DNA from: Zychaea mexicana
Taxonomy: Eukaryota; Mucoromycota; Mucoromycetes; Mucorales; Lichtheimiaceae
DNA: 64,000 bases
Assembly: GCF_025766255.1 (NCBI RefSeq)
Contig: NW_026516722.1
Coordinates: 124,001 to 188,000, forward strand
Reading direction: 5' to 3'
The notes below the pieces were generated by a model. The model had not been told where the DNA came from. It was given only the letters and a program-made list of their open reading frames with translations, and searched no databases. A program made the position numbers and the translations under genes. Below, piece after piece: positions 1 to 64,000 of this stretch (its first letter is position 1; each line of letters starts with the position of its first letter).

Positions 1-2422
1 GAAGTATACTTGGCTCGTCGTCATCATCTCCTTCATCATCACCATCGTCCCGTCGATGTTTCAAGGTGCGTAAGCGTCGGCTTCGTTCTGCGAGTCGGGA
101 ATTAAAGTTGAGAGTTCGTGTGGGTTGTGGTGTACGAAAGGCGAACCGTGAACTCGGCGATTTGAACCCTGGGCTTGTAGCTGCTTTATTGTAATAGATT
201 TCGGTATCGTCGTCCAAGTCATAGCGTAGGCGTCGCTGTTTGGCTGTCTTTCCATTGTTCTCCGTACTTTTAGACGACGATCCTGTGTCAGCATTCGGAT
301 TGATCTGATAAAACAAGCGTTATCACGAGTTAGTTCATGTTCTCTTTATCATCGTCATCAATATAATTCAAATAAGCAATTACCTTTTTCTTTCTTGCAT
401 TTGTGCCGTCGTCAGAAGACATGATCTGCTTGATATAAGGCTTCCCGTACACATAAAACGGATTTCCTGTCAGCACTTCATGCTCGACCAGGGCACGGAC
501 CAGTTCGTCTTTACTCTACAAACAATAGGGTCAAACTTTCTTTCTCCTATCTGTAATACACGCTGATCTTTGTGTCCGTTATCTTACCTTGGGCAGCTCA
601 CGCGCTATCCTCTTACGAAATTTCTCTTCGCGGAGCAACCGCCCAGGATCGCGTCGGCCTTTGCTGAACAGACGCGAAGGATCGTTCGTAATCTCCTACA
701 GAAAAAGAACGAGTTAGAGCCGTTTAAACTTCTTTTCTTTGACCGTTTTCTTATTAACTATACCTCAAAGTCTTTGATTTCTTCCAAAAGCTTCATGTGG
801 CTTTCCACCTTTTCGAGGATAGGTTTGCGATCTTGAATCAACTGGCGGAGCCGTGCAATTTCATTTTCATGGAGGCCGAGAATAGCATCATTGTACTCGG
901 CTAGAAAGTTTGCTTGTTAGTTCGAACATGGGACCCTCCCAAATCTTCGAAATCAAACAACGGTAAGAGAGCACCTCCCCACTAAGAGCATGACTTACGT
1001 TTAAAAGCTTGGTCGAATTCCTGACGCTCTTCCACTGAGAAATACAATTGATCCCACAGCCTATTGAGATCTTGTCGTGCATCAAAGATAAACTCCTGTA
1101 TTCGTTCTGCCTTGAGCTTTGTCAGTCTGTCCAGCTCGACTTCATACTAAAAGACGAAGAAGGAGTAAAATATATGTCAGATATGCATGCACTAATACTA
1201 CTACTGAAGCCATCTGGTCTACCTTTTCAATATCCTCTTTCTTCAATCCATTGCTTCCAGCTAAGAAGCTTTCACGGTCATGAGCTGGTATCTTGAGTCT
1301 CTCCCACAGATGGCTCAAATGTTGTATCACTTCTTGTTTTCGAAACTCGCGTTCCTGCCTTATATCCTCAAGCTGAACAATAACAACAACCCCTCTTGCG
1401 TCAGAATTGTACTACAAACTTGCATGGCCTCAAATAAAAAGATACAAATGGCAGTTTTCTTCTGTTTACCTCTGTTATTCTTTGGGCGATGTATCGTAGG
1501 CCTTCATCTTTTATTAGTTCTGCATACAAAGAGTTCTTTTCAGCTTCAGGAATATCGTCGTGCAATTGATACATGGCACTATCTCGATCGCTTTGAGGAG
1601 CCAATCCAAGCATGAGCCATAAGTCAATCATCCGTTTTGCGCTTTCGTTGACGCGTTGTTTTCTTGCACGCTATATAATACGATTTAAAAAGGGCTTCCA
1701 GTTTAATATATATATGCTTTCCCGATGGTGGTTGGAGTTGTGTAGTATTAGATATCAATTTACATGTTCGTTTTGACATCGTCGTGTTTCTTCTTCTAAG
1801 GCAGTAACCGCCGGTAAGGACACATCAATGCTCTCGTGCACAATAAGGCTGGTGTTGACGAAACTTTCTAGGCTGTCAACAAAGGCATTGATTTCATGTT
1901 GTAACTCTATATTACAATATTTGTTGCTAACGTGTGAATATAGCTTGTATCGTTCTGGTTGTTACGGCACGTAAAAATACGAAACAATTACCGATGACGC
2001 CATCGAGACGCTTTTGATAATGCTATTGTTGTTATTTTCGTTATGAGAAATTTTGAAGAAAGGCCCTCCAAGAATAAAGAACAAAAAAGGTGTAATACCT
2101 TTTCCACAATCTCTCGTTCCACTTTAAGATCGTGTAAAGTCGACAGCAGCGAGTTGCTATAGGTAACACTGTCGTCAACGTATTCACCCATCAGTCGTTT
2201 TAAAGCAGAGATGCGTTGATATTCTGCTTTAATGGCTCCTTCAAGCGATTCTCGCTCGTATGCGATTTGGTCATGGTGTTGATCGGCTACGTGTAACATT
2301 TGATTAAAAAGCGTTCGTAATTGTTCGTCTTGTTTGTCGCTTGCTGTGCCAATTTCATCGTGAAGTAATTGAAGCTTTTGAAGTTTTTTATCGAGTTCGT
2401 TGATTAGTTTTTTGGTGGACAT
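1..2422 (-). CDS. ase1: Ase1/PRC1/MAP65-family microtubule bundler (3' end off the window)
   Basis: Members of this family cross-link antiparallel microtubules in the anaphase spindle midzone and support spindle elongation and cytokinesis. I see ten exons with GT-AG borders. The first starts at the ATG at 2422 (MSTKKLINELDKKL) and ends at 2099; a 31-base exon follows at about 1992-2022; later exons lie near 1766-1905, 1472-1672, 1208-1364, 1001-1147, 768-903, 587-700, 382-516 and 304 to the left edge. The protein is mostly predicted coiled coil. Family signatures are the phrases LNRLWDQLYFSVEERQEF and, further on, RDPGRLLREEKFRKRIARELPK split over the conserved basic spectrin-like region that binds microtubules. 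The last visible exon is a basic, disordered tail rich in Arg and Asp, as expected for the C-terminal tail. The stop codon is not in the window. Confidence in the family is high; exon edges are read by eye. Confidence 0.9.
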
Positions 2423-3597
2423 TTCGTACGGCCTGTGTTTTAATTAAGAGATTGAGATAAAGAAAGGGGAAGCTCCCCCACGCGCCTTTGCTTACTCAAA
2501 ATTAGAAGCGCCAGTGCGGAACGAGAGAGGGGGCGTATTTCTCTCGTGTTTCAAAACGCGCTCTTTTACTTGGCGCAAAACTTGAATGTTGTGTCGTAGA
2601 AAGATATTAGCCAAGTGCCTGTATAACCCATGCAGCAGCTAATTGAGCTGCGTTCAGAATCCAAGTACGTACCATTTTTGTATGAGTGTATATCATTCAG
2701 TTGCTCGGTGGTAGACATTAACGGTTTCATGCTGCTACTGATTACTGTTGTTGAACAGCTGTGCGCGATATCTATACTCGAGTATTGAGAAGGACGAGAA
2801 AAGTCAGTTTAGGAGGTAGAGGCGGTCTTGTGCTTTATCAGAAAGCTGATAGCTAATTGAAAAAGAGATCGCGATTTGCAGGGATATGTTCAGTCTCCAT
2901 AGTTAATACTGTAGTAGTACATAGTAGTAGCACATACGCTGCGCCTTGATTGTTTATGTGGCACTTAGCTGCTGACCTTGCGTGACACCCTATGATAAAT
3001 TTAAAGTAATGATTCGTAGGAGCAACTATTTAAGGATCGGCCACCTGATCGTTTTGTATTTTTTGACTCATGTTGTAGTTCTCGGGTAGGATCTAATTTT
3101 TTTTACGAAATGGTGTAATGAAAAGTAATAAGCATTCGGCACAGTAAACTGAGAAAAGACACTTCCATCATCATCAATGATCTATGTGGACCATTGATTT
3201 GCCATCGGACGGCAATACTAAGGCTTTTCCGGTAACACGTAGCGTGCACCACTATATTACGTCAAACAGTAATACATACACGTCATTGCTATATCCCGAG
3301 CAATCAACATCATATTAACCACAATATACAAGTGGGATAACCGCTTAAAAGCAAATAAAAGTTCTGATCAGTAGCAGTAGCACAACATGCGTGAGCACGC
3401 TGTGTTACGTGACCATGCTCGGTGATGGTTTTGCCGTACACACTGAGAACCAAGTCGACGAATTACATAATAGATAGCTAGCTGTGTACTCTCGAAACTC
3501 GTACTTACAAACAAAAATATAAAAGGCTTTCATAAAATACCATTTTTCTTTTGGTTATTCACACTTCACATCCCGGAACAAATCAAAAATATTCTAA
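2423..3597. other. Divergent intergenic region
   Basis: These 1.2 kb separate the start codons of the Ase1-like gene (minus) and the short-chain dehydrogenase (plus), so they should hold both promoters. I see no convincing coding exon, RNA gene or repeat in it. Confidence 0.6.
3518..3526 (+). promoter_or_regulatory. TATA box of the short-chain dehydrogenase gene
   Basis: The sequence TATAAAAGG lies about 80 bases upstream of the ATG at 3598. It is the only good TATA match close to this start. It is followed by a pyrimidine-rich stretch with CACTTCACATCCC, where transcription could begin. Confidence 0.5.
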
Positions 3598-4636
3598 ATG
3601 ACATTGACTTTTGTTGTCACGGGCACGTCTCGAGGAATTGGTGTTGAGTTTATCAAGCAGCTCTCTGCCAAGGGCCATACTGTGTTCGCATGCGCACGTA
3701 ACCCACACCAGTCAGATAAACTCCAGGTCTTAATCAATGATATAAATGTGCATCCTGTCGCTATGGACATAACAAATCAAGAATCCGTCAAGGTAAGCTT
3801 TAACTTTTACAACCATGTCACATGTGTACTTTGCGTTCTATGTGCGTTTCATTCTCATCCTCATGAAACATGATATATAATTTTCCTTTCTTTTCAGGCA
3901 GCTGTCGAGCAAATACAGACACTGGCCCCCGAAGGCATCGATGTACTGATCAACAATGCTGCTATTCCTGGCGTTTCGGGTGCTAATGTTACAAATACGT
4001 AAGAACTATATATAGAGCTTGCAAGAAGGTCTTCTCCTTTCCCACGCACGCACCCCGTTCTCAATTCGACACCCACTAAAATTGATAATTTTTTTTCCAG
4101 TACTGCAGAGGACTATATGAATGTTTTCGAAACAAATGTGGTTGGCACTTCGACTGTCACCATGTCGCTTTTACCATGGCTTCGTAAGCGTAATACTCGG
4201 CATATCGTGAATATTGTCTCGATTATGGCATCCATGCAGAATACTACCCGCGGAATTGGTGCAGCCGTAAGTCGTCTTCCTTCTCTAGTGCATTTGCTAC
4301 TTAGTACATCTTTGAGTATTAGTAGCAATTATACAGTAATACTAGCTTTGTGAGTTAGTCTACCAAAAACTATATTGCTAAAATTACCTCCAATAGTACC
4401 GTGTATCCAAAGCAGCGGAAAACATGCTGACAAGAACATTGGCCGGAGAACTGGGTGAAGAAGGATTTGTGGTTCTGGCATTGCATCCAGGGTGGGTAAA
4501 GACAGATATGGGTACCGATCAGGCTTTGTATACACCGGAAGAGTCGGTCAGTGGTATGCTCTCGGTTATTGGAGATATGTCACTGGAAACCAATGGCAAA
4601 TTTATATCCTTTCAAGGCAAAGAACTTCCTTGGTAG
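3598..4636 (+). CDS. Short-chain dehydrogenase/reductase (NAD(P)-dependent, C-factor/sniffer-like)
   Basis: A cytosolic oxidoreductase of the classical SDR type, spliced from four exons: 3598-3792, 3898-3998, 4101-4266 and 4397-4636. All phases agree and give 233 residues, a normal length for a minimal SDR. Residues 8-15 (TGTSRGIG) are the Rossmann TGxxxGxG cofactor loop; DITNQ and then LINNAAI (the NNAG-type motif) follow. The catalytic serine lies in IVNIVSIMAS and the catalytic pair is Y-x-x-x-K in YRVSKAAENML, made across the third intron. HPGWVKTDMG is the usual loop after the active site. The overall look is closest to the C-factor/sniffer carbonyl reductase group. The substrate cannot be told from sequence. 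It shares no obvious pathway with its neighbours. Confidence 0.92.
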
Positions 4637-4666
4637 GACAGCAATAGAGTTTGTGTGTCAATGGAA

Positions 4667-4672
4667 AATAAA
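4667..4672 (+). terminator. Polyadenylation signal of the SDR gene
   Basis: A canonical AATAAA lies 30 bases after the stop codon of the short-chain dehydrogenase, followed by a T-rich stretch. Confidence 0.5.
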
Positions 4673-6142
4673 GCACTTTTTTCCATACTTGTAAATATAA
4701 ATGAGACTCATCTGCATTTGCGCTACATAATTGACATGTTTCTTATTTTCTCTACTGTGCCACATGCATTATCTGTATACTAAAGAGGCATTTAGAAAGA
4801 CTTTTACGTAAAAGATAAAGATTTACTGAACAAGGATGTAGTTTAGAGCTTTCATGATTTCAGGTCATTGGCATTTTTGAGGGCTGTGCACATTGTCTCC
4901 GAAAGTTACGTAAACATAGTGTTGATTGTTTGACTGCCCAATATCACCATCTCGTACTTATTACTAAGTTCCTCCATATACAGCTGTATGCGTTCATGTT
5001 ATCTGAGAACGCTTGCCGTAAGTTCTCCAAACAATCTGGAGGCGAGTTGTACCGGCATAATTAACCTTCCCCGGCGCCATAAAAGGACAACATCTAATTG
5101 TTGCCGGACTGCATCTTATATCGTTGGTGATTTTATACAAAGATCGACACAAGAGATATGTACTTGCCGATGAGAACTTCAACATAACTTGTGGTAACTT
5201 GGCGAGCTCGTCGTACGAATATAGTTGCTCATTTTTACGATCGCCATATTACATTGCGCCGAACTCAATCGCAAAGCAAAAAGGATGCTGAACAGCTGCA
5301 CGCTTAGTATGAGAAGTCCTTATTTACACGTGAATGTATGAGCGAATAATCAAGCAACAGTTGCTGTAATAGTATCCTGTACGTCCAACTAAACAAAGTA
5401 CATGATAAAGTTCGAAACTTGTGGGAAAATATGGCGCCATTACCTGTGCTCGTAGCCCAGATGCCTCGGAGCAGCTGCCAATGACAAGTATACAACATAT
5501 ATACTGTAACGCTAGATACTCTGAACGCAGAAACAGTCAAGGTGAGCTATGTATAGAGTGTAGTCCAAATGTAGATTCTTTTCAAGGAAGACTTAGTGAC
5601 CTTCCTCGCGGTACAATCAGGGGGAGAATATTTACAAATGAGGAATACCACACCTGAAAAACCCCCAGTTGTATAATGGGAAAAGCATGTTGAAATTGTT
5701 GGGAGACTAGGTAAGAAAAAGGAAATCACAGAGAAAGATACGATAGACACTTTGAAAATGCTGTAAAGACAAGTATATATGTGTGTGTGTGTGTGTGTGT
5801 CTAGAGGAGGACATCCTCTGGAGCAGATTCTGGATCCTTTTCAGCATTAAAGTGGCATATCTGCACCCACAATTATAAAAGTAAGAGCTGTTTTCCTCGG
5901 GTTTCCTAAAGACATTTATTTTTCACAGCTCTTTATTAAAGTGGCTTTGTGTTTTATGGCTCTGATTCATCACACATTAACACGGCTACTAGTGTCAAGT
6001 TTTTCAAATATTCAGTTGTTGCCGCTGATTGTAGTCGTGCTTGCCATCGAGGCGCGGAGGAGTAAAATAAAGAGAGCTTTGATTTTTTGTGGCAGGCACG
6101 AACTTAAACTTTTGCCAACTCCTTCAAGGAATAACAATAATA
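4673..6142. other. Intergenic region with a short GT microsatellite
   Basis: I see no gene here. The only structured feature is a (GT)10 run at 5781-5800 preceded by alternating AT. Short open frames in this stretch have no splice-consistent continuation and no recognisable motif. A polypyrimidine-AG (about 6060-6095) just before the next gene could be a 5'-UTR intron acceptor. Confidence 0.5.
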
Positions 6143-6906
6143 ATGACCGAACACGAGCCGACGACCCTTTCTCAAGCACCTACATCACAACCCGTTAATG
6201 CTCTTACACCACCACGCTACACGCTTTCCGACGGCGTTAACTTAACCACCGTACCACCAACATTTGCTGCGGATGGCAACGACGATGCGAAAACAACTGA
6301 ACATGCAGTGACAGGTCGAGCAAGCCTCAACGTAAATCAACGATTAGTGCTCATGACCGGCGTTGGTAGTTTTTGGGGATTCAGTATTGGCTCGTTTATT
6401 GGAGGACGACACGCCGGTCTTCAATACCTTGCCGAGAACGCACATCGACTACCAACGACAGTTCAGGGATGGTATTTCTACCACAAGACGAAAAATTATC
6501 GGATGGCATTGGGTGGCATCAAACGTGGTGCTCGGTATGCCGTGCGAACCGGTGGACTTTGTTTGATGTATGGAGCTCTTGAGGCCGGATTGGATCATAT
6601 GCGTGGTGAACCGGACGTAGCGAATTCTGTAGCAGCAGGCGCTGTCTCTGGCGCCATCTTTTCTACCTTTAGTAAGTTTCCCCTACTCTTTAAGTAGCCG
6701 CTTCTTTTGGGAATTGCCGTGAATATTAACAAGGACCACTAGCTAAATTATCACGGGGGAGCGTAAGATATTCGCTGATGTTTGGAGCCGCATTTGGTCT
6801 GGTGACGGGTGGATTATCGGATATTCATCGGTGTATTTCTGGAAACTCGCCAGCGTATGTCGCATGGATCCAATCTCGACTGGACAATAAAGTACAACAA
6901 CGGTAG
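6143..6906 (+). CDS. Tim17/Tim22/Tim23-family membrane protein
   Basis: A predicted multi-pass protein of the mitochondrial Tim17/22/23 (PRAT-like) fold. Two exons, 6143-6671 and 6743-6906, join in phase to give 230 residues. I chose the ATG at 6143 because it has A at -3 and because nothing upstream in frame offers an ATG. The first 70 residues are polar and rich in Thr/Pro. Four hydrophobic segments follow; the first carries the Gly-rich packing motif in GSFWGFSIGSFIGG, a later one reads AVSGAIFSTF and the last GAAFGLVTGGLSD. These GxxxG-type patterns are typical of the family. No cleavable presequence is obvious. It is not close enough by eye to the translocase subunits Tim17, Tim22 or Tim23 to name it; a complex I-associated or fungal-specific relative is equally possible. 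Confidence 0.72.
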
Positions 6907-7491
6907 AATACCTGGAACAAAGCTAGAATATGCTCGAAAAAGCCCGTTCTTGCGCTGCCTTGTGTGTTTCTAGGCAGAACCAGGAAGAAAGGGATGGGGG
7001 CTCGATATATAGAAAGAGAGGGGGTGGATTTGGCCTGAGCGAGCGGCATCAGGCGTCCAATTAGTATTCCATGGCTTTTTTTATGAGCCACCCCCGCGTT
7101 TTCATTAAAACATTGGGGGTGGGGGGTTGTTTAGTGCATCTGTAACGTCATCGTCATCATCATCAAAGTTTGGGAGACAGTGTGAGAGAGCTTTGTTGCA
7201 AAAAAACTACGCCGTTGCCTCTGTACTTATACTCTTATCCGGGTGGCCAGTGAAAGAAGAAAACGCTTTTGCTACAATACAAAGTACAGCTCGAGCCACA
7301 AAAAAAAATATAAGAAAAAGCAAACCCCTAATCGCTTTCCGGGCAAACGCTTGCCATGTTCAACATTGCTCCATATATTGCAAAAGCAAGTCCTTCGTTC
7401 TTTGTTTCCTTCTTTCTCATATCCGAAGCTTAAAAATGTCCATGACCTTTCATTTCGGATCAAATAAATTAATCAACTGTTTTAAAAATAG
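6907..7491. other. Intergenic region / unresolved 5' part of the cyclase gene
   Basis: No start codon in frame with the first secure cyclase exon was found here. A long open frame (7127-7867) reads mostly low-complexity and intron-like sequence and I do not regard it as a protein. One or more short upstream exons of the cyclase gene probably lie here or a little further left. Confidence 0.4.
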
Positions 7492-10400
7492 TATGTGCGA
7501 TCGTTGCATGCCCTTAACGACCATTTGGAAATACCATACAGCCAAACCCAGTTTGGTGTTGTACTCATGGTGGATGTTGTTGGTAAATAAACGTCAAAAC
7601 AGTGCAGACCTTGATCTTTTGGTCACTCCCTTCTTTGCTCTGCTGTGCTGTATAGACACATGCTCATTCCTTCCTTGTTCTCTTCTTTCTCTCCCTGCAG
7701 GTTTCAGCCAGGTAACAGATTCTTGTAGTCCACACTTGCAAAAGAAAAGACACACACCCATTCGAACCACTCGCAGATACACACGCACACACCAAAGTCT
7801 TTCTGCAGTCTTTGGCCGCTCACCCACACAGCGGTTTTTCTTATTTCGCAATTGCCTTATTCTGTAGTTGACGACCCTGGCTTCCGAAAAAGGTGAATCA
7901 GGTGCCGAAGCAATCGCATTAGAAATCGGAGCATATATGGGTGAAGTATGCATGAATCTTCCTTTTGGCCGTTTTGCATGTTTACTCCACCTGCATAGCG
8001 TGCATCTAACAACATGATTCATGAAAACTGCCCCTCTTTGTTTAGTGCATTCAAATAATCGAATTTTTTGGTGGCGATGTTGTCAAGTTCCTCGGTGATG
8101 CAGTCTTGGTGAGCTTCCAGCAGAATCCACGAGAACCTGGTGCCTCGAGCGAAGCAGACTCAGAATTAGACGGAAGCTTCGGTAACAGTGATCGAGAAAC
8201 GACAGAACGGCAAAGAAGAGTGCTTGTACGACGTGCAGTAGAATGCGGCCAACAATTACTAGCGCGTCTTTCCCATTATCGCGTGTATCTTACTGCAGAA
8301 GAACGAACAAAGCATCGAACGACGTCAGGCGAAATCGATCGACAACAGACACGCGGTGCAAAAATGCAACGATTTTTTTTATTTGACGGACAAAGCTCGT
8401 CTAGCAATGAAGATCAACAGAATAGACGGCCATCCTCTTCCACGATAGCGACTCGTCCAGCCGGCGCAGATTCGATAGACCATCTTCCCGAATACCCTGA
8501 CGAATACTCGATGGCGTTTGACTTTTGGAGCTGTCTGCCTTTCCTACGGCGCAAAAACCAGCACGACAGGTTGTATGCACGACGATGCAGTGTGTCTACT
8601 GAATCGTCAAACACCAACAAGAACGCAATCGACTTAGAGCTTCACATTGCAGTGTCTTGCGGCGACGTAACCAACGTCATCATTGGGGAGATAAATCCTG
8701 AATTAAAACCACGATCTACGGATCGGTTTCCAACAGCAACACACATGAATGCGAGCGCTGGTGGTGACAACAGCAGCAATCGGAAAAGCAAACGGATATC
8801 CAAGCTAAGTGCGGACGAACTGGATGCAGTCGACTCGTACTTTACGGAATACAATGGCAGATTGGAGTATGCCATATCTGGCCCAGCAGTTGAGTCGCTG
8901 GAGGAAGCCCTTTCAGCAGCAAAAGCAGGTGAGATGAGCATCACGCCGGAGATCTACTCGCTTGTCTTTACCCAGCCATTGGACGTATCGTATGAGAAGC
9001 GCAAAGAGTTCTACATTGTGAGATCACGAGAAACAGACGAGCACGGTGGCCGAAAAGGAAGCAGCAACAGCAGAGGATTAGGAGTGCATCACTACCATCA
9101 CCACCGCTATCACCACAGCCAACATCCTTCTACCAGCAGCGAAACAACGCCAAACGCGAGCTATCTGTCGGGCCGGCCCGAATTGATGAGACAAGCATCA
9201 AAATTAAAGATCGAACCACTTGTGCCCAAAATACGCAACATGAACTACTTTGAACTATCCAACGAGTCGAACGCAAACTACTACAAGTATGTCAACCGCA
9301 GCGCGCTGTATCGCCTGCAGCACAGTCCAGATGGTAATTTCCCTGCGCATTTTCGGGACGTCACGATCATGTTTGTCAGTCTAGGCAAGCTTAATGTTGC
9401 CACCTCGGAGGGATTGGAATTCGCGCAAAAGGCGACGGTCCAGGGGATGCAGTTGCTCGTGAAATACGAAGGCATGCTGCAACAATTTGCTGTCGATGAC
9501 AAAGGTAAGCGCAAAATCAGAAAATAAAAAGAAGATGGACTCTTTCCTGAATTACAACGCATTGATTTTACTTAGGTGCTACCCTCTTGGCAGTGTTTGG
9601 TCTACCTCCACTTTCACACGAACGTGAGGCAGTGTTTGCAGCCAAGGCAGCCATCGAGCTGCGCGATGCGTACCGTGAGCTACAAGTGCCCGATTTCTCG
9701 ATTGCACTTTCAACGGGCATAATATTCAACGCCGTGCTTCCACAGGGCAATCCCTACCGCCGTGATCCCAGCATTTCGGGTGACACCATCATCCTCGCTG
9801 TACGACTCTTGAAATTCCCATTCGCCAAAAAGAACGTTGTGTGCGACGCGGCAACCAAGCAGCAGATCGGTGGTCTGTGCGAGTTTGAAAACATGGGCGA
9901 ACACTTTGTCAAGGGCAAAGTCAAGCCAGTGCAAATCCATGAAATACAGAAATTCGGCCAGAGCGGCAGCAAGCCGAAACGCATCTCGCTCCACAACTTT
10001 GAAAATGATGCCGACTTTATTGGATATAAGCTGGAGCTGGCTCGTGCTAAGCAGCTGATTGATGATTGGAACGAGGCTCAGAACCATCATGTGCTCGTGA
10101 TTTCGGGTCCTTCGGGCGTCGGTAAAAGCTTTTTCTGCCATGCATTGAACAAGAATATCACTTCGCAAGGTGTAATGACATGGTACGTGTGTATTGAAAA
10201 TAGTGTCCTAGCACGAATCGAAAACGACTCTGTCTGTTCTTTTTGCACCACGATAAGAAACTAAATTTCTTCTCTCTCTCTCATGTGCGGGAATCAGGTG
10301 GTCATCATCAACCGAAGGTAATGTACCTCAGTTATATAATTCGCGGTGCCAAAGAGACTAACGATCCTCTATATAGTCGAAAAGAGCTCTAAATACTACC

Positions 10401-13400
10401 TGGTGAAAAACCTGCTGCTATCGCTATTTGAGATCATCGATTCTGACAAGATCCCCGCCAACACCAAGCGCCGCATGTCCTATCTGAACCCTACGGCCAC
10501 AACTGCATCCGGAAACCACCTTGTTAATCCACAGACGAGTCCCACCAGTGTCAGCGCGGGTGGTGGTGGTGGTGGTGGTGGTGGTGGTGGTGGTGGTGGT
10601 GGTGGTTCTGCACCAGGAGATCGTACCTCGTCAGCCTCGTCTATATCAATCATGAGCAACCGTGAATGGCTGCGTCGTCTGGCATCGTATTCATCCGCTA
10701 CACGCTCGACTTCCGGAAGCACGCACAATCTGGATACCAACAACGAAATGGCCGAATTGATCGTCCACTGTTTGCAAAAATGTGGCGAACAAGAAAGCCT
10801 ATTGCCACTCTTCAAGGCCGCGTTTGCCACAATGAATGATGTATCCGAAAACCGATATACTGCTCGACTCGATGGCCGTGCACGAGATATATTACTTGCA
10901 GCAGTGATTACCCGTATGGTGCGATACGCTTCAGAGCATATCGGGCTGGTGTTGATCTGTGATGATGTTCAATGTAAGCTACCTTATATGAAAAGGAGTA
11001 GCTGGTATAGCATGTATTGACTCCGTCCTCCTGGTTTTCTATGCTTGGAAAAAACAAAAATTCGCTGCTGTTGCTGCAGGGGCGGATTCTGCATCAGTGC
11101 GCGTGCTTCTCCAAATACACGAGCAATGTCAGCGTGTGATGATCATCATGGCAACACGACCTATCCGCGACTACAATGTCACTTTCATGAGCAAGTTTTG
11201 TGACTCGGGATCGCACGAAGAAATCGCTTTGAATGGATTAGGCCCAGATGAAATCGGCGAGATTATTTTACAAGCTTTTCAAAGTGGCGTCAAACGCATA
11301 AGCCCGCAAATTGTTCGAGTTGTTCAGGTACGAGCTTGATTTAAACTACTGAATATCACAACCACTTAATTTATCCTAAATAGAAACGAACGGCAGGGAA
11401 CCCTCTTTATGTCAAGTACGTTTTTGATGCACTACCCTTGCTCTTTCGTTTTTGCGCATACAAATAAGCTTACCCTCCCTAACACCACATATCTACAGGA
11501 ACATGGCCATTATCCTTAAAGACTTTAACCACGTCACTGTGGTAAACGGAGAACTTGTACCAAGCAGCAACGAGTTTGATTTAGCAGATTTACTTGGCAA
11601 TTTTGATTACAAACGGATTATCAAGATGCAATTTGATCGTCTGGACGCCAGCTTCCAGGAAATTCTGACGGTACGGTTCCGGACAACAATGATGGCTGTT
11701 TTGGACTTTTCTTTCTCTAATCTAAAGTACTGTCTGTCACAGGTTGCCAGTTGTTTGGATCAATACTTTACCTTATACGAAATCGAAGCCGTCATTAAAG
11801 AAAGTAATGCGATATTCAAGGACAATGATATGAGAAAGATTACAGCAAGCATTCAAAAGTACGACGTATATCACTTTCTTCAGCAAGTCGATACACCGAA
11901 TATTCAAGAAAACGAAATCGTTGTGTACACATTTTCTCATATCACCATTCCACAAGCCATTTACGATATGGTATCCTACGAAACTCGCATCAACCTTCAC
12001 CAGCAACTTGCGAAATATTACGAAGCCCAGCTCACGCGAGAAAACTACCCTGAGCTCCTCAGCAAGGTTGTTCGGCACTACATGAAGACGGACGGCCTCG
12101 GCAAACAACTATTTTATTTGGAGCAACTCGCAGATCTCAACATCAAATCGTATTTACTTCCTGAAGCAACCGACAATCTGAAGAAAATCGTCGAAATCTT
12201 GGACAAAAACGACAACATTGCAGCCCAGTTTGGACGGGTCCACTGTAGCGATATCTATCGACGTCTTGGCATGTGTTATACCATGCGGACAAAGCTAAAC
12301 GAGGGTGAACGGTATTTGTTTATGGCACTTGAAGCGCTAGGCGAGCCATGGCCACATGGAGGCCTTCAATTCATGTACAAATTTTGGACGAATCGAGCAG
12401 CACAGTATCAACATCGTCGATGGGGTACCTGGAACAAATATACCAAACATTCCAAGAAGCTCATTTGGAAACGCGTGGTCGAAATCATGGCCCAACTCTC
12501 CAACATTTACTTCTACACGGGCAAAGGACGCATGTTTGTATATACCTGCTTGATCGGTCTAAATGCGTGTGAACGACTTAATGAGGACGGACCGAATTAT
12601 ACCTTATTCTTGGCACGCAATTCGCTGTTGTGCTGGATCAATGATCAAAAGGAGCACAGTATATTTTACATCACCAAAGCATTGCGGCACATGGAGGAAA
12701 AGAACGATCCTGGCACCTTGACAATATGCGCATTCCTTTGCTTTGCAGCAGGAAAGTTCAACAATGCCCGCGACTTGCTGTACCAGTCCATCCAAGCAGT
12801 ACGCACGCTTGGTGTTATTACCGATTGTCAATCATTTTATCGATCTGTTGGCTTGGTCATCACAATGCGAATATTTGAGGGTCGACTGGATAGTTCGCCA
12901 GAAGATCTGCTTCTGCTTAAACAGATGGCTGACACAGCACACAGTAATGGCGACTATGAGGCAGAAATTTGGCTTGGCGTATACAATATCGGGAATGCGA
13001 TTGTCATGGATCGACTACGCGACTGTGATCCATTTGTAGCGTTATTAGAGGCTCACGTGAAGCTGGCAGCTGATTATAACAAGATTGCGATCCATGGAAC
13101 ATTGATATCTTACTATGCACGCGCCAGAAACTACGAATATGCAAGACATCATCTTCGCAGCCTTGTCAACAGTCTTCCTGCGCTCACTGTGACACGTACG
13201 TTTTTTTTTTGCTGGGAGGTATCGATGATATAGAACTCGTTATTGACTTCAAATGTGTAGCAAACATATTCCCGATCTTTGGGCTGATTTTTGCTACCAT
13301 GGGCCTTTATCGACTTATTGAGTACGAGCAAGTAGATTTGGTCTCTGTAGACGATGCACGAAACTATGATCGATTCAATCTCGGTGTTGCAAGAATCAAT

Positions 13401-13839
13401 CATGCATTCCAACAAGTGAAATTTTGGGAATTCACACAGCCGTGCTTATATCTTGCTCGAGCATTGCCATATATTAGTACTGGCCGTACAGTAGAAGGAT
13501 ATCTGGTGAGCTACGTTTTTTTCTTTTTCTCCTTATACCTGACACTAATCACACAAAAATTGCTCATCATCGATATTATGTGTTTGTGGATATGCTATAT
13601 GATACTAGGTATTAAGGCACGGAATTTATGAAATGCATTTTATCCAAGAAATACGGTTCTTAAAAGCATACTACTGGGCCAATCTCGGCAAGTATGCTTT
13701 CACACCTTCAGATCGGATTGAATGGACTGAGCGGGCCCGTGCAGATCTTGATAGCCTCAATATTCCAGCACATATTTACTGTAACCCAGACCCAGCCAAC
13801 CTGTATTCACGTGGAAAGCCGGCAGATTTATGTGCATAA
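7492..13839 (+). CDS. Soluble adenylyl cyclase-like protein: two class III cyclase domains plus AAA-type ATPase (5' end unresolved)
   Basis: This resembles the ADCY10 (sAC) architecture. Twelve exons agree in phase: 7492-7582, 7701-7711, 7868-7945, 8046-9504, 9576-10182, 10298-10317, 10377-10973, 11080-11327, 11384-11415, 11499-13195, 13261-13505, 13609-13839 (1771 codons plus an unknown N-terminus). Cyclase domain 1 has the first metal Asp in LMVDVVGFSQLTTLA, completed by an 11-base exon, and the second in FGGDVVKFLGDAVLV; a long disordered His/Ser insert splits it. Domain 2 has ATLLAVFGLPPLSHE and ISGDTIILAVRLL. Walker A is GPSGVGKS, Walker B LVLICDD followed by QWADSAS across an intron; RTAGNPLYVKN is the usual late ATPase motif. 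The C-terminal third is helical and TPR-like. In ADCY10 such a protein makes cAMP in the cytosol. In domain 2 the position of the transition-state Asn appears to be Ile, so catalysis is uncertain. Confidence 0.85.
10559..10606 (+). repeat. In-frame (GGT)16 microsatellite coding poly-Gly
   Basis: Sixteen perfect GGT triplets encode a polyglycine run inside a Ser/Thr-rich loop of the ATPase part of the cyclase-like protein. Perfect repetition at the DNA level suggests length variation between strains without frame loss. Confidence 0.95.
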
Positions 13840-14647
13840 CTCCTTTTGTCATCATTGATGGATTTTATGCAGGCAGTGAAAGGAAGAAGGTGGAAAAAAC
13901 CAAGAATGGCAGGTTCCTTCTCACCGGTATTACATTTTGTCATCATTTTTATTGTAACTGTTGTTGTCTCCTCTCTTTCTGGCCCTTTATAATGTTTTGT
14001 TGTAAATATGTAAAAATAGTATACCCCTTACCCACCCTCCAGCCCTGGCTCTTCGAACTTGCTTTTACTCTCTTCTAATTTCATTATATACTACTGCTAC
14101 GGCCCTTGGGTTGTTTTAATATAAATATATACTATTTCACCGTACAATATATACATTATATGTGTAGTGTCCATGTGATGTTCAGCAACATAAAGGGACA
14201 AGAAGTCTTCGAGATTGCTGCTCAGTTCAAAGAGACTGAATGAATCTACCCTTCACCTGTCTTCTACAGCTATTTATACATATCTGTGACGATGAAAAGA
14301 AAAACCAGATAAATGTTATATCTGCTCAGCTACCTGACCAATACATCTTGACGCTGGTTTCTAATCGAAACCGCTGTTAGTCATCCACAACAAGCTGCAT
14401 GCACTGATTTCTCTGACCGGGATGTCGAAATTGTCTGTCGCTAAAGCTAAGACAATTGGGTAAGTCCTACGACTCGAATCTGAACCCATAGAGTGCTGTG
14501 ATCATCTCTCAACAATTTATTGCAGCGAAACAAAACCAAAAAGGTTTCTCTAAAACTTTTAAAGGTGTGCAAACATCCAAGTGAACCAACTCGATCATCT
14601 CTTTCGCTCGCCGGGCAATATCCGCAGTCTTTCTTTGATCTTTCGGA
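13840..14647. other. Downstream region of the cyclase gene; edge of the transposon-rich block
   Basis: I see no gene. AT-rich sequence around 14080-14160 holds several ATATAAATAT-type motifs that could act in 3'-end formation. From about 14.6 kb onwards the sequence changes from host genes to transposon remains. Confidence 0.5.
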
Positions 14648-15930
14648 ATGAACGATTCTTCTAAGACACAGAGTAGTCAACTGCAACAGCTTGTGCAGCA
14701 GGTGGCACAGCAACAAGATTTACTGCAACAATTGCTGCAAGCCCCCGCCGAACCGATCAGGCCCCATCTATGGTGGTCCCAAGCCTCCATGATATGCCTA
14801 CACGACAAGCTATTGAGTAGCAACCTTCAGCTGCACTTTGGGAACTGCTGCCTATGCTGGAACGAGGTGTATTTGCCCAGACCCTTTCCGAGGAGGAGCA
14901 CAAGGCTTTGATTGAACAGTATCCACCTATGGCAGGTGTCAAGTATGCACCCCCCCCCCCAGCTACTTTTCCTTAGATGGCTTAACACTTCTCGGCTGGT
15001 CACCGTCATGAAGATCAATCCTCACGACAACTCCAGTATGCTTTGTCCGCTATTCTGCGCCCTTTAGATGTGTTGGCGCACTTTGTTGTCAGTTCTTCTT
15101 CCTGACCAAGTGGAGCGTATTTTTGCCATCGTTAATGATGTTCGTACCTTAGTTTTACATATTGGTAGTGTTGCTAAAGAAGCATGTAGTAATCTGGCCC
15201 TGGGGGCGGTGAACCCCTCTTTTACTTCTTCGCCCTTGTCTGGGGATTGTGACTATACCATGGGTAAAGATCAATTTAAAGAAGTAGTGTCCACCAACAC
15301 GACTCTCCAAGAACCACTCAGAGATGCCCGACCTCTTCGTCGTCAAAATAATAGTTGGTTTTTTCGAGGCGTCCCACCACTGGGAGGTGGCGGCCAGCCA
15401 GCATACAATAACCCCTTCAGCAACCAATGAAGCTCCAACAACAGCTGCAACACTCACTGCAATCGGCAATCCCACAACAACGACAACCATAACTGAAACA
15501 ACAGCAGCAACGGTCGATCCACCAACCTTTCTCGACAGCCAATAGGAAATGCACCTCAATAGGAGGTCGCCTTTCAAAATTTCATTAGGCTTGGGTACGC
15601 CTGACCAACAATTCATAGATTCACTCAGTCATCAAGGACGGTCTTCACCTGCATTTTCGCTCGAATCCACCTCTCACCACCAAAAGACTCGCCACCACAC
15701 CCCACAACCAATCTCAACGTCAACAACTGCTTTGACAAGAAGTGGCTGACCTGCTTCTCAAACGCGCCATCAAGCCAGCAGATTCTTCCTATGGTTTTAT
15801 GAGTACCATGTTCCATATCAACAAAAAACAAGGAAGTCATTGTCTGGTACATATTGAACTTGCGCCACCTCAATCAATATCTACATGCCCCTCATTTTCA
15901 CATGGAAACACTCCAACAGGTTCTGCAGAT
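14648..15930 (+). pseudogene. DIRS-like retrotransposon relic (gag and start of reverse transcriptase)
   Basis: Frame-shifted fragments that read together like the gag region and the first part of the RT of fungal DIRS (tyrosine-recombinase) elements. The gag part begins MNDSSKTQSSQLQQLVQQVAQQQ (split Gln-rich coiled coil) and continues through a line reading RPLDVLAHFV and an ERIFAIVNDVRTLVLHIGSVAKEA helix. At 15742 a frame reads ADLLLKRAIKP then GFMSTMFHINKKQG, matching the RT fingers pattern of a leader helix followed by GFxSxxFxxxKKxG, and further on in a second frame LNQYLHAPHFHMETLQQVLQI. It stops where the MITE at 15931 begins. Several stops and frame changes make it clearly dead. The DIRS assignment is from pattern memory; a different RT clade is possible. 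Confidence 0.55.
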
Positions 15931-16712
15931 TAGGGGTCGCAATCTGACCCGCGGGTCAGCCCGTCTAACCCTTGACCCGACCCGTTAACCCGTTGTGACC
16001 CGTGTATACATATAATATGTATGAGGTACTTGTATTCAAGTAGTCAATCTTCTTGTTGGGAAGCATCATTATACTATAGGATGTAGTTATCAATATGTCT
16101 GCTATAGAACCATAACATAAAATGCTTTTTATTGTGGAATTATCTTTTATATTCAAGAGTAAAGGATAAGTAAGCTTTAAGCAATATATGTAAAAGGAGT
16201 AAAGAAGCAGCAATAGTACATTATGAGAACGGACAATAGAGGGTGGTGGCAGTAAGAGACGAGAATTGACAAAAGACTGAAAAGGAATTGAGAAAAGAAA
16301 AACGAAGGAAGAAGGAAGAAGTGATAAGAAAAGGGAAAAGGAAAAGGATTATTAGGGGCATATAGGGAAGTCGATTTTCAACCAAACTTTAACCATTATG
16401 CTTTCTTTAATACATGTGAGCCCAAGCAAATTCTTTTGTGATGGCACAAAACCCTTAGCCTTTAAGAATAATCACACAAAACGTAGATGTTACTAGCACG
16501 GCTAGGATGCGTGTCATTATCTTGGAGAGCTGTGTATATAGGTATATATATGGAGTTTTGCACTTCCAGTGCTCAAGCTCAGGCTGATTGACACTTCCTT
16601 CATCATCATATCGAAATCAGTCTTGACCTGTCAACCCGAGTTTTGACCCGTCGGATTGAACGGGTCGGGTCGGGTCAGTGTTTTCTTGACCCATAGGTCA
16701 ACGCAAGTTCCT
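15931..16712 (-). mobile_element. hAT-type MITE, copy 1
   Basis: About 780 bp non-coding element related to the one at 31902-32666 but in the opposite orientation. It opens with TAGGGGTCGCAATCTGACCC, followed by clusters of GGGTC/GACCC words at both ends and an AT-rich middle with matching segments (for example the strings around ATATAATATGTATGAGGTAC). The right end is degenerate (about 16640-16712) and passes into the decayed LINE. No target duplication is visible because the two flanks belong to different elements, so this copy probably sits at a rearrangement joint. Confidence 0.75.
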
Positions 16713-18185
16713 TTTCGTAAACGGTCAATACCTGGTGCTTTTTTGGATGCGACTTTTCTAAAGCAAATTTAACCAGTTCGTTAGTAAAAAGACGGTCAGT
16801 GTGATTAGTAAGCTTATCATCATCCTCATAAACATTATGAGGACTGAATTCTGGTATTGGAGCATTAGGGCGGTGCCTAGGTAAGTTAGTACCAGCAAAG
16901 ACTGTTTGTAAATGATGTTTCTTGCGATCAGCAGCAACCTATGGGCCAGCCGGAACCGTAAAACAAGGATGGATATTCCTATGCTGCCTAATACGTTTTA
17001 TGGATGCTGTTGTTTTAGAGAAATCATCAGATGCAAGTTTGTTGCAAAATTCTTTCCAAGTTTGGCGACGGCGCTGTGCTATTAAGGATTTAAAGTGTTT
17101 ACGTGCTTCTTCATGTTTAGTAATCCAATAAGCTTTTTGTATACCTTCTGCTGTACGACGGCGTTGGTAATAAGATTCTCTTTCATTGAAAGCTTTATCC
17201 AATTCATCTGTCCAAAACCAATTGGCTTTTGGCATCCGCGGTGATTTTCTTTTGACAGTTTGGTCTAAGATACTATGGATGACATCAGTAAGATCCATGA
17301 TAGTTGTTCAATATCTGGTTTGTTGGTTTCAATCAGAGCCTGCTGTAGTTGTTGATGTATAGGCGGGATATTGTTGGAAAATTGCTGAATATACTCCTTG
17401 CGGATGTCATTATCAGCAAGTTTACCAAGATGCCATAATTGACGAGGATGATCCATGCGGTTAGGAGGGGAGGATGTTGTTGTGAATCGAAGGTGTACGG
17501 GTTTGTGTTTGGATCCAAGATCGTTGAGTATGGTAATGGATAAGGATGGGGTGGCCAAGTGTCATGTACTAAAAAATAAATCAATTATACTTTTTTCTTC
17601 ACTACCATCATTGTGTTTGTCAAAAAAGGTATATTGGCCATAAGCAACTTATGCGTTTTAACAAAGCAAACGGTTTTCACTAATCCAATTACGCATAGCA
17701 GTGCCGCGCGGATTGGAGTTGTGATCACCAGTGAACCTTGGATCGCGAGCGTTGAGGTCGCCACAAATGATCGTGTTAGTAGTAGAGCTGTTAGTATGAT
17801 GCAAAGAAATATTGTTTAGAAATTCTATGGCTTGGAATCGGGAAAAGTATGATAAGGAGGTAAGTAGACACAGTGGATTATCAAATCAGCGATTTGGTAG
17901 GATAATATATGTGGGGATGGTGATGGTAAGATATGAACAGGATAAGAACAGTTTGGATTGATTAATAAAGTTATACTCATTCGACCTCGGTTATTGTTGG
18001 CAGTTGGTCGACCGTAAGTATGATGTTGGATTCAATCTGTTGCATAACGTTGAGGTAGGAGTAACCATGTTTCTGTAAAATATAATAAAGTAGAGTCTGA
18101 GAATAAATTAATAATAGGGTGGATTGCCTGTCTGGTCAATCCATTGGCATTCCATAACGTTAGTTTTATATCGTTATATATTATA
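16713..18185 (-). pseudogene. LINE copy 2 ORF2 fragment (endonuclease and linker)
   Basis: From 18185 leftwards a frame reads NDIKLTLWNANGL, the same opening as ORF2 of copy 1 and typical of an APE endonuclease N-terminus, then LYFTETWLLLP (metal-binding Glu). Stops and frameshifts follow. At 16939-17298 a clean stretch reads RMPKANWFWTDELDKAF and TTASIKRIRQHR, which aligns residue by residue with the linker of copy 1. The fragment ends near GIDRLRK, before the RT core. Confidence 0.85.
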
Positions 18186-18201
18186 TTAATTATTTATCAT
18201 T

Positions 18202-20039
18202 GAGGAATAATCAATAATAAATAAACAATAATAAATATATATTTAAATATTTTACATTTAATTATAGTTATAAAAATTAGTTATAAATTTATTCCTTGAA
18301 TAAGAATACATTTTTCTATTATATAATCTTTTAAAAGTTCTTTTTCATTAAATGCAGATAATGATATCGATGAACTTTCATCATCATCATATCCCTTCCA
18401 TTTTACATAAAATTTATATTCTTTATCTTCAATAGAATGTTTTACTATCTTTTCAATTTCATATATATCATCATTTTTATTTATATCTCTTATTTTATTT
18501 ATATCAATAACTTTATTTTTATTTTTATTACGTTTTCTTTTCTTTGTTCTACCTTTAAATTCAGGGAAATCATCTTTATTAACATCACTATGTTCAGTTT
18601 CTTCTGAATTTATATTATTATCATTATCAATTATCATATCATTATTTATATTTAGCTCCATAACTTTTTTCTGTATAAGTTTTATTTCGTTAATTTTTTT
18701 TAATTGTTCCATTTGGTTTATATATACAATATCTACTAACTTATGTTCACTTGGAAACTCAAAATTATTGCTTTCCCAAAGTTTATGATGAGATTGTGTT
18801 ATTATATTAAATTTTTCTGAAAATCTCTTAATATTCTTCAATAAAAATGCAATCTTTAGTTGTAAATTAATATATTTATAATCAGTTGTTTTTATAGTTG
18901 AATTATTATTATTAAATCTTTTATATGTATTATTTAATTCACAAAATTGATTTTCTACTAAATTTCTAAACTTTCCAAATACTTTATTAAAATGTTTTTC
19001 TTGCTCATTTAAATTAATACCTGCTTCCTTTCTTATAGGATAGAAAAAGTTATTATCATTAAAATTTTTACCTTTTTCACTACATAATTCATAAAATTGA
19101 TTTAAAAATAAAGGATAACCACCATCAAATGCAATACAATCTTCTTCTTTTATTATATTATATAATTTCATATTAAGAAACATTGTTCCATCTGAACTTT
19201 CTCCACATAATTCACTTCTACTAACAAATATAACCATTTCATTTATATCAATCAGCACTTGAGTTCGTAAACCACTTGTTTTTAATTTATAAGACCATTT
19301 TTTTTGTAATGATATATCAGGTTTATTATATTCAATTGTACTATCATGTCCATCAAGTAATAAGGTTATATGTTTTAAATATTTAGGATTTTTAATTAAT
19401 GCTGATAAAATACGAATTTTTATATTAGAAAACATAGTTAAAAGACAATCATTAACTTTTTTATTTAATTTTTCATAATTTTTAATCCAAAAAGATTTAT
19501 AAAATGTATAATATGATGATGATGGTAAATTTTTATTTATTTCTTTATGGGTTTTTCCTTCTAACAAATGATAAATTAAATATAGACCTTTATCAATTTC
19601 TAGATATGGAGCAGGATATTCTTTATTCATATATAATTCATTTAAAAAAAAGAAAATTGCTATATAACCTAATTTTTTTTTCAATATATCTTTTATTTCA
19701 TTCATATTTTTAATTACTTTTAATTCTGACCTATGATTAAATTTTTTATTAATTTTTTTCCAATCATTTTCAAGAAATCCCCACTTATTTAACACAATAT
19801 TATTTATTTCTTTTTTTAGATCCTCTTTATAATTTTGATGTTCTTCATAATTTTCTACTATATATTCATCAGCCATAAAGTTCATAGTTCCTTCCATTTT
19901 GTATCATATTTTTATATTTATATAAATATTCAATTTTGATTAAATTATTATGTATAAAATAATTTTTATGTAATAAAAAAAATAAAAAATAAATTTTATT
20001 TAATTGTTTAAATAGAATATAGTTATTTATAATTATCTC
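18202..20039 (-). mobile_element. AT-rich DDE transposon with chromodomain, copy C (intact ORF)
   Basis: An element of about 1.84 kb, far more AT-rich than its surroundings, sitting exactly in the spacer between ORF1 and ORF2 of the decayed LINE. The LINE frames resume on both sides, so the ends are placed within about 15 bases. Likely ends are GAGGAATAATC on the left and, read inwards from the right, GAGATAATTAT; the target duplication is not certain. The protein is related to but clearly diverged from copies A (28474-30435) and B (39333-47915), so it is a separate subfamily. Confidence 0.7.
18281..19897 (-). CDS. DDE transposase with C-terminal chromodomain (copy C)
   Basis: An intact 538-residue protein, ATG at 19897. 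Residues 1-170 are a Lys/Asn-rich helical domain likely to bind the element ends. The catalytic core has LLLDGHDS (D182), IAFDGGYPLF (D258) and RNLVENQF (E315), the spacing and context of the DDE_4/IS5-PIF-Harbinger group (DG, DxGY, R-x-x-VE). A basic stretch at 449-463 (TKKRKRNKNKNK) could be a nuclear signal. Residues 478-527 are a chromodomain: IYEIEKIVKH, then EYKFYVKWKGYDDDE; Y479, W500 and Y503 match the methyl-lysine cage of HP1-type chromodomains. Such a reader would be expected to guide integration to histone H3K9-methylated chromatin, as in chromoviruses (inference). The open frame inside a dead LINE argues for recent arrival. Family assignment moderate; fold motifs clear. Confidence 0.82.
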   Translation of the reverse strand: MEGTMNFMADEYIVENYEEHQNYKEDLKKEINNIVLNKWGFLENDWKKINKKFNHRSELKVIKNMNEIKDILKKKLGYIAIFFFLNELYMNKEYPAPYLEIDKGLYLIYHLLEGKTHKEINKNLPSSSYYTFYKSFWIKNYEKLNKKVNDCLLTMFSNIKIRILSALIKNPKYLKHITLLLDGHDSTIEYNKPDISLQKKWSYKLKTSGLRTQVLIDINEMVIFVSRSELCGESSDGTMFLNMKLYNIIKEEDCIAFDGGYPLFLNQFYELCSEKGKNFNDNNFFYPIRKEAGINLNEQEKHFNKVFGKFRNLVENQFCELNNTYKRFNNNNSTIKTTDYKYINLQLKIAFLLKNIKRFSEKFNIITQSHHKLWESNNFEFPSEHKLVDIVYINQMEQLKKINEIKLIQKKVMELNINNDMIIDNDNNINSEETEHSDVNKDDFPEFKGRTKKRKRNKNKNKVIDINKIRDINKNDDIYEIEKIVKHSIEDKEYKFYVKWKGYDDDESSSISLSAFNEKELLKDYIIEKCILIQGINL

Positions 20040-21983
20040 TCATTAGTGGATGGTGATGGACTATTGGGACGGGATACAGATTGTTGTTCGCCTATACCAG
20101 CAGGTTCACCACTGGTGTCTATCAGGATGTCGTCATCTAGTTCGGGCGGGAGATTGGTGCCTAATTGTTGTAAAGCAGCAACTGCTGCTGCTTCAGGATT
20201 GGATGGTGGCAGGGATTGGGTTTGGGATGTGGCGTGGATTTGATCATACTCATCCTGTGTAATTTTTTTCTCAAATAGAAACAACGTGCTACAGAAAATT
20301 TAACAGGTGCGTGGATGAAAGTTAATGCTTTCATTAAGTAGCCATGATGCACCTCTAGGATTTTAGCTTCGCGATCTGCATTGGATAAATCAGCTAATTT
20401 TGGATATTCTATTAAGGAAGGGTCCAAAGGGTTAAAATCATCTTTAAGATCAATGCCAAGTTTGAGTAATTTATTAGTAATAACGCTAGTATACTCTTTA
20501 TGAATTAAAAGAGCAGCTGTTTTATGGTCAGGAAAATGAATATCAAGTACACACGAATTTTTGATTCACAAAGTGCGTAGGATATTAAGTAGATGTGAGA
20601 TAGTCATACGATGCTTTCTTAGGATATATATAAATTGATATCCCTAGTTAACTGGAACTTCCGGTAAATGGCGTGCAGCAGCCACGATAGCCCTTTTTTT
20701 AGGTGGACTTTTGGTTGTCGATTTACCCTTAGCTGCTGCTGTTGCATAGCTTTTTTTGGCTGGTGTATCATTTGTGGTGGTAGTGGCTGTAGTCGCATAT
20801 TTAGACGCAATCGATCTAGTTGGTTTGTCAGTTGAATCCTCCTTTCTGAGAATTCTTAGTAGATGTTGTTGGTGCTGTTGCAGCTGTGCAATTTGATTTT
20901 TTGCTGCCTGGAGCTCTTGAGCTAGATTCATATTTTCTCTTACCAATTTTGTGTTTTTAGCAAGAGCTTCTGCTAATTGTGCGACCATTTTGTTCGTTTC
21001 ATCCATATGTTTATGTAAATTGTGAACAAATTCAGGGGTGTTAGGATGCAAATGATCATAACGGTTAGTGTCGTACTCCTCTTGAGGAACAGATAACTGT
21101 TCCATTTGATTAGCCCAAGATTATTGGTTAGTTGCGTTTTGGTTAGTAGTAGTAATATTGTTATTAATATCACTAGTATTATTCGTTACCAAATTTTTGT
21201 TGTGCTTCCTCCTATTCAGTTTCTATTTCTGAATCAAGGTCAAGTTGGGTGTGCTTTTTTTGGTTTTTTCTATTGTTACCTGGTGGCTGTGTAATTTTTG
21301 CCCTTGGCTTGAAATTTAAAGCAGATGCTTCTCCATCTGCGACAGTAATAGCCTCTAATATACCCATATGGGCATATTGTTTTCTGCACTCTTTGCAATG
21401 GAAAATAGGTCTAGGTAGATCATATTTCGGATTAGTATCGGTAGATAGATTAATCGTACCAATATCTTTGCAGATAGGGCACACAATGAATGGTTTACCA
21501 TTCATAAAGTTTTGTTGCACACTTTTAATGAAACTTTTGTCCAGTAGCGCCTTTTTCTGAGCACTAGACCCAGGTTTTCCTCCTGAAGTAGCTAAAGGTA
21601 CTAGTTGTTGTTTTGTTATGCCCATTGTTTGATCACTACCAGGTGTCAAAGTGGCACGTAATGCAGAGGTATAGTGTTTCTTGGCAGTGGGGACGCGCCA
21701 CGTATAGGCTGGGATGACTGATGGCCTTCTTTTGTAGGTAGATAGGCTGTTAATTGCCTAAGATGAGTCTAAATCTCTAATAGGTGAAATGGCGATGTAT
21801 GAATGTCCAATTTTGACCGGGATTTCGATGGGAGGCGATGCTTTGGACGGTTCTAGTTGCCCTGGTAAGGTTGTTGTATTTTTTACGGTTGTTTGTGGTA
21901 CTTTTTTGATTCTTTGAAAAATAAAAAGGAAAACGTTTGTGTACTCGCACATAAAAGTAATGGAGAGAGAGGAAGAACCCATG
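20033..21983 (-). pseudogene. LINE copy 2 ORF1 (gag-like, broken)
   Basis: Related to ORF1 of copy 1 in order: a zinc-binding segment (KPFIVCPICKDIGTINL then IFHCKECRKQY, 21212-21649), a coiled coil (TNKMVAQLAEALAKN, 20644-21105), an RRM-like region with VHHGYLMKALTFIHAPVKFSVAR (20161-20427) and the C-terminal acidic tail ending PSTNER at 20033. At least three frame changes break it. It keeps CAG (Gln) in KKITQDEYDQ where copy 1 has a stop. Confidence 0.85.
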
Positions 21984-21997
21984 GAGAGATGGCCGAG

Positions 21998-22324
21998 ATG
22001 AAAGGGTTTGTTTATTAAAGAGCATGAAGACCCGCGCTCAATGGAGCATATGGTCGCCCTGAAGTGCTTATATACAAATAAATTATGTAACAGTCTAGAG
22101 ATATAAAAACCCTGCAAGTTGCCAGGGAAAAAAGTAGTAGGTGGGAAGAGAGTGCAAGCGAAATTCAAAGTAAGTGTAGGAGTGCGCTAAAGAAGTATAA
22201 AATAAAGAAGTTCAGCAGCCTGTGTTTCGATGGTCCATGCACAGTTGGTTAGTACAATCTGAGTTGAAATACGAGTGTGAGCGTTAGTGTGAGAGTGTGT
22301 GGGGAGAAGGGGGTGTATGCGGGA
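21998..22324. other. Short unassigned stretch between two LINE copies
   Basis: About 330 bases with no frame, repeat or RNA gene that I can name. It separates the 5' end of LINE copy 2 from the T-rich (poly-A tail on the minus strand) end of LINE copy 1. Confidence 0.4.
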
Positions 22325-22692
22325 AAATCTTTTTTTTGTCTTGTTTGACTATCTCTTTTTTTTGACTTTTTTCTGTTTTGCGTTCTTTTTTTTTTTGTTT
22401 CTTTGGTTATTTTTGTCTATAGTTCAGTTCTTTTGTTTTTTTTTTTTTTTTGTTTTTTTTCTTATTCTCAGTTTTTGTATATTTTTAACATTATAACGAA
22501 ATGCGCTCATTATGAAAAAAGATGATCGACTGTTGCAAGAAGCGTGTCGGGGTCGAGTCGTGGTGGTGGTTCTGGGGACAACCAGTCCAACAGTTCTTGT
22601 CCGAGGTCGTCGGAGTCCGGCCAGTCATCATCCGGGTGGCATGTTCGGTCGATATCCGCCATTACTGCCATGAGCTTTGGCCAGTGGCGTTG

Positions 22693-25600
22693 TCAATAGT
22701 CGATGATGGTGGGGGAGCGCGGTTTCCGGCGAGGCAGCTTGTTCAACAGAAAGTCGATCGGGTTTGGTTCCGCGTCAGCAGGCACCCCAAGACACGACGC
22801 CACTTGGAGGCAGTCGATCAGATGATGGCGACTTGTGCGAGTGGTGCCACAAAGGCAAGAAATTGGACGACCTGGTAGCCAACCCATGCGCCAGCGCAAT
22901 AGGCGGCTCCTGTCACGGGTTGTCATTGGTAACCAAAGAATGGGATCGATACCGAGGGAGGGACGTGCGGCCTTCAGTAGTTTCCCGCTGTACTGATCAC
23001 TGCGAAGCATCTGCAGGTTTTCCATGCGGTGGGTGCGGATGACAGTGTTGAGTGCGCGTTTATCAGCGTCTTGTGGTGGGTCAGGCAGCTGGGACCATAG
23101 CAGGTTGTGCTTAAGAAGCTTGCACCAAAGACGGTCTTTTGCACGGAGGAGAGGACGAAGCTTGGACAATAGAGCATCGGCAGGCAGGAAGTGGGCACGG
23201 ATGAGGAATTTGACGCCAAGGATCTGCACCCGTTCGGCCATAGTTGGTAACCCAGTCATATGACGGAAAACGGTTGTTGAGGAAGTGCGATGCCCGCCAA
23301 AGATCATACGTAAGCATTCATCTTGTGCTGTGTTGAGGGCTTTCGTTTCGTACTTGTAAAAGTTGCAGAGTGCCAAGCCATACTCCATTTTTGGGCGGAT
23401 GAACTGTTGGTAGAGGCGGGTAGAAAGGAGACGCGGAAACCCTGAAGGATTGCAACCAATGGTTTTGAGGGTGGACATTGCTGCACGAACCGAACCCGTA
23501 TTGCGTTGGATCAGGGCCTTGGTGTCGATTTTCATGCTGGTGTTGAAAGGGACGCCTAGGTATGTGAACTGTTGTTGGGTAATAAGCGGTTGGCCGTACA
23601 AGTGGAGTGGCTGAGAATTTGGTGAGGAGCTATGGGGATACAAGGCAACGCACTTTTCTGGGTTCCATCGATAACCAAGCTGGTAGGAATGTTCCTCAGC
23701 CTTGGCAAGTAAGCGTGGCATTTCTGCAGCGTCGGCCACAAGAGCTACATCATCAGCATACAACAAGCAGTTAACCCACTGCCCACCTACCGGTCGAAAC
23801 ACAGGCTGAACTGAAGAGGAAACAAAGTCATCTGATGGTGATGAAGAAGAAGTAGGAAAAGAAGAAATGTGGGTACGTAGAAAGGCGGGAAGAGAATTAA
23901 TGTAGAGGGAATATAAGTGAGGGGACAAAATTGATCCTTGTAGGACACCGGTTGTTGGCTTGAATGAACTGGATTTGACACCAGAGAGAATAACCTCTAT
24001 GGATACCTCATCGAACAGATTCCGGAGGAGACCAAGTAGAGCAGGAGAGGCCACAGGAGCAAGCGCACGCCAAATAATCGCACGATCAACAGTGTCGTAA
24101 GCTGACTTGATGTCAAGGAAAACTAGGACAGGCAATCGGTTACGTCCACCAGCACGGCGGTCTCTTTCGGCAAGTTCTTGTAGACATAGGGCTTGGTCGA
24201 GGGCACTACGTTGCGGACGGAAACCACCTTGGGCTATATCAAGAGGGGGAGAAGCAGCATGAAGACTGTCGGATAAGCAAATTTCCATTATTTTTCGAAA
24301 TACTGATGTCAGGCTAATAGGGCGGTAGTTATTGGGCATAGTAGCATCCCCTTTTTTGAATATAGGAATGACTTGTGCTACACGCCATGCTACAGGAGTT
24401 AATGACCATTTCCAGCAAAGTTGGAACAAAGCAGTTAATGGTGGCAGCAGTTCATTGTGGATCGGTGAGAGCATTTCAGCACGCAGGTGATCAACACCAG
24501 GTGCTTTACGGCGAGCAACAGTTTCAATGGCAGTTTTTACTTGAAGGTGAGTGAACGGGCAATCATCCTCAATTTCATGTGGTCCATGTGCTGGGAGGGG
24601 TGCTTCATCTCGATTTGCTGGTAAGTTGGCACCGGCATATACCATTTCTAGGTGCTGTTTCATGCGTTCGGCTGCGACTTGTGGACCGGCGGTATCTGTA
24701 AAGGTTGGCTGTACTTTACGATTTTGGCGAATATGCCTGATGGATGCGGTTGTCTTTGAGAAGTCATCAGTGGCAAGCTGGTGACAAAAGGTGCGCCAGG
24801 TTTGACGTCGCCGTTTTTGGATCAAGGACTTCATGCGTTTTACTGCTTCTTGGTGCCGGGTGAGCCACACTCCTTTTTGTATACCTGTTGCTGTGCGACT
24901 GCGCTGATAACAATGTTCGCGATGATTGAAGGCCTGCTGCAATTTATCGTTCCAAAACCAGGTGGCCTTTGGAAGTCGCGGAGCTTTTCGACCCAAAGTC
25001 TCATCCAACGCGTTGTGGATGGCTGTGGTGAGGCTGTTGGCCAGCTGTTCGATATCAGGCTCAACATCAAGGGTTAGTGCATTTTGGAGACTTTCATGAA
25101 TACTGCCGACATGATCTTTAAAGTTTTGTTGGTATTCTTGTCGTTTGTTAGTCTCTTGTAATTTGCTGAGGGCCCATAGTTGTCGTGGGTGGTCGAGGCG
25201 GTCGGGTGGTGGGATCGGGGTGGTGAAGGAGAGATGAACTGGTTTATGTGGAGAGCCAAGGTCCTGCTCTGTTGCTATAGTCAAATCCACATTATCCAAA
25301 GTATTAGTGCTCACAAACAAATCAATGATACTTTGTTCATAGATGTCGGTCCGTTCTCGGAACCGCTCAAAGGTGTTCTCGCCAAAGGTGAGTTCAGCAT
25401 TCCAGCAATGCAGTTGTCGTGCACGGATCCAATCACGGAAGAGCACACCGCGGCCATTTGTAGTGCTGTCGCCAAGTAGTTGGATATCACGGGCGTTGAA
25501 ATCACCGTATATGATTGTGTTTTGGCAAGTGCTATTAGGATCTAAAGGAAGGGAATGGAGGATTGCCATGGCCTCGGTATCAGAGAAAGAGCGGAAGGGG

Positions 25601-25929
25601 GGAAGATAGACACAATGGATAAGGAGGTCAATGACCTGGCATGATAATACATAAGAGGATGTGGAAGGGAGTACATTTACGGGGTAGGGGAAGGAGGGAT
25701 TGACTAGAAGAGCAACGCCCATTTGACCACGATTATTATTATTAACCGGTTGGCCATATGTGTGATGTTGGATCCAGTCAGTAGGGTAGCGATGTGGGGA
25801 AAGTAGAAAGGTTTCTGTTAGAAATATTAATGATGAATCTGAAAATAAAGTAGTAATTGGTTGTATGGCCTGATGGACCATACCATTTGCATTCCATAAT
25901 GTTAATCTGATATTATTTGTATTTGTCAT
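22693..25929 (-). CDS. LINE ORF2: APE endonuclease plus reverse transcriptase
   Basis: An open 1078-residue protein that would nick DNA and reverse-transcribe LINE RNA at the target. N-terminal APE endonuclease: LTLWNANGM, IFLTETFL (Glu ligand), TIIYGDFNARD, and GSPHKPVHL carrying the final His. The RT core follows: NNYRPISLTSVFRKIME, GFRPQRSALDQALCL, LDIKSAYDTVDRAI (first Asp), TTGVLQGSILSPHLY and the active site LLYADDVALVA. The C-terminal 130 residues hold RLLRWRMGWLPGRP then CLCGTTRTSRHHLIDC, a C-x-C-H-C zinc-knuckle-like end. No RNase H domain is seen. The ATG at 25929 follows six bases after the expected end of ORF1. Nothing visible disables this protein. Confidence 0.93.
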   Translation of the reverse strand: MTNTNNIRLTLWNANGMVHQAIQPITTLFSDSSLIFLTETFLLSPHRYPTDWIQHHTYGQPVNNNNRGQMGVALLVNPSFPYPVNVLPSTSSYVLSCQVIDLLIHCVYLPPFRSFSDTEAMAILHSLPLDPNSTCQNTIIYGDFNARDIQLLGDSTTNGRGVLFRDWIRARQLHCWNAELTFGENTFERFRERTDIYEQSIIDLFVSTNTLDNVDLTIATEQDLGSPHKPVHLSFTTPIPPPDRLDHPRQLWALSKLQETNKRQEYQQNFKDHVGSIHESLQNALTLDVEPDIEQLANSLTTAIHNALDETLGRKAPRLPKATWFWNDKLQQAFNHREHCYQRSRTATGIQKGVWLTRHQEAVKRMKSLIQKRRRQTWRTFCHQLATDDFSKTTASIRHIRQNRKVQPTFTDTAGPQVAAERMKQHLEMVYAGANLPANRDEAPLPAHGPHEIEDDCPFTHLQVKTAIETVARRKAPGVDHLRAEMLSPIHNELLPPLTALFQLCWKWSLTPVAWRVAQVIPIFKKGDATMPNNYRPISLTSVFRKIMEICLSDSLHAASPPLDIAQGGFRPQRSALDQALCLQELAERDRRAGGRNRLPVLVFLDIKSAYDTVDRAIIWRALAPVASPALLGLLRNLFDEVSIEVILSGVKSSSFKPTTGVLQGSILSPHLYSLYINSLPAFLRTHISSFPTSSSSPSDDFVSSSVQPVFRPVGGQWVNCLLYADDVALVADAAEMPRLLAKAEEHSYQLGYRWNPEKCVALYPHSSSPNSQPLHLYGQPLITQQQFTYLGVPFNTSMKIDTKALIQRNTGSVRAAMSTLKTIGCNPSGFPRLLSTRLYQQFIRPKMEYGLALCNFYKYETKALNTAQDECLRMIFGGHRTSSTTVFRHMTGLPTMAERVQILGVKFLIRAHFLPADALLSKLRPLLRAKDRLWCKLLKHNLLWSQLPDPPQDADKRALNTVIRTHRMENLQMLRSDQYSGKLLKAARPSLGIDPILWLPMTTRDRSRLLRWRMGWLPGRPISCLCGTTRTSRHHLIDCLQVASCLGVPADAEPNPIDFLLNKLPRRKPRSPTIIDY

Positions 25930-26153
25930 ATTAATTATTGGGAATCGTTATGAGCGCTGTTAGTTGTTGTGCTGCCACTTTGAGGCTGTTCGTTACCAAT
26001 GATCGGGCTAGCCGATCTGCTATCACCCATGGGGGCATCACCGTCATCATCAGTGCCTCTGCCAAGTGATTGCAAAGCAGCAATTGCAGCAGCTTCGGCC
26101 TCTGGAGTAGTTTGTCGAGAGCGAGTTGATCCACGGACATCATCATATTCTTC

Positions 26154-27683
26154 CTATGTGATCAAATTTTCCAGAAAGAAAGAACGAGCAACTGAATACT
26201 TTACCGGTGCACGGATAAAACCCAGGGCTTTGAGTATGTGACCATGGTGGACTTCTGTGATTTTCTGTGTACGTTCTTCCACGGTTAGTTCAGCTAGTTT
26301 TGGATCTTTTAGTAGGTTGGGATCCAAGGGATTAAAGTCATCTTTGATATTGACACCGAGCTTGAGCAGGCGAGCTGCTATAGCACCAGCATATTCGTTA
26401 TGAACCAATAAAGCTGCAGTTTGATGGTCGGGAAAATGGATGTCTAAAACACGCGAATTCTCGATCCGGAGCGTGCGCAAAAGACCACGCATGTTGGTGA
26501 TCGTCATACGATGGCGGCAGGGGATATAGATGAATTGATATCCCTGGTTCGCTGGAACTTCGGTCAAGTGGCGGGCTGCTGCTGCAACTGCACGCTTCTT
26601 GGGTGCACGGACACCTTTAGCTGCTACTTTGGCGTAGCTAGGGGTAGTTTTTGATGCTGGTGGTGAAGAGGGTTTTTCAGTGCCAGGTGCATATTTGGAT
26701 GCCTGCGATCCTTGCGGTGCTGGGTCCTCCGAACTGGTGATAGCTGCGTGCTCTTTTTGCTGCGGTTGATGTTGTTGCTGGAGCTTGGCTATCTCTGCTC
26801 GTGCTGCTTGGAGTTCTTGTGTTAGTGTAGCATTTTCTTTTATTAGTTTGCTGTTTTTGGCAAGGGCCTCTGCCAGCTGTGCGACCACTTTGTTAGTTTT
26901 ATCAATACGCTTATGGATGTCCATAACATATTGTGGCATGTTAGGGTGAAGGTGGTCATATTGATCACTATCTTCTCTGGCAGTTTCCGTAGCAAGGCGT
27001 TCAATATGCTCGGCCCAGTTGTTTTCATCAAACTGTTGTTGTTGTTGCTGGGGTACAGGTAGGTCGATATGTTCCTCGTGTTCGGTTTCCATTTCAGTAG
27101 CAGCTGTAGTTTGTATAGGCTTTTTGGTACTATGCAGAGGAGAGGCGTTCTGTACCCTTGGTTGTTGGCGTTGATACGTACCTGCTTCAAGGGCTGCAAC
27201 AGTGAGTGGTTCCAGCATGATGCTATTGGTGAATTTTTTGCGGCATTGCATGCAGTGGAAGGTGGGGGCTGGGGGGTCAAAAGCTGTGTTAAGGTCAGCG
27301 GACATGTTAATGGTACCAAAGTCCTTACATTGTGTGTTCGGGCACACAATATAGGGTTTTCCAGTGGCAAAGTTCTGTTCCACAGTTTTAATGAACTCGG
27401 GGTTCAAAGGCTGTTTGTAAGGGGCAGCTCCTTTTTTACCAATAGTGCTCGTTACTGCTGTTGTCTTCGTTTTCGGCGCTTTGGTCATTTCGTTTTGACA
27501 ATTTTTTACAATTGTTGAGCGCAGAGATGATGTCCGATTCTTTTTGAATGCGGGGATTGTTGATGGCCGCACAGGTATGTGAGATTGGCGCAATCGCTTC
27601 GGGCGTGATGGAATGGGGGCTGCTGATGCTGAATGGTTTTCGCCAGATGGGGATGAGTGCAATTGCGAAATGTCGCTGGACAC
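26154..27683 (-). CDS. LINE ORF1: gag-like RNA-binding protein (truncated by a stop)
   Basis: The frame is open from about 27780; the first ATG is at 27488 (MTKAPKTKTT), which matches MGITKQQ in copy 2, so the true start is either that ATG or a non-ATG codon upstream. Domains in order: a Cys-rich zinc site (KPYIVCPNTQCKDFG, then FHCMQCRKKF), a coiled coil (TNKVVAQLAEALAKN), basic Ala/Lys linker, and an RRM-like domain (GYQFIYIPCRHRMTI to GFIRAPVKYSVARSF). It stops at a TAG (26154-26156) where copy 2 has CAG, cutting off about 73 residues that stay open downstream to about 25935. ORF1 proteins bind LINE RNA as trimers or multimers; that is family knowledge. Confidence 0.85.
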   Translation of the reverse strand: MSSDISQLHSSPSGENHSASAAPIPSRPKRLRQSHIPVRPSTIPAFKKNRTSSLRSTIVKNCQNEMTKAPKTKTTAVTSTIGKKGAAPYKQPLNPEFIKTVEQNFATGKPYIVCPNTQCKDFGTINMSADLNTAFDPPAPTFHCMQCRKKFTNSIMLEPLTVAALEAGTYQRQQPRVQNASPLHSTKKPIQTTAATEMETEHEEHIDLPVPQQQQQQFDENNWAEHIERLATETAREDSDQYDHLHPNMPQYVMDIHKRIDKTNKVVAQLAEALAKNSKLIKENATLTQELQAARAEIAKLQQQHQPQQKEHAAITSSEDPAPQGSQASKYAPGTEKPSSPPASKTTPSYAKVAAKGVRAPKKRAVAAAARHLTEVPANQGYQFIYIPCRHRMTITNMRGLLRTLRIENSRVLDIHFPDHQTAALLVHNEYAGAIAARLLKLGVNIKDDFNPLDPNLLKDPKLAELTVEERTQKITEVHHGHILKALGFIRAPVKYSVARSFFLENLIT

Positions 27684-27856
27684 TTGGCTGTTAGTGGGCG
27701 TGTTGTTGGTACTGTTCGGTGGTATAGGTGTTGAGGGTGCTATTTTTACTGATTTTTGGGGGGTTTTTTTGTAGTTTTCTTAAGAGTTTTGAGCGAAAAT
27801 AATAAAAAGTATGTAGGTCACTATCCAAAAAAAGTGATGGAGAGTGGAAGAAGCGG

Positions 27857-27940
27857 GGGAGAGATGGCCGAGTTGGTCTAAGGCGTCAGGTTAAGGCCCT
27901 GATCTCTTCGGAGGCGTGGGTTCGAATCCCACTCTCTTCA
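27857..27940 (+). tRNA. tRNA-Leu (anticodon AAG)
   Basis: An 84-base gene with a complete cloverleaf. The acceptor stem pairs GGAGAGA with TCTCTTC and leaves A as discriminator. The anticodon arm is TCAGG-TTAAGGC-CCTGA, anticodon AAG. There is a long variable arm (ATCTCTTCGGAGG region) as in class II tRNAs, and the T arm is GTGGG-TTCGAAT-CCCAC. There is no intron. A T5 run follows. The 5' end touches the 5' end of LINE copy 1. Confidence 0.95.
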
Positions 27941-27959
27941 TCAAATTGTGAATATAAAA

Positions 27960-27964
27960 TTTTT
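27960..27964 (+). terminator. Pol III terminator of tRNA-Leu
   Basis: TTTTT lies 20 bases past the 3' end of the tRNA, the usual RNA polymerase III stop. Confidence 0.75.
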
Positions 27965-28470
27965 GTCATTGTAATATCGTAGTAAAAATGACCGGCCTTT
28001 AATTATTCTGTTTTGGTGGCGCAACACTTTTGCCAGGCAGCAAACAATTACAACAGAATTCCACTGCACTAAAATACGTTGACAACATACAAACGAATAT
28101 ACAAATAATGAGTAGAAGGCAGCATTCGACAGCATCGTAATTATATTATATTATATGGTTGTATCATATGGCAAGCACTGAGGCACTTTATTAGAGAAAA
28201 AGATTATAAATAGTCACATAGTCACAAGCAATAAAAAGTATCTCTTAACAACCCTCTATTCTCTGATTACCCTTTGTTCCTATCCTTTCTCATTAGCTAC
28301 GGATCTACCCACCAAAAAGTGACTCGACAGTATCATAGTAAAAATGACTGGCCTTTGATTATTCCATTTTGGTGGCACAACACTTTTGCCAGGCAGCAAA
28401 CAATTGTTGTAGCCAGATTTGGCTGGTCTTTCCTTTTTCCTTTTGTGATACCTGTCCATCATTTGAATAC
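27965..28470 (+). repeat. LTR-like fragment with an 85-bp direct repeat
   Basis: A segment at about 27968-28050 returns at about 28331-28410 with roughly 85-90% identity (shared words GTAAAAATGAC, CAACACTTTTGCCAGGCAGC). Between them lie a TATA-like TTATAAATAG (about 28204), an AATAAA and the sequence GATCTACCCACCAAAAAGTG, which strongly resembles the end of the LTR at 30640-30670. I read this as remains of an LTR retrotransposon close to the tRNA gene. No coding part remains. Confidence 0.5.
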
Positions 28471-28473
28471 ATA

Positions 28474-30435
28474 GGGAACTAATCATTAAATATAGATTTA
28501 TATTACTAGGATTGATTTTGAAATTATTTATTAATTAAATATAATTAGTAAAACATTTAATTTAATATTTAAAATCTGATATTATTTTTTATAAAATATT
28601 TTATAATTAAATCTTTTTCGTTAAAGTCTTTTTCATTAACCCAGGAATTTTGAGATTCATCATAATCCTTCCACTTTACTAAAAATATGTAATCATTATC
28701 ATTTAATTTATGTTCTAATATGTTTTTTATTTCATAAAAGTTGTTATTTTTATTTATATCTCTAATTAAATTTATATTTATTTTTCTAGCATTTTTTCCT
28801 TTTTTTCTCTTTTTCTTATTTATATTTTTATATTCAGGAAAATCAATTTCTTCTATTTCATTATTATAATTATTACTATCAATTATATTTTCAGTATTTT
28901 CTAAATTTTCATTATCTATTATCATTTCATTATTATTTATATCTAAATCATCAATTTTTTTTGTATTTCTGATATATATTTTATTTTATCTAATTGTTTT
29001 ATTTCATTATTTAATACTATATCAATTAATTTATTATCTGTAGGAAACTCAAAACTGTTTTCTATCCATAACTTATGATGATCTTGTGTTATAATATTAA
29101 ATGTTTCTGTAAATATTTTTATATTTTTTTAAAAGAAATGCTACTTTCATTTATATTAACATACTTATAATCATCTGTTTTTGAAGTAGAATTATTATTT
29201 AAAAATCTTTTAAATGTATTTATTAATTCACAAAATTGATTTTCTATACTTGACCTAAAAGAGCCAAATACATCATTATAATGCTTTTCTTATTTATTTA
29301 AATTTTCATTAGGCTCTTTCCTAATTGGATAAAAGAAATTATAATCATTTAATTCTATATTTTTATTTTTACATAATTTTTCAAATTGATTTATAAATAA
29401 TATATAACCGCCATCAATAGCAATAACATCCCTTTTATTAATTTTATTATAAATTTTCATATTTAGAAACATACCTCCATCACTACTCACACTACATAAT
29501 TCACTATCCGAAACTGTAATAACCATATTATTTATATCTGATAATACCTGTGTCCTTAATCCAGCTGTTTTTAATTTACATGACCATCTTTTTTGACTTG
29601 AAATATCAGGTTTACTATAATCAATTGTATTATTGTGACCATCCAATAATAATGTTATATTCTTAAAATTTATAGGGTTTTTTAATAAAGCTGAATATAC
29701 TCTTATTTTAATATTACTAAACATATTTTGTAAGCATAAATTGATATATTTAAATAAATGATCATAATTTTCAATCCAAAAATCTTTACAAAAAGCATAA
29801 TAACTTAGATAGGGAATATTTTGTTTTATATCTTTACTAGTAATTCCTGATATAAGATGATAGATTAAATATAATCCTTTTTCAATTTTAAAATAAGGGG
29901 AAGGGTACTCTTTATTGGTATATAATTTAGTTAAGAAGAAAAATACAGATATATATCCTAACTTATTTAAAATTTCTTTTTTTATAATATTAATTTCTTT
30001 TATATTTTTTTATTTAGTTCTATGTTTATAATTATTTAATTTTTTTTTCCAATTATCATTTAAAAAGTTCTACTCATTCAATATGATTTTATCAACCTCA
30101 TGCTGTAATAGTTCTTGATATTCTTATTTATCATTTTTATTCAAAATAGTATTATTGTATTCTTCAAATAACATCAGTGCATATTTTAATATATGTATAA
30201 ATTCAATTTTCTTTATAAATAGTATGCAAGATTATGTAATCTTTTATTTATAATTTCTTTAAAAATATTATGATATTTATTATTTAAAAAAATGTTATTA
30301 TCTAAATTTAAAATTTTAAACTCTAAATTGATCATAAAAAAATATTTAAAAATATTTAATTTCTATTTATATTAATCTATATATTATATTTAATTTATTA
30401 ATTTTTCTATATTTAGTAATTATAAATTGATTCCC
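28474..30435 (-). mobile_element. AT-rich DDE transposon with chromodomain, copy A (decayed)
   Basis: A 1962-bp element flanked by the 3-bp direct repeat ATA (28471-28473 and 30436-30438). Ends read inwards are GGGAACTAATCATTAAATAT on the left and GGGAATCAATTTATAATTAC on the right, an imperfect inverted repeat beginning GGGAA and sharing TAAATATAG. Copy B has the same two ends and the same ATA duplication, which makes the boundaries firm. Confidence 0.92.
28569..30174 (-). pseudogene. Chromodomain DDE transposase, copy A (several stops and frameshifts)
   Basis: The ATG at 30174 opens MLFEEYNNTILNKND and hits TAA soon after. The core survives at 29290-29724: ITLLLDGHNNTIDYSKP (first Asp) and VIAIDGGYILF (second Asp). 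The C-terminal ORF (28569-28925) keeps the chromodomain: FYEIKNILEH and YIFLVKWKDYDESQNSW, with cage residues Y, W, Y in place. A frame break separates the core from the C-terminus. Compared with copy B several CAA/CAG codons read as stops here. Confidence 0.88.
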
Positions 30436-30438
30436 ATA

Positions 30439-31567
30439 GTCGCTTCTCGTTAACACATGATTGTCAAGTCATGTACTTGAACACATATTAGTCTCTCATC
30501 ATAACATATAGCCATCATAGCATATCTAGTAACAATAGAAAACATATAAATATCCCCTTCATCATTAAGCAATAAACATCATCTTCCAAATCATCTTTTA
30601 TTCTTTTCTTATTCTTCTGTTATCTCTCTTTCTATTGGCTATGGTATTGATCTACCAAAAAGACTTCGACAATTGGTAGCAGAAGAAACAGTTTATGGAT
30701 GGTAAGCGATATCCAGTAAATAAGTATAAGAACTCCCCAAACTTTTAAGCATTTTGATTAAGTCAAGATCCCCTTTCAGAAGAACCTACTATATGACAAG
30801 AACGTACATTTGAACCACTGCAACTAGGAATGAACCAGGAACAGCAAACGATACTGTTACAAGTAATCCAAAAACTACTGGAGAAAGACAGCTCGGCCCC
30901 TGTTTTCCATGCATGTACCATAGTGACTGCAGTCTGGACGCTGCATTGAACTAGGTCTCATCTTTGAATAGTATCTGACGACTGACGATGGCTAAACTGG
31001 GTGAACATGAATGGGTCGCATATGCAGTGAAGCAGAAACTTGGTGGCGACAGCAAGAAGCACATGTAACAATCGATGAATGGCGCGAATTCAAGAAAGAT
31101 TACTGGCAACTTTCAACCTACCAAACGCCCTACAACTGGCTCGAGATCGACTTACTGCAGTAATACAAACAGGAACAGTGGTTACTTATGTTTCGTAGTT
31201 CAAGCAGCTTGATCCTCCGTGCCTTCCATATCAGATGAGGAGGCACTTGATCGTTTCCAGCGAGGGCTCCAGCCAATCATCCATATGTAAGTCTTGACCC
31301 AGTTCCTATCATCAACCAACATCATCAACCAATGAAGCAATGAAATTAGCACTTGCTGTTGAAGGTGACAACAAAGGAGCCAGGTGGTGTTGCACGAGGC
31401 CTAAGGATTTCCAGTGCCACAACCACAGATGCAGCAACAACATTTTATTCAACCACTGCAGCCTATTCCTGAGTACCTCTACTCGTCTGGTGTGGTGCCC
31501 ATGGATCAGGATGCCATGTATACAAGGTCCCTTGAGGTATGGCAAGGGCCTCGTTGTAGTGGTAACT
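30439..31567 (+). mobile_element. LTR and gag relic of a Ty3-like retrotransposon
   Basis: The LTR-like part (to about 30670) has ATATAAATAT and AATAAA motifs and ends GACTTCGACA. It is followed by TTGGTAGCAGAAGAAAC, which fits a primer-binding site. At 31030-31300 shifting frames read WRQQEAHV, EFKKDYWQLFNLPNA, ARDRLTAV and QTGTVVTYV, the pattern of the Retrotrans_gag domain, followed by EALDRFQRGLQPIIH and MKLALAVEGDNKGA. Stops and frame changes are frequent. It ends where the hAT-like end at 31568 begins. The left side of the LTR was interrupted by copy A of the chromodomain transposon. Confidence 0.65.
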
Positions 31568-31893
31568 AGGGATCTGTATCAGAACCGTAGAACAAGAACC
31601 GAACCGAACCGAAACCGAGAAAATATGATTCGGTTCCTACCAAGAACCGAACTGGAACCGAACCGGTTCTGTATTTATAGAACCGAAGAACCGAGAGGCA
31701 GAAGATTGCAATCAGCGATTTTGGTAATTAGTATAAATTAGGCTATAATGGACGTTATGAACAATGTTATTCCGAAAAGACCACAAAGTAGTGTATTTGC
31801 AAGTCATACTTTATTGAAAAACTTAACAAAACCTACAAAAGCAGAATGGAGTGAAAAATAGTAAAGAAGAGAAGAAAAAAAAATAAAAAAACA
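31568..31893. mobile_element. hAT-like end fragment with GAACCG subterminal repeats
   Basis: Starts TAGGGATCTGTATCAGAACC, close to the hAT consensus terminus, and is followed within 120 bases by at least eight AACCG words in both orientations. No transposase and no matching right end are visible; the MITE at 31902 lies just downstream. Confidence 0.45.
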
Positions 31894-31901
31894 CTTCTGA
31901 C

Positions 31902-32666
31902 TAGGGGTCGCAATTGGACGGGTCAAGACTGATTTCAATGTAGTGATGAAGGAAGTGCCAATCAACCTGAACTTGAGCGCTGGAAGTGCAAAACTCCATA
32001 TATATATATAGCTCTCCAAGATGATGGCACGCAAATTCTTAGCAGTGCTAGCAACATCTACGTTTTGAGTGATTATTCTTAAAGGTAAAGGGTTTTGTGC
32101 CATCACAAAAGAAATTGCTTAGGCTCACATGATTTAAAGAAAGCATAATATTTAAAGTATGGTTGAAAAATGACTTCCCTATATGCCCCTTATCCTTTTC
32201 CCTTTCCCTTTTCTTTTCACTTCTTTCTTCTTCCTTCGATTTTCTTTTCTCGATTCCTTTTCTGTCTTTTTGTCAAATCGCGTCTCTTACTGCCACCCTC
32301 TATTGTATATTCTCATTGCACTATTGCTACTTCTTTACTCCTATCAAATATATTGCTTATAGCTTACTTATCCCATACTGCTGAATATAAAATATAATCC
32401 CACAATAAAAAGAATTAAGTACGTTTGATGCTATAGCTCTATAGCAGACATATAGACAACTAATGATGCTTCCCAGCAAGAAGATTGACTACTTAAATAC
32501 AAGTACCTCATACATATTATATGTATACACGGGTCACAACGGGTCAACAGGTCGGGTCAAGGGTTGGACGGGTCGACCCACAGGTCAGAAAAGCATCAAC
32601 CCGACCCATTGACCCGTCCTCAACCCATGGGTTGATTTTGACCCGTGGGTCAGATTGCAACCCCTG
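31902..32666 (+). mobile_element. hAT-type MITE, copy 2, with 8-bp target duplication
   Basis: A 765-bp non-coding element flanked by the direct repeat CTTCTGAC (31894-31901 and 32667-32674). Ends read inwards are TAGGGGTCGCAAT and CAGGGGTTGCAAT. The 8-bp duplication and CAGGGGT-type ends are those of the hAT superfamily. Subterminal clusters of GGGTC/GACCC are dense on the right (about 32520-32655). The middle is AT-rich and has no frame worth reporting. Confidence 0.92.
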
Positions 32667-32674
32667 CTTCTGAC

Positions 32675-33490
32675 GGCAGCTTGCTTTCTCCGCCCATGAT
32701 GCACATCATTACTTGTTCCTCTACTTTGCTACCCACAATGCATTTTTCTCCATGACGTACTACTTTACTACATTTATTATGGCTTCTCGATCAGCTTTAT
32801 CAAGTTTGTGCATTCCATTTGAGATTGCGCATTCTGGGGCTTATAACAGAATTATCTTACCCGTTCACCCTTTGCCTTTTATGAGACACTATACATGTAG
32901 AGACACAGCAGCTGTATGTACCGCCCAGTTGTGGTTCAATTCCTCCAATGTTACAATAACATATTGTACTAGTAATACTAAGTCGCTCTAAGTAAGTACT
33001 ATAAGCTCCACTTTTTTTTTGTAAAAACTGTGCTTTAATCTTTTAACCATGCAATGAGTAGTTACAGACGCGTTGATTTGAGAGGAACTCAGTCAGGGTA
33101 CCATATCTGGCAAAGTGCATAATGCATCACTGCCCACGTTCTTTCTCGATTGCCGACTGTTTTGAAAAAAAGGAACTCAAAGTATTGTATCGGCGACTAG
33201 TTACCAATAGGAATTGAGCTGTACACTTACAAATGTCAATATGGAATTTGGAATCGTCGAGATGGCGAAATAATTGAGAACAGTGTGAGCCACGGAAAAA
33301 AACGAAAGAAAGAGAGTATTGCAGCAATAAATTTATTCAGTATAAGCCCAAGAAGGGAGTTTCTGTTTCAATTGGTATGGCAATTTTCTATTGTTTTGAA
33401 TGACGCGCTTTGTGGAACGCACCGCGCCCCCCCCTGTGTGCTGTCAACAGCCTTGAGAAGCGCATTTGCCTAGAGCAGCTGTCAGTACAT
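32675..33490. other. Unassigned stretch
   Basis: About 800 bases between the MITE and the Mutator-like element. I see no gene, RNA or clear repeat. The small frames at 33127-33327 and 33285-33473 show no motif. Confidence 0.4.
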
Positions 33491-33499
33491 ATTGTAAAT

Positions 33500-34047
33500 G
33501 AGAAGTGCTACGGGTACGAGTTTTTTTTTTACACGTACGAGTTTTTTCTAAGTGGGTTTTTAAGGTGGTTGTGTTGTGAAACCTCAAATGGCCAATCCGA
33601 TTGCCATCTTACATATACGAGTTTTTTGCTAAAGGAACTGAACAGCATATGCGTACGAGTTTTTGTCTACCCATCAGTCTTCCCTTTTTAGATGGCCTTG
33701 TCAAAATAACTAGCTATTGTCATACTTCTTGATGTAAAAGTGCTCATTAAATCGGCGCAATGGATTTAATTACGCTGTTCTTTCGAGATCTTACAGGATT
33801 CTGTTCTGCCACTATACAGTGATGGCATATACAAGTTTGACATTCCTTCTTTTTTTTTAAATTCTTGGCCTTTTCCCAATATTAGATGGAACATTAAGTT
33901 CGATATCAGGATTCTAATCACTCAAGCAATTCATTTGTTTGTGTGGAGGTAGTTTTCTACCGAGTCCATATAGGTAACAATCACTTATAAAAGAACTCTG
34001 GACAGCGCTCTTTTACGCTTACGAATTCTTTAACCTGGTTCCACTTG
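33500..34047 (+). repeat. Left long terminal inverted repeat
   Basis: Matches 38405-38949 in reverse complement at high identity with small indels. It contains scattered copies of CGTACGAGTTTTTT, for example near 33516, 33535, 33616 and 33652. Confidence 0.9.
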
Positions 34048-34564
34048 TAAAAAATCCACTTGGCATACGTTGTTGTGGTAGAGAAACGGTGTTTACTATA
34101 AAAAAGTAAAAGCCAAAAGAAAACATTAGAGATTAAGTCGCTAATTCATGTGAGAGTAAGTATAAGCACCATAGGAAAAATGTGTGCAAAAATGTTCGAG
34201 AATGTGCAGATTTTGTGCAGTGTGCGGTTTTAGGTCAATTTTTGCACACTTTCACGCACAGGGAGATTAATTAATGCTACTATCACTTTGACTCGTTTTC
34301 AGATAAAGAGCTGCTTACACTCGATCCTAATTTTCTTTATATTTAAACAAATTCAAAAAGCATCCTTTTCCTGTTTCGTCTCCCCACTCCTCTTTCTTTT
34401 TGCTTCCGCGCTCTCTATCTTCTTTCTCTTCCCTATTTAACCCTCAACGTCAAAATACGTGCACGCACAGCCTCTTTTTATCTCCTTCATTTTCACTAAG
34501 TATAATCAGCATTAAGTAGAATCAGAAATCATATAACGTCTTTTTATCAAAAACAATTGAACAA

Positions 34565-35107
34565 CTAATGCCAACGCTGTTTAGCATACCACTCCTCTTC
34601 TGTCATCATTTGTAAACCGTCGAGCTCTCTATCCTCTAGTGACACTGTTGTGCGATTATTGACATCCTCAGTTACAACATCATTGACATCGTTGGTGCCA
34701 TACATTACAGGAAAACTAGGTGATGGGGGCGAGAGACAAAATGACGATGATGATGACGGGGTATCGATATTTTCAACCTGATTGTGTGACAGTTCTTGAA
34801 TTGGTGGAGCCAGAAACTCGTGATCGGTACCATCATGATCAACTATCCAGATCTGATCCGCTGCTACAGATCGTCTAAAGAACCTAACATTGTAATGATA
34901 GTCGGATAGCTCTCTATAGAGTACGTACAAATGTAAGTGCTTTTGCTGCATAATAGTCGCCGAAACACACCTTTGTTGTTGTATAAATCTTGCCATATCA
35001 GGATCGCTGTCAAAATCCCCTCTGCTATGCTCCTCAAGCAGCTCACGTAGGACTTTACTGCAATGGGCCTTTGAACTAGAACGTCCTCCCCGAGTAGCTT
35101 CAAACAA
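34565..35107 (-). CDS. Unidentified protein in the CACTA-like element (minus strand)
   Basis: An open 180-residue frame whose first residues (FEATRGGRSSSKAHCSKVLRE, shown in part) continue upstream without a clear ATG; the start shown is a non-ATG codon, so an upstream exon is likely, perhaps within 35170-35361 where CRHCDQRLIMVNRLMRHQ forms a possible zinc-binding Cys/His cluster. The N-terminal 110 residues look folded (AADQIWIVDHDGTDHEFLAPP); the C-terminal 70 are acidic and Ser/Pro-rich. I do not recognise it. It is placed head to head with the plus-strand gene at 35773, an arrangement seen in two-gene transposons. Confidence 0.4.
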   Translation of the reverse strand: MFEATRGGRSSSKAHCSKVLRELLEEHSRGDFDSDPDMARFIQQQRCVSATIMQQKHLHLYVLYRELSDYHYNVRFFRRSVAADQIWIVDHDGTDHEFLAPPIQELSHNQVENIDTPSSSSSFCLSPPSPSFPVMYGTNDVNDVVTEDVNNRTTVSLEDRELDGLQMMTEEEWYAKQRWH

Positions 35108-35772
35108 AGCTTTTATACTAGAATCAATGTATGTTATTGGTTTCTTTTATTGGTTTCTTCATGTTCTTTTTATTGTGTTTCTAGAACGGATGTTATACAT
35201 ACAGCGAGCGTTCCACTGTTATACTGGTGTCGCATCAGTCGATTTACCATTATGAGCCTTTGGTCACAGTGTCTGCATAGTATGTCGGAATGGTCGCTGT
35301 TAGTGGGTTTGATTGGTGACATTGTTGCGTAGTACCAAGGCGGTGTCCAAAAGAAGACCAAAAAGAAAGACCTCAGAAAATTTAATCAACATGTACTTAC
35401 TAAGGGATATGGATTGCTGCACACCCAATCGGGAAGATATTGTCTGTGAATCTATGCATAATGCATCCCCTTTATTTGTTTGCTGGAAAAGCAAATCAAC
35501 ATTTTAATTTAATGTATTTTCTATCCTTTGACTATTTGAGATATATCAGCAAATGTGTATTATGTTAAAAATGGATACATAGTAACCACCAAGACGTATG
35601 CGTATCACATAAAACAAAAGCATTATCAGAAAAACTATCGCATTCCATTGATCAATCTGTATTGCAATAAGAAATGAACTTGGAAAAGAAAATACTAAAT
35701 ACTTCATTCCTAACGTGAATATCGCTGCTTCCTTTTTGCGTTTCTTCCACTTTCACATCACCCACATACACC

Positions 35773-37014
35773 ATGTACTCTGACCCAGCTTACACTAGAC
35801 TTCTTGAAACTATTGGGGATATCCAAAGAAGCTTTTCTGAATACAGACGCAAATCCGAAGAAGATCGTGAGCAACTACGCAATATCATCTATCAAACGTA
35901 GGAAGAGCGCTCTGAATTATTAGAAAAGGTCAACTGTATGGCAAAAGAAATGGAAACAATGAAGACCGTCCTGCGTTGCGCTCTTCAAGAGAACGCAACT
36001 AGTCCTGTTGACATGTCGCATGTGCCAGCATCACGCTTACCGACCTTTCCTCCTCTCGAGCGTACTACAGAACAGCCAATGTACAAGAATAACAAGGGGC
36101 AAATCGTCGATATACAATTTGGCTAGGACTTATTCAAGTCATTGTTAAAAAAAGCTTTAGGCCCTGGATACAAAGAACAAAACTTCAGATTGATGAAAGC
36201 CAGCTGTAAACCACTTGCGGAGCAAGCATACTTGACGCTGATGAATAAGTACAAGATTAAAAACAAACCGTTGCCTCGTTTTTGGAAGGACGTTAGCATT
36301 GACATGCAGCTTATTACTTTACAAGAGTTTGAGCAGGCAGCGCAACCATACCTTCCTCTGGCCATGTGCGTAGACCATTGGGGGGCGCGTCTATTTATCT
36401 GAAAGTTCTGGCTGAAGGGTGACGATGACTCCACGGATCGTAAGTAACACACTATCAGAAAAAGCTGGCTGTTTATGTCAACTATAACTTCATTGTCAAT
36501 AGAGCAAAACCCGGCATCATCATCATTAACACCAGAAGTAGAAGCAGCAGTAGCTTCACCATCGCCATCACTATCATCATCGTCGTCATCGTCAGTAGAG
36601 GCAGCAGCAGCACCATCATCTTCGTCATCAGTAGCAGCAGCAGCAGTAGCACAAGTCGTCACAGAGGATGCTAGCATCACGGTTGGGCGACAGTAAGATT
36701 AAAAAAATCTTGTACTTACATCACATTACACGTTTATAACTCTGTAATTTAATAGAGCTGAGCGTCGTCGTCAATCCTTGCTTCCGTTGCCAGATGGTGC
36801 TCGTACGGATGATGAGGAAGAACAGCAGCAATTGAGACCAACAGCAAAGAGACAAAGAACAGCTTCAGGTAGGGAGTGTATGTATATACTCTTCAAGTTA
36901 CCTTAAACGTATTCATAACTTCGTTCTTCGTTCTTAATGATTCTTCATTGAATAGTGGCTCATGATACTGAGAAACGAAGGACGGCGCAGACCACACAAA
37001 ACTGGCAAGAATAA
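35773..37014 (+). pseudogene. Unidentified four-exon gene in the CACTA-like element, with three in-frame stops
   Basis: The ATG at 35773 starts MYSDPAYTRLLETIGD, a coiled-coil segment. One frame stays coherent through TAG at about 35899, TAG at 36124 and TGA at 36400. Between the last two lies a folded-looking segment (YLTLMNKYKIKNKPLPRFWK, then FEQAAQPYLPLAMCVDHWGA). Three GT-AG introns (about 36438-36500, 36692-36756, 36869-36957) lead to a Ser/Ala-rich linker, a basic segment (AERRRQ, KRQRTA) and a final TTQNWQE before TAA at 37014. A small DNA-binding helper protein is a guess only. All three stops differ by one transition from a sense codon. Confidence 0.5.
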
Positions 37015-38184
37015 ATAATTTTGGTGTAAGTATTGTTATTGTGATCTGCTTTTGCGTGTTTTCTGCTCGTATCGCTCAAATAAACAATTCCTTTATTAAC
37101 AAGGTCGTCTATCCGCTAAACTTCTTTTTAATTATGATAAAGTCTGTACTACTACACAATTTTTGTTCCTCTCTTCTTCCGTCATAGTCTTTGCATCGCC
37201 ATCGTTCTTTTAATATTTGTTTCCTTATGAATATTCCGATAACAGATTTTTGTTGTCCTAAAAAAAAGAATAAAACGCTATATCCTATATCTATAAAAAA
37301 GCAATTGAATAGTATGTTTGGTCCAATGATAATCGAGAGTTACTTTCTATCGTTGTATGGCTCGTCCAGTGAGAAGCCTAATTTTGGAGAAATGCTGTTG
37401 TATCTACCCAATGAAATGCTAGTGTTACTCTGTCAGACGTTGAAGGTGTGTGTAAAAACATACGAAACCAGCACAATTATGTGCAATGAGTGTGCAAAAG
37501 GATACATATCCTGAACAAAGCTGTGTGCAAAAAATGTCCAAAAAACTACATAGGTACACGTTCTTACACATCGCTCAAATTCTGCACATTTTTGCACAAA
37601 TCCTGCACACTTTTTCCCTATAGTGTAAGGTGAATAATGGTAATTATGTCTGAAAGAGAAAAATAGAAATGAAATGGAGGAGAGATAAACAAATGGGCTG
37701 TTACCACAAGATATTATTGGGAAAAAGGTAATAAAAACTGTCAGATACTATTTATACGTTTCTAGAAACAATAGAACGAAATATGCACTTTTCCATATGC
37801 AAGTTCGTGCATAAGATGTGAGATCTTCAACACCTTCTATCTGCATTAGATCCCAATTCATTTAGATTTTTGCTCCTTCTACAGTACCTTCTTCCGGATC
37901 GTCAGCTATAGATAAAATGGCTGTTTCGGGTGCAAGGATCATTTGAATGTAAGTCATGTATGTAAGGCGCAATGTTTCGATGTTGGAGTCTTGGTCTTAT
38001 TATGAAGTAGGAAGCCAGTACTTACCCTCACTATTATTTCTACTTAATATGTCAGATCATAGTCTTTCTACATTTGAAAAGCATATAGTATTTGAAAGTA
38101 CAGTGAGCAAGTTTCCTATGAACCTCCAACTTCCTATGGAGCTGTTTGAACGGTCTTCAGATTAACAAATAACTCACTGTAACC

Positions 38185-38440
38185 AGGCTTAAGAAAAGTC
38201 GTACACATAAGCCAATAGCTGTCAAAATCTGTCCCAGCTAGTTATGATCCACGTGGAACTAGGTTTAAAAAAACTCGTATGCATTAGCAAATATCATAGC
38301 TGTCAAAATTGCCCCAGCTAGCCATAATTTACGTAGAACTAGGATAGAAAAAACTTGTACGCATAAGCAGACAACTGTCAAGATCTGTCCCCGCTACTTA
38401 TGATTTACGTGGAAACAGATTAAAAAAAAACTTGTACGCG
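38185..38440 (+). repeat. Tandem repeat of about 77 bp, three copies
   Basis: Units begin near 38199, 38274 and 38353 and a partial one near 38431. Each holds a TCGTACRCATAAG-like start, then TAGCTGTCAAAATCTGTCCC and a CACGTGGAACTAGG-like end. It lies at the inner border of the right inverted repeat; the left arm has only a single counterpart. Confidence 0.8.
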
Positions 38441-38949
38441 TAAAAGAGCGCTGCCCAGAGTTCTTTTATAAGTGATTGTTACCTATGTAGACCCAGTAGA
38501 AAATTACCTCCACACAAATAAATGAATTGCTTGAGTGATTAGGATCCTGATATCGAACTTAGTGTTCTATCTAATATTGGGAAAAGGCCAAGAACTTGAA
38601 AAAAAGAAGGAATGCAAAATTTGTATATACCATCACTGTATAGTGGCAGAACAGAATCCTGTAAGATTTCGAAAAGAACAGTGTAATTAAATCCATTGCA
38701 CCGATTTAATGAGCAGTTTTACATCAAGAAGTATGACAATAGCTAGTTATTTTTACAAGTAAAAAAAGGGAAGACTGATGGGTAGACAAAAACTCGTACA
38801 CATATGCTGTTCAGTTCCTTTAGCGAAAAACTCGTACATGTAAGGCGGCAATTGGATTGGCTATATGAGGTTTACAACACAACTACCTTAAAAACCCACT
38901 TGGATAAACTCGTACGTGTTAGAAAAAACTCATACCTATAGCACTTCTC
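38405..38949 (-). repeat. Right long terminal inverted repeat
   Basis: Reverse complement of 33500-34047. Same CGTACGAGTTTTTT words are present as AAAAAACTCGTACG. The last bases are GCACTTCTC, then the 9-bp duplication. Confidence 0.9.
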
Positions 38950-38958
38950 ATTGTAAAT

Positions 38959-39329
38959 ATGCTCATGTGCTATATGTTTACCTGCTCACTGCACTAGATA
39001 GGATGCAAGATAGTGTCCAACCCTTCATCGTCAGATATAAGTGCAACACAGAAAAGACTCTCTGGCTCTTGGTAAATAATCAAAGCAGGATCGTTTTTGT
39101 GCTGCGGATACTATCTTCTGTACCTATTTGCCAGCTATGCGAGAGTTTACAATATGATTATACTTACTCGAGTTCTTGCCATATTCTTTCGCCTCTCATC
39201 CAGTCATTTCTCTTTGACCTCTTGAGAGGCATTTACTTTGTCCTTCTTGTTTACAAAGGATTTTGCAAGTGCTCTCCTCAATGTAGGCTCACGCCATTGG
39301 TTTCTATGACTGTCAGCACTGTTAAGGAC
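38959..39329. other. Unassigned stretch between MULE and chromodomain transposon B
   Basis: The open frame 38916-39401 runs across it and into the next element, so it is not a gene. I see no motif. Confidence 0.4.
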
Positions 39330-40239
39330 ATAGGGAATCAATTTATAATTACTAAATATAGAAACATTAATAAATTAAATATAATATATAGATTAATATA
39401 AATAGAAATTAAATATTTTTAAATATCTTTTTTATGATCAATTTAGAGTTTAAAATTTTAAACTCAGACAATAACATATTTTTTTTTTAATAAATATCAT
39501 AATATTTTTAAAGAAATTATAAATAAAAGATTACATAATCTTGCATAATATTTATAAAGAAAATTGAATTTATATATATATTAAAATATGCACTGATGTT
39601 ATTTGAAGAATACAATGGCTAATGTTCAATATAGGAACCCGGGCACTTTTGAGCGACATGAGTGTCGGTGTTTCTTTAAATTTTGTGTAACGGTAACCCA
39701 ATATATCGCATATGTGTGTACCAAATTTCGCAGTCACAGCTATAAAACTCGCAGAGATATAAACAGGCAACGTAGTGGATATCATATCTTGTAAAATTGA
39801 TAGTGATGGCTACCTCTAAAAAAAATAAAAAAGATACTAGCAATCTCAATATGAAGACAATGACTACATTTCAGACCAATCTTAAAGCTCTAGCACGTAA
39901 GAATAAATGAATATTATCTACACTGATAAATAATGATACTTGAAGAATGAAAATTCTCAAATCTCAATAATACTTTCAAAATAAATACTTTTCTTTAGCT
40001 TCAAAGAGTGAATAGCACTGTAAAAGTACTATTAGAGGATAACCAAAAAAATATAGAGTAAATATCATTGTATATTCAAGGGTGATAACTAGTATAGAAT
40101 TATGATATGTATATACAAATCATATGCATTGTAGGGGTGAGATACTTACTAGAGCAAACATATAATAAATAAGTAAAGCATATTCACTGAAAATAAAGAT
40201 TAAGATATTGATATCATACCTAAGTGAGTGATAAGTAAC

Positions 40240-41330
40240 TGATACATATAAAAAAGAAAAAAGAAGAGTAGATAGAGCTATAGTATTGCAGCTATACTAA
40301 AGTATGTATGCTAGAAACAAAAGATGTATGTAAAAAGGAAGGAAATAAATAATCTAGCTAGCACTAAAGGATAGAAACAGCACAAATGAATGTACATAGT
40401 AAGCAAATGATGCCAGTAAAGAAAAAAAATAGGTATAGATAAATACTAAAAGACCGGAAATACTTTAACGTATGTATATAGTAAATAAAGAATACATACT
40501 AAGAGAGATTAATAGTTCAAGATAGCAATAAAGGATTTCAGACACATAAATGCATATAGACATTAAATAAAAGATGCAGAAGAGAAGTAAACAGTTACAG
40601 GTACCATCAACAGAACAAAACCATTCATATATGTATATATAAATAAATAATGCAATGAAAAGAAAAAGGAATAGTTATAGTACTACAAAAGGTCTCGAAC
40701 AATATAAACATATGTATGGAGTAAACAATGAATGCATGCAAATAGAAATAAACAGCTCTAGATCAGCACTAAAGTACTAGAACAGAATCAATGCATATAT
40801 ATGGTAAACAAAGAATGCATGCAAAGAGAAATAAATAGTTTTAGATAAACACACAAGGACTCAAACAGCGTTAATAGAATGTATAGAGTAAAAAAATAAT
40901 GCATATAAAGAGAAGTAAATAGTTCCAGATAAACATACAAGGACCCGAACAGTGTAAGTGCAATGTATAGAGTAAACAAAGAATGCATGCAACGAGAAAT
41001 AAATAGTTCCAAATAAGCACATAAGATCCAAACATGAATAACCTATGATTATGGAGAAGCAAAGTAAATGGTTAAAGATAGCTCCGAAGGATTGATGCCA
41101 CTCAAATGCATGTACATAATAAATAAAAGATATTGAAGAGAAGTAGGTAGTTATAGATAGCATCAACAGATTGCAGCAGCACATTATTTGTATGTATAAA
41201 CAAAAGATGCAAGGAAAAGAGAAACAAATAGTTATAGTACTAGCAAAGGATTAGAGGAATATAAATGCATGTACGGAGTAAACAAAGGATGCATGCAAAA
41301 TCAAAATAAACAATTATATGCAATAATCCA
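40240..41330 (+). repeat. Degenerate minisatellite, unit about 82 bp
   Basis: The phrase GAATGCATGCAAAGAGAAATAA and its variants recur near 40568, 40648, 40730, 40812, 40893, 40979, 41127, 41203 and 41286, mostly 76-86 bases apart; weaker copies extend to the left. The unit contains ATAAATAGTT and TGCATGTA. It ends shortly before the transposase promoter. Confidence 0.85.
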
Positions 41331-41410
41331 TACCCAATAAAGTTAAGAAGATACAACAGCAATAATATGCTGTGATATATCTAGTAAGATTACCTTCACT
41401 GTTAAAAAAC

Positions 41411-41420
41411 TATATAAAGG
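41411..41420 (+). promoter_or_regulatory. TATA box of the Merlin transposase
   Basis: TATATAAAGG, 84 bases before the ATG at 41504, directly downstream of the minisatellite. Confidence 0.6.
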
Positions 41421-41503
41421 CACCAATATTTTTCAGTTTAGTTCATTGCTATTTTCATTATCCCTTTTTTACTTACGTTCTTCATATTCTGTATCATCTA
41501 ACT

Positions 41504-43100
41504 ATGGCTCTTCCAAACATTCTTGACTTTATGGCTACTATTCCAGACCATCATCAAGCTTTGACGTAAGTATATCTTTATGTTGTTGAAATTGTGTCCT
41601 TGTAAAATGTGGTGTTTTTATAAATATATGTACTGACTTAAGGAGAATCTCCTTACTTTAGTTTTTTGGTTAATAACAATGTGTTCAGTACTACCATGGT
41701 CTGTGATGAGGGTTCATCTATGGAACTTTACTGGCCCCCTAGTTGGAAACGACTGAAATGGCGCTGCTCGCGTAGCTGTCCTTGTGGTCGGTCATCCAAA
41801 AGCATTACTACTGGCAGCTACTTTTACAACCAGAAGGCTGATATACGGATGATTCTTTTCATCTTGTACACCTTTATCGCACGAGCTTCTGTTACAACAC
41901 TCACAGCGTTGACAGGGCTCCACCGGGATACTACATCACAAATCATTTTTGATGTCTATCAGGTTATACTTCAGGATATCACAGATGATGATCTCATGCT
42001 TGGTAACGCATTTATTTCTTTTTTTAATGATGATGCTTTTTGGGTAATTGTTGTCATTAATCAAATATATTTTTAAACAGGTGGTGAGGGCGTCACTGAA
42101 GTACAAATTGATGAAAGCAAGTTCGGTAAACGGAAATATAATCAAGGCAGTCGTGTTGAAGGTGTCTGGGTCTTTGGTATGATCGAAAATCGTAATGGCC
42201 GAGCTGGGAAGGCATTCTTAACCATCGTGCCGGATCGTACGGGTGATACACTATTGCCACTTATTAAGCAGTATGTGCGTCCTGGTACCACCATCATCTC
42301 TGATTGTCATGCGCCGTATATGCGTATAGGCGATATAGAGGACAGAAATTATACACATCATGCCGTCAACCATAGCATAGGCTATGCGACTACTGACCAT
42401 GCTCCTGGTAATTCTGGTGATGATTCTGCATTGTACAATACGAATATGATCGAAGGTAATATTTATCTATATTTATACTTTTTTCTTTAAAAGATAGTGA
42501 GCTCTCTACTAACTGTAGTTAATATTAGGGTTTTGGGCAGTTGTTAAGCAACAAATCAGCCGCCGCCACCGCACAGTTTCTGCTTGCCCATGGAAGCTTT
42601 TAGAATTCCTATGGCGTAGAAAGCATCAAGATGAGCTGTGGGGTGCCCTTTTACAAGGCCTTTCTGCAACTGAGTTCTCTTCTGAGAGGCTTAGTGATGA
42701 GAACACTGAATTTGTTTTGGACTCTCTCCCGACTAGGGTTCCAGGTGACTATACACAGTACGAACATCCAGCTGATAATGGCCCTTTCAATATGATGGAA
42801 TTAGTCCCTGGTAATGTAGAAGAAGAAGAGGAGAGCAATGATATTAGCTCTGAATCAGACGATCCATCAGGAGACTCTGATGATAGGTAATTATCTCTAT
42901 TTATTTTCTATAACAATTCATACTCTTTTACTAATACATAGAGTCTATTTTATTGTGAATGGTTACCTCCGCTCACCAATAGGGAACAAGGTCCAAGTGT
43001 AGTTACTCCCCAACAGGAGGCGCCACGATATAGGGTGATCCCATTGTCTCTCCTTAGAAGGTTTCCTTCTTTCCCTAGTGATAATGACCTTGGTCTTTAG
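41504..43100 (+). CDS. Merlin transposase (ISXO2/IS1595-like DDE), intact
   Basis: Five exons, 41504-41565, 41662-42002, 42081-42455, 42529-42886 and 42983-43100, add up to exactly 418 codons including TAG (417 residues). The N-terminal part has a Cys cluster (KWRCSRSCPCGRSS) like the zinc ribbon of IS1595 transposases, followed by TGSYFYN and a helix-turn-helix region (TLTALTGLHRDTT). The catalytic core reads EVQIDESKFGKRKY (first Asp), VWVFGMIERN-type strand, TTIISDCHAPY (second Asp), HAVNHS and NTNMIEGFWAVVKQ (third acidic residue). The C-terminal tail is acidic (EEEEESNDISSESDD). The enzyme would cut and paste elements with the ends seen at 39617 and 43439. No stop or frameshift is visible, so this copy could be active. 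Confidence 0.9.
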
Positions 43101-43684
43101 TTATACTAGATGCTTCTATATCCCTATATTATTATCTCATTTATATTTCAATCCCTTGCAGTTTTTTCTTATAACAATTCAGTTTTATATATCTTCTATC
43201 AATAAAATAGCTTAGTCTGGACATTTCTCTGTATTAACTATTGATATATCACTAGTAAAAAGTATAGAAAATATTTACTCTACTTCAAAGTTTGATTGCT
43301 CCCCGAATATGTACCGCTAAGCCACAAAAATTACACCAATAAACAGCCTATTGTCTTGGCTACTTTGATGCAAAATTTCATTTGTGTAACGTCACGTGAA
43401 CGCTGGGAAACCCCCGGGTTCCTATATTAGGCGGTAACCGAATACAATAATACTATTTTAAATAAAAATGAAAAACAAGAATATCAAGAACTATTACAGC
43501 ATGAGAGCATCCCCAGCGGTTGTGCCAAATCCCATCCTAAATTTGGAGTCAGTTATCATAGGGGGACCATAGAATTCACATATTTTCCCAGCGGTTGTGC
43601 CAATTTCGTGTTCCAAAATTAAACTTTGCTGTAAAACTCCTTTTTGACTCTCCCACTTATTTTTATTTGATTCTTCAGAAAAAC

Positions 43685-45032
43685 ATGGAAAACCAACTTA
43701 AGAGAATGCTCGAAGAAGATGCCAAACGACGCATTCGCCGTCGCTCATTGGCACGTCTCATTGAAACACTCGAAGAAGATTCCGAAGACGAAGAGCAACC
43801 AAAACGTAGAGGAGGTTCTGTCGCTGGTCGCAAAAATATCAACCGTAGTCGCGTCGAAGGTCATGATAGACTTTATGCTGACTACTTCTCGGATGATCCA
43901 GTGTATCCTGAGAGTCTGTTCAGACGTCGTTTCCGCATGTCCAGGAACGTATTTGACAAGATACTCAAGGGACTAATAGAAAAGCATTGGTACTTCCCTC
44001 AAAAGTACGATGCCGCTTTGAAACCTGGATTGACGCCCTTGCAAAAGGCAACTGCTGCAATCCGACAGCTCGCTTACGGGGTCTCGGCTGACACAGTGGA
44101 CGAGTATGTACGCTGCGGTGAAAGTACTGCTCTACAATGCCTGGAGTACTTTTGTGAGGGCGTGATCGAGAACCACGGTGAGGAATACCTTCGAAGTCCA
44201 ACGAAGAAAGACCTTGACCGTATCCTCAAGAACAGTAAAGGGCGCGGATTTCCCAGCATGATCGGGTCTCTCGACTGCATGCACTGGGAATGGAAGAACT
44301 GTCCCTCCGGTTGGAAGGGACAGTATCAAGGCAAGGAGAAGGTCGCTACGATCATTTTGGAAGCCGTGGCCGATTACGAAACATAGATATGGCATGCGCA
44401 TTTTGGCCTTCCTGGGTCCTTAAACGACATCAATGTCCTCCACCGATCCCCATTGTTCAGCAACACTGCCTCTGATCTTACGCCCGCGATCAAGTTCACT
44501 GTGAATGGTCATGAATATGATAAAGGGTATTATTTGGTTGATGGCATTTACCCACCATGGGCAATGTTCGTCAACACAATTTCATACCCGGTCGAGCAAA
44601 AGAAGAAGGTAAGAATGATACCATAAAACTCAATGAGCCCTTTACTCATCTTATATACAGCTTTTTGCTAGAATGCAAGAAGCTTGGCGTAAGGATGTTG
44701 AACGTGCGTTTGGAATCCTGCAAGCAAGATTTGCCGTGATCCGACATCCAGCAAAGCTTTGGGATCTCAACAAGCTGGCCATTATCATGAAGGCATGCAT
44801 TATCATGCATAATATGATAATTGAGAGTGACCGCGAAGACCGCGATGAAGATGAAGAACGCGAGGAAGTGAGATGTGAAGGGCCTGTACCATCTTTGGTA
44901 ATTGAGAGAAACCCTAACACGATGAGGGAATTTTTCCAACGCTACAGTGAGATCAGAGATGAAGCTGTTCACAATCAACTGAAAAAAGATCTCATTGAAC
45001 ATTTATGGGCTCATCATGGCAACAGTGCCTGA
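43685..45032 (+). pseudogene. PIF/Harbinger transposase, one nonsense codon
   Basis: Two exons (43685-44608, 44661-45032) with phases that agree. An N-terminal acidic/basic helix is followed by LFRRRFRMSRNVFDKI and LTPLQKATAAIRQLAYG, typical of the family. The DDE core is MIGSLDCMHWEWKNCP (first Asp), GYYLVDGIYPPW (second) and WRKDVERAFGILQARF (Glu). A TAG at 44384-44386 lies where the family normally has Trp in DYETWIW-like context; after it the same frame runs on (HAHFGLPGSLNDINVL). Apart from this stop the gene looks complete, so decay is recent. Confidence 0.92.
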
Positions 45033-45127
45033 AAAATATATTCTTTCCATGTAAATAACAGTATGAACAAACAGTACTTTGACTTTAAGCAAATGAGTTC
45101 TTTTGTATAAACATTTATTAATAAGTA

Positions 45128-46082
45128 GCTTACGCTTCTGCTTCCGCTTCTGCTTCTGCATCTGTTTCGTTTTCAGATCCATCTTATCCCTCTTGTGAGA
45201 CACAAGCATGGTCTTCAACTTCAACTTCGGCTTCGGCTTCAGCTTCAGCTCGAGCTTCAGCTTCTTCCAGTCTCTTGAGAGCCTGTCTCTTGCGTTTCAA
45301 GAAATAGGCACGAGAGAGCTCATCCATGCCTTCCAAACTCATGCTCATTAAGTGGTTGTCGGCAAGCTCTCGTTCCATATCGAACCTTTCTCTGTCGTTT
45401 CGACATTGCTCTCATTAAATAGCCAAGGCTTCGGTGTCGCTTTCTTGGCGTTTACGCTTGTAATAAGAAGCCTCTTGCTCTTGCTTCTTGACTTGCTTGC
45501 GACCAATTGGATGGGCTTGGCATCCTTCGGCAGGGACACTGTTACTAGTAGACTTCTCCACGTAACGGACCAAGAACTTTGGCTGGTTATGGAGGAGCTT
45601 GTAGCAATGGTCAAGCTTGAAGCGAGCCTTCTTCGTTGGCGATGTTTGCCTGAACAAGTCTTTTGTAAGGTCGAGCTACACGATGACAATCAATGTAAAT
45701 ATTTGTAATTGTGGTAGTGCTATTAGGATAAATGTTTATTTACCAATGACATATCATTCTGACCACTTTCTTGTCGTGCTGTGACCTGCGCTAAACAGCC
45801 ACACAACCGAGCTACTTCTCATTGGATGTTACCCCATCTGCTCAACATAGAGCCAGGGGTACTTCGGCGGGTTATATCGCCTCCTTTCGAAATGAACTCA
45901 TCATGTACGTCCTTCCAAAAACCCGACTCGTTGGGCTTGAGACCGCTACACTGATCCGTGCCTTATGCACTGTTCACAGTCTTATCAACCCAAGCCTTGC
46001 ACAGCAACGTATCCTCTTCAACAGTCCAGCCAAAGCCTCGAGTAGAGTTGGTGGTGGGATTGGTGGTGTTAATGTCAGACAT
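45128..46082 (-). pseudogene. Harbinger SANT/Myb-like accessory gene, decayed
   Basis: The second Harbinger protein helps carry transposase to the nucleus and to the element ends (family knowledge). The ATG at 46082 opens MSDINTTNP, then RGFGWTVEEDTLLCKAWVDK, a Myb/SANT helix. A frameshift near 45960 and a TGA in WGNIQ*EVARL follow, then KDVHDEFISKGG, LFRQTSPTKKARFKLDHCY, and at 45184-45378 MDELSRAYFLKRKRQALKR with an Ala/Glu repeat. The order matches the NAM-like C-terminal region of these proteins. Clearly broken in several places. Confidence 0.75.
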
Positions 46083-47918
46083 CTTATTCGAGATTTTGTT
46101 TGAAGAAGACTTTAATAATATGCACGCCCTGATTTCAATTTTGAAACGCACGTTTCAAATTTAGGGATCAGCATTGGAAAAATAGCAAATTTGGAATTGG
46201 CATTTGGAAATAGAATGACCGCTGGGAATAAAAAGATTCTATTCTAAATTTCAAATTTGGGATTTGGCACAACCGCTGGGGATGCTCTGAGGTTGATAAA
46301 ATTATATTGAATGAGTGGAACGTTTTAAATGATAATTGGAAAAAAAAATCAAATAATTATAAACATAGAACTGAATTAAAAAATATAAAAGAAATTAATA
46401 TTAAAAAAAAAGAAATTTTAAATAAGTTAGGATATATATCTATATTTTTCTTCTTAACTAAATTATATACCAATAAAGAGTACCCTTCCCCTTATTTTGA
46501 AATTGAAAAAGGATTATATTTAATCTATCATCTTATATCAGGAATTACTAGTAAAGATATAAAACAAAATATTCCCTATCTAAGTTATTATGCTTTTTAT
46601 AAAAGTTTTTGGATTGAAAATTATGATCATTTATTTAAATATATCAATTTATGCTTACAAAATATATTTAGTAATATTAAAATAAGAGTATATTCAGCTT
46701 TTTTAAAAAAACCCTATAAATTTTAAGAATATAACATTATTATTGGATGGTCACAATAGTACAATTGATTATAGTAAACCTGATATTTCAAGTCAAAAAA
46801 GATGGTCATATAAATTAAAAACAGCTGGATTAAGGACATAGGTATTATCAGATATAAATAATATGGTTATTACAGTTTCAGATAGTGAATTATGTGGTGT
46901 GAGTAGTGATGGAGGTATGTTTCTAAATATGAGAATTTATAATAAAATTAATAAAAGGGATGTTATTGCTATTGATGGCGGTTATACATTATTTATAAAT
47001 CAATTTGAAAAATTATGTAAAAATAAAAATATAGAATTAAATGATTATAATTTCTTTTATCCAATTAGGAAAGAGCCTAATGAAAATTTAAATAAACAAG
47101 AAAAGCATTATAATGATGTACTTGGCTCTTTTAGGTCAAGTATAGAAAATCAATTTTGTGAATTAGGAAATACATTTAAAAGATTTTTAAATAATAATTC
47201 TACTTCAAAAACAGATGATTATAAGTATGTTAATATAAATGAAAGTAGCATTTCTTTTAAAAAATATAAAAATATTTACAGAAACATTTAATATTATAAC
47301 ACAAGATCATCATAAGTTATGGATAGAAAACAGTTTTGAGTTTCCTACAGATAATAAATTAATTGATATAGTATTAAATAATGAAATAAAACAATTAGAT
47401 AAAATAAAATATATGTCAGAAATACAAAAAAAAATTGATGATTTAGATATAAATAATAATGAAATGATAATAGATAATGAAAATTTAGAAAATACTGAAA
47501 ATATAATTGATAGTAATAATTATAATAATGAAATAGAAGAAATTGATTTTCCCGAATATAAAAATATAAATAAGAAAAAGAGAAAAAAAGGAAAAAATGC
47601 TAGAAAAATAAATATAAATTTAATTAGAGATATAAATAAAAATAACAACTTTTATGGAATAAAAAACATATTAGAACATAAATTAAATGATAATGATTAC
47701 ATATTTTTAGTAAAGTGGAAGGATTATGATGAATCTCAAAATTCCTGGGTTAATGAAAAAGACTTTAACGAAAAAGATTTAATTATAAAATATTTTATAA
47801 AAAATAATATCAGATTTTAAATATTAAAGTAAATGTTTTATTAATTATATTTAATTAATAAATAATTTCAAAATTAATACTAGTAATATAAATCTATATT
47901 TAATGATTAGTTCCCATA

Positions 47919-48378
47919 GCTGATTACTTTGCTTGCTATACTAGCGTTCAGCTCTTTTGTCAACATTCTAGAAAAAGTCTAGTCTATTGTGCTGTCATAC
48001 CTTTTTAAGACATAGTAGACAAATATTTAAATTTAAAATAATTTTAAAAATATTATTGGAATAAATATAATTTAAAGAATATATTAATTTCAAATGTTTA
48101 ATTATCTTTAAAATTTATAAAAAAGTAAAAGAAAATACATGGCTTAAATAATTTGATATTTTTAATATAGAAACATTTCTCAGTATTATTGTGATTGGCA
48201 TAGTAACTTGTAAGCACAAAGGATAAAAAAGGTACACAGACAATGCACGCTATTGCTCTGTGAATCTGATTGGTTCATGCTTCGAGCTGAGAAACATGCT
48301 GTGCCACTGGGACATACCTGCTAAAAAGCAACTTGACATCCAAAAAGTTTAACATACCATTAAGATATATTGTAATCA
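47919..48378. other. AT-rich unassigned stretch
   Basis: Between copy B and tRNA-Gly. I see no gene. Short A/T runs near 48030-48180 lack further structure. Confidence 0.4.
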
Positions 48379-48449
48379 TGCGTCGACCGAGAATCGAACT
48401 CGGGTCATCCGCGTGGCAGGCGGATATTATACCACTAAACCATCGACGC
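48379..48449 (-). tRNA. tRNA-Gly (anticodon GCC)
   Basis: A 71-base gene on the minus strand. The acceptor GCGTCGA pairs with TCGACGC, discriminator A. Anticodon arm ATCCGC-CTGCCAC-GCGGAT gives GCC. The T arm is CCGAG-TTCGATT-CTCGG. No intron, no encoded CCA. Its 5' end lies about six bases from the start of an LTR-like repeat. Confidence 0.95.
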
Positions 48450-48454
48450 TTAGT

Positions 48455-49190
48455 TGTTTTGACACGAAGTGGGTGGGGTAGTCGGGCCTCATTCATTTCC
48501 GACGAAGAACGAATTCTGGCTTCGGCCAATCATGGGCGATTTCGTTGGCGGATCTTTCTGCCGGCGATGGTCATCCGATCCACAGGTTCCCCCAACTCCC
48601 CACAATTCTTCTCGCACCCCCCATCCGGGGATTATCATACTTCTTTTTCCCTTTCTGTCAGTTCCCTTTATTTTTCTTATTTCCCTTAGTGTCATTTCCT
48701 CTCGCATCATTTTACGTTCCTTCAACTCTAAATCGTGCTGGCCATAGGCGCCGAATATTATTTCTTCTTTATGCTTCTTTTAACGGATCCCGTCCCTTAT
48801 ATTTCTATCCGTCCTCATTTTCCATATTATACTCTCTCACATACTCATGCTACCTGCCCTGCGCAGTTTATATTATTCTCCGTTGTCCTTTTTCCCTCGT
48901 TACCCTCACCTTGTTACCATGACCCTGTAATTCATGGCCCCTCTTATTTTCCGTCGTATTCCCTCTCTTATGTTTCTATCCGTCGTATAGACATTGCTAT
49001 ATCTATTTCCCTATTTTTCCGTCTTCTACTCCGTCCAAACTATCCGATAGAGATCGTTGTCCTCTGTGCCTGGCGTCGCTCTCGGCCGAGCGCGCCCAGT
49101 TGACAAGGTGTATAAAAGGGGATTAACCCCCATGATAAAATAAAGATCAAGCGTTTTCAGACATATATTCGTGGATTGACAATTGACACC
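48455..49190 (+). repeat. LTR-like repeat, copy 1, at the 5' flank of tRNA-Gly
   Basis: Starts TTTTGACACGAAGTGGG and is repeated in the same direction at 49389. It has a TATA box (GTATAAAAGG near 49108), an AATAAA (near 49140) and ends around ATTGACAATTGACA, so it reads like an LTR promoter-polyA unit. No coding region follows. No target duplication could be shown. Confidence 0.6.
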
Positions 49191-49388
49191 GGAAGTGGAA
49201 CTTACTGTTATTGTAATCGTGTATCTGTGTATTTGTATTTCGCGTTCATCATACCCCTGATTCCTTTTTATTTTCTGAATTCTGTCTATTTGTATTTTAC
49301 CGCATATCAACCCTATTCTTCTGAACCCTTTCTACCTTTTCCCCTTTTTAGATACTACCTTTTGTCCTTTTCTAAATACCACACGTGT

Positions 49389-49975
49389 CAGTTTTGACAC
49401 TAAGTGTGGGAAGTGTTGGGGCCTGATTCATTTCCAATGAACGAATTCTGGCTTCGGCCAATTATGGGTGATTTCGGTGGCAGATCTTTCTGCCAGCAAT
49501 GGTCATCCGATCCACAGGTTCCCCCCCAACTCCCCACAATTCTTCTTGCACCCCCCCATCTGGGGATTATCATACTTCTTTTTCCCTTTCTGTCAGTTCC
49601 CTTTATTTTTCTTATTTCCCTTAGCTCTTTTTCTGTAAATAATTCTGTTATTTCCTCTCACATCATTTTACGTTCCTTCAACTCTAAATCATGCTGGCCA
49701 TAGGCGCCGGATATTATTTCTTCTTTATGCTTCTTTTAATGGGTCCCGTCCCTTATATTTCTATTACTCTCTCACGTACTCATGCTACCTGCCCTATGCA
49801 GTTTATTCTCCATTGTCCTTTTCCCTCATTACCCGCACCTTGTTACCATGACCCTATAATTTCATGGCCCCTCTTATTCTCCATCGTACTCCCTCTCTTA
49901 TGTTTCCATCCGTCATATAGACATTGCTATATCTATTTCCCTATTTTTCTGTCTTCCACTCTGTCCAAACTACAG
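49389..49975 (+). repeat. LTR-like repeat, copy 2 (truncated)
   Basis: About 90% identical to the first 590 bases of copy 1 (shared TCTGGCTTCGGCCAAT, GGTCATCCGATCCACAGG, GCTGGCCATAGGCGCCG). It breaks off at CCAAACTA, where an unrelated AT-rich repeat starts. Confidence 0.75.
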
Positions 49976-50290
49976 AGGGTAACCTTTAGTGTTATGATTT
50001 TAGTGAAATTATAAATATGTAAAAAACTATAGGTAATATAACTTTAAAAGTGTTTATAATAAGTGATGAAATTAATTTTTTTAATTAAAAAAATAACTTC
50101 TCAAACACTATAAGTTTCTCAACCATTAGGGGGGGTAAGCCTTAGTATTATGATTTTAGCAAAATGATGATTAGCTAAAAAATTATAAGTAATATAATTT
50201 TTAAGTAATTATAATAAATCATAAAATTAATTTTTTGTTAAAAAAATAATTTCTCAACCCTTATAAAATTCTTAACCCTCAGGTTTATTC
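49976..50290 (+). repeat. Imperfect tandem duplication of about 150 bp
   Basis: The segment at about 49978-50130 (GGTAACCTTTAGTGTTATGA to CTCAACCATTAGG) returns at about 50138-50285 with about 80% identity. AT-rich, no frame. Confidence 0.7.
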
Positions 50291-51540
50291 TCAATCATTA
50301 AGTTTAAATCACTGTAAGTGGCGCAACAGTAGTGAGCAAATCCCTTCTTTAGCCGAGGAACACCTGGACGAAGGCTAGCTTGACTGTGAAATCCTTAACT
50401 AAAATTAATGTACTATTTACAGTAAAATTAATTGTTATAGATTGAGCCTCTAGGATTAATCTCAACTCTTATGTTTGAGGAAAAACAGGCTAGGAGGAAC
50501 AACGACACCCAGTTCATTTAAAAATCAATGAAGTTGAATTTTTATTTGAACACTTGACAGTATTAAGAATAATAGATAAATTAGTGGCTTGACACTAATC
50601 AACAGCTTCGACGCACACTTGTAAATGGCTCCTACTCTCTTCACGATGAATAAAAGCAAAGAAAACAAAACAGCACAATCCATGGATTTATTGAAAAACG
50701 AAATGAAGGTAACTGTTTTCTTAAAAAAAGCATGTGCTTAAGATTGATAAGGAGTAGACCGCCGTTACTGCTTAATAAAATGCTGGGTAGGTGAACAAGG
50801 GAAGGAAAAGGTTACTGGTTGTGCTTGGGGTATAGCTTTAGTGGACATACGCTTATTCAGAATTACTTTTTTTTTCTTCTTCTCTGTATATACTTGATGC
50901 ACCATCTTACACCATTCCAACGTCAGACTTGCGTGTGTAATATAACATCGTCCTCTACCTGCATAAACGATTCGTACCCACAATAAGAACGACGCAACAA
51001 TCTTCTTCTCCATTACTCATACACAATTATATACAGCATGACGCTGATCCGCCATTGACTTGCAAAATATACAGCCTGGCGCATTTACCTCTCACTACCA
51101 TATACGCCCATATTACATGATGACGACTATGACGACGGTCTTTTGTTTTAATACTTGTAAGCTCAAGCACATCATCATCGTAATGACGGTCATCTCTTTC
51201 TTTGCTGTTTGTATACACATCAACGCGATGATAATTATATTCCTATGATGCATACACACCACCACAACTATAACCCTCCTCTGCAATTCGCTGTACTCAC
51301 ACACACACAATGGCAACAACGATTACCTTTTTCTTTTTGCATATGCCAACACGAACATTGCCGGTCTTGATGGATAAGGTAGTTATATATACTGATGGGT
51401 GGTTGTGGTAAACCATACTACTTGAGATTGATCTGGACAACTCACCCCACTCCGCCGTCTTCGTAACCATTAGAACGCAATAGAGAGAACACCACACACA
51501 CGGATGAATCAAATATTACATAATTAGCACCATATCGATA
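50291..51540. other. Unassigned stretch
   Basis: No gene, RNA or repeat that I can support. Small frames around 50765-51013 and 51060-51320 lie over low-complexity CAT/ACG-rich sequence and show no motif. Confidence 0.4.
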
Positions 51541-52544
51541 GTCTCTCAAACATGGATCACAATCGAGAATAACTCAGGACCAACCATTGTATACACATTG
51601 CCCTATTCTCGAGTTAGTCAGCACTTCCTTTGAATCTAGCTTATCTGAGTTGAGCGAAGTGTACCTGTCAAAGAGCGGATACCAAGTCCAGCACTGACAA
51701 AGGTGAGACTTCGCCAAACAAGGAGCACACTGATCACGGCAAAGATGACTCTTTACAATCGGAAGACAACGTCCATTATCATGGCCGACAAACTCAACCT
51801 TCCCATCCTTCTTCATCTTTGAAACATCCGAAATCTGGCATGTCCGCGATCCATTCATCAGTTCATCCAAACGGAAGTCTAGACACCATCTTCAACAGTA
51901 TATAAAGGGTTGTGAATTCATTCAATAAAAATCATCTCATATTTGACTCTCACTGTATTTTCATATTGTCTCTTATTCAATCTTTTACTCTATCCACAAC
52001 CCACGTTTATCACATTTTTTACAGTGAATTGTCCCTTTTACTTTTATCTGAACTTACCAATAACTTACCATGTCTGAAATCCAATCCAACCACTCTGACC
52101 CTATCACTGACGGGCAAGGTCCAGGCAACGAACAAGCAAACCAACCGACCCAAGGCATGCAAGACCACCAAGGAGGTGAGTCGCATGAAGATATTGTCAT
52201 GGCGACCCTCTTCTCGCCAATCAGGAACAATCATCTAGCAATAGCAGCCCGGAACAAGTCCGCGAAACTGCCGAGGTGTCCAATAGCAATAGTAGATCGA
52301 GTGTGCAAGCCACGCAACAGCAGGAATATCTCCACCAACCCTCATCCGAGGAGGTGGATCACTTACTGCGCCAACGAGTAGACGCCGCATATGCCAAATT
52401 GGTGTATGCATTGACAAATGAGCCAACGAATAAGGAACTGGGCGACCATGCACAGGCGGAGCTGGACCGAGCGGTGACAGCACAACAGTCCTTCGAGAAG
52501 GCTACAAGAACAAGGATGGCAATGCATCAAGTTGCAACCCAACA
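51541..52544 (+). pseudogene. LTR-retrotransposon leader and gag fragment, cut by the hAT element
   Basis: A TATATAAAGG near 51900 is followed by an AT-rich leader and the ATG at 52070 (MSEIQSNHSDPITDGQ). After a frame change the second frame (52276 on) reads HQPSSEEVDHLLRQRVDAAY and ELDRAVTAQQSFEKA, a helical gag-like N-terminus. The frame ends in the hAT-like terminus at 52545. The assignment to gag is by style and context only. Confidence 0.45.
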
Positions 52545-55300
52545 TAGGGGTCTTCATTCATGGATTCGAAATGGATTGCAGCGAACTCGGATCCGTTTCG
52601 TTTTTAAACGGTTCGATTTTTTGAAATCCGGATCTGATCTGGATTATAAAACTGCAGTTCCAATCCGTTTCGTGAGAATCCAGATTGAATCCGGATCAAT
52701 TTCAGATCAGTATGTCAGCACAAGGCTCATTAAACGATGTATATATAAATGGGAAATGATGACATAAAAAAAGCACGTTTTTTTATGACCAGGATTGAGT
52801 TATCGTGAAGTTTATCGTAGTCGTTATAGAGCGTGTCGTAATAGTGAGAAAGCAATAAAGACAGGCAGCAAGATTTGAAAAAGCATTCCAAAGTATAAAA
52901 TGTATTTGGAAAAAATTATTTATTTTCTATATGTAACAACCAGAGCGTCGGAACGAATAGTTTATAAGATTTAAAAAAAAGGTGGAAAGAGGATGACGGA
53001 TAGAAGAGATGTATGTAAAAGGGAAAAGGGGAAAAGAGCAAAAAGCAGTCTTCAGAAAACCAAAAGGGACAAATTTTGTTGCAGCCTACTTCTCACCAAA
53101 AAATTTGCTCCACGAGTCAATCAACACACTTGCCTTTAGCTTCTTCGAAGCAAGTCTGTTCCGCGAGCTAGGAACATACTGCTTTGCACGAGAAAACGTG
53201 CGCTCTGAGCCTGTCGACGAGGCTGGAATTGGTAAGTATCTTCGTGCCATCCTTTTCAACTCGGGCCAGTCGTTCATTTCCGATCGCCAATATTCCAACA
53301 CTACGCCGTTGTCAGCCCCACCCTTTGGATCAGTCACTGTATCCGCCTGGATGTACTTCTCAAGCTGGGCTTTGTTGATGGCCACCTTCTTGATCAGTGC
53401 ATTAGGGGTTGTAGGAGTCATGACTTGGCTTCTGCTTGGCTTATAGGACTCCCAGTTCTCGCTTTCCCACCATTCGTACTTTAGGCGCGGGTCCATGGCC
53501 GTTGCAACAGCGTACGCATGTCCTTCTGCTTTGCAGTAATATCCTTGCAACTTATTCTACCCGCATTTTGCAGCTGCTGCAAGTTCCAGCCATGTCTACA
53601 ATTGCAAAGGAAAGTTTTAGAGCTTCACTACTTTTATACGGGAGTGTTTTTACATTTATGCTGATTAAACGTTTACTTACTTCTTTCCATTGTTCTTGGT
53701 AATGCTCAAGTTTGTCTAGCAATTGATTGTAGCTGAGGATTACGAGGTTTATAGTGGCATATGAGGAACCTTATAGCAACGGCGTCAACTTGGCGAACTC
53801 ATAGAGCAACTCACAGATACATTCCAGGCAAACCCATTCAGTGTCTTTCAGCTGGTAGTTCTGTAGACTTGCTATATTGTGGCATGCTCGATTGTAGTTA
53901 CACTTCACTTTCAAGGCCCTTTGCAGCATATTAAAGGTGGAGTTCCAGCAGGTACGCACGTCCAAGATCAGCTCAAGCTCCTCTGAAGACCCGGCAACAT
54001 CTTCACCTCCATCTTCTCCACTGGCGCCTTGCTTTGGCTGGTGTTAGGACTTGAATGTCTCGAGATATTGATTGTTTTTGTGTGGTGTCGCGCAGATACT
54101 GACAATGCCTTTATGAAGCTTACGCAGTGTTTTGCCTAGGTAAGAGAGAAACGACGATGATAATTAACATGGTGTGTGTACTGCTAGCTTGTGTGTTTTT
54201 TCGTACCTGTACTGAACACTGCTATATCGTCGCTACCAGTTAAAGCTTCTTGCTCATCATTATACGCCTCGCCATGCAACCCGTCGTGGAGAATCGCCTG
54301 CACTGCCAAATTTGAAACACGGGTTATGCAGGGTATATGGTTCTGCGTGGCGTCAAAAATATCCGCGCTGACCTGGAACTCCAAGTTTTGCGTCATTGTG
54401 TTCATATTGGAAGCATTATCTGCTGTCAAGAAGAATGGTTTTGTTGCAAGGCTCCAGTCACCCAGCACCTTGAGGAATGCGTCTGCCATGTTGGCTCCTG
54501 TATGTGGACCGGTGAGAAGCTCCAGACCAAGGACGATTGATTGCTGGTTCCAATCATTGTCGATCCAGTGGGCCGTGATACCAAGAAAAGAAGCCCTCCA
54601 CTCACTTGTCCAGGCATCGACGGTGTATGATAGGAACGGCACATCTTTCAGTACCTCGAATATGCAAGTGCGGTAGATATGGTATGTGTCAAACAAATCG
54701 CGGGCGGCAGTGCTGTCACTTGGCAATTTGACATGCGTAGTTGTCGGCGCTGATTGTGCATGATTCAGCAGCGACTGGAGCCACGGATTCTCGACGATCG
54801 CAAATAGCAAAGCAGCAGACACGAGAAAAAGACAAAGTGCGTGATGAAATGCTTCAAAGCTGAACCTGGAAACGCTAAAACCAGGAGCAAGAAAGGCGTC
54901 GAGCGTTTGTCCCTGTGGTGGTGCATCAACGGAAGTATTCTTGGTAATATTGTGGTTCTTGAGCAAATGGCTGGATAGACCCGTCGTAGTACCTTTGGGA
55001 TCTTGGTATTTTCTATTGCAGAAACCGTTGCCGACTGGAACATTGCAATAATAAAAGATGCCGCCACTCTGGTTTTCGTGGGCCTCTCTGAGCCATTTGT
55101 ACACCCAGCTTTTGCGCACTTTGACAGTTTTTCTCTTGGTTTGCCGCTTATTGGTACCTGAAGTGACGCTTTCGATATCGCTGGTGCTCTTCATTTCAAC
55201 GATGTCAGCATCGGCTGACATGGTAGACGATTGGCGGTCAACTGACATAAGCTTTGGGCCCGAGCAAGAGTTGATGATTCCTAACCAACGGTAGCGACTT
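52545..55300 (-). mobile_element. hAT transposon (left end and transposase region)
   Basis: A hAT-like end, TAGGGGTCTTCATTCATGGA, at 52545 is followed by about 200 bases rich in GGATCCG/GATCCGG words. The transposase gene follows on the minus strand. The right end is not certain; similar words recur at 63641-63831, beyond the chromovirus, but the 8 bases outside the two ends do not match, so they may be different copies. Confidence 0.65.
53086..55248 (-). pseudogene. hAT transposase (BED finger, DDE core, hATC), broken
   Basis: The ATG at 55248 opens MSVDRQSSTMSADADI. A BED-type finger follows (WLREAHENQ, FYYCNVPVGNGFCNRKY, LSSHLLKNHNI). The core has LSYTVDAWTSEWRASFLGIT (first Asp), LTGPHTGANMADAF, LTADNASNMNTM (second Asp) and NHIPCITRVSNLAVQA (Cys-His region). 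An exon near 53800-54130 has LGKTLRKLHKGI, a stop after TFKS, DVRTCWNSTFNMLQRALKV and a second stop after KLTPLL. The last exon (53086-53550) has AVATAMDPRLKYEWW and the hATC dimer region (LPIPASSTGSERTFSRAKQY, RNRLASKKLKASVLIDSW). At least two nonsense codons make it inactive. Confidence 0.9.
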
Positions 55301-56037
55301 ATATTAGTACAGATGGTCAGGTACGTATTTGTGATGCAACGGGTTTATGAAGATATAAACATACTTCGCCATGATCGGACAAGTCATCATGATTGCTGGT
55401 GGAAAGACGGCGTTTACCAAGAATTGAAAACTCGGGTTGGTTCATTGTAAGTATCTACACAGGCATGGCAGTGTATTAATTATAGTAAAGAAAAGTGGTA
55501 GGATACATCACAAAATAATGTAAGTGAAAAGTGGTATAGTTTACTCAGTTATTAAAATAAAAGTATGCGGATATGCCTTTGAATCGTTCTTCTCTTCTTG
55601 CTTTTATATATGTTGCTTCCTTGTTCTTTTATATCTCTTTTTGCAGCATGATAGACTTTCAAGCATGATAGATTTTCAAGCATGATAGTAAAGCACTTCT
55701 ACATCGTGCATTAACGATCCGCTACGGCGCCGGGATGACGCTTGATAGGATAGGACGTAATTTCCTTAAACGTAATATATTTCCGCCACAATTGGGCCCA
55801 ACTCAAAAAGATCTACGGTATCAGGCTATCGGTGCAAACCGGGTTTGCTTTTTTGCTAAATAAAACAGCTATCGATATTCAGTGGGTGCCTCCGTATTAT
55901 ATAGTCTGATAAGCTTTCTACTTTTCCACTCCCATGTATGCTTATGCCCATCACTATTGAATTACGAGATTCCGTTACTTGATTCCGCTGATAACAAATC
56001 CCGTTGACATCGGAGCCATTTGCTTTGATATGCTCCT
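55301..56037. other. Left flank of the chromovirus
   Basis: No gene. A small direct repeat (GCATGATAGA-TTTTCAA, about 55645-55690) is present. The phrase GCTGATAAC recurs on the far side of the chromovirus (62960 and 63050), so this is one broken region. It may be the 5' part of the hAT element. Confidence 0.5.
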
Positions 56038-56369
56038 TGTAACAGTGTCGGCCCAGATACTTACAATCGGGAACGTGAATGGGTAGACAGTGTGGATCAA
56101 TGAATAAGGTGAGACTCGGATATATCAAAGGATAAAACGATGGGGATCCATATAACTCAGGATCCCGTCTTTATATATACGTCGAGTAATAGGGGGCTAG
56201 CTATCGTCTATGTATTGATCTACATCATAACTTCTATCTAGAATATCCACGCCTATTACTCCATATTCAACCATGCGGTTGACCGCAAGTCATCCTATCG
56301 TCTGAACCATGCGTTGTCGATCGTCAACCATGCAGGTTGGATATCGTCGTAACGGTATGCACCGTTACA
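56038..56369 (-). repeat. 3' LTR of the chromovirus
   Basis: 332 bp, differs from the 5' LTR at seven positions by my count (about 2.1%), six of them C/T or G/A. Confidence 0.97.
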
Positions 56370-56382
56370 TCCTCCCCCGTCT
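56370..56382 (-). other. Polypurine tract
   Basis: On the minus strand AGACGGGGGAGGA directly precedes the 3' LTR. It would prime plus-strand DNA synthesis. Confidence 0.75.
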
Positions 56383-56411
56383 ACTTCAAGAGGTCAACTC
56401 GAAGTAAAACG

Positions 56412-56738
56412 TCATGTGCTCGCCGTCGATCCGTCGACTCGTCCAAAGTAATTCTTGATTTGCGTCGTTTCAATCGCCGTCCTTTGTAGCTCGTTAATGT
56501 CTGTGCGTCGATCTGCAAGTAGTATGCACCGTCCTTGTGCGCGTCTAAGTGGGTTCGTATGCTGGAACTCTTCTACAGCAGTGACGGATCGTTTTGTGCG
56601 TCGACTGGATAGAAATCGTCCCAGTCTAGGGTTCTCCCCCCCCCCGCAAATTAAAACGTCGCGAGAGATCCCGAAAGGTGGTCGTCGTGGTGAAATAGAC
56701 TCAGAGGAACTATAAAAAAAATTAACACCACAACCCAT
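56412..56738 (-). other. Open frame between integrase-chromodomain and the 3' LTR
   Basis: About 108 codons stay open after the end of pol, with RRTKRSVTAVEEFQHTNP and RCILLADRRTDINELQRTA. No family is recognised. It may be untranslated spacer or a small extra ORF; there is no clear ATG context. Confidence 0.3.
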
Positions 56739-56749
56739 TGCACATACAG

Positions 56750-58771
56750 TTACCTGTTTCGTCTGTGTTTGGGCGGACGACCACGGCGTCGAGGAAGTAA
56801 ATTCGTATACGAAGCTTTTGATGGCGTCGCTTCCTTGGATTGTTTGAAGTCTTGAAGAGCCTCAGGCGCATTGGAAAGGTGTTCGGCGGGTTCCCACGTC
56901 GCCTCGTGTAAGGGATAACCTTTCCACTTAACCAAATATTGTAGCTTGTTTCGTCGCTTGCGCTCGTCGAGAATGGCTTCAACTTCCCATTCGGCTTCGT
57001 CGTCAGAAACATTGGTGATCACTGGTGGTGGCCGTTCTGGCTTGCGTCCCACATCGTCAGGTTCCAAATATTTCTTGAGGGCGCTCACATGGAAAACGTT
57101 GTGAGCCCTGATCGAAGCCGGCAAATCAAGCTTGTATGCCACGGATCCAATACGTTCAAGGATTTTGTAAGGACCCGCCCACCGTGGAAGTAACTTTCTG
57201 GCAGGAGCGTTGGAATAACCATCAGGATTCAAGTGGGTCGTCTTGACTAATACGTCGTCATCCACGTCGAATTCCAGATTACGTCGCTTCATATTGGCAT
57301 ACTTGGCTTGGCGATCCGTTGCTTCCTTGATTGCCTCAGTGACTTGAAGACGGATAGACTCCAAACGTGTAGCGAGAACGTCTGCTGAATCAACATCGGA
57401 GGAGGCAGATCCCGTGGTCAAAGTGAGTGACACCTGTCGTCCCAAGTCAGCATAAAAGGGTGTTACCCCTGTAGAAGCGTGCTTGGCGTCGTTGTAGGTG
57501 TGCTCGAGAACCGGCAGCCATTCGTCCCAATCCGATTGATTATATGCAACGTAATGACGAAGCATATCTTCAAGCGTTCGATTCGTGCGTTCCGTCTGTC
57601 CGTCTGATTCTGGGTGTAGACTGCTGGACAAATTTCTTTGTACCCCAAGCATCGTCGTCAAGGCCTTCCAGAATCTAGAAGTAAAGCGGACATCTCGATC
57701 CGAGACTACGTCTGATGGTAAGCCGTGCTGTCGGTATATCTCACGCAAATACAGATGAGCAAAATCCTCTGCTGTATCAGTCGTCTTGCATGGAGCAAAA
57801 TGTGCGCGCTTTGAAAACCGATCCACAAAAACGGCAATTGCATCGAACTTATGTAGCGTCTTCGGCAAGTATGTGATAAAATCAACCGAAATCGAGGTCC
57901 ATCATCCAGAAGTTAGTTGCAATGGCTGCAACAAGCCTGCTTTTTTGGCATTTGGTAACTTGGTACGCTGGCACATGTCACACGTCGCAATATAACGTCG
58001 CACTGTTTTGTTCATATGTGGCCAGTAGTAAGTTCGTCCAAGTCGTTCGACCGTTGCATCGATGCCGCGATGACCGGCGATTGGTGCGTCGTGTACGTCA
58101 TGCAAGAGGGTGTTAAGAAGCGTTGGCATGCGCGGCACACAGATTTGGCGTCGTCCATCTTTTTTGCGATAGATGATGCCGTCGGCTAGTTCGAACTCTT
58201 CGTCGTCGTCGTTCGTCCGAAGCCGAGTCAAAACGTCTGCCCAAAAAGAATCGTCCTTGTAGTGCTGAGTGCATTCCTTGCCAAGCGTCTCCCCCCTCAC
58301 TGTGAGGACCACAGCACAAAGTTCCATTGAGACGTCGGGGTGAGAAGGAGCGTTGGGCGGTCGTTTTGATAGAGCGTCTGCACCAGTATTCTGTTCTCGA
58401 GGAATATGATGCACGTCAAACTGATAGGCCATCAGCTTTTCCAACAAGCGGATCTGACGCTTGGAGAGATTCTTGTTGTTGGCGTGTAACGTCGAGATGA
58501 CGCGGCTGTCCGTGAACACTGTGAACTTTTGACCGTCCGGATGATGTCGCCATTGTTCTAAACAGTACGACACTGACAAAAGTTCTTGTTCGTGAACCGG
58601 GTAATCATCTCTGCGCCCTTCAACGTCCTCGAAGCATAAGCAACCGGATGCAATAAACCGTCGTCCTGCTCCTGTGAGAGGATACCACCAAATGACACCG
58701 TTGATGAAGCGACCGTGTGTACGTAAAAGTGGCGGTCGGGATCCGGGATTGCAAGCACCGGCGCGGAACAT
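56750..58771 (-). pseudogene. Chromovirus RNase H, integrase and chromodomain
   Basis: RNase H part: YPVHEQELLSVSYCLEQW, FTVFTDSRVISTLHAN. Integrase zinc domain: GHRGIDATVERL, YYWPHM, CDMCQRTK (HHCC). The core has SVDFITYLP, VSDRDVRFTS and SDGQTERTNRTLEDML (D, D, E). The GPY/F-like region reads RWAGPYKILERIG. The chromodomain is VEAILDERKRRNKLQYLVKW and GYPLHEATWEPAEHL. A TGA at 57902-57904 breaks the frame just before the first catalytic Asp; the same frame then continues to 56750. Chromovirus chromodomains steer integration to heterochromatin (known for the group). Confidence 0.95.
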
Positions 58772-59760
58772 AAACGTCGCTTGATTTCATGAAAGGATTT
58801 TTCACAAGCATCATCCCACTCCCAAGGAACGTCCTTACGCAGTAAGCGATTGAAAGGGGCAGTGAGGCCAGCATATCCATCACAAAAGCGTCGATAGAAA
58901 TTGCACAGGCCTAAAAAGCTCTGGATATGAGCAATTTTCGTTGGTTGTGGCCAGGTGGATATTGCGTCGAGCTTATGTGGGTCGCATTTGATGCCGTCGC
59001 CTGAAACAATGGGGCCAAGAAATTCGACTGAACGCATCCCAAACTGGTATTTCGACCGCTTCGCGTAAAGTTTATGGTGCCGCAACTTTTCCAACACCAA
59101 CTTCAAGTGCTTGACGTGATCCTCGGCCGTCTTGGAGTAAATCAAGACATCGTCTAAGTAGAGAATCACGAATACGTCGAGATATGGCCTAAACACGTCC
59201 AACATTAAACGCATAAAGGTAGCGGGCGCCGATGATAGGCCGAAGGGCATTACTAAGTACTCGTAAAGCCCATATCTCGTCAAGAAGGCCGTCTTGTGTG
59301 TATCCTCGTCCTTGACCCGGAGTTGCATATAGCCGGAGCGGAGGTCAAGCTTGCTCAAATAGCGCGCCCCAAGAAGCTGGTTCATGAGATCTTCGCACGC
59401 CGGTAGAGCGCATTTGGATAGCACACTCGTCTTGTTCAAGGACCGATAATCGATCACCATGCGCAGAGTCTTGTCCTTTTTTGCGACGAACAGGACAGGA
59501 GCACCGTAAGGTGACGTCGACGGTCGAATCCAACCCTTAGCCAGCAAGTCGTCGAGCGTTTTCTTGAGCTCAGCCAACTCATGCGTAGAAAGGCGATACA
59601 TACGATGAGCTGGTACTTTGGCGTCTGGCAGTAAAGGTATGGCGTGTTCGACACTACGCTTAGGTGGTAGACCGTTGGGAACGTCGTCTGGGAAAACATC
59701 TTCATATTTTTTCAATACGTCGTCAAGTCCAGGAACAAAAACACGATCGCCGTCCACCAT
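58558..59760 (-). pseudogene. Chromovirus reverse transcriptase
   Basis: Clean 400-codon frame with HRMYRLSTHELAELKK, STSPYGAPVLFVAKKD, LSKLDLRSGYMQLRV, TAFLTRYGLYEYLVMPFGLS and the active site FVILYLDDVLIYSKT, then VEFLGPIVSGDGI and LGLCNFYRRF. RNase H begins at AIPDPDRHFYVHT. The frame is lost near 58600 in YASRTLKGAE, where the next frame takes over, consistent with a 2-base loss in a GA repeat. Confidence 0.95.
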
Positions 59761-60662
59761 AATTTTCTCTGCACATAATACAACAAAACCGTCATCAGTA
59801 ACGTCATTAACAAGTTTGTTGCCAGTACAATGAGAAACGTATTGTATTTCCTTTGGTGTAGGTGGTGGTCGTGGGTGAACGTCATTCGTACGCCAGTCAA
59901 TTTCCGTTTTTCGTCATACAGCCAGCTTTTTCCCAAAATAACGTCATAGTCGTCGCTGCGTATTCCCGAAAAAAGGCGACTAGGTGTTGAAAAGTCGTCC
60001 ATTACTACTGTTGCGTCCAAGTAGCATGTTGAATCGGTTGTTCGTGCATCGGCAACTTTTACGAAAGAGCCAGGTGTTGATTGAGTTACGGAGATGAGTC
60101 CTATTTGTTTCAGGAACTCAGCCGTCACAAAATCATGTGTTGCCCCGCTGTCAATCAAAATCCTTGCTTTGTGCCCACTAATAAAGCCATTTCGTCGGAT
60201 CAAGATATGTCTAGCAAACTCCAATTCTCCCATATGAACAGTAGCGTCTGTTAAAGAGAAAGCATGGGAAGGTGCAATATTACAAATAAAAGGATCGTCT
60301 TTATTTGCAAAAATGCTACTAGGTAAGGAGGACAGAACGTCTACACTAGTATATGATGATGGAGGGGGGTCGGGAACCAAAGAGGAACCCTCGTCGCAAT
60401 GGTCGTTCGCGGGATTAACTAAAGAAGTTAATGGCAAAGAATCGTCGTCAACTAGGCCACCAGCAGGAGTGGGCGCGTCTGCTGGTCGAACTAGTTTTTT
60501 CCACGGCCTTTGTTCTTCGAAAAGAAGGAGCCGCCGCCGTTGCCGCCGCTGCCCTTGCCGTTGCCGCCGTTGCCTCTTGTGGGCGGATCCGGGAACTTGG
60601 GGCAGTCCTTGCCCATGTGGTCGAACCCATAGCAGCGGAAACAGCGACCTTCGGCGATGCAC
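59712..60662 (-). pseudogene. Chromovirus aspartic protease region
   Basis: The protease signature is ARILIDSGATHDFVTAEF, with the flap region later (DDYDVILGKSWLYD). It overlaps the zinc-knuckle frame by about 170 bases in a different frame, which could be a frameshift site or a mutation. Confidence 0.88.
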
Positions 60663-62528
60663 TGCTTGGTAGAAAGGCCGCTTGCTTGGCCGTTGCGTTT
60701 CTGCCGGAACTGTTGCTGCGAGTGCCGTTGCTGCTCAGCTGCTTCGACCTCCATAGGGGTCGGGCCGGAGGGGGACAAGCTTGGGCTGTCAGCAGCTCGT
60801 AAATTGCTGGCTGACGACGTCGCCAAAGAGTGCGGGCCGGAGAGGACTTGGCCGCGACCGCGAAACGGGCTTGCTTCACCATAGGAGCCGTCGAAGTGCT
60901 CCGCCAAAGAGATGGCTTCGTCGAGCGTCGCCGGGTTTCCATGTATGAGATGGGCGGCCACGGCTGGCTTCAGGCCTTCAATGTAGCGGTGCAAGGCCTC
61001 TGTGTCATGGATGTACCCTGCACTGTCTCAGAGACCGAGGAAAGCCTGGGTGTACTGCGCCACAGTACCGTGTTGACGGCACTTGGCCTAGGCTTTGACG
61101 TCGCAACAGCTGGCTGTTTGTTGGAAGCTACCGTGCTCGGAACACGTCGCAGAAGGACTGCCAACCTGAAGGCATTTTGCCCCTCATCGTTTCCGTCCGG
61201 AACTAGAGCAGGGCCGAGTCGCGCAGCAGCAAGGCAGCGTAGGGAACTTGCTTGCTTGCTGGCACACCTGCCAATGCGAAGTAGTGGTCGAAACCAAAAA
61301 GCCAGGCCTCGACGTCCTCTGGTTTCCCCTTGCCATTGAAGGGCGTTGTTGGCGTGGGGATCTTGACGCTCGAGTGCTCCCGTCGCTCGTTGCAGCGGTG
61401 ACTGCTGCGTCGTCGCGGGTAGCGATCGTCGTTGCTGGAGTCAGAGCCGTTGCTGCTGCCGCTGCCGCTACTGCCGCCATGTCGTCGTGGAGCCTCCGCA
61501 TAGATCGAGGCCCAAGTGCCGGTGATGTCGTTAACCACCGGTGGTTTGCCGGCCTGGGGCAACTTGTCCTTCGTGGTGGCTGGTGGTGCAGTTGTCGTCG
61601 CAGGCTGTGCTGCAGGTGGCACGTTGCTGGACGTCGCATGGCCGGGTGTGGCGGTTGAAACCCGTAGCTGCACCGGTGGGGCCTGCATGTCGTTGAGGCG
61701 GGAAGACATGCACTCAAACATGCCGGCAAAGTTTTCCGCCTGCGTCGCATGTCGCTCGTGCAGTACAGTGATCAGACGGTGCTGATCGGCAACCGTCTGC
61801 TGCAGTGCCGTAATACTGACACGCAGTTCGTCTATGGTGCTGGTAAAGTTGGCGTCGCCAGCAGAAAGGAGGGTGCCCAACCGCGTCGTCAGATCGTCGA
61901 CGGCCACGGTTGTGTGGGTGGCGGCCTCCTCCAGGCGGCCGAAACGTCCGTCAATCGTATCGAGGTCCGAGCGGATGCCCTCAAAGTTCCGGCTCGTCGT
62001 TGCCGTGTGGCGTTGCAACTCGGCAATGGCCGACGCCGTGTTGGTGTCCATGGGGAGAGCCGTCGTCGCAATACTTGCTCCAAGGGGTATGGTTGGCTGC
62101 CCCTGATCGACAATAGGCGTCGTCGCCGCCGCGGCTGCCCCTTGATTGGCAGTACCTGCGCTGGTCGTGGTTGCTACGTGCTCGAGGGTTGCCCCTGAGG
62201 TAGCCGTCGCTGAAGATGCAGCATCGTCTGCAGCATGTGCTGCACGGGCACTCGGACCTGAGGTACGTCCAATGGCCGGCGAGGACGAAGCACGGCCAGT
62301 CGTCTGGTTTAGGTTGCGGAGTGGGTGGTCTTCTGCCATTTTTGCTCCGGGATACGAGTAGTCAGTATCAGAAGAATCAGGTTGAGTGCTTGTACGTAAA
62401 GAGGTGCGACGAAACTTGAGTTTTTTTGTAAGTTTGGAAAAAAGAGTTCTAATATGTCCAAGACCAAGAGAAGACTCGTTAGAAAATTTATTCTTGATGA
62501 TCGTGCGACCAAGAGAAGTCGTGTGCAT
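60491..62528 (-). pseudogene. Chromovirus gag with zinc knuckle, broken
   Basis: The ATG at 62528, 67 bases after the 5' LTR, starts a 441-codon frame with a Thr/Ala-rich head (several ANQGAAAAATT-like runs), a coiled coil (about ELRVSITALQQTVADQHRL) and the capsid start (FNGKGKPEDVEAWLFGFDHY). A TAG at 61203-61205 follows RDSALL, where Trp is usual. After a frameshift the frame 60491-60994 carries MHRYIEGLKPAVAAHLI and the zinc knuckle CFRCYGFDHMGKDC. Confidence 0.93.
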
Positions 62529-62578
62529 AACGTCTTGATATAGTCTCTGCTCAGAACGTCGAGCACGGTTTTACGAAA

Positions 62579-62593
62579 CCGCTTCCACTACCA
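62579..62593 (-). other. Primer-binding site
   Basis: Two bases after the 5' LTR the minus strand reads TGGTAGTGGAAGCGG, beginning with the complement of a tRNA CCA end. Which tRNA it pairs with was not determined. Confidence 0.7.
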
Positions 62594-62595
62594 GA

Positions 62596-62927
62596 TGTAA
62601 CAGTGTCGGCCCAGATACTTACAACCGGGAACGTGAATGGGTAGATAGTGTGGATCAATGAATAAGGTGAGACTCGGATATATCAAAGGATAAAACGATG
62701 GGGATCCATATAACTCAGGATCCCGTCTTTATATATACGTCGAGTAATAGGGGGCTAGCTATCGTCTAAGTATTGATCTACATCATAACTTCTATCTAGA
62801 ATATCCACGCCTATTACTCCATATTCAACCATGTGGTTGACCGTAAGTCATCCTATTGTCTGAACCATGCGTTGTCGATCGTCAACCATGCAGGTTGGAT
62901 ATCGTCATAACGGTATGCACCGTTACA
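62596..62927 (-). repeat. 5' LTR of the chromovirus
   Basis: 332 bp, TGTAACAG to CGTTACA on the plus strand as given. See the 3' LTR for the differences. Confidence 0.97.
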
Positions 62928-62932
62928 CTCCT

Positions 62933-63640
62933 GATATACGAGACATACTTTACATGACATTGCCGATAACTGTCCGTTGAAAATCGTTGCATTCACTTTG
63001 ACTTTTTTTACACTGCTATCCTACTGATAAGCAAAACATTTTTACTTGACTTTGCTGATAACTGCCTATTTGGTTCCGGGATCAATGCTTTGTTTTCCGC
63101 TACAGTGTATATGCCATTGTTAACTTTCATCTATCTTTGATTCTATCCATTGCCGCTATTATTCGTTTATTGTTTTCAGCCTTTAGGAGATGTCTATATT
63201 CTATAATACAACTTTGGTTAATTAAGCTAACTGATGGGTATACAGTTCTCTTCTAGGCAATAAACAAGCTCAAAATCTGATGATCACATTAAGTAATGGA
63301 AATGGTATGGGACAGCCATGTTTCTTTCCGTTATAGTGTATGGCATAAGAACAGCGAGGCCATTCTGCTTTATTCTGATACATGACAGTAGATAGATAGC
63401 TATATAACACAAGCATACCTCAATAGCATGTGTAAGTTGAAAAAATAGAGGATCTATCATCATATATTTTGGTGTTTGCAGAGTCGGTACTTTGATGCTG
63501 CAACAGTATAGATACTACTGCTACTTTTACTTCTGCACCATTTACAACTTTACTAACTTAGCACAAATAAAAACTCGTTTTTGTTTTCTATAAATGGAGT
63601 TGTGAGTTGAGGTACATTGTACTAGAATTAGCATGCTGTG
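62933..63640. other. Right flank of the chromovirus
   Basis: No gene. Degenerate repeats are visible: CATGACATTGCCGATAACTG and TTGACTTTGCTGATAACTGC, and TTTCCGCTACAGTGTAT and TTTCCGTTATAGTGTAT. They resemble sequence left of the chromovirus and suggest one repeat-rich target region. Confidence 0.55.
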
Positions 63641-63831
63641 CATTCGACATAGGAAAAATGGATCAAACGAATCAAACAGATCGCAAACTTTTGAACCATT
63701 TTTGATCCGGATCAGCAATCTCGAATCCAAATCCGTTTCGTTTCGTAAAAAATGCAATCTTAATCCATTTCATTTCAATTTGAAACAAAATGGATCAGCC
63801 AATCCGGATTTTCTGAGTACCCGTATGGACA
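63641..63831. repeat. hAT-like subterminal repeat block
   Basis: About 190 bases dense in GGATCCG-, AATCCGTTTCG- and GGATCAG-type words in both orientations, like the block at 52555-52710. The last bases, read inwards, are TACGGGTACTCAGAAAATCC, a possible partner of the end at 52545, but outer flanks do not match. Confidence 0.55.
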
Positions 63832-64000
63832 GTAAAGAAGTAAGCCTAATGTTAGAAGTTCCCTTGTACATATATACAACAATTTTTATATTATGGTAAG
63901 GACATCGTTCAATGAATAGGCCATTTCGAAAATTTCATTTGTTGTTGAAATAAATGAACTAACAACCTTTCGCCTTATTTGTTCCAAGCACTATAATAAG
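63832..64000. other. Right edge, nothing recognised
   Basis: About 170 bases with no gene or repeat that I can name. Confidence 0.4.

Follow-up and report, generated by a model that had tools for sequence, protein, structure and literature searches.

PIF/Harbinger transposons (PHIS: PIF/Harbinger-ISL2EU-Spy) are characterized by a DDE_Tnp_4 core with D, D and E residues, short inverted ends and 3-bp target duplications, all of which are shared by the family described in our study, and canonical families are known to prefer TWA targets. In the available part of PMC12477816, TNA or ANT targets are given for Harbingers, chromodomains and Tudor domains are placed on Gypsy elements of Ectocarpus, and the autonomous Harbingers of this organism carry a second gene in tail-to-tail arrangement, as do some branches of the present family. 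The accessible portion of PMC12730594 deals with fungal TET transposons and the PHIS classification and describes HarbingerS, which is also a DNA transposon with a chromatin domain, in its case a SET histone methyltransferase. Ginger1 elements likewise carry a chromatin domain, a PHD finger in some of them, whereas Ginger is another transposase lineage for which OTU, Ulp1 and PHD, and no chromodomain, are mentioned in the available part of PMC2836005. The chromoviruses (Ty3/Gypsy) share the C-terminal placement of a chromodomain on a DDE enzyme, whereas the present family is of cut-and-paste type and is devoid of reverse transcriptase, gag and LTRs. Maverick/Polinton transposons are giant elements with a retroviral-type integrase; the present family, in contrast, is a compact DDE_Tnp_4 element of 1.8-2.5 kb. 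Chromodomains have been reported in these DNA transposons too, and a screen of fungal co-option assigned the chromodomains to Mavericks and chromoviruses in its accessible part (PMC10799480). PMC4007536 names chromodomains in its references alone, and the main text of PMC6875170 is without them.

No described transposase-chromodomain family of such kind was found in the open-access literature searched. A survey of fungal cut-and-paste transposons reportedly exists and is likely to be relevant. At the level of domains the fusion is nevertheless catalogued, as some public homologues have been automatically named 'Chromo domain-containing protein' in the protein database.

The window, i.e. the whole stretch of 64,000 nucleotides of Zychaea mexicana DNA analysed, holds three copies of the family (Table 1). 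Two domains passed the curated Pfam cut-offs when the 538-residue protein of copy 1 was checked with HMMs, DDE_Tnp_4 with an E value of 9.3e-10 and Chromo with one of 6.9e-8. The first-pass annotation had read this protein as an IS5/Harbinger-like DDE core followed by a basic linker and a chromodomain; the Pfam matches and the predicted folds agree with this order and with a genuine chromodomain, and D182, D258, E315, Y479, W500 and Y503 are located at the positions originally given. The predicted DDE core was found by VIA-align to align to piggyBac, Tn5, ISCth4 and integrases. The chromodomain is predicted to form three strands and a C-terminal helix, lying within 0.9 A of HP1 over 52 residues, so that the structure check also returned an HP1-type fold. 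In the predicted structure, Y479, W500 and Y503 superpose on Y24, W45 and Y48 of HP1 with a constant offset of 455 over the 52/52 alignment. The fold and the (predicted) aromatic cage are shared with the HP1-type chromodomains (HP1, CBX, MPP8, Swi6), whereas the window protein is fused to a transposase and has no chromoshadow domain over the Pfam cut-off. A Chromo_shadow search for a host HP1 reference gave no match, and the controls were equally without match. The Pfam search of the 538-aa protein gave no helix-turn-helix match; on the structure model, the helices at residues 100-138 could form a helix-turn-helix that binds the element ends.

Table 1. Coordinates of the transposon copies, their coding parts and associated features (window positions, except for the last row)
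Feature	Position	Strand	Evidence
Copy 1, complete one-gene element of 1840 bp	18202..20041	-	Boundary where the 98%-identical L002 stops matching
Target-site duplication ATT, left of copy 1	18199..18201	.	Flank comparison
Target-site duplication ATT, right of copy 1	20042..20044	.	Flank comparison
LINE relic hosting copy 1	16715..21907	-	tblastn with the LINE at 22693-27779
Transposase-chromodomain ORF (P0001), 538 aa, no internal stop	18281..19897	-	Open frame
Residues 100-138, helices (H100-113, H117-120, H126-138)	19484..19600	-	AF2 model
Residues 171-365, RNase H-like DDE core (D182, D258, E315)	18803..19387	-	Pfam, AF2, structural alignment
Residues 477-530, chromodomain, cage Y479, W500, Y503; Trp510 lost	18308..18469	-	Pfam, AF2
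Copy 2, related element with disrupted frame; the chromodomain can still be made out and NSW is retained	28474..30435	-	tblastn; duplication ATA 28471-28473 / 30436-30438
Copy 3, frame broken, split by other insertions	39333..47915	+	Duplication ATA 39330-39332 / 47916-47918
DNA transposon nested in copy 3, ends approximate	43497..46295	.	38-nt inverted repeats, 92% complementary, around transposase ORF
Chromodomain-free transposase ORF inside the nested element	43562-44386	+	Pfam Plant_tran (PF04827)
Second ORF, 175 aa, tail-to-tail with transposase	L017:3139-3663	-	Open frame

Copy 1 is a member of a real cut-and-paste transposon family. Its ends, read inward, are GAGGAATAATC and GAGAGATAATT. 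A sister copy on another contig (L002) has 98.4% identity to it over 1842 aligned columns, and the match breaks off precisely at the bases that correspond to 18202 and 20041, the flanks being unrelated. The limits proposed earlier for the three elements (18202-20039, 28474-30435 and 39333-47915) are exact for the last two, but copy 1 ends at 20041. As seen by tblastn, copy 1 was inserted into a degenerate LINE, between what is left of its ORF1 and ORF2. A paralogous empty site was sought, and the right flank was found to match itself alone in the genome. Apart from the transposase, the 1840 bp hold one ATG ORF of at least 60 aa (69 aa) and no reverse transcriptase, gag or LTRs. Between copies 2 and 3, identity is 97.9% across 1629 aligned columns; GGGAA starts both ends of each, and their frames are disrupted by stops and frame changes. 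The Plant_tran ORF nested in copy 3 covers the domain start only (profile positions 2-68 of 205); Plant_tran, a class which is presumably related to Harbinger, has 115 matches in the genome, fragments counted in, with 43565-44386 as the query.

Target-site duplications were scored at 13 insertions, drawn from L001-L030 (L001 being copy 1) and from window copies 2 and 3, the rest having one end unplaced. Exact 3-bp duplications were found at 8 of these, with 0.018 expected at each; as the left end of the L017 group was set where the duplication of L017 itself fits, the count is 7 of 12 with L017 set aside. Among the remaining five, three agree at two of the three bases, one fails and one is ambiguous. 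The eight exact duplications read ATT, ATA, ATA, TCG, ATA, AAT, ATA and CAA on the strand as printed, and none of the eight is TWA on either strand, which differs from the canonical PIF/Harbinger preference.

In the genome searched (50.3 Mb, 305 contigs), the family was found to have at least 80 matches (80 scored among 827 first-look candidates). A whole or partial chromodomain can be recognised in 29 of the 30 fetched copies, L013 being the exception, and at least 27 of the 80 copies lie within 2 kb of a chromodomain when the best 150 of 429 chromodomain candidates are considered. The precomputed domain column of the protein database gives PF00385 for 72 of 116 homologues, 67 of these together with DDE_Tnp_4, and a profile of distant members recovered both domains in 86 of the best 120 of 198 matches. 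Among the matches listed, in which most proteins carry no source name, both domains occur in proteins from Circinella, Apophysomyces, Mortierella, Entomortierella and Dissophora, and relatives without a Pfam chromodomain come from Lichtheimia, Mucor, Thamnidium, Rhizomucor, Linnemannia and Gamsiella. We take these genera to belong to Mucorales and Mortierellales, and judged by these sequences the pairing of transposase and chromodomain seems to be ancient and broadly distributed among early-branching fungi. The host itself is Mucorales-like, since a gene of the window has its best named match in Absidia cylindrospora (64%); an environmental protein matches that gene at 93% over 76% of the query. 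The profile search found no relatives of the transposase in viral contigs. The AT content of copy 1 is indeed much higher than that of its flanks (GC 0.187 against 0.39), as pointed out earlier. Foreign origin, at which this had been taken to hint, is not upheld, as each of the 30 copies fetched has a GC of 17.5-24.8%, those with as little as 47% protein identity included, and the named relatives are fungal; low GC is therefore a trait of the family and not a foreign mark.

Each of the 53 aligned proteins, the window protein among them, has D/D/E and an aromatic residue at every one of the three cage positions; the set was picked as near full length with a chromodomain and thus favours complete proteins. 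A chance ORF was also considered and is ruled out by this conservation. The Trp of the N-S/T-W motif is W in 51 of the 53 and Y in one; the window copy has Ser510 at this position, and its 98%-identical sister L002 keeps the Trp (ENAWISLS). The description of copy 1 as an intact copy is therefore right for its open reading frame but not for its chromodomain, where this conserved Trp is replaced; the aromatic cage itself is present despite Ser510. Among seven open copies, whose synonymous sites are far diverged, the dN/dS of the chromodomain ranges from 0.25 to 0.92 and is below 1 in all 21 pairs. It is lower than that of the linker in 17 of these 21 non-independent pairs, the window copy taking part in three of the four exceptions.

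A group of Mortierellaceae proteins (P0228, P0235 and P0240, from Linnemannia, Gamsiella and Entomortierella) keeps D/D/E and has lost the equivalents of W500 and Y503, and forms a natural comparison group with a decayed chromodomain. In two trees of the DDE core, the second of which scored these three proteins as being without the domain, chromodomain-less proteins occupy several separate positions among the bearers, with 7 and 8 changes, of which at least 6 and at least 7 are forced by supported branches. With the root open, this pattern suits an old gain of the chromodomain followed by several losses, and part of the missing chromodomains may be gene-prediction cuts. The repeated losses, together with the decayed-cage group, imply that the transposons can do without the domain in the long run. 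The chromodomain tree (40 fusion, 7 Gypsy and 3 HP1-type sequences; 60 columns) has few resolved branches and names no donor; three fusion rows stand beside one Gypsy class in it, a placement whose support is not firm. The independent gain of the domain that the first-pass annotation had proposed is neither borne out nor contradicted by this tree.

In some branches a second gene is also present, and it differs from that of PIF/Harbinger in being a Cys/His protein without a Pfam match. The L017 element, of 2.5 kb (1345-3843) with ATA on both sides, carries such an ORF. In fifteen aligned versions (14 of 16 stretches, L077 and L078 being left out, and L017), C73, C104, H107 and H111 are invariant and C87 is nearly so, a pattern that suggests metal binding. 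No relatives were found in Pfam above cut-off, PDB sequences, phage records or viral contigs, and the structure model is poor (mean pLDDT 44.7); hence, no fold or function is claimed. The neighbourhood was scored at 137 places, taken from 150 matches: 32 of them have one of the listed transposase copies within 3 kb, and the number rises to 51 when listed chromodomains are counted as well. The corresponding numbers are 4 for the Plant_tran transposon, 1 for reverse transcriptases and 0 for kinases. This ORF stands beside 28 of 59 copies with 45-51% identity to the window protein, 1 of 2 with 52-56% and none of 19 with at least 57%, so the branch of the window looks to be of one-gene type.

The partner search covered the Myb_DNA-bind_4 family. 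It was found within 3 kb of none of the 80 family copies, as against 27 of 97 other DDE_Tnp_4 places, which come from the 139 of 159 DDE_Tnp_4 matches used and may hold unlisted family members. It was also absent beside the Plant_tran class (0/87). Of the 31 Myb_DNA-bind_4 places, 26 have a non-family DDE_Tnp_4 gene no more than 3 kb away. One of the 31 (C122:31687) is near a chromodomain, with a reverse transcriptase 2.5 kb away. The family thus differs from PIF/Harbinger in its chromodomain, its partner and its targets, and in view of the last two it is called Harbinger-like and not filed as a canonical Harbinger.

The reading that we favour, with a probability of about 0.58, is that of a Harbinger-like DDE_Tnp_4 cut-and-paste transposon whose C-terminal HP1-type chromodomain docks on methylated histone and biases insertion. 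Binding of the short inverted ends, excision of the element and its insertion at a target cut with a 3-bp stagger would be the task of the N-terminal helical region and the DDE core. Through its chromodomain, carried on a basic flexible linker, the transposase may attach to methylated histone tails; H3K9me2/3 of silent chromatin is the likeliest mark, and such docking would bias insertion towards repeat-rich, gene-poor DNA. Probably it is the family that is active in this way, rather than the window copy with its damaged chromodomain. H3K9me2 heterochromatin has been tied to transposon-rich regions in Mucor, according to the accessible part of PMC12863538, hence the target mark plausibly exists. 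Targeting of methylated histone by the chromodomain is no more than plausible.

The location of the copies bears on this docking. A retroelement is nearby at 18 of 80 family copies, as compared with 2 of 112 kinase places, and the family lies far from kinase genes. The chromodomain-free Plant_tran class (1 of 87 places within 2 kb of a chromodomain, among the best 150 of 429 candidates) shares this neighbourhood, and selection against gene insertions alone could therefore explain it. Among the matches listed, the family showed no excess over Plant_tran near reverse-transcriptase places, the counts being 9/80 and 5/86 at 10 kb (p 0.27), 18/80 and 15/86 at 20 kb (p 0.44) and 25/80 and 27/86 at 50 kb (p 1.0). 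The test used 80 of 80 family, 150 of 150 reverse-transcriptase, 87 of 115 Plant_tran and 114 of 160 kinase matches, same-gene second pieces and late rows being left out and the last two then collapsed to 86 and 112 places, and its power is low as only listed matches entered and contigs were treated regardless of length. It neither supports targeting nor refutes it, being blurred by survival bias and by the listed-only markers.

The same comparison with Plant_tran suits a donor-side role, in which the chromodomain would read methylated histone to find, counter or exploit the silenced copies of the family itself and would have no part in site choice; the HP1-like predicted structure and the constraint on the chromodomain fit this equally. 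ALP1 and ALP2 are Harbinger-derived. These domesticated transposases act on Polycomb silencing in plants, as the accessible source has it, which also speaks for a role of this kind. The chromodomains of chromoviruses, however, are described as acting in target choice in the available part of PMC12477314, which deals with the localisation of plant transposons, and we hold the donor-side role to be rather unlikely. The losses of the domain, the missing Trp510 in the window copy and the vanished cage residues of the Mortierellaceae group would all be expected of a relaxed or generic module serving in dimerisation, DNA or RNA contact or stability, with no methyl-lysine role; the aromatics at three cage positions in every aligned protein and a dN/dS below 1 in every pair argue against this, and it appears improbable. 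A domesticated host gene, or a foreign gene acquired horizontally, in place of a resident transposon family is a very improbable reading of the ORF: the GC far under that of the flanks would fit, but the inverted ends, the target duplications, the number of matches, the 98%-identical copy at an unrelated site and the low GC common to the fetched copies all oppose it. A domesticated single-copy gene, in particular, is strongly opposed by the at least 80 matches and the transposon ends.

Beyond the docking reading, it can be tentatively proposed that an old Harbinger-like lineage of Mucorales and Mortierellales dropped its Myb partner, gained a reader of methylated histone and, in some branches, a Cys/His helper, thereby becoming a cut-and-paste analogue of the chromoviruses that steers itself into silent chromatin. 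If this is true, target choice by histone marks evolves outside retroelements too, the sister branches that later lost the reader are a natural experiment on its role, and genetic tools could draw on a transposase that is encoded by one gene and already equipped with a chromatin reader. A putative reader which is kept under constraint in two fungal orders and repeatedly lost in sister branches offers ready-made comparisons.

Other elements were also observed. A Ty3/Gypsy chromovirus in several open pieces (56750-62570, minus strand) carries an integrase chromodomain (Chromo 2e-19), and a LINE (22693-27779, minus strand) with ORF1 and ORF2 open (RVT_1 2e-25) adjoins copy 2. The open frame at 54184-55344 (minus strand) resembles a piece of a hAT-type transposase and has no Pfam match at E 0.01. 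Elsewhere in the genome, two family copies (L007 and L008; G000:C13:251388-262393) lie in inverted orientation a few kb apart and are 99.8% identical over 4581-bp loci including the flanks, which looks like a recent inverted duplication.
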